DNA of 43,801 nucleotides, taken from contig JAGWSR010000007.1 of assembly GCA_028869385.1 (NCBI GenBank), forward strand, positions 1 through 43,801. The letters run 5' to 3'. The notes beneath the pieces are model-generated. The model was not told where the DNA came from and did no database searches. It saw nothing but the letters and a program-made list of their open reading frames with translations. Of this stretch, positions 1 to 43,801 are shown piece by piece (position 1 is the stretch's first letter; the number at the start of each line of letters is the position of its first letter). Position numbers and translations under genes: made by a program. Origin of the DNA: a bacterium (GTDB taxonomy: Bacteria; Vulcanimicrobiota; Vulcanimicrobiia; Vulcanimicrobiales; Vulcanimicrobiaceae).

Positions 1-1473
1 AAGACGTCGCTGCTCGACAAGATCCGCAGCGCCAACGTCGCCGCGGGCGAAGCCGGCGGCATCACGCAGAAGATCGGTGCCTACACGGTCGAGCGGAACG
101 ATCGCAAGATCACGTTCATCGATACGCCCGGTCACGAAGCGTTCACCGCGATGCGCGCGCGCGGCGCCAAGGTCACCGACGTCGCGATCCTCGTGGTCGC
201 GGCCGACGACGGCGTCATGCCGCAGACGAAGGAAGCGATCGCGCACGTCAAGGCGGCCGGCGTTCCGATCGTCGTCGCCGTCAACAAGATGGACAAGCCC
301 GACGCACAGCCCGACCGCGTGAAGCAGCAACTCGTGGAGCAAGGTCTGCAGCCCGTGGATTGGGGCGGTACGATCGAGATGGTTCCCGTCTCGGCGAAGA
401 CCGGTGACGGCATCGAGTCGCTGCTCGACACCGTGCTGCTCGAGGCCGACATCAAAGACCTCAAGGCGAACAAGACCCGTCGCGCGACCGGCGTCGTCAT
501 CGAATCGCAGCTCTCCAAGGGCCGCGGTGCGGTCGCGACCGTGCTCGTGCAGAACGGCACGCTGCGCGTCGGCGATATCGTCGTCGTCGGCGGCACGTTC
601 GGTAAGGTCCGCGCGCTCATCGACGACAAGGGCAAGCAAGTGAAGAAGGCCGGACCCTCGATTCCGGTCGAGGTCATGGGCTTGCAAGACGTGCCCGCCG
701 CGGGCGACACGCTCATGGTCGTCAGCGACGAACGCGTCGCCCGCGAGACGGCCGAGAAACGCGCCGTGCGTCGTCGCGACGTGCGCATCGCGGGCTCGGC
801 TTCGCAGCGCGTCTCGCTCGAGACGTTCATGCAGATGCCGACCGAAGGCAAGAAGACGCTCAATCTGATCATCAAGGCCGACGGTCAGGGTTCGCTCGAA
901 GCGCTGCGCGCACGCATGGAATCGCTCTCCACCGAAGAGGTGGAGGTACGCGTCATCCACGGCGGCGTCGGCGCGATCTCGCCGAACGACGTCAACCTCG
1001 CGAGTGCCTCGAACGCGGTGCTCATCGGCTTCAACATTCGCCCCGACGAAACGGCGAAGCGTTTGGCCGAGAACGAAGGCGTGGACCTGCGCTTCTATCA
1101 GGTGATCTACGAGATCGAAGACGACCTGCGCAAGGCGATGACGGGCATGCTCGCGCCGATCGAGCGCGAGGTCACGCTCGGCCACGCCGAAGTGCGCGAA
1201 GTCTTCAAGGTCTCGAAGGTCGGCACGATCGTCGGCTGCTACGTCAAGGACGGCAAGATCACGCGCGGTGCCAAGGTGCGCGTGCTGCGTGACTCGGCGG
1301 TCGTCTTCACCGGCGAACTCGAGAGCCTGCGCCGCTTCAAAGACGACGTCAAAGAAGTGGCCGAAGGCTTCGAGTGCGGTCTCCAAGTCGCGAGGTTCCA
1401 GGACCTCAAGATCGGGGACATCGTGGAAGCGTACACGACCGAGCAGGTGGCTGCGGAGTTGGTGCGGGCGTGA
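1..1473 (+). CDS. infB: Translation initiation factor IF-2, 5' end missing
   Basis: IF-2 is the GTPase that brings initiator tRNA to the 30S subunit. The frame is open from base 1, so the N-terminal region and the first part of the P-loop lie outside the window. The visible part opens on KTSLLD, the end of the G1 loop. DTPGH (G3) is at visible residues 41-45, NKMD (G4) at 95-98, and SAK (G5) follows. Domain 2, a linker and the C-terminal tRNA-binding domain complete about 490 visible residues. It heads a co-directional run with rbfA, nrnA, truB and ribF, a common bacterial order. The last codons before the stop become richer in G and T, next to a large palindromic element. Identity is certain; only the 5' truncation limits it. 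Confidence 0.97.
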
Positions 1474-1480
1474 TCTCGTC

Positions 1481-1629
1481 TCGCACCGAGCGACGCACGC
1501 GCGCGAGCGGCGGACGCGCGCAATTTTCCATCGTGGAAAATTGCTACTGCCCTCGCGCGGCCTCTCGCCATCCTGGCTTCGGCCGCGCCTCAGAGCCCGC
1601 CGCTCGCGCGCGTGCGTCGCTCGGTGCGA
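1481..1629 (+). repeat. Palindromic element A (outer stem plus two hairpins) between infB and rbfA
   Basis: Two perfect 33-base arms (1481-1513 and 1597-1629) enclose two hairpins. Hairpin I is GCAATTTTCCA/TGGAAAATTGC, an 11-bp stem at 1520-1544 with a TCG loop. Hairpin II is GCGCGGCC/GGCCGCGC at 1555-1588, around a TCTCGCC-type inner sequence. The layout and core sequence recur at 14546-14708 and, reversed, at 16626-16783. There is no U-run, so it is not a classical terminator. The SD of rbfA (GGAGG, 1641-1645) lies just outside the right arm. Confidence 0.9.
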
Positions 1630-1651
1630 AGCAGAGCTCTGGAGGCGGCTT

Positions 1652-2020
1652 GTGAAGAGTCAGCGGTTGGCGCGGATCGATCATGAGGTGGCGCGCATTT
1701 TGGCGACGACGATTACGCAATCGTTGCGGGATCCGCGGCTTGGGTTTGTGACGGTGACGCGGGCTGAGGTGAGCGACGATCTGCACCAGTGCAAGGTGTA
1801 TGTGTCGATCATCGGGGATCGGCACGTGGCGCGGCAGTCGATGGACGCGCTCGAGCATGCGAAGAAGTTTCTGCGTGGCGAGCTCGGACATCAGATCGAT
1901 CTGCGGCATACGCCGGAGCTCGTGTTCATCGAAGATCGTTCGACCGAGCGGGCGATCGCGCTCGCGAAGACGTTGCGCGAAGACGCGGAGCGTCGGGCTG
2001 TGTCGGAGGAGAGCGAATGA
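1652..2020 (+). CDS. rbfA: Ribosome-binding factor A
   Basis: RbfA is a KH-like cold-shock factor needed for late 16S rRNA and 30S maturation. The product is 122 residues, the family's usual size, beginning VKSQRLARIDHEVARI and containing the typical DPRLGFVTVTRAEVSDDL segment and a late HTPELVFIEDRS segment. I chose the GTG at 1652 because GGAGG sits six bases upstream and the family alignment begins here; the open frame extends far upstream but runs into infB and the palindrome. The stop overlaps the nrnA start (ATGA). The first 40 codons have only two C-ending codons, while the rest of the gene returns to normal high-C usage; this skew adjoins palindromic element A. Confidence 0.93.
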   Translation: MKSQRLARIDHEVARILATTITQSLRDPRLGFVTVTRAEVSDDLHQCKVYVSIIGDRHVARQSMDALEHAKKFLRGELGHQIDLRHTPELVFIEDRSTERAIALAKTLREDAERRAVSEESE

Positions 2021-2997
2021 TCGAGAGCGAGCTGCGGAATTCGACGACCGAAGAGGTCGTTGCGGAGCTACGGCGTCGTTCGTCGTTCGTGATGGTCAGT
2101 CACGTCAAGCCCGACGGCGATACGCTCGGCGCGGGACTCGCGCTCGGCATCGCGTTGCGGCGCATGGGCAAGCGCGTCGCCTACTTTCAGCAGGATCCGG
2201 TGCCGCGCAATCTGCGGTTTTTGCCCGACACGGAGTTTGTGGCGCGCGAGTTGCCGGCGGATCTGCCTCCCGATACGCTCTTCGTGTTTTGCGACATGAG
2301 CGACTACAGTCGTGCGGGCGAGTTCTTGCCGAAGATCGAGCGCGAGCATATGCTCGACATCGATCATCACCTCGGAAACTCGCATTTCGGGGCGTTCAAT
2401 TACGTGATCCCGAGCGAGTGCTCCACCGGAACGACGGTGATGCATTTGCTGCGCGGACTCGGCGTCGAGGTCGATAAGGCGATCGCGACCTGCATTCTGA
2501 CGACGATCATGACCGACACGGGCGGCTTCATGCACTCGAACACCTCGCCCGAGGTGCTCGAACTCTCGGCCGAGCTGATGCGCCTTGGCGCCGATAAGGA
2601 ACAGATTACCGAGGAGATCTTCGCGAACAAGCGCGTCGCGGCGACGCGGCTGCTCGGCCGCATCGTGGACGAAATGCAGTTCGCGCACGACGGGCGTTAC
2701 TGCTGGTCGCACGTGGACGACGCGATGCTCGCGCAAACCGGCGCCGACGGCGAGGATACCGAAGATATCGTCAACACCCTGCGCGGACAGGAAGGCGTCG
2801 AAGTGGCGGCGCTCTTCAAAGCCTACGACGGCGAGATTCGCGTGAGCCTGCGCTCGAACGGTCGCGTGAACGTGCAGGCGGCGGCGGCGACGCTCGGCGG
2901 CGGCGGACACTTCCGCGCGTCGGGCCTCACCTACGTGGGCTCGCTCGACGACGCGTTTGCCGCGGTCGATCGCGCGCTCGTCGCGCAAGGTCTCTAA
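2017..2997 (+). CDS. nrnA: DHH/DHHA1 phosphoesterase (NrnA-type oligoribonuclease / pAp phosphatase)
   Basis: This 326-residue DHH-family protein is predicted to degrade nano-RNAs and dephosphorylate 3'-phosphoadenosine 5'-phosphate in the cytoplasm. Metal-binding motifs are HVKPDGDT at 29-36, a CDMSD segment near 92-96 and DIDHH ending at 118. The C-terminal DHHA1 domain has the substrate-binding GGGGH near residue 295. The length matches the NrnA family. It overlaps the rbfA stop by four bases, and the rbfA-nrnA-truB-ribF order is a well-known cluster. A c-di-AMP-type GdpP is excluded by the lack of PAS, GGDEF and membrane regions. Confidence 0.92.
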   Translation: MIESELRNSTTEEVVAELRRRSSFVMVSHVKPDGDTLGAGLALGIALRRMGKRVAYFQQDPVPRNLRFLPDTEFVARELPADLPPDTLFVFCDMSDYSRAGEFLPKIEREHMLDIDHHLGNSHFGAFNYVIPSECSTGTTVMHLLRGLGVEVDKAIATCILTTIMTDTGGFMHSNTSPEVLELSAELMRLGADKEQITEEIFANKRVAATRLLGRIVDEMQFAHDGRYCWSHVDDAMLAQTGADGEDTEDIVNTLRGQEGVEVAALFKAYDGEIRVSLRSNGRVNVQAAAATLGGGGHFRASGLTYVGSLDDAFAAVDRALVAQGL

Positions 2998-3027
2998 CGC
3001 GGGCTCGCGCCGCGCGCATTCGTCGAG

Positions 3028-3912
3028 ATGATCGGTTTCGTCAACGTCTTCAAACCCGCGGGGCCCACGTCGGCGCAGATCGTCGCGCGGCTGCGGCGCA
3101 TCTACGGCGTGTACGGGCGCGACCGCAACATCGCCGTCGGTCATCTCGGCACCCTCGATCCGCAAGCGGCGGGCGTGCTGCCGATCGCGGTCGGTAAAGC
3201 GACGCGACTGATTCCGCTCTTGACCGATCAGCGCAAGGCCTACGCGGCGACGCTCGTGCTCGGTCGTTCGACGACCACGCAAGACGCGCTCGGCGAGACC
3301 GTCGCGACCGGCGATGTGCCGCCCGATGGGGCGAAGCGGCTCGAGGCGGCGCTCGCCGATTTCACCGGAAAGATTTCGCAGACGCCGCCGATGTTCTCGG
3401 CGGTGCATCACGAGGGCAAGCGCCTCTACGAACTCGCGCGCGAGGGCAAGACCGTCGAGCGCAAGCCGCGTACGGTCACGATTTACGGCCTCACGCTGCT
3501 CGGCACCGAGTCACCCGCGACGGCGCGCATCCGCATCGCCTGCAGCGAGGGCACCTACGTGCGCACGCTCTGCGAGGATCTCGGCGCGGCCATCGGCGTG
3601 CCGTCGCACATGGGTGCGCTCGTGCGCGAAGCCTCGGGGCCGTTCGTGCTCTACGAAGCGCGCACGCTCGAGGCGATCGCCGACGATCCGCAAGGCGCCC
3701 TGATCGCACCCGAGCACATCATTCCGTTTCCGACGATCGTGCTCGATCTGCGCGCGTCGTCGGATTTTCGCGCCGGGCGCGTGGTGGCGTTGCCGGAAGG
3801 CGCGCCCGCGCAGACCGTGTTCGTGCGCGATCACTCGCGCACGCTCGTCGGCGTGGGTGAGGCGCACGGCGCCATGCTCGCGCCGCGAAAGGTGTTCGTG
3901 ACCGGTGACTGA
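3028..3912 (+). CDS. truB: tRNA pseudouridine(55) synthase
   Basis: TruB isomerises U55 of tRNAs in the T-loop. The 294-residue product has the catalytic segment GHLGTLDPQAAGVLP, with the nucleophilic aspartate at residue 44, the KAY motif (about residues 71-73) and the RIACSEGTYVRTL segment typical of the family, plus a C-terminal PUA-like extension. It starts at ATG 3028, about 30 bases after nrnA, and is followed six bases later by ribF. Length and motifs are standard. Confidence 0.96.
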   Translation: MIGFVNVFKPAGPTSAQIVARLRRIYGVYGRDRNIAVGHLGTLDPQAAGVLPIAVGKATRLIPLLTDQRKAYAATLVLGRSTTTQDALGETVATGDVPPDGAKRLEAALADFTGKISQTPPMFSAVHHEGKRLYELAREGKTVERKPRTVTIYGLTLLGTESPATARIRIACSEGTYVRTLCEDLGAAIGVPSHMGALVREASGPFVLYEARTLEAIADDPQGALIAPEHIIPFPTIVLDLRASSDFRAGRVVALPEGAPAQTVFVRDHSRTLVGVGEAHGAMLAPRKVFVTGD

Positions 3913-3918
3913 GGCGCG

Positions 3919-4830
3919 GTGAAGATCTATCACGAACTCGCGCGCGAGAACGATCGCCCGCTCTCGCTCGCGATCGGATTCTTCGACGGCATGCATCGCG
4001 GGCACCGCGAGATCGCGCGCGCGGCGCTGCGCATGCGTAAGCCGGGCTGGCGCTCGGGCGTGCTGACGTTTGCAAACCATCCCGCGTCGTTCTTGCGTCC
4101 GGGCAGCGAGCCGCCGCGCCTGAGCACGAACGAAGAACGCATCGATCTGCTCGCCGCCGCCGGGTTCGAAGAGTGCTTCTTCGTGCCGTTCGGCGACGCG
4201 ATCGCGCAACTCGCGCCGGAGGCCTTTTTAGCGCGTCTGGTCGATGGTCTGCAGGCTCGCGCGGTAGCGGTGGGCGCGACCTTTCGCTTCGGGCATAAAC
4301 GCGCGGGTGACGCGAGCGTGATGGCGCGATTCTTCGCCGAGCGCGGCGTGGACCTGACCGCGGTCGAAAACGTCGAGGAGGCCGGAGCGCGCATCTCGAG
4401 CACGCGCATTCGCACGCTCGTGGCGGAGGGCGACTGCGAACTCGCCGACCGGCTGCTCGGCCACGGTTACGAACTGCGCGGCATCGTGGAGCTCGGCTTC
4501 GGCCGAGGGCACGATCTCGGTTTTCCCACGGCGAATCTGCGTCCGCCGGAGAAATTGCTGCCGAAGGACGGCGTCTACGCGGCGATCGCGCGCTACGACG
4601 GACGCGACTACGCCGCCCTCGTCTCGATCGGAACCAACCCGCAGTTCGCGGGGGAGCGCCGGACGATCGAGGTGTGGATGCGCGACTTTCACGCGACGAT
4701 CTACGGGCGCGAGCTCGCCGTGCGCGAACTGCGCTACGTGCGCGCGCAGCAGGTCTTCGGCTCGGTCGACGAATTGATGGCCCAGATGCGCAACGATTTG
4801 GCCGCCGTGGCGTATCCTACATACGGATGA
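3919..4830 (+). CDS. ribF: Bifunctional riboflavin kinase / FAD synthetase
   Basis: RibF converts riboflavin to FMN and then FAD. The 303-residue product has an N-terminal FMN adenylyltransferase domain with the nucleotide-binding FFDGMHRGH at 21-29, and a C-terminal riboflavin kinase domain with GRGHDLGFPTANL near residues 195-207. The start is GTG 3919, six bases after the truB stop; an upstream start would run into truB. The stop TGA overlaps the ATG of the next gene. TruB-RibF adjacency is widespread in bacteria. Confidence 0.96.
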   Translation: MKIYHELARENDRPLSLAIGFFDGMHRGHREIARAALRMRKPGWRSGVLTFANHPASFLRPGSEPPRLSTNEERIDLLAAAGFEECFFVPFGDAIAQLAPEAFLARLVDGLQARAVAVGATFRFGHKRAGDASVMARFFAERGVDLTAVENVEEAGARISSTRIRTLVAEGDCELADRLLGHGYELRGIVELGFGRGHDLGFPTANLRPPEKLLPKDGVYAAIARYDGRDYAALVSIGTNPQFAGERRTIEVWMRDFHATIYGRELAVRELRYVRAQQVFGSVDELMAQMRNDLAAVAYPTYG

Positions 4831-5339
4831 AGATGCGTATCGGATGGCTCCTCCCGCTCCTCGCGCTCGCGGCATGCAGCGGCGGCGGCTCCCGCGGAGG
4901 ACAGGCGCTCGCTCCGGCGGCGCTGGGCAAGCCGGCTCCGGATTTCACCGAGCCGTTGGTGCATGGCGGAACCCTCGCGATGAGTTCGCTCAAGGGAAAA
5001 CCCGTCTATCTGAACTTCTTTGCGACGTGGTGCCCTCCGTGCAACGAAGAGGCGCCGGACGTGAATGCGGTCGCCCGTATGTATGCGCCCAAGGGCCTCG
5101 ATGTGATCGGCGTTGACGTACTGGAGAACGCGAAGAAGGCCGCGTCGTTCGTCGCCGAGCACCACCTCACGTATCCCGCCGTGGTGGACGACGGCGCGTT
5201 GCGCGATGCCTACAACATCAACGGCATGCCGATGCACGTCTTCATCGACCGCGACGGCATCGTCCGCAAGATCGTCGTCGGCGAGTTGAGCAAGGCGCAG
5301 ATGGAAGCCGACGTCGCCATCATCCTCCCGCACTCGTAG
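4827..5339 (+). CDS. TlpA/ResA-like thioredoxin-fold lipoprotein
   Basis: This is a 170-residue exported thiol-disulfide oxidoreductase. A short signal peptide ends in a lipobox (LAAC, Cys17). The redox motif WCPPC (Cys69, Cys72) lies in FFATWCPPCNEEAP, followed by the cis-proline region (NGMPMHVFID). The fold is AhpC/TSA-Redoxin as in TlpA and ResA, which usually keep apocytochrome c or other periplasmic thiols reduced. No cytochrome maturation genes are nearby, so the partner is unknown. ATG 4827 overlaps the ribF stop by four bases, suggesting translational coupling, and is the start that yields the signal sequence. Confidence 0.9.
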   Translation: MKMRIGWLLPLLALAACSGGGSRGGQALAPAALGKPAPDFTEPLVHGGTLAMSSLKGKPVYLNFFATWCPPCNEEAPDVNAVARMYAPKGLDVIGVDVLENAKKAASFVAEHHLTYPAVVDDGALRDAYNINGMPMHVFIDRDGIVRKIVVGELSKAQMEADVAIILPHS

Positions 5340-5411
5340 TTCCTAGCCGGAAGGGATCCCCGGGGCCGAATTGAATTTTACCCATATGGTCTGTTTTTCA
5401 AAGTATTTTGC

Positions 5412-6008
5412 GTGGCGTACCTAATGCTCGATCGGCACGTGCGCGAGCAGATCGATATCGTCGAGCGCGGGCTCGCGCGGGCGGGGCGGCTCCAGCGCGC
5501 CGTTCCCCTCACGTACATCCTGTGGGGACTGCTCGGAACCGTCTTTAACGCCGCCTACCTTCCGGTGCCGTGGATAGTCGCCCACCGTGACGGACTCTTC
5601 ACCTTCGGCGATGCCCTGACGATCGTCGCAATCGCGGCGACGTGGATCGAGTATTGGATCACGACTCGCGATCGGCGTACCGCGCTCGACGGCCAGGGCT
5701 TGCTCATCTTCGGGGTCGTGACGAACGTCCTGTGGATCGTCAAAGGTCCGCTCCTTGCCGATGGGGCCGTCAGCGGGCTCGCCTACGCGTTCACCTATAC
5801 CTTGGGAATTGCGATCGCCCTCGTGGTGCACGGGGCGGGACCATTACGTCCGCTCATGTACGGCGGCGTGCTCTTGCTCGGATGCGTGATCTTCGCCGCG
5901 CTCCATCCCGCGTTCGCCTCGGCGGCATTCGCCGCCGGAAACTATTGCGGGCTCGTGATACCGGGTGTGTACCTCGCGTTCGTCGGAGGGGAACGCGGCC
6001 GTGGATGA
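5412..6008 (+). CDS. Multi-pass membrane protein of unknown function
   Basis: The product has about 198 residues with roughly six hydrophobic segments (about 31-49, 68-83, 97-115, 120-139, 144-164 and a last one near 170-190) and a cytoplasmic-looking N terminus. I do not recognise the family. GTG 5412 gives the longest form; ATG 5424 is equally possible. Its last eight bases overlap the winged-helix regulator that follows, so the two are probably co-translated and the regulator may control this membrane protein. The 72-base upstream region is unusually AT-rich for the window and contains CCATATGG (5382-5389), a candidate operator or promoter region that I cannot assign further. Confidence 0.75.
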   Translation: MAYLMLDRHVREQIDIVERGLARAGRLQRAVPLTYILWGLLGTVFNAAYLPVPWIVAHRDGLFTFGDALTIVAIAATWIEYWITTRDRRTALDGQGLLIFGVVTNVLWIVKGPLLADGAVSGLAYAFTYTLGIAIALVVHGAGPLRPLMYGGVLLLGCVIFAALHPAFASAAFAAGNYCGLVIPGVYLAFVGGERGRG

Positions 6009-6300
6009 CGTGCTCCTCTCGAAAGTCCGACTCGCGATCGTCATGGAGCTCCTCGCCGCCGACTGGGTATCGTTCAGCGAACTCGGACGCGCGACGGAAG
6101 TGACCGCGGGCAACCTCGCGACGCATCTGGCCCGCTTGGTTGAGGCCGGGTACGTGAAGGAGCGTAAGAGCTTCCATGGGCGCCGTCCGCTCACGACCTA
6201 TCACCTCACCGCAGCCGGCAAGCGTGCGCTCACGAGTCACGCCGATTGGCTCGCTCGGATGGTCGCACCGATCCGCCCTGCAGCATCGGAGACTGCATGA
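6001..6300 (+). CDS. Winged-helix transcriptional regulator (MarR/PadR-like, HTH_27 type)
   Basis: This is a 99-residue single-domain DNA-binding protein. The helix-turn-helix segment SFSELGRATEVTAGNLATHL is followed by the wing (KSFHGRRPLTTYHLT) and a C-terminal dimerisation helix, the pattern of the small winged-helix family that regulates adjacent membrane proteins. GTG 6001 is chosen because the domain begins here and overlaps the previous stop by eight bases. The stop overlaps the ATG of the next gene. It probably regulates its own three-gene operon; its ligand or target site is not visible. Confidence 0.85.
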   Translation: MDDVLLSKVRLAIVMELLAADWVSFSELGRATEVTAGNLATHLARLVEAGYVKERKSFHGRRPLTTYHLTAAGKRALTSHADWLARMVAPIRPAASETA

Positions 6301-7232
6301 AACGTTCGCACCTTCTTGCCGGCATCGGCGCCGCGATGCTGATTCCATCGACGCGCGCCGCGGCGCTCGCACCTGCGCCGTTCGTCCCGTTGTATGCGGG
6401 CGTCTATGCGTGGGACGACCATTACTTCGCGTGGCTTCCGCACCACCCGATCTACGAATCGTTCGAAGTGATGACGATTCGCCGCGGTCCGATGAAGCCG
6501 CTCGTGTGGGTGTTCTTCACGGAACGCGCGGCGCCGAAGCACCAAGTGCACTTTTACAACGATGCGGATGTTGCGAAAGGGGCGTCGGCGACCTTCGCGC
6601 AGATGAACGTATCGGGCGCGCGCTTCGAGGACGGCGTCCCGAGGCCAATACGGATCGCCGGCGACTTCGCCGGAATCGGTCCGCTCGTTTTCGAGGTGCG
6701 CTTTGCGAAGGGCACGACGTTCAGGCACGCGGGTCTCACCAATCAGAGCGGTCACAACGCAGACCGATTCGTGCTGCTCTTCTATCGCGATAAAGCGTGC
6801 GTCACGTCGCAGGCCGCGCTTCGCATCGGTGGGAGGGCGATCGAGCTCGCACTCGATCCGGGGACGCTCGTCGCGTATAGTCAGGATATCGAGATCGGGA
6901 TCATTCCGTTTGGAACGTTTACGGGAAAGCCCGGCGATACCGTTCGCGACGCCGCGGGTGTGCACGCTTTTGCGAGCACCGTGTACGGACACACCTTTCG
7001 ATGCGACTACGGGAGCCCGCTGAAGCCGGACCGGGCGCATGCGACGACGTACGCGATCTCGCTCGACGGCTATCGCGCGCTTACGAGCGGAACGGTACAC
7101 CTCGAACCCGGCGAGCGCGATATCGTTCTACGCTACGTGCCCGACATGCCCCACTGGGCGCGCGCCTACGCGTTTACGGTGAGCGTCTCGCGAGCGTCGG
7201 GGAGACTGACGATCGCTTCGGCTTCGTCGTAA
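6297..7232 (+). CDS. Secreted protein of unknown function
   Basis: The product has 311 residues with an N-terminal signal peptide (MKRSHLLAGIGAAMLIPSTRAAA-like, cleavage near residue 22) and no later membrane segment. The mature part is rich in aromatic residues and looks beta-rich (alternating segments such as VHFYNDADV, FVLLFYRDKAC, ITIASASS at the end). I do not recognise a family. ATG 6297 overlaps the regulator's stop (ATGA), making it the third gene of the 5412-7232 operon. Confidence 0.75.
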   Translation: MKRSHLLAGIGAAMLIPSTRAAALAPAPFVPLYAGVYAWDDHYFAWLPHHPIYESFEVMTIRRGPMKPLVWVFFTERAAPKHQVHFYNDADVAKGASATFAQMNVSGARFEDGVPRPIRIAGDFAGIGPLVFEVRFAKGTTFRHAGLTNQSGHNADRFVLLFYRDKACVTSQAALRIGGRAIELALDPGTLVAYSQDIEIGIIPFGTFTGKPGDTVRDAAGVHAFASTVYGHTFRCDYGSPLKPDRAHATTYAISLDGYRALTSGTVHLEPGERDIVLRYVPDMPHWARAYAFTVSVSRASGRLTIASASS

Positions 7233-7239
7233 CCGTGCG

Positions 7240-7383
7240 CTAGCTACGCGCGAGCAGCCAGGCGACGCCGTCGGCGGTGACGTGTGCGTGCGGCGGGGCG
7301 GGCACGAGCGCGAGGATGGCGACGAGCAGCAGCAATGCCGCGGCGAGCGCGAGCGGCGGAATGGCGTAGCCGGGAACCTTCAC
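7240..7383 (-). CDS. Small single-pass membrane protein
   Basis: The product has 47 residues. It begins VKVPGYAIPP, continues with a strongly hydrophobic helix of about 20 residues (LALAAALLLLVAILALVP) and has a short polar tail. The GTG start overlaps the stop of the upstream gene by four bases (GTGA), the main reason to treat it as real. It is the last gene of the Clp-led minus-strand group and converges on the secreted protein gene ending at 7232. Function is unknown. Confidence 0.55.
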   Translation of the reverse strand: MKVPGYAIPPLALAAALLLLVAILALVPAPPHAHVTADGVAWLLARS

Positions 7384-7859
7384 GGCGACTCTCCCGAGGA
7401 CGTGCGCTCGCAGCGGTCGCTTCCGCGCACGATCGTCTTGCCGCCGATGCGCTGAGCGAAGATGCGTGCGATCGAGCCGTCGGGTTCGCGCGTCCAGATC
7501 ACGTCGACGCTCGGGTCGAGTGCCGCGCCCGCGGGTTCGTAGGTGCCGGTCCACTCCCAACGGTGATCGCGCGGCAGCGCCGCGTGCAGGTGCGATTGCG
7601 CGCCGTCGGCGTGAAAGTCGTCGTACCGAAACCCGTGCTCGCTCGGCGCGAAGTATACGAAGGCCATGCCGTCGGGATGCGCCGGATCTCCGTAGGAGAC
7701 GTCGGCGATCGTCACCGCGGGCAGCGCGGGATTCGGATGACGCGCGATGCGCCAGCTCTCGTGATAGCGCGCGTTACCGCAGCGCCACGAGCCGGCGAAG
7801 TCGTCGAGGAACGCGGTGGCCGAACTCGTCGCCGCCGCGAGGATGAGCGCGCTCAGCAT
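7380..7859 (-). CDS. Exported protein of unknown function
   Basis: The product has 159 residues with an N-terminal hydrophobic signal (MLSALILAAATSSATAF) followed by a soluble domain (FAGSWRCGNARYHESW, later YEPAGAALDPSVDVIWTR). The GSW...Y.ESW opening resembles small lipocalin or DUF1579-like beta-barrel proteins, which is a weak resemblance. Two cysteines (in SWRCG and DRCER) could form a disulfide. An SD-like AGGGGAG lies just before the ATG. It follows the Clp ATPase gene by 15 bases and overlaps the small membrane protein downstream. Confidence 0.7.
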   Translation of the reverse strand: MLSALILAAATSSATAFLDDFAGSWRCGNARYHESWRIARHPNPALPAVTIADVSYGDPAHPDGMAFVYFAPSEHGFRYDDFHADGAQSHLHAALPRDHRWEWTGTYEPAGAALDPSVDVIWTREPDGSIARIFAQRIGGKTIVRGSDRCERTSSGESP

Positions 7860-7874
7860 GCGGTAGATCTCCCC

Positions 7875-9782
7875 TCAAGCTGCCCGTACAACGAGCGTCT
7901 CCCCGTCGAGTGTGACGCTCGCGGTGCCGCCCTCACGCAATTCTCCGCGAAGGATCGCGCTCGAGAGCGGCGTCGAGACGTAGTGCGAGACCGTGCGCTG
8001 CACGTAGCGCGCGCCGCTCCCCGCCCCCATCGAGACGCGGGCGAGATAGGTCTTGGCTTCGGGGCTCAGGCGCAGGCTCACGTTGCGCGCCCCCAACCGT
8101 TCGGCGAGCGCGTCCACGTGAATCTCGACGATCGCTTCGATCTGCGGCAGGCCGAGTGCCCCGAACGCCACCAGGTCGTCGATGCGGTTGACCAGCTCCG
8201 GGCGAAGGCTGTACGAGAGTTCTTCGTGCGTGAGGTTCGTCGTGAGGACGATCAACGCGTGGCGAAAATCGACGGTGCGCCCCTTCGCGTCGGTCACGCG
8301 GCCGTCGTCGAGAATCTGCAGCAACAGGTTCGCGACGTCGGGGTGCGCCTTTTCGAGTTCGTCGAAGAGCACGACACAGTAGGGGCGGCGTCGCACGGGT
8401 TCGGTGAGCTGTCCGGGTTCGTCGTGGCCCGCGTATCCCGGCGGTGCGCCGAGTAGCCGCGAGACGGTGCTCGCCTCGGTGAATTCGGAGAGGTCCACGC
8501 GCACGAGCGCGTTCTCGCTGCCGAAGAGCGCCTCGGCGAGCGCCTTGGCGAGTTCGGTCTTTCCGACGCCGCTCGGACCGATGAAGAGGAAGCTCCCGAG
8601 CGGCTTGCGCGGATCGTGCAGCCCCGCGCGGGCACGCCGAATCGCGTCGGCGACGCGCCGCACGGCATCGTGCTGGCCGATGACGCGGCGTTCAAGATGC
8701 GCTTCGAGTTCGAGCAGGCGATTGGCTTGCGACTCGGTGAGCGATGCCTGTGGGATGCCGGTCCACTTGGTCACCACGGCCGCGACGTCGTCGGGCGTTA
8801 CCTCGGGTAAGGAGACCGCGCCGCGATTCGCGAGTGCGACCGAGGCCGCGGCCTCGTCCATCAGGTCGATCGCCTTGTCGGGCAAGAAGCGATCGGCGAT
8901 GTAGCGCGCGGAGAGTTGCGCGGCGGCTTCGATCGCCGCGTCGGTGATGCGCACGTGATGGTGGCGCGCGTACCCTTCGCGCAATCCGCGCAGAATGGCG
9001 ACCGTCGCCTCGGGCGACGGCTCCTCCACCATCACCGGCTGGAAGCGCCGCTCGAGCGCGGCGTCGGACTCGATATACTTGCGGTATTCGTCGAAGGTCG
9101 TCGCGCCGATGCATTGCAGTTCGCCGCGCGCGAGTTCGGGTTTGATCATCGAACTCAAGTCGAGCGAACCCTCGGCGGCACCGGCGCCGACGAGCGTGTG
9201 CAACTCGTCGATGAAGAGCACGACGTCGCGCGCGCTGCGTTTGACTTCGTCGAGGATGCGCTTCACGCGCGACTCGAACTCGCCGCGGTACTTGGTGCCC
9301 GCGACGAGCGGCCCGAGCGAGAGCGAGAGCACGCGTTTGTTCTGCAGCGTCGCGGGAACGTTGCCGCTCGCGATCCGCTGCGCGAGCCCTTCGACGATCG
9401 CGGTCTTGCCGACACCGGGCTCGCCGACGAGCACGGGATTGTTCTTGCTGCGACGCGCGAGGATCGAGATCAGGCGATCGATTTCGTCGTCCCGACCGAT
9501 CACCGGATCGAGTTTGCCCGCGCGCGCGAGCGCGCTCAGGTCGCGCGAGAAATTCTGGAGCGTCGGCGTGCCGCCGCCGACGTTGAAGCGTTTGGAGAGC
9601 TCCTCGCGGTTCTCCACGAGCAGCGCACCGCCCGCGATCAGGCCCGCGGCCGCGAGCGCCGCGCCGAGAAACGGGAGCGCGCTCGTCGCCGCGCGCCGCT
9701 GCGCACAGGCGGCGCAGAGCGACTGGCGCCCGTCGTGAAGGGTGGCCGGGCGCCGCCGGCAGACCTCGCAGGTCGTCGTCAT
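7875..9782 (-). CDS. Membrane-anchored, zinc-finger Clp/Hsp100 AAA+ ATPase
   Basis: This is a 635-residue tandem AAA+ unfoldase. Residues 5-26 form a four-cysteine zinc finger (C5xxC8...C23xxC26), as in ClpE, and residues 34-56 form a hydrophobic helix that probably anchors it in the membrane. The first AAA domain has Walker A at 120-127 (GEPGVGKT), pore loop KYRGEFE and Walker B ending IDELH. The second has Walker A at 402-409 (GPSGVGKT), GYAGHDEPG and Walker B FDELEKAH. The Clp N-domain repeats are missing, and the middle domain is cut to about 30 residues. The segment between TTN and [10 protein letters not shown], which carries the ClpP-binding loop in ClpC, is only about eight residues. 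I infer a ClpP-independent membrane-associated unfoldase or disaggregase. The ATPase call is certain; the role is inference. Confidence 0.9.
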
Positions 9783-9823
9783 GCTGGTACCTACCCGCGG
9801 CGCCCCGGCCTAGTTTCGTTCGG

Positions 9824-10528
9824 CTAGGGTTGCGCGTCGAAGACGATGGTCACGTTCGAGCTCACGCTCACATCGCCGGGGTTGAGCGTGGTCGGCTCCT
9901 TAGCCGCCATCGCCGACATACGCACGAGCGGCTGGATGCCGCCGCCGCCCGCATCGAGCGAGATCGAGGCGATGCGGGTGATGTGGAGCCCAGCCGCCGC
10001 GGCGACCTGCTGCGCCTTGGTACGCGCGTCGGCCACGGCCTTCGCGGTTGCCTGCGCCTTGGCCGCGCTCTGATCGGCAAGACCGAAGGAGACGCCGTTG
10101 ATCTGCGTCGCGCCCGCCGCCGTCGCGGCATCGATCACGCTGCCTGCCTTCGCGATCTCGCCGACGCGAACGTCGAACGAGCGCGTGACCGTGTAGCCGT
10201 AGCGTGCGTACGGCGGCGGATTGCTCGGCATCGGATTCGGGCGAGGGTTGTAATCCACGTTGTACGAGCCGAGTGCGATCGCGCTTTTGGCGATGCCGAG
10301 TCGTTCGATCGCCGCGGCGACGCGCTCGTACGTCGCGCTGTTCTCGCCGACGGCGTCGCTCGCGCTCTCCGCGTTGCTTACGACGGCGACGCTGACGGTC
10401 GCGACGGTCGGGACGGCGTTGACCGTGGCGCTGCCGCCGACGGCGATTCGCGTGGGCTTCACGGCTGCGGGCGCGACGGCGGTCGTCGCGGCGAGCAGGA
10501 GGGCGAGGATTCCGAGGTGCTGTTTCAT
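9824..10528 (-). CDS. SIMPL-domain (DUF541) exported protein
   Basis: The product has 234 residues with a signal peptide (MKQHLGILALLLAATTAVAPA) and a SIMPL domain. It shows the family's IAVGGSATVNAVPTVATVSVAV opening strands, the central ARYGYTVTRSFDVRV segment and the ATAKAVADARTKAQQVAAAAGL helix. Family members are periplasmic or outer-membrane-associated, oligomeric, and linked to oxidative stress in some bacteria; the molecular role is unsettled. The ATG at 10528 is preceded by AGGAGAG. It is divergently transcribed from the GlsB/YeaQ-like gene. Confidence 0.9.
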   Translation of the reverse strand: MKQHLGILALLLAATTAVAPAAVKPTRIAVGGSATVNAVPTVATVSVAVVSNAESASDAVGENSATYERVAAAIERLGIAKSAIALGSYNVDYNPRPNPMPSNPPPYARYGYTVTRSFDVRVGEIAKAGSVIDAATAAGATQINGVSFGLADQSAAKAQATAKAVADARTKAQQVAAAAGLHITRIASISLDAGGGGIQPLVRMSAMAAKEPTTLNPGDVSVSSNVTIVFDAQP

Positions 10529-10601
10529 ATCTCTCCTAACGAGCGTGCGAGCGGTTTGATTCCTGGGTTGGACGGGGACGCTAGCGGGCAAGGAGGTAGC
10601 T

Positions 10602-10865
10602 ATGGGAATTCTTTTGTGGATCATCTTCGGCATCATCGTCGGAGCAGTGGCTCGGTGGATCGTTCCCGGGGCCGCGCCGGGGGGCATTCTCGGTGACCTC
10701 ATCGTCGGCATCATCGGTGCGCTGCTCGGCGGGTGGATCTTCAACTTCTTCGGCCACGTGGGCGTCTCTGGCTTCAATTTTGGGAGCTTCATCTGCGCGG
10801 TGATCGGCGCGGTCGTGCTGCTCTGGATCATTCGCGCGCTTTCGGGGCGCCGGAGCGCCGCGTAG
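10602..10865 (+). CDS. GlsB/YeaQ/YmgE-family small membrane protein
   Basis: The product has 87 residues, nearly all hydrophobic, with about three transmembrane helices separated by glycine-rich turns (VGAVARWIVPGAAPGGILGD). This is the signature of the transglycosylase-associated protein family, which is stress-induced in many bacteria and whose function is unresolved. A strong SD (AAGGAGG) lies seven bases before the ATG. The gene stands alone, divergent from the SIMPL gene. Confidence 0.9.
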   Translation: MGILLWIIFGIIVGAVARWIVPGAAPGGILGDLIVGIIGALLGGWIFNFFGHVGVSGFNFGSFICAVIGAVVLLWIIRALSGRRSAA

Positions 10866-11016
10866 GACAGAAGTCTTACCGCGTCCCGCGCGGGCGCGAT
10901 ACGCTCGAACTCCGGGCCGTCGTTTTACGATTGCCCGGAGGGTTCGTGCCCGAGGAACCCCAATCTCTCGGGAACTTTACCCGAGTCATTCGCTCTTCTG
11001 GGGGACCAGCTTTTCC

Positions 11017-11265
11017 ATGGCGTACATCATTACCGAACCCTGCATCGGTACGAAAGACAAATCGTGTGTTGATGTCTGTCCGGTGGACTGCATCCACGGC
11101 AAGGATGCTGACGATCAGCTCTTCATCGATCCCGAAGTCTGCATTGACTGCGGCGCCTGCGTCTCGGCCTGCCCGGTAGAGGCGATCTTCGCCGACTCCG
11201 ACGTGCCGGAGAAGTGGCAGAATTTTATCGCGATCAACGCGGAGTATTTTAAGAAAGTCTCGTAA
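11017..11265 (+). CDS. 7Fe/8Fe-type ferredoxin
   Basis: This 82-residue FdxA-like ferredoxin has cysteines at 9, 17, 21, 25, 42, 45, 48 and 52. C9-x7-C17-x3-C21 plus C42xxC45xxC48xxxC52 matches the dicluster layout of Azotobacter ferredoxin I-type proteins, with a [3Fe-4S] and a [4Fe-4S] cluster. It is a low-potential cytoplasmic electron carrier; the partner cannot be inferred from the neighbours. The 150-base upstream gap holds two small hairpins (GGTTC...GAACC and CTCGGG...CCCGAG) and no clear gene. Confidence 0.95.
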   Translation: MAYIITEPCIGTKDKSCVDVCPVDCIHGKDADDQLFIDPEVCIDCGACVSACPVEAIFADSDVPEKWQNFIAINAEYFKKVS

Positions 11266-11305
11266 GCGTTCGCAACGCCCACGGGTTTGGACGGGTTGTC
11301 GCAGG

Positions 11306-11974
11306 GTGATGCGGCAACCCGTTTCTGTTTCCGACGTGCGGAAGTTCTACGGCGACGTGCACGCGCTCGACGGCGTCTCGTTCGACGTTCGCGCGGGCGA
11401 GTTGGTCGCGCTGCTCGGTCCGAGCGGGTGCGGCAAGAGCACGATGCTCAACCTCGTGGGGTGTATCGACCTGCCCGATTCCGGTGAGGTCCGCATCGAC
11501 GATGTGGCCACGGCCTCGCTCTCCGACGATGCGCTGACCGCGCTGCGGCGCGACCGCATCGGGACCATCTTCCAATTTTTCAATCTCTTGCCCACGCTGC
11601 CGCTCGAAGAGAACGTGGCGCTGCCCCTCGTGCTCCAAGGGCGCCCGCGCGACGAGATCGCCGAGCGCGTCGGCGAGGCCCTGCGCGCGGTCGGTATCGC
11701 CGAGAAGGCGCGCGCGATGCCGGCGCAGGTCTCCGGCGGGCAGCTCCAGCGCGCGGCGATCGCGCGCGCCATCGTGCATCGTCCGGCGATTCTGCTCGCC
11801 GACGAACCGACGGGCAACCTCGACTCGCAGAACGGCGAGATCGTGCTGCGCATCTTAGAGGAGCTCGCGGCGAACGGTCAGGCGATCTTGATGGCGACGC
11901 ATAGCGCCGAAGCGGCCGCGCGCGCCACGCGGCGCATCCACATGCGCGACGGCCGCATCGAATCCATCGCATGA
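11306..11974 (+). CDS. ABC transporter ATP-binding protein (LolD/MacB type; AttF-like)
   Basis: This is a 222-residue nucleotide-binding domain of the o228/LolD/MacB class. Walker A is GPSGCGKST at 38-46, the signature VSGGQLQRAAIARAI, and Walker B ILLADEPTGNLDS. GTG 11306 and ATG 11309 are both possible starts. Its stop overlaps the start of a double-FtsX permease (ATGA), and an AttH/CrtC-like lipocalin follows, so it probably powers release of a lipid or lipophilic molecule from the inner membrane. The set resembles the AttEFGH cluster of vibrios. Confidence 0.93.
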   Translation: MMRQPVSVSDVRKFYGDVHALDGVSFDVRAGELVALLGPSGCGKSTMLNLVGCIDLPDSGEVRIDDVATASLSDDALTALRRDRIGTIFQFFNLLPTLPLEENVALPLVLQGRPRDEIAERVGEALRAVGIAEKARAMPAQVSGGQLQRAAIARAIVHRPAILLADEPTGNLDSQNGEIVLRILEELAANGQAILMATHSAEAAARATRRIHMRDGRIESIA

Positions 11975-14535
11975 GTTCCGCCGCACTCTTGCTGCGCGCG
12001 CTGGTCACGCGCTACGCGCGCTCGCACGCGCTGCGCTCGATCGTGACGCTCGTCGCGGTCGCGCTCGGCGTCGCGAGCGCCTATGCGATCGACCTCGCGA
12101 ACGGCACGGCGATCGCGTCGTTCACCTCGAGCGTCAACGTCATCGCGAATCGCGTCAACCTGCAGGTCTTCGGTACCGGGGTCGGCTTCGACGAGCGCAC
12201 GCTGCTTCGGGTTCAGGCGCTTCCGGGCGTGCGCGTGGCGAGTCCCGTCGTGACGGGCGAACTCGTCGTCGGCTCGCGTGGCGCGTTGCTCGACGGCGAG
12301 ATCGTGCGCGTGCTCGGCATCGATATCACGCGGGCGAGCGCTCCGCCGGGCGTGCGCGACGCGCAGGCCGGTGCCGCGCAGTTCGACCTGCACCGCTTTA
12401 TCGACGACGACGGCATCTTTATCAGCGAGCGGATCGCGCGAAGCTATCACGCTCCGGCCGGGGGTACGCTGCGCGCATTCGCCGGGGCGCGTCCCGTACG
12501 ACTCCCGGTGATGGGCGTGATTCCGCCGCATACCGTCGGGGTCGATTCGAGCGTCGCGTTCGTCGATATCGCGACGGCGCAGCAGCTCTTTCACGAGGTC
12601 GGTCGGCTCGATCGCATCGACATCGAGGCCGATCCCGCGCACCTCGATGCGGTGCGTGCGGCCGTGGAGCGCGTGGTTCCGCACGGCACGCGGGTACTCG
12701 CGCCGCGAACGCGCTTGAGCGAGATTCGCCGCATGCTCGCGAGCTTTACGATGAATCTGACGGCGCTCGCCTACGTGGCGCTGCTCGTCGGAATGTACCT
12801 GATCTACAACGCCGTCGCGATCTCGGTCGTGCAGCGTAGCGCCGAGATCGGCACGCTGCGCGCGCTCGGCGCGCGGCGGGCGCAGATCTTTCGCACGTTC
12901 GTCACCGAGGGCGCGCTCTACGGCGCGCTCGGCTCGGTCGCGGGCCTGCTCTTGGGCTTTCTCCTCGCGCGCTTCTCGCTCGGCGCGGTGCAGCAGACGG
13001 TCAGCGCCCTCTACGTCGGCTCGCATTCCGACGCGGTCGTCTTCAGTTGGTTCGCGACGATCAAGGCGTTTGCGCTCGGCGTGCTGCTCGCGATGGCCGC
13101 CGCCGCGCTGCCCGCGGCGAACGCCGCCGCCACGCCCGCCGCTCGCATCATGCGCAATACCGGCGCGGCCGAGCGCCGCGTGCGCGGCTTCACGCGTACG
13201 ACCGCGCTCGCCGGGGTCGTCGCGCTGATCCTTGCCGTGCTCGCGATGCGCCTGCCCGCAATCGGTGACGGCATCCCGCTCTTTGGGTACGTCGCGGGCG
13301 TGCTCGCGATCGCCGGCGTCTCGCTGCTAACGCCGAGCGCGCTTGCCTTCGCCACGCTGCCGCTCGGCGTGCTGCGCAACGCCTACGCCACGATTGCCGC
13401 GGCGTTTCTGCGCGCCTCGCCGCGCCGTATCTCGGTCGCGGTCGCATCGCTGACCGTCGCGGTCGCGATGATGGTGGCGATCGCCGTGCTCGTCGGCTCG
13501 TTCCGCGCGACGATCGTCGCGTGGACCAACGACACGCTCTCCGCCGATCTCTACATCACGACGCCCGGCGCCGCCGACGCCGATCTGCGCGGCGGCTTCA
13601 CGCAGCCATTCGTGGATCGCATCGCGCGCGTTCCCGGCGTGCGCGCCGTGGATACCATTCGGCGCGTGGAGATCGTGCTCGACGGCAAGTTCGCCGATCT
13701 CGGTGCGACCGACGTCGCCTCGCTCGTCTCGCGCAACAAGCTGCGCTTTCTCGGGAACGTGGATGTCGCGCACCTCGCCGCGGCGATGCACGGCACCGAC
13801 ACGGTCGTGGTGAGCGTGCCGTTTTCGACGCACTTTCATCTGGGCGTGGGAGACTCGTTCGTGTTGAATACGCCGGCGGGCAACGTGCCCGTGCGCATCC
13901 TCGCGGTGTACAACGACTATTCGACCAGCGGCGGGACGCTCTTCATGGATGACTCCACGTTTCGTCGTCTCTACCATGACGCAACCTACGACTCGGTGGC
14001 GGCCTATCTCGCCCCGGGTGCCGACGTCGGACGCGTGCGCACGGCGATCGAGCGCGCCGTCGCGCCGCTGAAGATCGACATCAATACCAACGACGAGCTG
14101 CGCGCATACGCGCTCGGCGTCTTCGACCGCACGTTTGCGATCACCAACGCGCTCTACATCGTGAGCATCGTGATCGCCGTACTCGGCGTGGTCTCGACGC
14201 TCTTCGCGCTCGTGCTCGAACGCCGCATCGACATCGCGCTGTTGCGCTACATCGGTCTCACGCGCACCGGCGTGCAGCGCATGGTCTTCGTGCAGGCGCT
14301 CGCGATCGGAACGCTTTCGGGCGTCCTCGGCATCCTCTTAGGCCTCATCCTCGCGGCGGATCTGATCTTCGTGATCAATCGGCAGAGTTTCGGATGGCTG
14401 ATCGAGTGGCACTCGCCGGGGTGGTTCTATCTGCAGGCGTTCGCGATGGTGGTGGTCGCGGCGATTGTGGCGGCGGTGTATCCGGCGGTGGTGGCTTCGC
14501 GGGTGCATTCTTCGGAGGTGATGCGGGTTGAGTAG
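11971..14535 (+). CDS. FtsX-type ABC permease with two FtsX domains (AttG-like)
   Basis: This 854-residue permease has an N-terminal transmembrane helix (about residues 20-42) and a periplasmic domain. A first FtsX block of three helices lies at about 260-400 (LALVGMYLIYNAVAIS-like, IGTLRALGARR). A central membrane part, a second periplasmic domain and a second FtsX block (about 715-850, with IALLRYIGLTR and a final VHSSEVMRVE) follow. Such proteins work by mechanotransmission or lipid/lipoprotein extraction rather than channel transport. It is translationally coupled to its ATPase. The last 30 or so codons shift toward G/T-ending codons next to palindromic element B. Confidence 0.93.
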   Translation: MSSAALLLRALVTRYARSHALRSIVTLVAVALGVASAYAIDLANGTAIASFTSSVNVIANRVNLQVFGTGVGFDERTLLRVQALPGVRVASPVVTGELVVGSRGALLDGEIVRVLGIDITRASAPPGVRDAQAGAAQFDLHRFIDDDGIFISERIARSYHAPAGGTLRAFAGARPVRLPVMGVIPPHTVGVDSSVAFVDIATAQQLFHEVGRLDRIDIEADPAHLDAVRAAVERVVPHGTRVLAPRTRLSEIRRMLASFTMNLTALAYVALLVGMYLIYNAVAISVVQRSAEIGTLRALGARRAQIFRTFVTEGALYGALGSVAGLLLGFLLARFSLGAVQQTVSALYVGSHSDAVVFSWFATIKAFALGVLLAMAAAALPAANAAATPAARIMRNTGAAERRVRGFTRTTALAGVVALILAVLAMRLPAIGDGIPLFGYVAGVLAIAGVSLLTPSALAFATLPLGVLRNAYATIAAAFLRASPRRISVAVASLTVAVAMMVAIAVLVGSFRATIVAWTNDTLSADLYITTPGAADADLRGGFTQPFVDRIARVPGVRAVDTIRRVEIVLDGKFADLGATDVASLVSRNKLRFLGNVDVAHLAAAMHGTDTVVVSVPFSTHFHLGVGDSFVLNTPAGNVPVRILAVYNDYSTSGGTLFMDDSTFRRLYHDATYDSVAAYLAPGADVGRVRTAIERAVAPLKIDINTNDELRAYALGVFDRTFAITNALYIVSIVIAVLGVVSTLFALVLERRIDIALLRYIGLTRTGVQRMVFVQALAIGTLSGVLGILLGLILAADLIFVINRQSFGWLIEWHSPGWFYLQAFAMVVVAAIVAAVYPAVVASRVHSSEVMRVE

Positions 14536-14545
14536 GTTGCGGCGG

Positions 14546-14708
14546 GCGCGATCGCCGCAGGCGCGACGCGCATGGCTCGCGGGGACGCCCGGATTTTCAC
14601 ATCGTGTGAAAATCCTACTCACCGACATCGGCCTCTCGCCCATCCTGGGCTTCGGCCGATGCTCGGATGCCCCGCGTTCCATGCGCGTCGCGCCTGCGGC
14701 GCTCGCGC
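14546..14708 (+). repeat. Palindromic element B between permease and AttH-like gene
   Basis: Outer arms of 39 bases (14546-14584 and 14670-14708) pair with about three mismatches but share no long sequence with the arms of elements A or C. Inside are GGATTTTCACA/TGTGAAAATCC, an 11-bp stem at 14591-14615 with a TCG loop, and CATCGGCC/GGCCGATG at 14626-14661 around GCCC/GGGC. The core is close to element C (reversed) and recognisable in element A. Element B occupies most of the 318-base gene-free gap 14536-14853; the remainder holds the decayed copy listed next. Confidence 0.9.
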
Positions 14709-14744
14709 GACGCTTTGGGGGATGGATTGTGGTTTGCGGGCGGG

Positions 14745-14800
14745 CGTTTACCGACATCGGCCGCTCGGCCATCGCGGGCTTCGGGCGATGCTCGGATGCT
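14745..14800 (+). repeat. Decayed partial copy of the palindromic element
   Basis: ACCGACATCGGCC is followed by a GGGCGATGCTCGGATG segment (14751-14797), repeating hairpin II and its flank from element B about 130 bases upstream with several changes. The ATTTTC hairpin and the paired outer arms are not recognisable. It looks like a degenerate tandem copy. Confidence 0.65.
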
Positions 14801-14853
14801 CCGCGTTGCGTATGCATCGCGCCAGTTGCGCTGGTGGGATTGCGGAAGGGAGC

Positions 14854-15972
14854 ATGTCGCTAATGCGCTTTGTTGTTGCCGTTGTTTTGGCGGTGCTCGT
14901 TGGTTTGTCGGGGATGGTTCCTGCGGTGGCGGAGACGGGTGGGTTTCGGGCGGCGGTGGCGCCGTATCGGTATCGGTTTCCGCGCGATCATTTTGCGCAT
15001 GATGCGTATCGGACGGAGTGGTGGTATTTTACCGGGCATCTTCGGGCGAAGGATGGGCGGCGGTTTGGGTTTGAGTTGACGTTTTTTCGGATTGGGCTCG
15101 AGCCGCGGGCTTCGACGTGGGGGGCGGGGCAGAGTCAGTGGTATGCGTATCAGCTCTATCCGGCGCACTTTGCGATTACCGATGAGAAGAGCGGGCGCTT
15201 TACGTATGCGCAGACGTTTGCGCGCGATGCGCTCGGGCAGGGATTCGCGTCGGAGTCGAAGCTCGATGTGCGGGCGGGTGCGTGGCGTTTGACCGGCACG
15301 AGCGCGCTGCGGCCGCGCATGCATTTGGTCGCGAGCAATGGCGGCAATGCGCTCGATCTCGTGATGCAGTCGCGCAAACCGCCGGCGATTCACGGGCACG
15401 ACGGCGTCTCGCGCAAGGGCGCGTGCGCGTCGTGTGCGTCGCATTATTATTCGTTCACGCGCCTGCCGACGACGGGCACGCTGCGCGTCGATGGCGTGAC
15501 GTATGCGGTGGACGGCATCTCGTGGATGGATCACGAGTACGGCTCCGACGAACTGCAGGCGAATCAGGCCGGTTGGGATTGGTTTTCACTCCAACTCGAC
15601 GACGACCGGGAGATCATGCTCTATCGGCTGCGGCAGAAGGACGGCGGCACCACCCCGCAGTCGTCGGGCAGCATCGTCGCGCCGAACGGAACGGTGACGT
15701 ACGTTCCCCTTTCGGGCTTTTCGATCGCCGCGACCGGTTCGTGGCGCAGTCCGCATACCGGCGCGACGTACCCGAGCGGATGGCGCGTGCGCGTGAAGGG
15801 GTACCCGCACGAGCTCGAACTCGTCCCCGTCATGCGCGACCAAGAGCTGGCCGACGCCACCGGGACGAGCTATTGGGAGGGCGCCGTCGAGGTGCGCGAT
15901 GCGACGACCGGCGCGCGGCTGGGTGTCGGATATGTCGAGTTGACCGGTTATGCGGGAGTTTTACACCTCTGA
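14854..15972 (+). CDS. AttH/CrtC-like lipocalin-domain secreted protein
   Basis: The product has 372 residues with a signal peptide (cleavage near residue 27). The AttH/CrtC signature YRTEWWYFTGHL is near residues 52-62 and WMDHEYGS is in the second half, as in AttH and hydroxyneurosporene synthase relatives (double lipocalin fold). With the upstream LolD-type ATPase and FtsX permease it forms an AttFGH-like exporter set, so it probably binds or modifies a lipophilic ligand in the periplasm. Carotenoid hydration is unlikely because no carotenoid genes are present. ATG 14854 is preceded by GGAAGGGAG. In the first 100 codons only six end in C and all nine Phe codons are TTT; later codons are C-rich as elsewhere. 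Confidence 0.88.
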   Translation: MSLMRFVVAVVLAVLVGLSGMVPAVAETGGFRAAVAPYRYRFPRDHFAHDAYRTEWWYFTGHLRAKDGRRFGFELTFFRIGLEPRASTWGAGQSQWYAYQLYPAHFAITDEKSGRFTYAQTFARDALGQGFASESKLDVRAGAWRLTGTSALRPRMHLVASNGGNALDLVMQSRKPPAIHGHDGVSRKGACASCASHYYSFTRLPTTGTLRVDGVTYAVDGISWMDHEYGSDELQANQAGWDWFSLQLDDDREIMLYRLRQKDGGTTPQSSGSIVAPNGTVTYVPLSGFSIAATGSWRSPHTGATYPSGWRVRVKGYPHELELVPVMRDQELADATGTSYWEGAVEVRDATTGARLGVGYVELTGYAGVLHL

Positions 15973-16016
15973 CGCGAGGGCTGCAGCGCTGCTCTTTCGA
16001 ACAAGGATGACCCGTT

Positions 16017-16265
16017 ATGGATTCTACGATCTCGGCCGAACAGCTCGGAAGGTTCTTTGCTACGGCGCCGCTGGTGCTCGGCGTCGTTATCTACGCGATC
16101 GCGTTCATCGCCAAGCGCAACGAAGGCATGGAGACCGCGCCGTCGCTCGGCACGACCTACGCCTGCGCGCAGTGCGGCAAACGCTCCGTGCGCGAGCACA
16201 TGGTCCCGCAAGCACACGCAGGTGCCGTGAGTTACTACTGCGCGAAATGCGCGGGCGCGCACTAA
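16017..16265 (+). CDS. Small membrane-anchored zinc-ribbon protein
   Basis: The product has 82 residues: one N-terminal transmembrane helix (about 14-32) and a C-terminal four-cysteine ribbon (C50xxC53...C75xxC78) likely to bind zinc. No known family is recognised. AAGGATGA precedes the ATG. It ends just before a strong terminator. Confidence 0.75.
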   Translation: MDSTISAEQLGRFFATAPLVLGVVIYAIAFIAKRNEGMETAPSLGTTYACAQCGKRSVREHMVPQAHAGAVSYYCAKCAGAH

Positions 16266-16291
16266 GCGCATAGCACAAAAGGACAAACGCA

Positions 16292-16326
16292 GAAGGGCCG
16301 CTCGAACGAGCGGCCCTTCGCTTTTT
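16292..16326 (+). terminator. Rho-independent terminator after the zinc-ribbon gene
   Basis: GAAGGGCCGCTC/GAGCGGCCCTTC forms a 12-bp perfect stem with a GAAC loop, followed by GCTTTTTC. It lies between convergent genes (zinc-ribbon on plus, NifU-C on minus); only the plus direction has a good T-run. Confidence 0.85.
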
Positions 16327-16342
16327 CAATGGAGTCTGAATC

Positions 16343-16606
16343 TCAGACCTGAAGCACTTCGGTGATCTCGGGAACCTGCGCCGTCACGACCGCTTCGATC
16401 GCGCCCTTGAGCGTCATCGTCGAAGCGGGACATCCGCCGCACGCGCCGAGCATCTGCACGTACGCCGTCGAGCCATCCACGCGAATCAGCCACACCTCGC
16501 CGCCATCCGCATGAATCCCCGGCCGAACGATATCAAGCGCCGCATTCACCCGCTCCTCAACCGTCCCAATAACCCCGACGTCACTCATATCAGCATCATA
16601 CCCCAA
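16343..16606 (-). CDS. NifU C-terminal-domain Fe-S scaffold protein
   Basis: The product has 87 residues, a stand-alone NifU-C (Nfu-type) domain. It shows the family's VRPGIHADGGEVWLI segment and the cluster-binding GACGGCPAS with Cys56 and Cys59. It delivers or assembles [4Fe-4S] clusters. The alternative ATG at 16588 would shorten it by six residues and is about as likely. On the minus strand it lies just after palindromic element C, and its first 35 codons contain only three ending in C. Confidence 0.92.
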   Translation of the reverse strand: MGYDADMSDVGVIGTVEERVNAALDIVRPGIHADGGEVWLIRVDGSTAYVQMLGACGGCPASTMTLKGAIEAVVTAQVPEITEVLQV

Positions 16607-16625
16607 GCCGTCCCCCCAAGATGCA

Positions 16626-16783
16626 GCCTAGGTCCCGGACTCGCTCCCCCTTCGGCACGGGGCGTCTGAGCATCGGCCGAAGCCCGGAGGGCGAGAGGCC
16701 GATGTCAGCGAGCAGCGTTTTCCCAAGGAGGGGAAAACGCGGGCGTCCCCGCGCCGAAGGGGGAGCGAGGCCGGGACCTAGGC
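16626..16783 (-). repeat. Palindromic element C between aldolase and NifU-C genes
   Basis: Arms 16626-16662 and 16747-16783 pair over 33 of 37 positions: GCCTAGGTCCCGG (13 bp), then TCGCTCCCCCTTCGGC (16 bp), then GGGG. Inside, read on the minus strand, are GCGTTTTCCC/GGGAAAACGC (16715-16740) and CATCGGCC/GGCCGATG (16671-16704). On the minus strand its core matches element B closely (GGGGACGCCCG before hairpin I, TGACATCGGCCTCTCGCCC in hairpin II). It is sense-oriented with respect to fba and nifU. Confidence 0.9.
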
Positions 16784-16803
16784 CCGCCTCCCAGTCCCAG
16801 TTC

Positions 16804-17721
16804 CTACTCTTGGCCGTAGCCCTTCATGAGCTCGTGCATGCGGGTCGACATCGAGAGCGCGTCGTCCCACGCGCGCTGCCACATGTTGCGGCCGAAGATG
16901 AGGCCGACGCAGCCGGATTCCATCGCGGCGCGCGCCTTCTGGATGGTTGCGTCGTCGCCCATTTTGGATCCGCCCGAGACGAGCACGAGCGTGCGACCGG
17001 CCGACTTCACGACCTTCTTGAGGCCCTCGACGTCGTTAAACTGCATGGTGTTGTAGGGCTTGGGCAGCACGGCGGCCTTGTCGGCTTCGTACTTCGGCTC
17101 GTTGAGCTTCACGATGTCGCAGCCGACTTCGCACGCGACGCGCGCGGCGTAATCCACGGCGTAGAGCGAGTCGATGCCGCCCTTGGCTTTGATCGCCGCG
17201 CCGCGCGGATAGGCCCATACGATGAGCGGCATGCCGTAACGCTCGCATTCGCGGCGCACGTCGTTGCACTGCGCGATGTCCACGTCTTGCGCCGGGCTGC
17301 CGACGTAGAGTGTGTATCCGACCGCATCGGCGCCCAAGCGCACCGCGTCTTCGACCGACGAGGTGAGCGGGCTGAACGCGTCGTCATCCGCCGGAACGTT
17401 CGTTTTGCCGTTGATTTTGAGGACGAGCGGCACGCGGCCGGCGTAGTTCTTCTGATATTTTTCGGCGAGGCCGATGTGCAGCGCGATGCCCGAGAACTTG
17501 CCCGCGACCGCGAGACGGTAAATCCAATCGGTGTCGATGGATTCGGGATTGTCGAAGAAATCGATCGGGCCATGCTCGAGGCCTTGGTCGATCGGCAGAA
17601 TCATCAGGGTGCCGTTGGCCGGACCGTGTTCGTACATCAAACGGTGCAGGCGGGTGCGTTTGCCCGTCGAGAGGTTCATCTCGTCGAAGGTCGGGCGGCG
17701 AATCGCGGTTGCATTGCTCAT
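16804..17721 (-). CDS. Class I fructose-bisphosphate aldolase, archaeal/DhnA type
   Basis: This 305-residue aldolase of the FbaB/DhnA (LsrF-like) class cleaves fructose-1,6-bisphosphate via a Schiff base. It shows the family's GTLMILPIDQGLEHGP near residues 37-52, KINGKTNVP, the likely Schiff-base lysine in GCDIVKLNEP, and late phosphate-binding segments LVSGGSK and GLIFGRN. ATG 17721 starts the family alignment; the open frame continues upstream only as antisense of the dehydrogenase gene. It is divergent from that gene and probably co-transcribed with nifU through element C. Confidence 0.92.
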   Translation of the reverse strand: MSNATAIRRPTFDEMNLSTGKRTRLHRLMYEHGPANGTLMILPIDQGLEHGPIDFFDNPESIDTDWIYRLAVAGKFSGIALHIGLAEKYQKNYAGRVPLVLKINGKTNVPADDDAFSPLTSSVEDAVRLGADAVGYTLYVGSPAQDVDIAQCNDVRRECERYGMPLIVWAYPRGAAIKAKGGIDSLYAVDYAARVACEVGCDIVKLNEPKYEADKAAVLPKPYNTMQFNDVEGLKKVVKSAGRTLVLVSGGSKMGDDATIQKARAAMESGCVGLIFGRNMWQRAWDDALSMSTRMHELMKGYGQE

Positions 17722-17775
17722 GGTCCACGGCGCTTCGGCCAGGAGCGGAGCGTCGCCTGTAGGAAATTGGCGCGC

Positions 17776-18672
17776 GTGACGCCTCCCCCACGCATTGGAT
17801 TCATCGGCCTCGGCGCGATGGGCGAGCCGATGGCCCGCTCGCTGCGCCGCAACGAATTTCCCGTAACCGCCGCCGTCTATCGCCGCCGCGAGGCGCTGGA
17901 GCGCCTGCGCGCCGACGGCGTGGACGAAGCCCCCGACGGAGCCGCGCTCGCGAGCGCGTGCGACGTGGTGATTCTCTGCGTGCCCGACGCGCCGCAGGTT
18001 GAGGAGGCGCTCTTCGGCCCGCGCGGCGTCGCGGCCGGGGCCCACGCCGGACTCACGGTCATCGACATGTCCACGATCTCCCCCGTCGCCTCGCGCGCCT
18101 TCGCGCAGCGGCTTGCGCCGCTCGGCGTTGATTTCGTGGATGCCCCGGTGAGCGGCGGTCCCATGCGGGCGGGCACCGGCACCCTTACGATCATGGTCGG
18201 CGCCGACCCGGCGGTCTTCGCACGGGTGGAGCCCGTGCTCAAGGCGATGGGGAACCCGACGCTCCTCGGCGGGATCGGCATGGGTGAGACGGTCAAGCTC
18301 GTCAACCAGATCATCATCTCGACCGTCATGATCGCGAATGCCGAGGCGCTGCAGTTCGCCAAGCGAGCCGGCGCCGATCTGGAGGCGGTTCGCAAGGTCA
18401 TCGCAACTGCGACCGGGTCGAACTACGTCCTGGATCAGTGGCTGCCGAAAACGTGGTTGGCAGGGACGTTCGAAGGCGGGTTCGCGATGGATCTGCTGCG
18501 CAAGGACGTCGCCGCCGCTTTGGATGCGGCGCGCTCGATGATGATGCCGATGCCGGCAACGGGGCTCGCGTACCAACTCTACACCGCTCGCTCGTCGGAA
18601 GGGGACGGCGCGCTCGATTACAGCGCGATCGTGAAATCGTATGAACGGATCTCTGGAGACGAAACCGTCTAG
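17776..18672 (+). CDS. 3-hydroxyisobutyrate dehydrogenase-family NAD(P) oxidoreductase
   Basis: This 298-residue beta-hydroxyacid dehydrogenase has the N-terminal Rossmann motif IGFIGLGAMGEPMA (about 7-20), the substrate-binding DAPVSGGPMRAGTGTL near 134-149 and the catalytic lysine in GETVKLVNQ. Family members reduce or oxidise 3-hydroxyisobutyrate, tartronate semialdehyde or related short acids; specificity cannot be read here. GTG 17776 is the best start, although TTG 17767 is possible. Its 3' end overlaps the response regulator gene by about 32 bases. Confidence 0.9.
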   Translation: MTPPPRIGFIGLGAMGEPMARSLRRNEFPVTAAVYRRREALERLRADGVDEAPDGAALASACDVVILCVPDAPQVEEALFGPRGVAAGAHAGLTVIDMSTISPVASRAFAQRLAPLGVDFVDAPVSGGPMRAGTGTLTIMVGADPAVFARVEPVLKAMGNPTLLGGIGMGETVKLVNQIIISTVMIANAEALQFAKRAGADLEAVRKVIATATGSNYVLDQWLPKTWLAGTFEGGFAMDLLRKDVAAALDAARSMMMPMPATGLAYQLYTARSSEGDGALDYSAIVKSYERISGDETV

Positions 18673-19381
18673 AGGCACCTTCGTCAAGAGCCCGGACTTC
18701 AACAAGAAGATTCTGGTCGTTGACGATGAGTCGGCCATCCTGCAGACGCTGCGCTTCAATCTCGAGCGCAGCGGCTACACGGTCGTGACCGCGAGCGATG
18801 GTCGCAGCGCCGTGGCGATGGCGCAGCGCGAGACGCCCGATTTGGTCGTGCTCGACATCATGCTCCCGGTGCTCGACGGCATCGAGGCCTGCAAAGAGAT
18901 TCGCAAGTTTTCATCGGTCCCGATCATCATGCTCACCGCGAAGGATCAGGAGATCGATAAGGTGCTCGCGCTCGAGCTCGGCGCCGACGATTACGTCACC
19001 AAACCGTTCGCGCTGCACGAATTTCTCGCGCGCGTCAAGGCGCGGCTGCGTCGTCAGGCGCCGCTGCAAGGCGGACACGAAGAGGCGATCGCGCTCGGCG
19101 AGATCGTGCTCGATCCGTCGCGCCAGCAACTGACGGTGCGCGGCAAAGAGGTCGCGCTCGCGCCCAAGGAGTTCGCGTTGCTTCGCGTGCTCATGGAGAA
19201 CAACGGGCGCGTCGTCACGCGTCAGACCTTGCTCGATAAGGTTTGGGGCTATGATTTCGAAGGCGAGCAGCAGACGGTCAGCGTGCACATTCGCTGGCTG
19301 CGCGAGAAGATCGAAGAAGACTCGCGCAATCCGCGGCACATCCTGACGGTGCGCAGCCGCGGCTACATGTACAAAGCCTAG
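18641..19381 (+). CDS. phoB: OmpR/PhoB-family response regulator
   Basis: This is a 246-residue two-domain regulator. The receiver has acidic pair D28/D29, phospho-acceptor Asp72 (VVLDIMLP), and the TAKD and TKPF switch residues. The C-terminal winged helix has the PhoB-type APKEFALLRVLMENNGRVVTR recognition region. It is followed by a PhoR-like kinase and pstB, so it most likely responds to phosphate and binds the TTAA repeats seen downstream. ATG 18641 gives the longest form; an internal start would remove the non-conserved first 20 residues. The symbol is a context-based assignment. Confidence 0.88.
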   Translation: MNGSLETKPSRGTFVKSPDFNKKILVVDDESAILQTLRFNLERSGYTVVTASDGRSAVAMAQRETPDLVVLDIMLPVLDGIEACKEIRKFSSVPIIMLTAKDQEIDKVLALELGADDYVTKPFALHEFLARVKARLRRQAPLQGGHEEAIALGEIVLDPSRQQLTVRGKEVALAPKEFALLRVLMENNGRVVTRQTLLDKVWGYDFEGEQQTVSVHIRWLREKIEEDSRNPRHILTVRSRGYMYKA

Positions 19382-19398
19382 ACGACGGGCGAGCGACG

Positions 19399-20517
19399 AT
19401 GCTTGAGCGATGGTCGCAGCGGCTCTTTCGCCGCCGCGACGCGCAGGACGCGGCAGCCGAGCCCGACCGCCCGGAACCACGCGCCGACGCCGATTTCGTG
19501 CGCCTCGTGCGCGCGCTGCCGCTCGGCGTCGTCTTCGTCGATTCGTCGCTGCGCGTGCGATTCGCCAATCCCGCGTCGGGTACGATCTTCGACTTCGATC
19601 CCGCGCGCGCGGTCGGCGCGCACGTGATCGCCTCGATTCCGAACGTGGAATTGGAGCGCCGCATCGACGACGCGCTGCGCGGCGAAGCGTCGGTCGCGTC
19701 GATGACCTTCAGCAGCGGTCAGACCACGCGCATCTACCGCGTCTCCGTCTATCCGATCGCCGGCGGCGAGCAGATCGGCGGGGTCGCGGTCGTTGCCGAA
19801 GATCAGACCGACGTCGCACGCCTCGAACGCGCCCGCAAAGAGTTTCTTTCGAACGTCTCGCACGAGTTGCGCACGCCGCTCTCATCGATCAAGCTGATGC
19901 TCGAGACGGTGATCGAGTCGCCCGACGAAGAGGCCGCCGATCTCTTTCTGCCGCAGGTGCTCGCGCAGGTCGATCGCCTCGCCGCGCTCGTGCAGCAATT
20001 GCTCGATCAGGCGCGCACGGAGTCGGGGCAGATGAAGCTGCACCTGCGCGAAATCGATCTCGAAGAGGTCGCGCATCCGATCGTCTCGTCGTTCGAGCCG
20101 CAGGCGTCGAACAAGGGCGTACGCCTCTCGCTCAAAGCGATGCGCCCTGTGCGCGTCGAGGCCGATCCCGATCGTCTGGCGCAAGTCTTCGTGAATCTGA
20201 TCGACAACGCGATCCGCCACACCGCCTCGGGCGGTTCGGTGACGCTCGAACTCGACGCCAACGGCAACGACGCGATCATGCGCGTGCGCGATACCGGCGT
20301 CGGTATCCCGTATCGCGATATGCCGCACATCTTCGAGCGCTTCTACGTGGTCGATCGCTCCCGCACGCGCGAATCGGGTGGCGCCGGGCTCGGCCTCGCA
20401 ATCGTCAAAGGCATCGTCGACGCTCACGGCGGCGCGATCTCGACCGAATCGATGCTGGGCCGCGGCACCACGTTCACCGTGCGCCTCCCGATCATGCGCA
20501 CCGGACCACGATCTTAA
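19399..20517 (+). CDS. phoR: PhoR-like sensor histidine kinase, no membrane segment
   Basis: This is a 372-residue kinase. A PAS domain (about 30-135) is followed by the dimerisation and phospho-acceptor helix FLSNVSHELRTP (His155) and an HATPase domain with N-box NLIDNAIRH, DTGVGI and GGAGLGLAI. No transmembrane helix is visible, unlike E. coli PhoR, so sensing is likely cytoplasmic or through PstB/PhoU. It follows the response regulator by 17 bases. The phosphate role is inferred from pstB downstream. Confidence 0.88.
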   Translation: MLERWSQRLFRRRDAQDAAAEPDRPEPRADADFVRLVRALPLGVVFVDSSLRVRFANPASGTIFDFDPARAVGAHVIASIPNVELERRIDDALRGEASVASMTFSSGQTTRIYRVSVYPIAGGEQIGGVAVVAEDQTDVARLERARKEFLSNVSHELRTPLSSIKLMLETVIESPDEEAADLFLPQVLAQVDRLAALVQQLLDQARTESGQMKLHLREIDLEEVAHPIVSSFEPQASNKGVRLSLKAMRPVRVEADPDRLAQVFVNLIDNAIRHTASGGSVTLELDANGNDAIMRVRDTGVGIPYRDMPHIFERFYVVDRSRTRESGGAGLGLAIVKGIVDAHGGAISTESMLGRGTTFTVRLPIMRTGPRS

Positions 20518-20562
20518 AGGGGCGATAAGCAGAAGCTAATCTCGGTATGCGAGAGTGGTCGC

Positions 20563-20736
20563 ATGTTGCGATCGATCGGTACCGAGCTGGACGAGCGCAC
20601 GATGCGTCGCCAGATCCTGGCCTTTCTCGAAGAGTACTGCCGAGGAATGACGCTCGCGGACGTGCGGGAGTGGTATGCGGACGCGTTCGCCGACACATCG
20701 CCGCCCATCGCGCTCCACGACGCGGCGCGTTCTTAA
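20563..20736 (+). CDS. Possible 57-residue small protein
   Basis: ATG 20563 opens a short frame (begins [20 protein letters not shown], later [18 protein letters not shown]) with GC-rich third positions like nearby genes and an amphipathic, helical look. It lies between phoR and pstB and its stop falls in the first Pho-like repeat. I see no SD and no known family, so it may be real or chance. Confidence 0.4.
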
Positions 20737-20760
20737 TCACCTTAATGACGCGTTAATCAC
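20732..20760 (+). promoter_or_regulatory. Putative Pho box upstream of pstB
   Basis: Three direct repeats CTTAATCAC, CTTAATGAC and GTTAATCAC have TTAA cores at 20733, 20742 and 20753 (spacing 9 and 11). PhoB/PhoP-type regulators bind direct repeats with about 11-bp period. A similar triple repeat precedes the porin. Confidence 0.6.
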
Positions 20761-20848
20761 ACTCGCGTGCGCGGGGGTAGGAGCCGCTCTGCCCGGGGCT
20801 CAATTCAGCACGCGACCACTCTTCACGGGATCCAGCTGTACAAACCTG

Positions 20849-21640
20849 ATGATCGCCACCAATCCGGAAACGACGAGCGCTACGACCGCGACCAAGCTCG
20901 AAGCGCGCGACCTGAACATCTACTACGGCAATTTTCACGCCATCAAGAACGCGAATCTCAGCGTTCCGCAGAACTGCGTCATGGCGTTGATCGGCCCGTC
21001 CGGTTGCGGTAAGTCCACGTTCATCCGCGGGCTCAATCGTCTGCACGATCTGACGCCCGGCGCGCGCGTCGAGGGACACGTGCTGCTCGACGGCGAGGAT
21101 ATCTATGCGGGCGGGATCGACCCGGTGACGATCCGTCATCGAATCGGCATGGTCTTCCAGCGCCCCAATCCGTTCCCGAAGACAATCTTCGAGAACGTCG
21201 TGTACGGGCCCAAGATCCACGGCGAGCGCAACAAGAAAAAGCTCATGGATATCTGCGAAAAGAGCCTTCGCGGCGCCGCCCTCTGGGACGAGGTCAAGGA
21301 TCGCCTCGACCGCACGGCGCTCGACCTTTCGGGCGGCCAGCAGCAGCGTCTCTGCATCGCGCGCTGCCTCGCGGTCGATCCCGAGGTGATTCTGATGGAC
21401 GAGCCGGCCTCTGCCCTCGACCCGATCGCCACGAGCAAGATCGAAGACCTCATCGACGCGCTCAAGAAAGAGTACACGGTCGTCATCGTGACCCACTCGA
21501 TGCAGCAGGCGGCGCGCATCAGCGATTTCACGACCTTCTTTTTGATGGGCGAGCTGATCGAGACGGGGACCACTTCCTCGATCTTCACCAAGCCGCGGGA
21601 TAAGCGGACCGAGGACTACATCACCGGCCGGTACGGCTAA
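20849..21640 (+). CDS. pstB: Phosphate ABC transporter ATP-binding protein PstB
   Basis: This 263-residue ATPase of the high-affinity phosphate importer has Walker [10 protein letters not shown] at 49-57, the PstB-typical [22 protein letters not shown] segment, signature LSGGQQQR and Walker [16 protein letters not shown] 20849 is the start giving the standard length; the open frame extends upstream through the Pho-like repeats. No pstS, pstC, pstA or phoU is nearby, so the membrane partners must be encoded elsewhere. The TTAA repeats and upstream phoBR support phosphate-starvation control. Confidence 0.95.
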
Positions 21641-21720
21641 AGCGGTTTCCCTGCCAGGCGCATCCCCGGTACAACGGACGGGGTCTTTGACCTCGGGCGC
21701 CTCGTGGCGCACCGCAGAGG

Positions 21721-21750
21721 CTTAAGACGGGGTTAAATGGGCCTTAATTT
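21721..21750 (+). promoter_or_regulatory. Putative Pho box upstream of the porin
   Basis: CTTAAG, GTTAAA and CTTAAT repeat with exact 11-bp period (TTAA at 21722, 21733, 21744). A TACCCT at 21759-21764 could be the -10 box. The pattern matches the repeats before pstB. Confidence 0.6.
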
Positions 21751-21812
21751 TGCCCAGGTACCCTAACGTCGTAACCTCCTGCCTTCTCTATCTCGATGGG
21801 AGATTTTTTCAC

Positions 21813-23363
21813 GTGTTGACCAAACTCGCACGCCTCGGCATGGGCCTTGCGGCGATCGTTTTGGCGGGCACCACCGTCGCGCTGGCGGAAACATCGGCAA
21901 CACCGGCGCACACGACGGTCGCTCAGGCTTCGGCCCAAGCGAAAGCCACGCCCAATCCGTTCTCGTACAAGGGCTATGTCCGCGCGTATGATTTCACGCG
22001 TCAGAACGCCAGCGGTAACACGCCGGGCGTCAACCAGCAGTCGTTCAACGCGGCGCTGAATCTGCACGGCGAGTACAAGTTCACGAACTCCGGCTTCTCG
22101 GTCGGTGCGACGTACCTGTACGCCAACCCGCTCAACAACTGCACCACGGCGCAGTCGCACTTCACGCCGCCCTGCGGTAACAACAAGGCGCCGGGCATCA
22201 ACCCCGACGACACGCTTCCGGGCTACGAACTGAACACGCTGTATGAAGCGTACCTCGGCTTCAACGACAAGACGACGCACGGCAAGCTCGGCTATCAGGT
22301 CTTCAACTCGCCCTGGGCCAACGCGTCGGATTCGCGTCTGAAACCGGTCGCGTTCCTCGGCGGCGATCTCGGCTTCAAGTTCAACTCGAACTGGAACGGC
22401 GAGATCGGCTACTTCGACGGCTTTGAAGATCGTGCGAGCTCGCAGTTCTTCCGCAGCACGCTGCTCACGTACTCGCCGGTCGATGCCCCGGGCTACACCT
22501 CGCTCGCGAGCTCGACGACGACCAATAAGTACGTCGGCCTCGACAACAGCGGATTCTTCTACGGCCGCGTGGGTTACACCGGACCGAAGAGCTCGCCGCT
22601 CGCCGCGAACCTCTACTACTACGGCGTCTCGGACATCGCGAACATCCTCTGGCTCGACGCGAAGTATCCGTTCGCCGGTAAGCTGCATCCGTTCGTTGCC
22701 GGCCAGTTCGGCACCGAGAAGAGCACGGGCGCCGCGCAGGTCGGTCTGATCGACTCGCAGGTGTTCGGCCTTCAGGGCGGCTTCAATCCGATGCAGAACG
22801 TCACCGTGACGCTCGGCTACAACCACATTCCGTCGAAGACGGCGAACGTGACGCTGCCCGCAGGCGTGATCTGCTCGGCGTCGCACACCCTGCCCAACGG
22901 CAAGGGCATTCCGTACTTCATTCCGGCCGGCGGCACGCCGAGCTGCGTCGCCGGTGCGACGCCCGGAACGGCGACCATCTACTACGGCGGCTGGGCGTCG
23001 CCGTACACCGACAGCTACGCGACCGATCCGCTCTTCACGACGGCGATCAGCCAGGGTATGGCCGACCGTCGCGCGTTCGGCGACGGCGCCAAGCTCGCGG
23101 TGACCTTCACCTCGAACGATAAGCGTTTCGTTGCGACCGTGGCTCGTGCGCTCTACGCGTACGGCAACAGCGCGGTCGGCGTTTCGCCGACGCAAGAGAC
23201 CAACTTCGACACCATGTACTACTTCAACAAGATGCCGAAGTCGGGCGGATACAAGGGCTTCATGGTTCGCTACCGCTACGCCGAGCGCACGCAGACGTTC
23301 ACGTACGCGGGCGGCCTGCCGCTCTTCAAGTACAACCGCTTCCAGGCCGAGTACGACTTTTAA
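21813..23363 (+). CDS. Outer-membrane porin, OprD-like beta-barrel
   Basis: The product has 516 residues. A signal peptide (MLTKLARLGMGLAAIVLAGTT-like, cleavage after ALA near residue 25) precedes a Tyr/Asn/Gly-rich sequence of alternating strands ending in an aromatic residue (FQAEYDF), as expected for an outer-membrane barrel. GKLGYQVFNSPWANASDSRLKP resembles the OprD-family segment around VNTPW...SDSR. GTG 21813 is chosen for the signal peptide and the GGGAG upstream. Four cysteines in loops may form disulfides. The 11-bp TTAA repeats upstream suggest induction by the PhoB-like regulator, so phosphate or phosphorylated solutes are plausible substrates. Confidence 0.85.
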   Translation: MLTKLARLGMGLAAIVLAGTTVALAETSATPAHTTVAQASAQAKATPNPFSYKGYVRAYDFTRQNASGNTPGVNQQSFNAALNLHGEYKFTNSGFSVGATYLYANPLNNCTTAQSHFTPPCGNNKAPGINPDDTLPGYELNTLYEAYLGFNDKTTHGKLGYQVFNSPWANASDSRLKPVAFLGGDLGFKFNSNWNGEIGYFDGFEDRASSQFFRSTLLTYSPVDAPGYTSLASSTTTNKYVGLDNSGFFYGRVGYTGPKSSPLAANLYYYGVSDIANILWLDAKYPFAGKLHPFVAGQFGTEKSTGAAQVGLIDSQVFGLQGGFNPMQNVTVTLGYNHIPSKTANVTLPAGVICSASHTLPNGKGIPYFIPAGGTPSCVAGATPGTATIYYGGWASPYTDSYATDPLFTTAISQGMADRRAFGDGAKLAVTFTSNDKRFVATVARALYAYGNSAVGVSPTQETNFDTMYYFNKMPKSGGYKGFMVRYRYAERTQTFTYAGGLPLFKYNRFQAEYDF

Positions 23364-23382
23364 GTAACGTTCGGTCGCGAAA

Positions 23383-23429
23383 GCACGAAAAGGGGCTCGC
23401 GCCGCAAGGCGCGGGCCCTTTTTTCGTGC
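23383..23429 (+). terminator. Strong terminator after the porin gene
   Basis: A long, nearly perfect hairpin (GCACGAAAAGGGGCTCGCGCC against GGCGCGGGCCCTTTTTTCGTGC, loop GCAA) includes a run of six T. It lies 20 bases after the porin stop and about 17 bases before the tdh start. Confidence 0.9.
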
Positions 23430-23446
23430 AATATCTAGCCCCCGAC

Positions 23447-24505
23447 ATGGCTTCCACGATGAAATCGCTCTCCAAGCTCCGCCCGGAGCCCGGCTTCACG
23501 CTGCACGAGGTGCCGATCCCCGCGATCGGGCCGACCGACGTCCTGATCAAGGTCGAGAAGGTTGGCGTCTGCGGCACGGATTTCCACATCTACTCGTGGG
23601 ACACGTGGGCGCAGAACCGCATCAAACCGCCGCTCGTGATCGGCCACGAATTCATGGGCACGGTCGTTGAGGTCGGCGCCGCGGTGACGCTCGTGAAACC
23701 CGGCGACCGCGTTTCGGCCGAAGGGCACATCGCCGACCTCACCTGCGTGCTCTGCCGCACCGGTCAAGCGCATATCTGCGAGCACGTGAAGATCATCGGC
23801 GTCGATCGCGACGGCGCGTTCGCCGAGTACATCGCGATGCCCGAGTACAACGTGTGGAAACTCGATCCGGCGATTCCCGACGAGTTTGCCGCGATCTTCG
23901 ATCCGCTCGGCAACGCGGTGCACACGGTTATGGCCGCGGGCGTGAGCACCAGGAGCGTGGTGATCACCGGCGTCGGCTCGATCGGCCTTATGGCGATTCC
24001 CGTCGCGCGCGCCGCGGGCGCCGCGTCGGTCTATGCAATCGACGTGAATCCCGCGAAGCTCGAGCTGGCCAAGCGCCTCGGCGCCGACGAGATCTTCGAT
24101 GCGCGCACCCCCGGCTTGGTCGATGAGATCAAGCGTCGCACGAACGGCGACGGCGTGGAGGTGCTGCTCGAGATGTCGGGCAGCGGCAGCGCGATCGACA
24201 TGGGGCTGCAGATGGTGCGCAACGGCGGTACCGCGGCGCTCCTCGGCATTCCGAGCGACAACGTCAACATCAATCTCGCCGAGCGCATCATCTTCAAAGG
24301 TTTGACCGTGCTCGGCATCAACGGGCGCAAGATGTTCGAGACGTGGTATCAGACGCAGGCGCTCGTGAAGAGCGGCCGCGTGGACCTGCGCCCGATCATC
24401 ACGCACGTGCTGCCCTTCCACGATTTCGACCGCGCCTTCGATTTGATGCGCAGCGGCGAAGCCGCCAAGATCGTGCTCGACCTCAAAGGAGACCTCGCGA
24501 AGTGA
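23447..24505 (+). CDS. tdh: L-threonine 3-dehydrogenase
   Basis: This 352-residue zinc-dependent medium-chain dehydrogenase oxidises threonine to 2-amino-3-ketobutyrate, which Kbl then cleaves. Catalytic zinc ligands are Cys42 and His66/Glu67 (GHEF). The NAD-binding VITGVGSIGLMAIPVA segment is in the middle. The structural zinc lobe has Cys100, Cys103 and Cys111, but the position of the first Cys of the usual four appears to be Asp97, an oddity. ATG 23447 is preferred, with ATG 23459 also possible. The stop overlaps the kbl GTG by four bases. Confidence 0.93.
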   Translation: MASTMKSLSKLRPEPGFTLHEVPIPAIGPTDVLIKVEKVGVCGTDFHIYSWDTWAQNRIKPPLVIGHEFMGTVVEVGAAVTLVKPGDRVSAEGHIADLTCVLCRTGQAHICEHVKIIGVDRDGAFAEYIAMPEYNVWKLDPAIPDEFAAIFDPLGNAVHTVMAAGVSTRSVVITGVGSIGLMAIPVARAAGAASVYAIDVNPAKLELAKRLGADEIFDARTPGLVDEIKRRTNGDGVEVLLEMSGSGSAIDMGLQMVRNGGTAALLGIPSDNVNINLAERIIFKGLTVLGINGRKMFETWYQTQALVKSGRVDLRPIITHVLPFHDFDRAFDLMRSGEAAKIVLDLKGDLAK

Positions 24506-25701
24506 ACACCGCCTTCGAAGCACGCCTGCGCAGCGAACTCGACGAACTGCACAAGGCCGGCACGTACAAGCATCTGCGACACCTGACGACGCCGATGGCG
24601 CCCGAAGTGCACATGGAAGAGGCGGGCGACGTAATCGTCCTCTCTAGCAACAACTATCTCGGCCTTTCCGATCAGGCCGAAGTGATCGAAGCGGGCATCG
24701 AGGGGCTGAAGAAGTACGGTGCGGGCACCGCGTCGGTGCGCTTCATCTGCGGCACGTTCGATATCCACCGCACGCTCGAAGAACGCATCGCGCAGTTTCT
24801 CGGCACCGAAGCCTCGCTTACGTACGTCGCGTGCTGGAACGCGAACACCGGCCTCTTCGCAACGATCTGCGGCGAAGGTTCGGCGATCATCTCCGACGAG
24901 TTGAATCATGCCTCGATCATCGATGGCGTGCGCCTCGCGAGCAAGGCGAAGCGCTCGGTGTACAAGCACGCCGACATGGCCGATCTCGAAGCGCGCCTTC
25001 AGCAGGCCCTGGCCGACAACTTGTCGCCGATTCTGGTCGTGACCGATGGCGTGTTCTCGATGGAAGGCTCGATCGCCAAGCTCCCCGAGATCGTCGCGCT
25101 CTGCAAAAAGTACGGCGCGGTGAGCGTGGTCGACGATTCGCACGGCACCGGCGTGATGGGCAAAACGGGCCGCGGCACGATCGAACACTTCGGATTGACC
25201 GGCCAAGTGGACATCATCACGGGAACGCTCGGCAAGGCACTCGGCGGCGCCGCGGGCGGTTTCGTCGCGGGGAGCAGCGCGCTCATCGAGATGTTGATCC
25301 AGCGCTCCCGTCCGCAGCTCTTCTCGAACGCGCTGCCGGCGACGGTCGCGGCGAGCTCGCTCGCGGCGCTCGACTACCTCGACGCGCACCCCGAGATCGT
25401 GGAGCGCCTGCGGGAGAACGTGGCATACTTCCGCGCGGGTCTGCAACGGATCGGCTTCAAACCGCTCGACGGCCCGAGCGCGATCGTACCGATCATCGTC
25501 GGCGACACGGCTTTCGCGATCGCGATGAGCGACAAGCTGCTCAAGCGCGGCATCTTCGTGACGGGCTTCGGCTTCCCGGTCGTCCCCGAAGGTACCGCGC
25601 GCATCCGCACGCAGCTCTCGGCGAAACTGACCAAAGACGAGATGGACCGCGCCCTCACCGCCTTCGAATCCGTCGGAAAAGAAGTCGGCCTCCTGAAGTA
25701 A
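24502..25701 (+). CDS. kbl: 2-amino-3-ketobutyrate CoA ligase (glycine C-acetyltransferase)
   Basis: This 399-residue PLP enzyme of the alpha-oxoamine synthase family converts 2-amino-3-ketobutyrate and CoA to glycine and acetyl-CoA. Conserved segments are SSNNYLGLS, GAGTASVRFICGT, DELNHASIIDG, VDDSHGTGVMG and the PLP-lysine segment TGTLGKALGGAAGG. GTG 24502 is preceded by AAAGGAGA and overlaps the tdh stop, so the two enzymes are translationally coupled. Its 3' side runs into the repeat array. Confidence 0.95.
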   Translation: MNTAFEARLRSELDELHKAGTYKHLRHLTTPMAPEVHMEEAGDVIVLSSNNYLGLSDQAEVIEAGIEGLKKYGAGTASVRFICGTFDIHRTLEERIAQFLGTEASLTYVACWNANTGLFATICGEGSAIISDELNHASIIDGVRLASKAKRSVYKHADMADLEARLQQALADNLSPILVVTDGVFSMEGSIAKLPEIVALCKKYGAVSVVDDSHGTGVMGKTGRGTIEHFGLTGQVDIITGTLGKALGGAAGGFVAGSSALIEMLIQRSRPQLFSNALPATVAASSLAALDYLDAHPEIVERLRENVAYFRAGLQRIGFKPLDGPSAIVPIIVGDTAFAIAMSDKLLKRGIFVTGFGFPVVPEGTARIRTQLSAKLTKDEMDRALTAFESVGKEVGLLK

Positions 25702-25709
25702 GCCCTCCC

Positions 25710-26142
25710 TGTGTCAGGCTGAGCTCTATGTGTCACCCTGCGCCCGACCGTGTCACCCTGAGCCCCACTGTGTCACCCTGAGCCCGACCGTGTCACGCGG
25801 AGCCCCACTGTGTCACCCTGAGCCTGTCGAAGGGCCGCCATCATGAAACGAGCCCGGCGTGCAAACGCCGGGCTCGCTGTCCTTCGACAAGCTCAGGATG
25901 ACACATAGACACCGTGCTACGCTGCGCCCCACCGTGTCACCCTGAGCCCTACTGTGTCACCCTGAGCCTGTCGAAGGGGCGATACCGTCCTTCGACAAGC
26001 TCAGGATGACACGTAGACACCGTGCTACGCTGCGCCCCACTGTGTCACCCTGAGACCCACTGTGTCACCCTGAGCCCTACTGTGTCACCCTGAGCCTGTC
26101 GAAGGGGGCGATCCCGTCCTTCGACAAGCTCAGGATGACACA
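25710..26142 (+). repeat. Array of GTGTCACCCTGAGCC repeats with inverted CCTTCGACAAGCTCAGG partners
   Basis: This fills most of the 495-base gene-free gap between kbl and the lipoprotein gene. About eleven copies of a roughly 20-base unit (GTGTCACCCTGAGCCCNAC) run on the plus strand. Three copies (near 25809, 25953 and 26082) continue into TGTCGAAGG and are answered by inverted CCTTCGACAAGCTCAGGATG, giving three hairpins. A 108-base higher-order duplication (25908 and 26016) is visible. The palindrome resembles a motif I recall from intergenic regions of many unrelated bacteria. Confidence 0.9.
25849..25876 (+). terminator. Perfect hairpin inside the repeat array, possible kbl terminator
   Basis: CGAGCCCGGCGT/ACGCCGGGCTCG is a 12-bp perfect stem with loop GCAA. 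There is no T-run, so termination is uncertain; it may instead be the variable tip of a repeat hairpin. Confidence 0.4.
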
Positions 26143-26196
26143 TAGGAGCTCATCGTGACACGGAGCGCTCATCGTGACATGGAGCGCGAGGCGCCG

Positions 26197-27534
26197 CTAG
26201 CTGAGAACGACCCAGTCGCGGATGCGGCCGGTGGCGCCGGAGGTGTAGTCGATCACCCCGTTGCCCGCGTCGTCCACCTGGATGGTCGCGAGTGTTTGCC
26301 CCGACGAGTTCGTAACGGTACCGCTCAGGTGATGGTCGCCCTGCGAGGTGAGCGTGATGGTGTAGCCGTTTTGCGCATCGGTGAGCGTGACGTTCGCGTG
26401 GCCGATCGAATCATCGTCGCCGAGCACGAGCGTACCGGAACCCGTGAGCGTAGAAACCTGCGTCCCGCCGGTGAGCGTCCATGCGGGCGGCGTTCCGGGA
26501 GCGATGCTCATCGAACCCACGGCGCCCAGGTAGCCGTTGCCGGCGATGGTCAACTGCAGTTGCTGCGCGCCTTGGTTCCATGCGCCGCCGTCCATCGGGA
26601 TGGCGGCCGGACTGGTGGACGGCGCGGCGCTCGGCGAAGCCGACGCCGAGGGCGCCGGTGACGGCGTCGCGATCGTACCCGTCAGCGTCCCGTTGAAACC
26701 GACCTCGAACGGCGTGGGTGACGCCGTCGGTGAGGCGCTGGGCGAAGCACTTGGCGATCCGCTCGGTGACGCGCTCGGACTCGGCGACGGGCTTTCGCCT
26801 TCGCCATCGTCGTCGTTCGGGTCGATCTTGGGGGCGTCGACGGTCGCAACGTTTGCATCGCCGCAATCCACCGCATTCGACCCGCCGAAATTGCAGGTGA
26901 AGCCGTTTTGCGAGAACGGTGCCGCGCTCGGGCTCACCGCGACGGTCTGTTCGACGCTGATCTGCGTGAGTTGGTGCGTCGTGCTATCCACGGTGAAGCT
27001 GAGATTGTCGCTCTTGTAGTCAACGATGGCGCCCGTTTGATCGTAGAGCGTCTCCGTGCCCTGCGACGTGCCGCCCGTCGAGGTGAAGGTGATGTTCATG
27101 ACGATCAGTTTGCGCGGCTGGGTGCAGAGCTGATCGTAGAAGAACTCGATCGTCTTCGTAATCGCCCCGGTGCCGGAGCCGGTCTGCGAAAACTCGACGC
27201 CGTTTTGACAGGTCGGCGTCGCCGACGCAAACGGAAGGCGGGCCCCACCGAGCGCGGCTTCGTGCGCGGCGACGGCGGTGCGAATAGCAAAGACGGTGGC
27301 ACCGTTAAAGGTACCAAACTGATTGACGTTGAGGCTATTGCCGGTCACGTTGAGCGCCGATGCGGCGCTACTGTGGCCGTTGGTGACGGCGGCGGGCGCG
27401 GTGGTTCCCCCGCTGCTGCCGCCGCTTCCGCTGCTCGGGAGCGCCGAACTGCCCCCGCCTCCGCCGCCGCAGGCGACGAGAGAGGCGATGGCAAGACACG
27501 CTGCCAGCGAGCGGAATGGGTGTGCGATCTCCAT
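26197..27534 (-). CDS. Ser/Pro-rich lipoprotein of unknown function
   Basis: The product has 445 residues. The signal peptide ends in a lipobox (SLVAC, Cys22), followed by a glycine/serine tether. A beta-rich domain (about 60-240) contains several cysteines. Low-complexity Ser-Pro-Ala linkers lie at about 247-276 and 291-312, and a C-terminal beta-rich domain follows (LTLTDAQNGYTITLTSQGDHHLSGTV). GGAGAG precedes the ATG at 27534. No family is recognised; it is probably displayed on the cell surface or in the periplasm. The gene is divergent from thymidine kinase. Confidence 0.8.
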   Translation of the reverse strand: MEIAHPFRSLAACLAIASLVACGGGGGGSSALPSSGSGGSSGGTTAPAAVTNGHSSAASALNVTGNSLNVNQFGTFNGATVFAIRTAVAAHEAALGGARLPFASATPTCQNGVEFSQTGSGTGAITKTIEFFYDQLCTQPRKLIVMNITFTSTGGTSQGTETLYDQTGAIVDYKSDNLSFTVDSTTHQLTQISVEQTVAVSPSAAPFSQNGFTCNFGGSNAVDCGDANVATVDAPKIDPNDDDGEGESPSPSPSASPSGSPSASPSASPTASPTPFEVGFNGTLTGTIATPSPAPSASASPSAAPSTSPAAIPMDGGAWNQGAQQLQLTIAGNGYLGAVGSMSIAPGTPPAWTLTGGTQVSTLTGSGTLVLGDDDSIGHANVTLTDAQNGYTITLTSQGDHHLSGTVTNSSGQTLATIQVDDAGNGVIDYTSGATGRIRDWVVLS

Positions 27535-27606
27535 AATGCTCTCCAGGAAAAGTGCAAGGCCCGATGGTCCCCTCTCTCCCCATCTCCTGACCCGGTAAAA
27601 CCGAGC

Positions 27607-28197
27607 GTGGCAAAACTTTACTTTCGATACTCGGCGATGAACGCGGGCAAATCGACCGCGTTGATTCAAGTCGCACACAACTATGAAGAAAACGCACGTC
27701 ATGTTGCGCTCTACACCGCCGGCATCGACGATCGCTTTGGTGCCGGGGTCGTCACCTCGCGTATCGGTCCGCAGCGGCCGGCGAAGACGTTCGACGGGGC
27801 GCTCGACTTCTTCGCGGAGATCGCGAGCTTGCGCGGCGTTTCGTGCGTGCTGATCGACGAAGCGCAGTTTCTGCATGCCGAGCAGGTACGTCAGCTGCAT
27901 CGTGCGGCGCACTTGCTCGACATCCCGGTGATCTGCTACGGCATCCGCACCGATTTCGCAGGCGAGCCGTTTCCGGGCAGCACGTATCTGCTCGCGCTCG
28001 CCGATAGTCTCGAAGAGCTCAAGAACATCTGCTCGTGCGGACGCAAGGCGACGATGAACCCGCGTTTCGACGAGCGCGGCGAGCGCATCACGAGCGGCGC
28101 GCAAGTCGCCATCGAAGGCGCGGTCGAGTATCGCCCGATGTGTGCGCGCTGCTTCTACGCGGGGCTCGTACACGTCAATACGGGGGGTGCGGGATGA
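27607..28197 (+). CDS. tdk: Thymidine kinase, type II
   Basis: This 196-residue salvage enzyme phosphorylates thymidine. The P-loop SAMNAGKST is at about 9-17, the DEAQF Walker B near residue 83, the lasso YGIRTDFAGEPF, and a zinc site from CSCG and CARC. The GTG start has no clear SD. The stop overlaps the next gene (ATGA). Confidence 0.95.
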   Translation: MAKLYFRYSAMNAGKSTALIQVAHNYEENARHVALYTAGIDDRFGAGVVTSRIGPQRPAKTFDGALDFFAEIASLRGVSCVLIDEAQFLHAEQVRQLHRAAHLLDIPVICYGIRTDFAGEPFPGSTYLLALADSLEELKNICSCGRKATMNPRFDERGERITSGAQVAIEGAVEYRPMCARCFYAGLVHVNTGGAG

Positions 28198-28481
28198 ATC
28201 CGTACGCGGTTAAGGGGCTCATCGCCGCGACCAGAAATGCGTTGCTCCTCTTCGTGGCGCTCTCGGCCGTCTTGTGCGGATCGTTGTACGCCTGGAAGAG
28301 CGCGATCGTGCCGCACCGCGAACGAGCGGGCGTGGTATGCGCCCCGTACGTCTCCACGCATCGCGCGTTTCACGCGTCGCCGCTCGAACGCGCACACGCC
28401 GACTGGGTTCCGGTGCGGCGTTTCGATAGCTGGACGGGCGAGATGGCCTACCTCTGCGAGCGCAGCGAGTCTCGTTCGTGA
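28194..28481 (+). CDS. Small single-pass membrane protein
   Basis: The product has 95 residues with one transmembrane helix (about 16-34) and a soluble tail containing two cysteines and a WVPVRRFDSW segment. It overlaps the tdk stop by four bases and the DnaJ-zinc-finger gene by four bases, so all three are probably one transcript. No family is recognised. Confidence 0.65.
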   Translation: MNPYAVKGLIAATRNALLLFVALSAVLCGSLYAWKSAIVPHRERAGVVCAPYVSTHRAFHASPLERAHADWVPVRRFDSWTGEMAYLCERSESRS

Positions 28482-30100
28482 GCATCCGCATGAGTGATCC
28501 TCACGACGAACAAGAGCATTTCATTCGCACGTTCGTTGCGGAGAACGTGCGAACGTCCGTGCCCTTTTCGGTCGGACAGACGACGGCTACACCGGTCGAA
28601 TTCGACATCTGGATGTATTGGAATCCGTTCGTTCGCTACCAAGACACCGTAAAGGCCGGTCGATTCGCGGGAGATTCCGAGAGCGTCTTTGTGGGGAACG
28701 AAGATGAGCTCGACCTGCTCGTGGAGGAGTACGTCGAAGCATTGCAGTCGCAGACCCCGACCTACGCGGCGGTCCATCGGGCGACGAGCGCGCTTCCCGA
28801 GTATGGTTTTCGGCACCAGGGCGAACTGAAAATTCGAGACGAACGACGGCACTTCGTCTGGATTCGTTCGTGTCATACCTGCGCAGGCCACGGAGAAGTC
28901 GAATGCAGGGACTGCGGAAGATCGGGTCGCGTATCCTGTACGCCCTGTAGCGGAAGCGGGCGTACCATGTGCACGCGCTGCGGAGGCATGGGCTATGTAA
29001 CGCGATACGAGACGCGGTACGTGGGCTCCCAATCGCAGAGCGTACAAGTTCGCGACAACTGCTCGTGCTATGGGGGGCGCGTGTCGTGTCTTCAGTGTAG
29101 CGGCAACGGCAAGGTGACGTGCGGGGTGTGCGGCGGACGCGGCTGGGTGCGTTGCCGCACCTGCGCGGGCACGGGGCTCCTTTCGACTATCCGAAGCATG
29201 TCGCTCGTCGCCGCTTCGCGGCACGAGTACGCCTTCGCACCCAACGAGACGCCGTTCGTCGCGAGCGTGCTTCGCCGCTACGCGCCCGCCGCATTGCCGA
29301 CGAGCACCTACCAAGGCTCGTGGCAGCCTCCCGCGTTTGACGTTGCCAACCACGTCGTCGCCTACGTGTTGCACGCCCAAACGCGATTTCTCTCTGCCGA
29401 CGTCGAGGTGAACGGCAACGTCTTTTCATTTCGAACGTTTGGCAAGACGCTTCATGTGGCCGATGGCGGCGGCCTCGTCGAGCACCTTCTCGAAGACGAT
29501 CGTCGCGAGCTCGTCAATACGGTTTCGCAAAGACTCGGAACAATCGTGCGGAACCCGTTGGGCTGGATTGCAACGCTTCTACGGGTGCAGCGAACGGCCG
29601 TCGCCTCGAAGATTAACGTCACACTCCTCGAGCGGGCTCACGGAAACCGCCACAGCGAGCATATCGCCCACAGCGTAACGGCCGAGTATCAGCGCGACGT
29701 GGTGCAATCGCTCGACCGAGGCTTTCGGCGCATACAGTCGCTCTTCTCCGCGAGCTTTTGGATCCTGGCCTATGCCCTCGTTGTGATGGCACTTGCACTC
29801 GATGCACAGAAGCTGCTTGCGATGCGCGCGAGCGCTCACACCCTTCACCTCGCCGTTCTCGACGCACCCTATACGATCGGCATCCTCGCCGCCGGCATCG
29901 TGGCGTTCACGTACCTGGTCTCTCGTATCGGACCGATCCTGCCGTTTGCCGATCGGAACGGATTGACGGGGCTGCGTTGCCTATCGCTCGTCCGCGGGGG
30001 CGTCCGTGCCAAGACGCTCCTCTCCGTTACGTTCCTCGCGTTAGCGCTCGCCGGCGCGTTCATCGCACACGCCGCGATCGCTCTGCTCAACGTGCGATAG
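28478..30100 (+). CDS. DnaJ-type zinc-finger membrane protein without J domain
   Basis: The product has about 540 residues. A region near 130-235 has seven CxxC pairs in CxxCxGxG-like repeats (CHTCAGHG, CTPCSGSG, CTRCGGMG, CLQCSGNG, CGVCGGRG, CRTCAGTG) plus a CSC segment, as in the zinc-binding domain of DnaJ. No HPD-containing J domain is present. About three transmembrane helices follow near the C terminus (WILAYALVVMALAL, IGILAAGIVAFTYLV, LLSVTFLALALAGAF). It may bind unfolded or thiol-rich proteins at the membrane; this is inference. GTG 28478 or ATG 28490 may be the start. Its last 60 bases overlap the hisD 3' end on the other strand. Confidence 0.8.
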   Translation: MSIRMSDPHDEQEHFIRTFVAENVRTSVPFSVGQTTATPVEFDIWMYWNPFVRYQDTVKAGRFAGDSESVFVGNEDELDLLVEEYVEALQSQTPTYAAVHRATSALPEYGFRHQGELKIRDERRHFVWIRSCHTCAGHGEVECRDCGRSGRVSCTPCSGSGRTMCTRCGGMGYVTRYETRYVGSQSQSVQVRDNCSCYGGRVSCLQCSGNGKVTCGVCGGRGWVRCRTCAGTGLLSTIRSMSLVAASRHEYAFAPNETPFVASVLRRYAPAALPTSTYQGSWQPPAFDVANHVVAYVLHAQTRFLSADVEVNGNVFSFRTFGKTLHVADGGGLVEHLLEDDRRELVNTVSQRLGTIVRNPLGWIATLLRVQRTAVASKINVTLLERAHGNRHSEHIAHSVTAEYQRDVVQSLDRGFRRIQSLFSASFWILAYALVVMALALDAQKLLAMRASAHTLHLAVLDAPYTIGILAAGIVAFTYLVSRIGPILPFADRNGLTGLRCLSLVRGGVRAKTLLSVTFLALALAGAFIAHAAIALLNVR

Positions 30101-31345
30101 ATCGAGCCTGATGGTCGCCGCGTTCGCGTGCGCGTCGAGCCCTTCGGCGCGTGCGATGATCTCCGCGTCGCGGATCATCCCGGGATCCACCGCGCCGCCC
30201 GCGCGTTCGAACGTGCGCACGGTGAGGAACGTGAGGACCGAGAGGCCCGAGCTGTAGCGCGCGCTGCCATTCGTGGGCAGGACGTGATTCGGGCCCGAGC
30301 CGTAGTCGCCGAAGACCTCGCCGACGGCGCCGCCGATAAAGAGCGTGCCGTACGTGCGGAGCTGTTCGGCAAGGGCTTCGGCCTGCGCGCCTTGCAGCGA
30401 GAGATGCTCGGGCGCGAGTGCATTGCAGAGTGCCGGAATCTCCGCGAGCGGTACGACGACGGCAGCGCCGTTTGCCGCGAGCGATGCGCGCGCGGTCTGT
30501 GCGGTGGAGAGCTCGTCGAGCTGACGTCGCACTTCGGCTTCGACGGCGTCCGCGAACGCGGCGCTCGGCGTGATGAGGATCGCGCGCGCTTGCGGATCGT
30601 GCTCGGCCTGGGCGAGGAGATCGGCCGCAACGATGCGCGCATCGGCATCGTCGGTCGCCGCGACCACGATCTCCGATGCTCCGGCGAGTGCATCGATACC
30701 GCACGCGCCGTAGACCGCGCGCTTGGCGGCGGTGACGTAAGCGTTGCCCGGACCGACGATGAGATCGACCTTTGGCACGAGCGCGGTACCGTAGGCGAGC
30801 GCGGCGATCGCCTGCGGTCCGCCGAGTTCATAGAGTTCCTCGATGCCGCAGAGTGCGGCGGCGGCGAGGATGACGGGTGTCACGCGCGGCGTGCACACGG
30901 CCCGCGACGCCACGCCCGCGACGCGCGCGGGAATGGCGCCCATCAGCAGCGATGAGGGCAACGGGTGACGCCCAGCGGGCACGTAGATGCCTACGCGCTG
31001 GATCGGAATGAGGCGATGCCCCATCACGATGCCGTGCGCTTCGAACGATAGATCGGCGAACGCGTCGCGCTGCGCCCGTGCGAAACGCTCGATGCGCTCC
31101 GCAGCGCGCGTGAGCGCGTCGCGCAGCGTCGGCTCGATGGCGTCGAGCGCCGTACGCATCTCGCTCGTGGGAACGCGGCGCGGAGCGGGGTCGCCGAAGC
31201 GCGCGGCGCACTCGGCGAGCGCGGCGTCGCCGGCCTCGCGCACGTGCGCGACGATCGCATCGACGTTCGGCAGCGCGCTCGTCATTTCGCGCGCGAGCAC
31301 CTCACGCGCGCCGACGCGCGCGAGCAACGCTTCGGTCTGATTCAT
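30041..31345 (-). CDS. hisD: Histidinol dehydrogenase
   Basis: HisD oxidises histidinol to histidine in two NAD-dependent steps. The 434-residue product has YVPAGRHPLPSSLLMGAIPA, VGPGNAYVTAAKRAVYG, the zinc- and substrate-binding QAEHDP and GPNHVLPT segments, and a typical C-terminal RLDL followed by about 17 extra residues. ATG 31345 overlaps the stop of the HisA-IE gene by four bases. It is the last gene of the his operon; its 3' end overlaps the convergent zinc-finger gene by 60 bases. Confidence 0.95.
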   Translation of the reverse strand: MNQTEALLARVGAREVLAREMTSALPNVDAIVAHVREAGDAALAECAARFGDPAPRRVPTSEMRTALDAIEPTLRDALTRAAERIERFARAQRDAFADLSFEAHGIVMGHRLIPIQRVGIYVPAGRHPLPSSLLMGAIPARVAGVASRAVCTPRVTPVILAAAALCGIEELYELGGPQAIAALAYGTALVPKVDLIVGPGNAYVTAAKRAVYGACGIDALAGASEIVVAATDDADARIVAADLLAQAEHDPQARAILITPSAAFADAVEAEVRRQLDELSTAQTARASLAANGAAVVVPLAEIPALCNALAPEHLSLQGAQAEALAEQLRTYGTLFIGGAVGEVFGDYGSGPNHVLPTNGSARYSSGLSVLTFLTVRTFERAGGAVDPGMIRDAEIIARAEGLDAHANAATIRLDLSHVEQSDRGVCDERAGER

Positions 31346-32568
31346 ACGGCCCTCGATGCGAGCTGTGCCATCACGTCGCCGACGCCGATTCCGGCGGCCT
31401 GCATCTTGACGGTCATGAAGTAGAGGAGATCCGCGCACTCCCACGCGACCTCATCGCGCGTGCGCGCCTCGACGACCTCGGCGGCCTCCTCGGCGATCTT
31501 CTCGGCGAGCAGCATGGGCTCGGCGAGCAGGCGGCGCGTGTACGAGCGCACGTCGCCCTGCGCGGCGCGCTCGGCGATGCGCCGCTGCAGCGTGCTCCAG
31601 TGAAAGCTTGGCTGGCCGAAGCACGTCGGCGCGCCGGTGTGGCAGGTTGGACCCTGCTGCTCGACGATGAACTGCAGCGCATCGCGATCGCAATCGAGCT
31701 CCACGCGCACCAGGCGCTGCGTAGCGCCCGAGGTTTCGCCCTTGCGCCATAGCGCTCCGCGACTGCGGCTGAAGTAGGTGCCGGTACCGTCACGCAGCGC
31801 CGCGCGCAGCGATTCCGGCGACGAATAGGCGAGCATGCGTGCGGTGCCGTCATCGAGATCGCTCACGATCGTGGGAATGAGGCCGTTCATCTTTGAGAAG
31901 TTCACGCAGGCGAGCAGCACCTCCACCGGATCGATGCGTCCGGTATAAATAGCCATACCCGCTTGCACGTCGATGCGCTCGCGGTCGAGGGCGACGATCT
32001 CTTCGACGCTCGCGACGCCGCCCGCAACGGTGAGCGCTCCGCCGATTTGCGCGCGCAGGCTGCGGGCGCGCTCCAGGTCGAGCCCGCCAAGCATACCTTC
32101 GCGCTCGATCTGCGTGAAGAGGAAGCCCGCGCACAGCGCTTCGAGCTCTCGCGCGCGCTCGAGCGGCGTTTCGTCGCTCGAGCGACGCCAGCCGTGCGTG
32201 GCAACCTTGCCGTCGCGTGCGTCGAGCGCCACGATGACGCGCTCGCGCGGGAGCTTTGCGAGCAACGCCGGCGTGGCCGCGGTGCCGATGATGAGTGACT
32301 GGGCGCCCGCGCGCAGGTAGCGGCGCGCGGTCTCGACGTCGCGGATACCGCCGCCGACGCGGCAACGCGCGCGCTTACAGAGCGCCTCGATGAGCGCGCG
32401 ATTCTCTCCCGTTCCGCGCGCCGCGTCGATGTCGATCACCGCGATCTCACCACAACGTCCGAAGCGATCCGCGAGTTCGAAGACGTCGTCGCGTTCGATC
32501 ACGAGGCGTTCGCCTTGCTGGAGTTGGACGGCCTTGTCGCCCACGATATCGATGCTGCTGACGATCAT
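31342..32568 (-). CDS. hisA: HisA-HisI-HisE fusion protein
   Basis: One 408-residue frame encodes three His enzymes. Residues 1-222 are HisA (ProFAR isomerase) with the catalytic aspartates in SSIDIVGD (Asp7) and ALDARDGKVATHGW (Asp116). Residues 226-318 are HisI (PR-AMP cyclohydrolase) with FSRSRGALWRKGETSG, DCDRDAL and GPTCHTGAPTCF. Residues 323-408 are HisE (PR-ATP pyrophosphatase) with AEKIAEEAAEVVEA and CADLLYF. HisIE fusions are common, but HisA fused to HisIE is not an arrangement I know. Steps two, three and four of the pathway are thus on one chain. It overlaps hisF and hisD by four bases each. Confidence 0.93.
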   Translation of the reverse strand: MIVSSIDIVGDKAVQLQQGERLVIERDDVFELADRFGRCGEIAVIDIDAARGTGENRALIEALCKRARCRVGGGIRDVETARRYLRAGAQSLIIGTAATPALLAKLPRERVIVALDARDGKVATHGWRRSSDETPLERARELEALCAGFLFTQIEREGMLGGLDLERARSLRAQIGGALTVAGGVASVEEIVALDRERIDVQAGMAIYTGRIDPVEVLLACVNFSKMNGLIPTIVSDLDDGTARMLAYSSPESLRAALRDGTGTYFSRSRGALWRKGETSGATQRLVRVELDCDRDALQFIVEQQGPTCHTGAPTCFGQPSFHWSTLQRRIAERAAQGDVRSYTRRLLAEPMLLAEKIAEEAAEVVEARTRDEVAWECADLLYFMTVKMQAAGIGVGDVMAQLASRAV

Positions 32569-33317
32569 GCGCGCACTCGCACGCCGCGCGCGGCGCAGTA
32601 GCTCTTGACCTCGGCGATGCGCAGCATACCGTCGTGAAAGACCGATGCGGCGAGCGCCGCGTCGGCACCGGCCGCATACGCCTCGGCAAATGACGCGAGA
32701 TCGCCCGCGCCGCCGGAGGCGACGATCGGCACGCGCAATGCCGCGCGCGCGGCGGCGAGCAGATCGGTGTCGAAGCCCCGCTGCGTGCCGTCGCGATCGA
32801 TCGAGGTGAGCAGCACTTCGCCCGCGCCGAGTTCCTGCGCTTGCAGCGCCCAGGCGATCGGGTCGCGTGGCACCCGCACGGCGGCGCTATGCGTGGCAAT
32901 CTCGTAGCCCGCGGGCGTGCGTCGCGCGTCAACCGAGATCACGACGCATTGAGTGCCAAAGCGCTCGGCCGCGCGCGTGAGCAGCGACGGATCGGCGACG
33001 GCCGCGCTGTTGATCGCCACCTTGTCGGCTCCGGCGTCGAGCAATCGCGCAACGTCGGCGACATCGCGTACGCCGCCGCCGACGGTGAGCGGAACGTCGA
33101 TGACGGCCGAGACGGCGGCGACCGTGTCATACGCGGAGGCACGGCGGTCGTTCGTCGCCGTCACATCGAGCAGCACGAGTTCGTCGACGCCCTGCGCGCA
33201 GTAGGTGCGCGCCGCCTCGACCGGATCGCCCGCATCGCGCAGCCCAAGAAAGTTGACGCCTTTGACGACGCGCCCGTTCGCAACGTCGAGGCAGGCGATC
33301 ACGCGCTTTGCAAGCAT
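32565..33317 (-). CDS. hisF: Imidazole glycerol phosphate synthase, cyclase subunit
   Basis: The 250-residue TIM-barrel cyclase works with HisH to make IGP and AICAR. It shows the catalytic RVIACLDVANGRVVKGVNF start (first Asp at residue 11) and DRDGTQRGFD (second Asp). The PVIASGGAG-like phosphate-binding segment reads PIVASGGAGDL. ATG 33317 is the family start; the gene overlaps hisH by 19 bases and hisA-IE by four. Confidence 0.95.
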   Translation of the reverse strand: MLAKRVIACLDVANGRVVKGVNFLGLRDAGDPVEAARTYCAQGVDELVLLDVTATNDRRASAYDTVAAVSAVIDVPLTVGGGVRDVADVARLLDAGADKVAINSAAVADPSLLTRAAERFGTQCVVISVDARRTPAGYEIATHSAAVRVPRDPIAWALQAQELGAGEVLLTSIDRDGTQRGFDTDLLAAARAALRVPIVASGGAGDLASFAEAYAAGADAALAASVFHDGMLRIAEVKSYCAARGVRVRA

Positions 33318-33913
33318 GCCGTCTCCTTCGCGAGCGCGACGAACGACGCGAGAAACGCGGCGCCGTACGCACCGCTTCGTTCGGGGTGGAACTGCGCGCC
33401 GAGGATGCCGTCGCGTCGCGCGATCGAGGCAAAGCATTCGCCGTCGAGTTCGGTGGTCGCCACGGTGCAACGGCTCGACGCCGGTGCCGCAAAGCCGTGC
33501 GCGAAGTAGGCCCATTGCGGCGCGCGCTCGCGCTCTTCGACGAGGTTCCATCCCATGTGCGGAAGGCGCGGCGCCGAGAGCGCGCGCACGACGCCGTCGA
33601 AGAGGGCGAGCCCGCGCGCGTTCGGCGCCTCGTCGCTGCGCTCGAAGAAGAGTTGAAAGCCGGCGCAGATGCCGAGGAGCGGAACGCCACGCTCCGCCGC
33701 GCGAACCAGCGGCTCGCGGAGCTGCAAACGGTCGAGTTCCGCGGCGATGTACGCGACGTTCGCTACGCCGGGAACCACGAGCGCGTCGCAGCGCTCGATG
33801 GCGTCGGGCGTGGTTACGAACGTCGTGCGCGCACCGCAGCGTTCGAGCGCCCGCGCGATGTTCGCGCGATTCGCGGCGCCGAGGTCGAGGATTCCGAGCG
33901 TTGGGCTACCCAT
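33299..33913 (-). CDS. hisH: Imidazole glycerol phosphate synthase, glutaminase subunit
   Basis: This 204-residue class I glutamine amidotransferase supplies ammonia to HisF. The nucleophile elbow is LLGICAGFQLFFE, with PHMGWN and the His/Glu pair in GAQFHPERSG. ATG 33913 follows the hisB stop by four bases. Its oxyanion-hole PGVANVAYI differs slightly from the usual PGVGAF. Confidence 0.95.
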   Translation of the reverse strand: MGSPTLGILDLGAANRANIARALERCGARTTFVTTPDAIERCDALVVPGVANVAYIAAELDRLQLREPLVRAAERGVPLLGICAGFQLFFERSDEAPNARGLALFDGVVRALSAPRLPHMGWNLVEERERAPQWAYFAHGFAAPASSRCTVATTELDGECFASIARRDGILGAQFHPERSGAYGAAFLASFVALAKETACLQSA

Positions 33914-33917
33914 GCGG

Positions 33918-34499
33918 TTAGAAGCATCCTTTGGTCGAAGCGATGGGGTCGGCGTTCGGGTCGAGCGCCCAAGCGAGCGCGCAGGCGCGTGCAAGGGCTT
34001 TGAACGCCGCCTCCACCACGTGGTGCGGATCGTCGCCCGCGAAGCGATCGATGTGAAGGGTCATGCGCGCGTGCTGGGCGAGGCTTGCGAAGAAGTGCGG
34101 CACGAAGACCGACTCGAGATCTTCGATGCGTTCGCAGCGAAGGTCGAGCGCGGTGCGCGACCAGGCGCGCCCGCCGAGATCCACGACGGCGCGCACCAGC
34201 GCGTCGTCCATGGGAATCGTGCGTTCCCCGTAGCGCACGATGCCGCGCCGCTCGCCGAGCGCCGCGTCGAGTGCCTGGCCGAGCGCGATCGCGGTATCCT
34301 CGACGAGGTGGTGGCGAATGCCGTCGAGCGAGCGCGCCTCGATGCGGCAGCCGATGCGCGCGTGGAACGCGAAGGCGAGAAGCAGATGATCGAACATGGC
34401 GCTGCCGGTTGAAATCGAGCGAGATTGCGCGTCGTCGAGCGAGAGTTCGACCGCGATATCGGTCTCGGTCGTGGTTCGTCGAATCGCTCCGCTACGCAC
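33918..34499 (-). CDS. hisB: Imidazoleglycerol-phosphate dehydratase
   Basis: This 193-residue single-domain IGP dehydratase has MFDHLLLAFAFHARI, the metal-binding HHLVEDTAIALGQAL, and late DDPHHVVEAAFKALARA. No N-terminal histidinol-phosphatase domain is present, so that activity must come from elsewhere. The GTG start overlaps the hisC stop by eight bases. Confidence 0.95.
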   Translation of the reverse strand: MRSGAIRRTTTETDIAVELSLDDAQSRSISTGSAMFDHLLLAFAFHARIGCRIEARSLDGIRHHLVEDTAIALGQALDAALGERRGIVRYGERTIPMDDALVRAVVDLGGRAWSRTALDLRCERIEDLESVFVPHFFASLAQHARMTLHIDRFAGDDPHHVVEAAFKALARACALAWALDPNADPIASTKGCF

Positions 34500-35583
34500 A
34501 GACGGCTCCTTGCAGCAATGCTTCGAGCGCGGTGACCACGCGCGTGGTGGTGCCGTCGTCGGCGGCGCAGAAGCGCAGCATCGTGGCGAGTTCGGGCGCG
34601 TCGTAGCCGCGAACGGCGATGCCGCGCTCGCCGAGCGCGCGCACGATGCGCGATGCGTCGGGTCCGAGGTCGGCGAGCAGAAAGTTCGCGGGCCCGCGCC
34701 AGATGGCGCGCGCCCCCGGGCGCAGGGATGCTTCGAGTGCGTCGAGGCTGCGGCGCACTTGCGCGCGCAGCGCTCGCTCGAACGCTGCCGTGGCCTCGCC
34801 GCCGCTCAGGTAGGCGTTGGCCGCGGCGAGCGAGGCGACGCCGATCGGATAGGGCCCGATGGAGCGGCGAAATGCGGCCGCGAGCCGCGCATCAGCTACC
34901 GCGTATCCCACGCGAGCGCCCGCGAGCGCGGCGCTCTTCGAGAGCGATCCGATCGCGACGACGTTCGGCTGTTCGGCGCAGACGCTGCCTACGAGCGAGC
35001 GATCCGAAAAGGCGAGGTACACTTCGTCGATGGCAATGAGGGTTCGCGGGAGCGCGGCGGCAATCGCGGCGATGGCTTCGACGCTCGGCGCATCGCCCGT
35101 CGGATTGTTCGGATTGCCGATGATGAGGAGTCGCGTGCGTTCGTCGGCCGCGGCTATCAGCGCCTCGGGATCGAGACTCCAGCGCTCGGCATACGCGACG
35201 TTGCGAATCTGCGCACCCGCGCATGCCGCGACGCGCGCGTACATGCCGAAGGTGGGCGTGGCGGTGAGCATCACGTCGCCGGGTTCGAGCACCGTGCGTG
35301 CCACCGCGTAGAGCAATTCGTCGGCTCCGTTGCCGAGCGCGAGTTGCGCGGGCTCGCATCCCAGGCGCCGCGCGAGGCTCTCGGCCGTCGCCCGCTGCAA
35401 CTCGGTCGGATAGGTGCGCAGCATCTCGCCGTCGAGCGCGCGCACCGCGTCGACCACGAAGGCGGGCACCGGCAGCGCCGCTTCGTTGCGGTGCATGCGC
35501 ACCTCGATGCCGCGGTCGTCGAGATCGCGCGCGGGATAGTCGGCGAGCGCGCGAATCGCGGGGCGAATCAGGTCTTCGATCAT
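34492..35583 (-). CDS. hisC: Histidinol-phosphate aminotransferase
   Basis: This 363-residue PLP enzyme of aminotransferase class I/II has LGNGADELLYA, NPNNPTGD, IDEVYLAF and the PLP-lysine segment SLSKSAALAGARVGY. It overlaps hisG by four bases upstream and hisB downstream. Confidence 0.95.
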   Translation of the reverse strand: MIEDLIRPAIRALADYPARDLDDRGIEVRMHRNEAALPVPAFVVDAVRALDGEMLRTYPTELQRATAESLARRLGCEPAQLALGNGADELLYAVARTVLEPGDVMLTATPTFGMYARVAACAGAQIRNVAYAERWSLDPEALIAAADERTRLLIIGNPNNPTGDAPSVEAIAAIAAALPRTLIAIDEVYLAFSDRSLVGSVCAEQPNVVAIGSLSKSAALAGARVGYAVADARLAAAFRRSIGPYPIGVASLAAANAYLSGGEATAAFERALRAQVRRSLDALEASLRPGARAIWRGPANFLLADLGPDASRIVRALGERGIAVRGYDAPELATMLRFCAADDGTTTRVVTALEALLQGAVCA

Positions 35584-36182
35584 CGCGTCACCAGCATCGC
35601 GAGATCGCTGCGGAAGATGACCTCGAGTACCTCAAGGTCCATCGCGTCGATAGTACTGCCGGTGAGCACGATGTCGATCATCACCTCCGCCATGCCGTAG
35701 GCGAGGGCGTTCTCGACCGTGCCGCTGATCGCAATCGGCTCGATGCTGCGTTCGGACGTGGCGAGGGTTGCTAGGTACTGCTGCGCGAGCGTGGGATAGC
35801 GCGCACAGTATGCGGCACGCACGACCCCGCGCTCCGCGAGCCGGTAGCCGCGCGGCGCGATTGCACAGAGCGCGGGTTTGCCGAAACGCGCGCGCGGGTC
35901 GTTCCAGGGGATCGTCACGACCCCCAGGCGCGGGTCGAGGCGATTTCCAGCCGCGAGCCATTCCTCGAGCAGATCGGATCCGGTATAGGCGACGACGTCG
36001 CGCCCCCGCCGGGCGAGGTCGCTTGCCAGCAGCGGAATATCCTCGCCTCGGGCGAGCGTGCGCTGCGCGTCGGCTTCGCCGGGGCGCGCGTCGTACGCGG
36101 CGGCGGCGGTCGCTGCGAGGCCTCGATTTTTCGGAAGGATCACGACCGCGCTTGCGGGGCGGTCGCTCACGGGCTGGTACAC
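35580..36182 (-). CDS. hisG: ATP phosphoribosyltransferase, short form
   Basis: HisG commits PRPP and ATP to histidine synthesis. The 200-residue product is the short form, which lacks the regulatory ACT-like domain and normally needs HisZ; no hisZ is in the window. It keeps the C-terminal SGTVENALAYGMAEVMIDIVLTGST phosphate-binding region. The GTG start at 36182 is preceded by GAAAGG. It is the first enzyme gene of the operon, 24 bases after the attenuator terminator. Confidence 0.92.
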   Translation of the reverse strand: MYQPVSDRPASAVVILPKNRGLAATAAAAYDARPGEADAQRTLARGEDIPLLASDLARRGRDVVAYTGSDLLEEWLAAGNRLDPRLGVVTIPWNDPRARFGKPALCAIAPRGYRLAERGVVRAAYCARYPTLAQQYLATLATSERSIEPIAISGTVENALAYGMAEVMIDIVLTGSTIDAMDLEVLEVIFRSDLAMLVTR

Positions 36183-36206
36183 GGCAAACCTTTCGGGCGA
36201 GAGAAC

Positions 36207-36244
36207 AAAAAAAGACGGGGTCGCGGTAATCGCGACCCCGTCTT
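36207..36244 (-). terminator. Attenuator terminator of the his operon
   Basis: On the minus strand AAGACGGGGTCGCG/CGCGACCCCGTCTT forms a perfect 14-bp stem with loop ATTAC (36226-36230), followed directly by T residues (seven in all, two within the stem). It stands between the leader peptide and hisG, so it must be bypassed for the operon to be expressed. Confidence 0.93.
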
Positions 36245-36308
36245 CGTGAGCTGAACAGCTACTTCGAACGCGTCAAACGATCATCCGCACGAGACCCTGC
36301 GGTCCGTG
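36240..36308 (-). promoter_or_regulatory. Mutually exclusive pause and antiterminator hairpins of the his leader
   Basis: Pause hairpin (1:2): CACGGACC (36301-36308) pairs with GGTCTCGTG (36288-36296), 8 bp with one bulged T, and includes the last His codon. Antiterminator (2:3): GTCTCGTG (36288-36295) pairs with CACGAAGAC (36240-36248), 8 bp with one bulged A. The second arm of the antiterminator shares AAGAC with the terminator's 5' arm, so the two cannot coexist. Confidence 0.85.
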
Positions 36309-36350
36309 ATGGTGATGATGGTGAACGACGTGCGCGAAGGCGTACGACAT
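36273..36350 (-). CDS. hisL: His leader peptide with six consecutive histidines
   Basis: A 25-residue frame begins MSYAFAHVV, continues with six consecutive histidines at residues 10-15 (seven His in all), and ends GPQGLVRMIV. His codons are a mix of CAC and CAT. It lies between a consensus promoter and a terminator before hisG, as in the classical his leader of enterobacteria. A ribosome stalled on codons 10-15 for lack of His-tRNA would cover the 5' arm of the pause hairpin and free the antiterminator; one reaching the stop codon would cover the shared arm and let the terminator form. The ATG is only nine bases after the -10 box, with no SD, so translation probably starts on a leaderless or nearly leaderless mRNA. 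Confidence 0.93.
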   Translation of the reverse strand: MSYAFAHVVHHHHHHGPQGLVRMIV

Positions 36351-36359
36351 AGTGGGCCC

Positions 36360-36389
36360 TTTATATCAGGAGGCTTCCGGTGCTGTCAA
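36360..36389 (-). promoter_or_regulatory. Sigma-70-type promoter of the his operon
   Basis: On the minus strand TTGACA (36384-36389), an 18-base spacer and TATAAA (36360-36365) match consensus closely. The expected start site is near A36353 to A36350, that is at or just before the ATG of the leader peptide. Confidence 0.88.
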
Positions 36390-36421
36390 CACTCCTCGTG
36401 TTAGGGATCGGCGATTTCGGA

Positions 36422-36427
36422 TACAAT
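36422..36427 (+). promoter_or_regulatory. -10 box of the antiporter gene
   Basis: TACAAT lies seven bases before the ATG at 36435, a spacing that would place the transcription start on or next to the start codon. No clear -35 is seen. Confidence 0.5.
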
Positions 36428-36434
36428 CAAGTCC

Positions 36435-37946
36435 ATGGCCATACCGTCGGGTAATCCGGCGCTCATCGTGGAACTCGGCGCCGTCTTTGTATTGGCGGCG
36501 GCGATCGTTGCGAGGACGCTCTCGCGTCGCGTGGGGATTCCATCCATTGTCACCCTGCTCGGGTTCGGTCTGCTCGCCGGGCCGAGCGGGATCGGACTCC
36601 TGCATCTCGACCTCATGTCGCCGGGGCCGCGCGCGCTGCTCTCGCTCGCCGTCGTGATCGTGCTCTTCGAAGTGACCCTGCGCGTGGATCTGCGCCATAC
36701 GCCGAAGGTGACGATCGGATTGCTCGCGGCCCTTGGCGCCGGGCTCGTGCTGTTGATCGTGCCGATCGTCGCCCGCTCGTTCGCATATCCTCCGCTCGTC
36801 GCGTCGCTGGTTGCCGCCATCTGCGTCGTCACGGGGCCGACGGTCATCGGGCCCTTGATGGCGCGCCTGCGCCCGCGCGCTGCGCTCGCCCATCTCCTCG
36901 AGACCGAAGGTCTGCTGCTCGATGCGATCGGGGTGATTATCGCCGCGGTGACGTTCGCATCGTTCACGACGCGCCCGACCGGCCCGATCGACGCAGCGTG
37001 GCACGCCGTCTTGCGCGTTGCCTTCGGCGTTGCGATCGGCATTGGATGCGGGTTCGCGGGGCGCTACCTGATGCGCGCGATGGTGCGGGCGTCGAGCGAT
37101 ATCGTCAAACTCGTGGTGTTGCTGCTGGGTATCGGCACCTACGCGCTCGCCGAATTGGTCTCGCACGAGAGCGGACTCTCCGCCGTCGTCGCGTGCGGGT
37201 TGCTCGTGGATCTCAAATCGCTGCCGCACGAGCGCCTGTTACGATCGTTCAAAGAAGACCTCTCGATGCTCGCGCTCTCGACGGTGTTCGTGCTGATGGC
37301 ATCGCAGATTCGCGTGCAGTTGCTCGGACCGCAACTGCTGCCCGCGCTCGGGATCGTGGCCACGCTCGTCGGCATCCGCGTCGTCTCCGTCCTGATCTCG
37401 ACGGTGCGAACGCCGATTCGTTGGGGCGAACGCGTGCTCATGGCGGCGGTGTTTCCACGCGGAATCGTGGCCGTTTCGCTCGCCATCTATTACGCGACGC
37501 AGATTCCCGCTTGGGGCTTGCACGGAGGAGATCGCCTCGCGGGCGTGATGTTCCTCGTTATCATCATGACGATCGTCATCTCGACCGTCGCCTCGGTCGT
37601 CGCGTCGCGGGCGTTCCGTCTGCAGATGCCCTCGCTCATCATCGCGGGGATTACCCCCGCCTCGATCGCGAGCGCGCAACGCCTGCGCGATCGAGGCCAC
37701 GTGCCGGTGCTCGTGGATACCGACGATGCCGTCGTCATGTTCGCGCGCTCCAACGATCTCGATGCCGAGTACGTCGAGAGCGGTGCCGATCTCAACGCGA
37801 TCGCGCGCGAGCGGAAGGCGCGCGCGATCATCGTGGAAGAGGCCGAGCGTTGGCGCGATGCGATCGCGACAATCCACGCTCGCTACCCGATCCTGCGCTC
37901 GGGATCCGACGAAGAACGTCGATTTTTCGAGGAGTACGCCTCGTAG
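36435..37946 (+). CDS. Cation:proton antiporter (CPA family) with TrkA-N-like C terminus
   Basis: This 503-residue membrane protein has about 12 hydrophobic segments. The second region has the NhaP/KefB-like GLLAGPSGIGLLHLD turn, and TGPTVIGPLM and LLETEGLLLDAIGVI carry the family's ion-site Asp/Glu residues. Residues from about 395 form a soluble domain resembling a TrkA-N nucleotide-binding fold (SLIIAGITPASIASAQRLRDRG, then VLVDTDD), although the glycine loop is not canonical. It probably exchanges Na+ or K+ for protons. It is divergent from the his operon and may be leaderless. Confidence 0.88.
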   Translation: MAIPSGNPALIVELGAVFVLAAAIVARTLSRRVGIPSIVTLLGFGLLAGPSGIGLLHLDLMSPGPRALLSLAVVIVLFEVTLRVDLRHTPKVTIGLLAALGAGLVLLIVPIVARSFAYPPLVASLVAAICVVTGPTVIGPLMARLRPRAALAHLLETEGLLLDAIGVIIAAVTFASFTTRPTGPIDAAWHAVLRVAFGVAIGIGCGFAGRYLMRAMVRASSDIVKLVVLLLGIGTYALAELVSHESGLSAVVACGLLVDLKSLPHERLLRSFKEDLSMLALSTVFVLMASQIRVQLLGPQLLPALGIVATLVGIRVVSVLISTVRTPIRWGERVLMAAVFPRGIVAVSLAIYYATQIPAWGLHGGDRLAGVMFLVIIMTIVISTVASVVASRAFRLQMPSLIIAGITPASIASAQRLRDRGHVPVLVDTDDAVVMFARSNDLDAEYVESGADLNAIARERKARAIIVEEAERWRDAIATIHARYPILRSGSDEERRFFEEYAS

Positions 37947-37952
37947 CCGTCG

Positions 37953-38306
37953 CTACTTGTGACGGTGGAGGATAAATTGATTGCGGTCGGGATCGCGGCC
38001 GAAGGCCATATAGCAGACGGCCGTTTCCGTGACCGCGTCGTCGTCGAAGGTGATCCCGCGCGCTTTGCACTCGGCCATCGCCGCGGCGACGTCATCCACG
38101 GCGAACATCACGCTCCCCGACTGCCCGCCGGTGTATCCGGCCGATGCGTAGAGCCCAAATGAGGTTCCGCCGGGGAAGGTCCACTCGCTGTAATATCCGT
38201 GCGCAGCGGCAGTCGGCGGCACGCCGAGGAGCTCGGCGTAGAAGGCGGTGGAGCGTTCGAGGTTGGTCACCGTGTAGTAGACGGCATCGATATCGCGTAC
38301 GTTCAT
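37953..38306 (-). CDS. VOC (glyoxalase/bleomycin-resistance fold) protein
   Basis: This 117-residue single VOC module has VYYTVTNLERSTAFYAELLGV at the start and VDDVAAAMAECKARG and DPDRNQFIL at the end. The usual metal ligands appear replaced (Tyr at the first histidine position, Gln near the last glutamate), so catalysis by the classical metal mechanism is doubtful. It converges on the antiporter gene. Confidence 0.85.
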   Translation of the reverse strand: MNVRDIDAVYYTVTNLERSTAFYAELLGVPPTAAAHGYYSEWTFPGGTSFGLYASAGYTGGQSGSVMFAVDDVAAAMAECKARGITFDDDAVTETAVCYMAFGRDPDRNQFILHRHK

Positions 38307-38361
38307 GCGCGCTCGTTCCGCGAGCGGCCGCCCCACCCTGCGGCACGGCTCGCGTACGTCG

Positions 38362-38715
38362 TCAGCGCTCGGGAAAGACGACGACGAACAGGTACGAACC
38401 CGCGACCGGCTTGCACTCGATCAACTCGGGCGTATAGGTCGCGCGCCGCGCGGCCTGCAGCGCTGCCAGATCGAGATCTTTGTTGCCCGTGCTCTCAAGG
38501 ACTTTATGCGTGGTGACGGTTCCTTCGGCCGAGATGTCGAGATGCAGCACGACCGTGCCGTGAGCGGGCGAGGTCTTGGTCGTCGGAAAATCGATTTTCG
38601 GAATATTCGACACGTCGACGGCCTTGTTCGGGACCGGACAGGTTGCGGCGGCAGCGGGTGCGCTCAGTGCGCCGGTCAACGCGGCGATGCATGCGTAGGC
38701 AATGACTGGTTTCAT
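38362..38715 (-). CDS. Exported TonB C-terminal-domain protein
   Basis: The product has 117 residues: signal peptide (cleavage after AAAA near residue 24) and one TonB_C module (GTVVLHLDISAEGTVTTHKVLESTGNKDLDLAALQAARRATYTPE-type pattern). It lacks an N-terminal membrane anchor and proline-rich stalk, so it is not a full TonB energy transducer. Two cysteines flank the domain. A divergent paralogue follows at 38881. Confidence 0.82.
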   Translation of the reverse strand: MKPVIAYACIAALTGALSAPAAAATCPVPNKAVDVSNIPKIDFPTTKTSPAHGTVVLHLDISAEGTVTTHKVLESTGNKDLDLAALQAARRATYTPELIECKPVAGSYLFVVVFPER

Positions 38716-38880
38716 CAGAGTCCCCTTTGCTTATGGAGGGTGCCAGCATACGTTCGAGCCGTGAAATCATCGTGAAGATGCACGGAACGATCCAACGATC
38801 GCGAGCGGCGGGAGGTCGACAAGCAATCTAGCGAACGTACTCTCACGCGAACATTGCTGCATCGGTGGAGGTTTAGTCAC

Positions 38881-39249
38881 ATGCGGATGTCATTGCGCCT
38901 TGCGGTACTCGCGAGCGTATTAGCGATTGTTGGGTGTGCGGGCCGTGAGGGAGGGGGGTGTACGTTCGTCGGTTCGCCCGCATCGCTCGTCGGGACGCCG
39001 CTTCCGCCCCAGGCAATTCCCTCCGGTAGCGGCATCACCACCGCCGTTACGGTAAGCGTTAGCGTCACGGTCGATTCAAATGGGGCGCTGACATCGGCAC
39101 AGATTCAACGCAGTTCGGGCGATATGGCGGTGGATGCGGCGGCGCTCGCGCTCGTTCGCACGCTCCATTATCAGGCTGGAACCCCGAGTTGCGGTTCGCC
39201 GGCGATCGACACAATCGTGGTGAGCGTGCCGTTTAGCCCGAGCGCGTGA
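38881..39249 (+). CDS. TonB C-terminal-domain lipoprotein
   Basis: The product has 122 residues with a lipobox (LAIVGC, Cys18) and a TonB_C-like module (VDSNGALTSAQIQRSSGDMAVDAAALALVRTLHY). It is related to the exported protein encoded divergently at 38362-38715. GGTGGAGG precedes ATG 38881. It is likely anchored to a membrane facing the periplasm. Function is unknown. Confidence 0.8.
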   Translation: MRMSLRLAVLASVLAIVGCAGREGGGCTFVGSPASLVGTPLPPQAIPSGSGITTAVTVSVSVTVDSNGALTSAQIQRSSGDMAVDAAALALVRTLHYQAGTPSCGSPAIDTIVVSVPFSPSA

Positions 39250-39346
39250 GGACGATGCCTGCGCTCGCGATAACCTAGGTTTTTATGCGGCAAATGCCTG
39301 CATACTCGAGGGAGGAGCATCGTAGCGGCACGTTCGACAACGTGAT

Positions 39347-41533
39347 ATGAAGCGAAAAGATGCCATCGTCACCATCGGCGCTACGGTCGTTGCCGGAGCT
39401 GCAGCGGTTGGCGCTGCGCCCGCGGCGGCGGCGCGTGCCGAAGCTCCGCACGCGATGCGCGCGCTGCTCGAACGGGTGGTGCCGAAGCTCTCGTCGCAAT
39501 TCTCACTGCGTCTCTTGCCCGCGCGCGACGATGGGCACGATGCCTTCGAAATCTCCGGATCGCGCGGGGCTGTGGATTTGGCTGGAACCAGCATCTCGGC
39601 GCTCGCTTGCGCGTTCAACTGGTACCTGAAAAACGACGCAGGCGGACAGATCACGTGGGCCGGTCGCAACCTGGAGATCGGTTCGGTCGCACCCGCGCCC
39701 ACGAAGGTGCGGCGCGCCACGCGCTTCGCGCGCCGCTACGTATTCAACGAAAACGTCTTCGGCTACAGCGTGCCGTACTGGGATTGGGAGCGTTGGGAGC
39801 GCGAGCTCGACGTGCTTGCGATCAACGGGTTCAACACGGCGATGCAGCAGATCGGCATGGAAGCGATCTGGCTCGATCTCTTCACCGAGTTCGGATACAG
39901 CGAAGAGGAGATGCTGAAGTGGATCGAACCGCCCGCGCATCAGAATTGGCAGTGGCTCGGGAACATTCAGGGCTCGCTCGGCGGCGTGTCGCGCGAGTTG
40001 ATCGATCGTCGCGTCGCATTTGGGCGCCGCATCATTCAGCGCATGTTCGATCTCGGAATCTCGCCCGTGTTTCCGGCGTTCGGCGGCTTCGTGCCCAGTG
40101 ATTTCGCGGAGCGCCATCGCGGCGCGCCGGTCGTGCCGCAAGGCGAATGGTACGGCTTCGAACGCCCGGCCTGGCTCGATCCCACGAGCGATCTCTTCGA
40201 GACGATGGCGGCGCACTTTTACGAGCATCTCCACGCGCGCTTCGGGTTGCCGGCGGGCTATAGCGTGAACGTGCTGCACGAAGGCGGCGTAGCGGGTAAC
40301 GTGGCTCTGCCGCAGGCGGGCAAAGCGATTCAAGACGCGATGCTGCGCGCGAACCCAAAGGCGTTCTGGCTCTTGCTCGCGTGGCAAGAGAATCCGCGTC
40401 GTGAAGTCGTGGAGAAGCTCGATCCCACGAAGCTCTTGATCGTGGACAGCGTGGCCGACGATCACGGACAGTGGCTGCAGAAGGATGCATTTTGGGGCAT
40501 TCCCTGGACCTGGGGCTATATCAACGACTACGGCAGCACCACGATTGCCGAAGGACGTCTCTCGGCAATCGCCCATCTGCTTCCCCAGGCCGAACGCCTC
40601 TCGCGCGCCTCGCGCGGCAACCTCGTGGGCGTGCACATCTACTCCGAGGGCATCGATCACAACCCGGTGATGTTCGATCTGCTGACCGATTCGGTGTGGC
40701 GCAGCGGTGACGTTGATTTGGCGAGTTGGCTGCGCGGATACGTGCGGCGGCGGTACGGGGCCGATGACCCGCACGCGGTTGAGGCCTGGGATATCTTCGC
40801 CCGCACGGCTTACGGTGAGCCCGAGCGCCCGGAAGAGGGAGGGCAACAATCCATTTTCAACGCGCAGCCTGCGCTCGATGCCAAGGGCGCAAGCCCGTTC
40901 ATCGACGCCGACTGGTTGTACGATCCGCACGAGTTCGAGCGCGGATGGCATAAATTGCTCGCCGCAGCCGATGCGCTGCGCGCGCACGATGGCTACCGTT
41001 TCGACGTGTGCGATATCACTCGGCAGGTGTTGGTGAATCGGGGGCGTCGCCTGCTTGGGCACATCCGCAGTGCCTATCGCCGCAAGAATTCCGATGCCTT
41101 CACCGCGCTGACGACCGAGTTTTTGCATCGGATGGACCAGTTGGACGAATTGCTCGGAACTCGCGTGGAGTTCATGCTCGGCCCGTGGATCGCATACGCG
41201 CGCGCATGGGGCGCGACCGATGCCGAGGCGGATCGATTGGAGTACGATGCGCGCACGATCATTACGACGTGGGGACCGGATCGCAAGACGTACGACGCAT
41301 TACGCGACTACGCGAATCGCGACTGGAGCGGCCTCATGCGTACGTTTTACAAAGATCGCTGGTCGCATTACTTCGGCTCGCTTCGAACCGCCCTCGAACA
41401 CGGAGCCGAACCAGAGCCGATCGATTGGTTCGAGCACGACCGCGCCTGGACGCTGCGGCGCGATCCCTACCCGACGGAGCCGCACGGCGACACGATCGCC
41501 GTAGCTCGCGCGATCGCGAAGGACGTTGCCTAG
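39347..41533 (+). CDS. Alpha-N-acetylglucosaminidase, GH89 family
   Basis: This 728-residue exported glycosidase related to human NAGLU removes terminal alpha-linked GlcNAc. After a signal-like N terminus (about residues 1-32) it has YWDWERWERELDVLAINGFNTA and the MEAIW and PVFPAFGGFVP segments matching the NAGLU catalytic domain. The likely acid/base is Glu312 (LHEGG) and the nucleophile Glu434 (YSEGIDHNP), corresponding to human Glu316 and Glu446 by motif. The three-domain length is normal. A CACGTT/AACGTG inverted repeat lies directly before the ATG (39329-39344). Confidence 0.9.
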   Translation: MKRKDAIVTIGATVVAGAAAVGAAPAAAARAEAPHAMRALLERVVPKLSSQFSLRLLPARDDGHDAFEISGSRGAVDLAGTSISALACAFNWYLKNDAGGQITWAGRNLEIGSVAPAPTKVRRATRFARRYVFNENVFGYSVPYWDWERWERELDVLAINGFNTAMQQIGMEAIWLDLFTEFGYSEEEMLKWIEPPAHQNWQWLGNIQGSLGGVSRELIDRRVAFGRRIIQRMFDLGISPVFPAFGGFVPSDFAERHRGAPVVPQGEWYGFERPAWLDPTSDLFETMAAHFYEHLHARFGLPAGYSVNVLHEGGVAGNVALPQAGKAIQDAMLRANPKAFWLLLAWQENPRREVVEKLDPTKLLIVDSVADDHGQWLQKDAFWGIPWTWGYINDYGSTTIAEGRLSAIAHLLPQAERLSRASRGNLVGVHIYSEGIDHNPVMFDLLTDSVWRSGDVDLASWLRGYVRRRYGADDPHAVEAWDIFARTAYGEPERPEEGGQQSIFNAQPALDAKGASPFIDADWLYDPHEFERGWHKLLAAADALRAHDGYRFDVCDITRQVLVNRGRRLLGHIRSAYRRKNSDAFTALTTEFLHRMDQLDELLGTRVEFMLGPWIAYARAWGATDAEADRLEYDARTIITTWGPDRKTYDALRDYANRDWSGLMRTFYKDRWSHYFGSLRTALEHGAEPEPIDWFEHDRAWTLRRDPYPTEPHGDTIAVARAIAKDVA

Positions 41534-41537
41534 GCCG

Positions 41538-41816
41538 CTATTTGGGCTTCCCAAGCATGACGACGACGCCGTGAACGATTGAAACCTTGACGGTCTCACC
41601 GGCGGTGAGTTTGTCGAAGAGAATCGCTTCGCGGTCGGTGGTCAACGACGTGTCGAGACCGTTGTCGAGCTTCACGACGATGTTCTTCGCGTCAACGACC
41701 GCCCGCACGTGGACGACGTAGGTGCCGTCGGGAATGAGCTTGGGGTTGATAATCGTCGCTGCGTGCGCGAGACCCGTCATCGCGAGAAACATGGCTGCGG
41801 CGATCCATCGGCGCAT
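41538..41816 (-). CDS. Small exported protein of unknown function
   Basis: The product has 92 residues: signal peptide (MRRWIAAAMFLAMTGLAHA) and a short beta-rich domain (YVVHVRAVVDAKNIVVKLDNGL, ETVKVSIVHGVVVML). AAGGATT precedes the ATG. It converges on the GH89 gene, ending four bases from it. No family is recognised. Confidence 0.7.
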   Translation of the reverse strand: MRRWIAAAMFLAMTGLAHAATIINPKLIPDGTYVVHVRAVVDAKNIVVKLDNGLDTSLTTDREAILFDKLTAGETVKVSIVHGVVVMLGKPK

Positions 41817-41964
41817 CTTCGAATCCTTCTCCCTATGAAGTGTGATGAGGCAGAGCCCCCTCTACTCTAGGAGAGAAGTATTTTCTCAAGATTTGCGATT
41901 TGTTATGGGAGCTTTAGGACGCAGCGTGCGAAGTGGCCGAGGCGCTTAACTGCAGGTCATACGC

Positions 41965-42252
41965 CTAGTGTGAAATGACGTGAATCCATCCGAGCGTGCC
42001 CATCACCGCGCCTAACAGCATCATTACGAAAGGTCCGGCCCAAGCGCGTTCTTCATCCGGACGTGGCGACGCAAACAGCTCCGAACGACTGCGGATGGGG
42101 ATCCGTGCGATCGTCAGCACCCAAGGCTGCGTAGCGGCATCATTGGATGCGACGCTCATGCGCGCGTAGGTCATGAGAGCGCCGAAGAGCGCCATGCCTG
42201 TACCGAAGAACGCTGCAAGCCAATTCGCCACGATGTTCATGCCATCGAACAT
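41965..42252 (-). CDS. Small two-helix membrane protein
   Basis: The product has 95 residues with hydrophobic helices at about 7-28 and 74-92 separated by a polar stretch. It is divergent from the sensor-like gene at 42324. Two in-frame ATG codons near the start leave the exact N terminus open. Function is unknown. Confidence 0.6.
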   Translation of the reverse strand: MFDGMNIVANWLAAFFGTGMALFGALMTYARMSVASNDAATQPWVLTIARIPIRSRSELFASPRPDEERAWAGPFVMMLLGAVMGTLGWIHVISH

Positions 42253-42323
42253 TGGACAAGCTCGATACCGCTTCCGCCGCCGCGATCGGCGGGTTGAATG
42301 CGAGCCGCGACGAAATCGGCGTC

Positions 42324-43801
42324 ATGAGCGACTCGGGTAAGAAGGTGACGCGCCTGTTGCTGCCTGCCTTCGCGCTGCTTTGGCTTGCGATGGTCCTGGT
42401 CGTTGAGATCGGACCGGACGCGTATCATCCGCCGTTCGAACTTGCCAAGCGTAATGCGCGGGGTTCGACGGTTACGAAGGCTAGCCCCGAGTTGCAAGCA
42501 CTCGGGATCGTGCCGGGGGCCCACATTCGCGTGGATCGCATCCCGTGGGCAGACGGCATACGGCTGATCTACGCGCCCAAGGGCGCGCTCGTAAACGTAC
42601 CCCTGGAGACGCCATCAGGAATTCGAATGGTTGCCGTTCGCGCAACGGTCCCGCGCGTGTCTGGGCTTTCGAATCGGATCTTTGCCGTGCTGTCGGCGGC
42701 ATTCGCGCTCCTGCTCGTCGCCTATCTCGGATATCGGCGCCCGAGTGGGATGGTGTTCGCGTTGATGCTCTTCATCGGCGGCGGCGGCTTGAGCTGGTCA
42801 TCGTTTGCCGCGCAGATCTCCTGGATGCCGGCGGCGGCGTTCACGGTTGTCGCGTGGGTGCTGCGCGATCTCTGCAATATCTTTCCGGTATTGGTGCTCG
42901 CGTCATGTGCGATACGCTTGCCCGGAACCGCGCCTTCGCCGCAGCGCACCCGCGCAATACGCGTCGTGGATGGAATCGTCGTTGCGGGGTTCATGCTTGA
43001 CGTTTTTGCCGAGAAATCGTCGATTGCTTATGCCGTGATGTGTGGGCTGTGGGCGCTCGTGCTGCTTGGCGCGTCCTTGCTCTCGTTGCGGCTGGCGCAA
43101 GCCGAAGATCGCGCTCGCGTCGGCATCGTCTTTGGTGCGATCATGATCGGCGGCGTCGGCTATGCCGTAACGATGATCTCGTTCGTGTTAGGCATCTTAC
43201 CGTTCACTTTCTTCTTGGTATACACGACACTGTCGATCGACTTGATTCCGATTGCCGTGGCCTACGCGATCCTCAAGCATCGAGTCTTCGACGTTGAGTT
43301 CGTTCTGAATCGCACGGTTGTCTACGCATTGACTTCGGCGATCCTGCTCCTCATGTTTGCCGCCCTCGAGTTTTTTGCCGAGCGCTCAATCCTGGCGCTC
43401 ACGCGAGTCGAGAGCACGATCGTGGAGTTCATCATCGTCCTCGTCGTCGTCGTCAGCGCGCGGCTGGTGCACACGCGAGTGGACCGAGCCGTCGATACGA
43501 TCCTGTTCCGTACCCGACATGCGCAGGAAGTGGCCCTGGCCAGATACGCGACGACGGCCCAGTTCTATACCGCGGCGCAGCCGCTCGTACGAGACACGAT
43601 GGATGTTGTTGTTGAAAATGCGTGTGTGAACGGAACCGCCGTGTATTTGCTGACGAACGGTGCGTTCATGAAAGCGGGATCATCGTGGGTGGAAGCGCCC
43701 GCGGAGATTGAAGAGAACGACGCTGCTTTAACCGATATGCGGGCGCACCAGGAGCCGCGGGATCTCCATGCTTCAACGACGGCCTTGCCGGGCGCGCGTG
43801 C
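42324..43801 (+). CDS. PDZ/multi-transmembrane sensor with GAF-like region, 3' end missing
   Basis: The frame is open from ATG 42324 to the last base (492 codons seen), so the C terminus is outside. An N-terminal helix is followed by a PDZ-like periplasmic segment (ELQALGIVPGAHIRVDRIPW), then about eight transmembrane helices. A segment HRVFDVEFVLNRTVVYALTSA and RLVHTRVDRAVDTILFRTRH are typical of membrane sensors linked to GAF, histidine-kinase or phosphatase outputs. The last visible residues (DTMDVVVENACVNGTAVYLL) look like the start of a GAF domain. Output is unknown. No SD is seen, and TTG 42294 is an alternative start. Confidence 0.8.
   Translation, partial: MSDSGKKVTRLLLPAFALLWLAMVLVVEIGPDAYHPPFELAKRNARGSTVTKASPELQALGIVPGAHIRVDRIPWADGIRLIYAPKGALVNVPLETPSGIRMVAVRATVPRVSGLSNRIFAVLSAAFALLLVAYLGYRRPSGMVFALMLFIGGGGLSWSSFAAQISWMPAAAFTVVAWVLRDLCNIFPVLVLASCAIRLPGTAPSPQRTRAIRVVDGIVVAGFMLDVFAEKSSIAYAVMCGLWALVLLGASLLSLRLAQAEDRARVGIVFGAIMIGGVGYAVTMISFVLGILPFTFFLVYTTLSIDLIPIAVAYAILKHRVFDVEFVLNRTVVYALTSAILLLMFAALEFFAERSILALTRVESTIVEFIIVLVVVVSARLVHTRVDRAVDTILFRTRHAQEVALARYATTAQFYTAAQPLVRDTMDVVVENACVNGTAVYLLTNGAFMKAGSSWVEAPAEIEENDAALTDMRAHQEPRDLHASTTALPGAR

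Follow-up and report, generated by a model that had tools for sequence, protein, structure and literature searches.

The his operon and its occurrence in the phylum

The window, a 43.8-kb contig from a genome totalling 3.08 Mb and the whole stretch of DNA analysed here, carries on its minus strand a histidine operon with the gene order hisG-hisC-hisB-hisH-hisF-(hisA-hisIE fusion)-hisD, assigned from profile matches, downstream of a leader region. The operon product, histidine, is the same amino acid as that specified by the control codons of the leader. The host lineage is the uncultured phylum Eremiobacterota (WPS-2/Vulcanimicrobiota), and the closest named relative of the window hisG is in a Candidatus Eremiobacterota metagenome-assembled genome (81% identity over 200 residues). 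The operon contains:

35580–36182, minus strand: hisG, divergent short-form ATP phosphoribosyltransferase of 200 aa (PF01634, 48.6 bits; cut-off 25.5)
34492–35583, minus strand: hisC (TIGR01141, 220.6 bits, under the equivalog cut-off of 276.55)
33918–34499, minus strand: hisB, IGP dehydratase (PF00475)
33299–33994, minus strand: hisH, glutamine amidotransferase (PF00117; name assigned from operon position)
32565–33317, minus strand: hisF (TIGR00735, 305 bits; start set with the domain start)
31342–32568, minus strand: hisA-hisIE fusion, one 408-aa ORF (PF00977, PF01502 and PF01503)
30041–31444, minus strand: hisD (TIGR00069, 423.7 bits; listed ORF start probably too far upstream)

The hisG gene starts with GTG at 36182. 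Its product scores 50.4 bits against TIGR00070, under the equivalog cut-off of 75.75, and the solved structures nearest to it are all ATP phosphoribosyltransferases. A second, more distant HisD homologue is encoded elsewhere in the genome (G000:C34:132804–133913; 244.7 bits).

Among 149 Eremiobacterota genomes, eight encode the divergent HisG and about 55 an ordinary short HisG. The divergent-HisG operon and its leader occur at nine loci in eight genomes of five genera (g1, g31, g51, g52 and g13), with the window's subgroup comprising six sequences (g1, g31 and g52) and the other subgroup comprising G086 and two copies in G112 (g51 and g13). The HisA-HisIE fusion is kept in g1, g31 and g52; in g51 and g13 only a HisIE match lies 3′ of hisF, with a HisA match absent at that position, and a PHP-type ORF, possibly histidinol-phosphatase-like as judged by eye, is located between hisB and hisH (L055:4250–5450; L053:2600–3700). 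One of the two attenuated hisG copies of G112 (contig C81, L056:6478–7236) has a frame that, read from the start chosen, ends after 26 codons and could be a pseudogene or reflect mixed strains or an assembly error. Many well-completed genomes among the 149 lack a match to HisG or HisD, which suggests either that histidine auxotrophy is widespread or that the genes are very divergent.

The leader region

The features of the leader region, from the promoter to the end of the U-tract, are:

36384–36389, minus strand: -35 box, TTGACA (TTGACA or TTGACG at eight of the nine loci)
36360–36365, minus strand: -10 box, TATAAA, with TGA directly 5′ (extended -10; TGnTATA at all nine loci)
36351–36359, minus strand: 9-nt gap between the -10 box and the leader ATG; start site expected at or a few nt from the ATG
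36273–36350, minus strand: His leader peptide ORF, MSYAFAHVVHHHHHHGPQGLVRMIV (His-run leader at nine loci)
36306–36323, minus strand: six consecutive His codons, the putative control codons (CAY ×6)
36288–36308, minus strand: predicted pause hairpin P1, beginning at the last His codon
36272–36282, minus strand: 5′ strand of predicted antiterminator AT2 (GATCGT, GAC), over the final leader codons and the stop codon (consensus and stalled-ribosome folds)
36240–36248, minus strand: 3′ strand of the first-proposed antiterminator AT1, CACGAAGAC, pairing with 36295–36288; a weaker alternative in the window's genus
36228–36236, minus strand: 3′ strand of predicted antiterminator AT2, GTCGCGATT, common to the terminator 5′ arm and loop (consensus and stalled-ribosome folds)
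36212–36244, minus strand: intrinsic terminator hairpin, 36244–36231 with 36225–36212, 14 perfect pairs
36207–36213, minus strand: U-tract and predicted termination point (sequence and terminator scan)

A preliminary description of this DNA had proposed a TTGACA-18-TATAAA promoter on the minus strand, a leader of 25 codons, seven of them for His, a pause hairpin and a perfect 14-bp terminator with a U-run 24 nt before hisG, and all of these are present as described. The promoter is conserved across the loci and has an 18-nt spacer whose last bases are TGA; a consensus promoter scan gave no match at this position because it demands a T at the final -10 position. At all nine loci the -10 box ends 9–12 nt before the leader ATG. 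The usual distance from a -10 box to the start site is 5–9 nt, so the 5′ end of the leader RNA is expected 0–7 nt upstream of the ATG. No conserved Shine-Dalgarno sequence precedes the leader ORF across the nine loci, unlike hisG, which has GAAAGG- or GGAG-type ribosome-binding sites at most of them. With the start site so placed, the leader ORF is probably leaderless. A leader ORF without a 5′ leader is known in S. meliloti trpL (PMC7298713). A strict promoter-ATG pattern has one further match in the genome (G000:C62:4784–4822; L151, near 1501–1540), preceding a small zinc-ribbon-like ORF (FmdB-like, by eye) that is a probable further leaderless start.

The leader ORF runs from an ATG at 36350 through 25 codons to a stop, and six of its seven His codons are consecutive. 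It is the window's single CAY ×6 run, and 100 dinucleotide shuffles yield none; a phylum-wide search for CAY ×5 was too noisy to use as a locator. Hairpin P1 pairs 36308–36301 with 36296–36293 and 36291–36288 (8 bp with one bulged U), is paired in 100% of cells across the g1, g31 and g52 sequences, six in number, and shows compensatory change at two pairs; the terminator likewise has compensatory changes at two pairs. The upstream alignment that had been suggested as a check thus returns a conserved His run at all nine loci and covariation in both hairpins. The leader RNA folds with -65.6 kcal/mol (z = -5.5 relative to shuffles), and a site scan of positions 26000–43801 finds seven terminator-like sites, of which that of the leader is by far the longest (15 pairs versus 5–6).

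At all nine divergent-HisG loci, hisG is preceded by a TGnTATA promoter, an ATG, an unbroken run of four to six His codons and a terminator. When these loci are used to build a covariance model (R1), its matches at E≤1e-20 among the 149 genomes are the nine themselves and no others; the weaker matches that were read, including those in G024, G061, G017, G006, G088 and G018, are bare terminators or chance matches with no His leader. No His-run leader is present in flanks of up to 1.5 kb on either side at about 45 ordinary-HisG loci; in clusters with hisZ before hisG these flanks sometimes stop short of the region upstream of the whole cluster, and there the genome-wide R1 search provides the coverage. 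The relatives with an ordinary-HisG cluster (~55) thus appear to be without the attenuator, which in these data tracks the divergent-HisG operon type without exception. Relatives that keep hisG without the His run and terminator, which the preliminary description took as counting against an attenuator, do exist as hisZ-type genomes with a different his cluster, and every relative of the divergent-HisG type keeps the element. The presence of the operon in this clade is consistent with either horizontal acquisition or loss elsewhere.

These observations also bear on two readings in which attenuation plays no part. One takes the hairpin as a constitutive terminator or processing site, with an incidental His-rich ORF and another promoter driving the operon, and similarly strong terminators do occur elsewhere in these genomes; however, we find it scarcely credible, because the combination of His run, its placement ahead of the hairpin, promoter and terminator is conserved only before the divergent-HisG operon (9/9) and was not found in relatives whose his cluster is of the other type, and because the CAY ×6 run is unique in the window. 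The other has the His-rich leader acting through translation, or in the form of a peptide or small RNA that might, for instance, bind metal or histidine. A His6 peptide could bind metal. Trans action is known for leader peptides and attenuator RNAs (S. meliloti peTrpL and rnTrpL; PMC7298713), but this reading is very improbable given that the terminator and U-tract end (36207) 24 nt before the hisG start, that hisG has its ribosome-binding site (GAAAGG) clear of the hairpin, and that a His run and a terminator are retained across loci that differ in peptide sequence and His count. Very probably the hisGCBHF(A-IE)D operon is under a ribosome-mediated transcription attenuator whose signal is the supply of charged tRNA-His. 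The proposal in the preliminary description, a His-leader attenuator ahead of short-form hisG in what looked like a distant lineage, is supported at nine loci in five genera.

Candidate antiterminator helices

Within such an attenuator two helices could act as the antiterminator. In AT2, positions 36282–36277 and 36274–36272 pair with 36236–36228, the 5′ strand coinciding with the three final codons of the leader and its stop codon. It is the best helix between leader and terminator arm common to all six sequences of g1, g31 and g52, with 96.3% of cells paired compared with 12–44% when slid. In g31 it has a compensatory change (U-A to C-G) together with a C-G to U-G change, a covariation that comes from this single lineage and of which part may also serve the terminator. 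RNAalifold predicts P1 and AT2 for the six sequences when the transcript ends before the terminator 3′ arm, and P1 and the terminator for a longer transcript; of the stems that all six share in this comparison, the longest is part of AT2. Folds of the window with a ribosome stalled at each of the six His codons favor AT2 over AT1 by 1.5–8 kcal/mol.

The helix put forward in the preliminary description, AT1, pairs 36295–36288 with 36248–36240, and its use in the window would require the same attenuator to work by the ribosome blocking the 5′ arm of P1. Sequences of the window's genus do contain this pairing (in the window, 8 bp and one bulged A), it outperforms AT2 in G002 when the ribosome is on the last two His codons, and a helix at its position is strong in G086 and G112. 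Within the window's subgroup, however, it is confined to that genus and not kept in g31 and g52, has 72.9% of cells paired with no compensatory change, and is neither the more stable helix in the window nor the choice of RNAalifold, and we regard it as an unlikely working antiterminator there. The competing-structure folding proposed as a check thus returns P1 and the terminator as anticipated, with AT2 preferred to the helix originally named.

AT2 is therefore the better-supported predicted antiterminator in g1, g31 and g52. Complementarity between the 3′ part of the leader and the terminator arm does not exceed that of shuffles in any of these six sequences (p 0.24–0.91), so the case for AT2 rests on its conservation and the one compensatory lineage. 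Such complementarity does exceed shuffles (p≤0.005) in G086 and in the two G112 copies, where an AT1-like helix is strong (CGGCUCUGUGCG:CGCACGGAGCCG in G086; CCCGUGC:GCACGGG in G112) and is the likely antiterminator of g51 and g13. Each subgroup seems to have an antiterminator of its own, a split that coincides with the presence (g1, g31 and g52) versus absence (g51 and g13) of the HisA-HisIE fusion. Because the completed terminator is far more stable than AT2, a switch between them must be kinetic.

Proposed regulation and relation to known systems

In the proposed mechanism, RNA polymerase would start a few nt 5′ of the leader ATG, and the leader would be translated, probably as a leaderless ORF. 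With ample His-tRNA the ribosome would pass the six His codons and reach the stop codon, covering the AT2 5′ strand (36282–36272); this would let the 14-bp terminator form and end transcription near 36207. With little His-tRNA available the ribosome would stall on the His codons and leave the last leader codons free to pair with the terminator 5′ arm (36236–36228) before the 3′ arm is made, such that the terminator is pre-empted and the his operon transcribed. If the leader is not translated, the His-codon region could pair with the last leader codons, freeing the 5′ arm and favoring termination, although this pairing is only partly conserved. P1 is placed where it could pause the polymerase, and both outcomes of the switch, like the response to histidine, are predictions from the arrangement of these parts.

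The short-form HisG of this operon has no HisZ partner. No HisZ gene was found in the window's operon or genome, and none of the eight attenuator genomes, one of which is only 74% complete, reaches the HisZ cut-off (best 189 versus 271.65 bits); this best match was read as a histidyl-tRNA synthetase. The cut-off is reached in 41 of the 149 genomes, mostly with hisZ adjoining hisG. By itself, HisGS is reported to turn over slowly and to be histidine-insensitive, with activation and feedback conferred by HisZ (PMC10795190), and attenuation may replace the lost feedback inhibition of a HisZ-less HisG. A broader proposal, which we advance tentatively and judge slightly less than evenly probable, is that the divergent HisG has lost histidine feedback because it works without HisZ, that the leaderless-ORF attenuator is the main control, and that two antiterminator designs evolved under one type of leader peptide, one using a strand at the stop codon (g1, g31 and g52) and the other a strand of the pause hairpin (g51 and g13). 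The attenuator with HisZ-less HisG on one side, and the hisZ-type clusters without a detected attenuator on the other, provide a natural test of whether control at the gene level takes the place of feedback on the enzyme.

For gamma-proteobacteria, His attenuators of the same logic are established knowledge, and others have been predicted in Firmicutes (PMC9413887, PMC2965389), the latter including the B. cereus group, Peptostreptococcaceae and Erysipelotrichales (PMC9413887) and hisZ/hisS* in bacilli (PMC2965389). No earlier description of His attenuation in Eremiobacterota was found in the open-access literature (subscription papers lay outside the search), in agreement with the novelty claimed at the outset. 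Rfam scans at gathering and permissive thresholds gave no relevant match for the element, a weak BcKCsr7 match (22.8 versus 59 bits) being disregarded, and the His_leader model RF00514 stays below its gathering score (best 28.9 versus 49 bits, in G001), although the same model recognises the E. coli his leader. The enterobacterial logic first suggested for the window holds in principle, but the element is not the enterobacterial one, given this RF00514 score and a leader ORF that looks leaderless. The principle of attenuation is textbook; what is new is its occurrence in Eremiobacterota, with the probable leaderless start, the alternative antiterminator and the HisZ-less HisG as details. Ribosome-mediated histidine attenuation is thereby extended to an uncultured phylum, which fits the view that control by leader peptides has arisen, or has spread, widely.

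The closest parallels differ in several respects. Like hisL of E. coli and Salmonella (RF00514), the element has a run of His codons, a predicted pause hairpin, and a terminator with a predicted antiterminator that would exclude it, all before hisG; unlike hisL, its leader ORF is probably leaderless, the predicted antiterminator strand lies over the leader stop codon, hisG is of the short form, and the gene order is G-C-B-H-F-A/IE-D. It shares with the Firmicutes His leaders (3–5 consecutive His codons) a His run with terminator and predicted antiterminator before his genes and a patchy occurrence among relatives regulated otherwise, but it belongs to a different phylum, has 4–6 consecutive His codons, and no HisZ was found in its operon or genome. 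As in S. meliloti trpL/rnTrpL (PMC7298713), the leader ORF is probably at the RNA 5′ end and is followed by a predicted attenuation terminator, with His rather than Trp codons and a start site that is mapped there and inferred here; the conserved, probably leaderless start offers a simple setting in which to study attenuation that does without a Shine-Dalgarno sequence.
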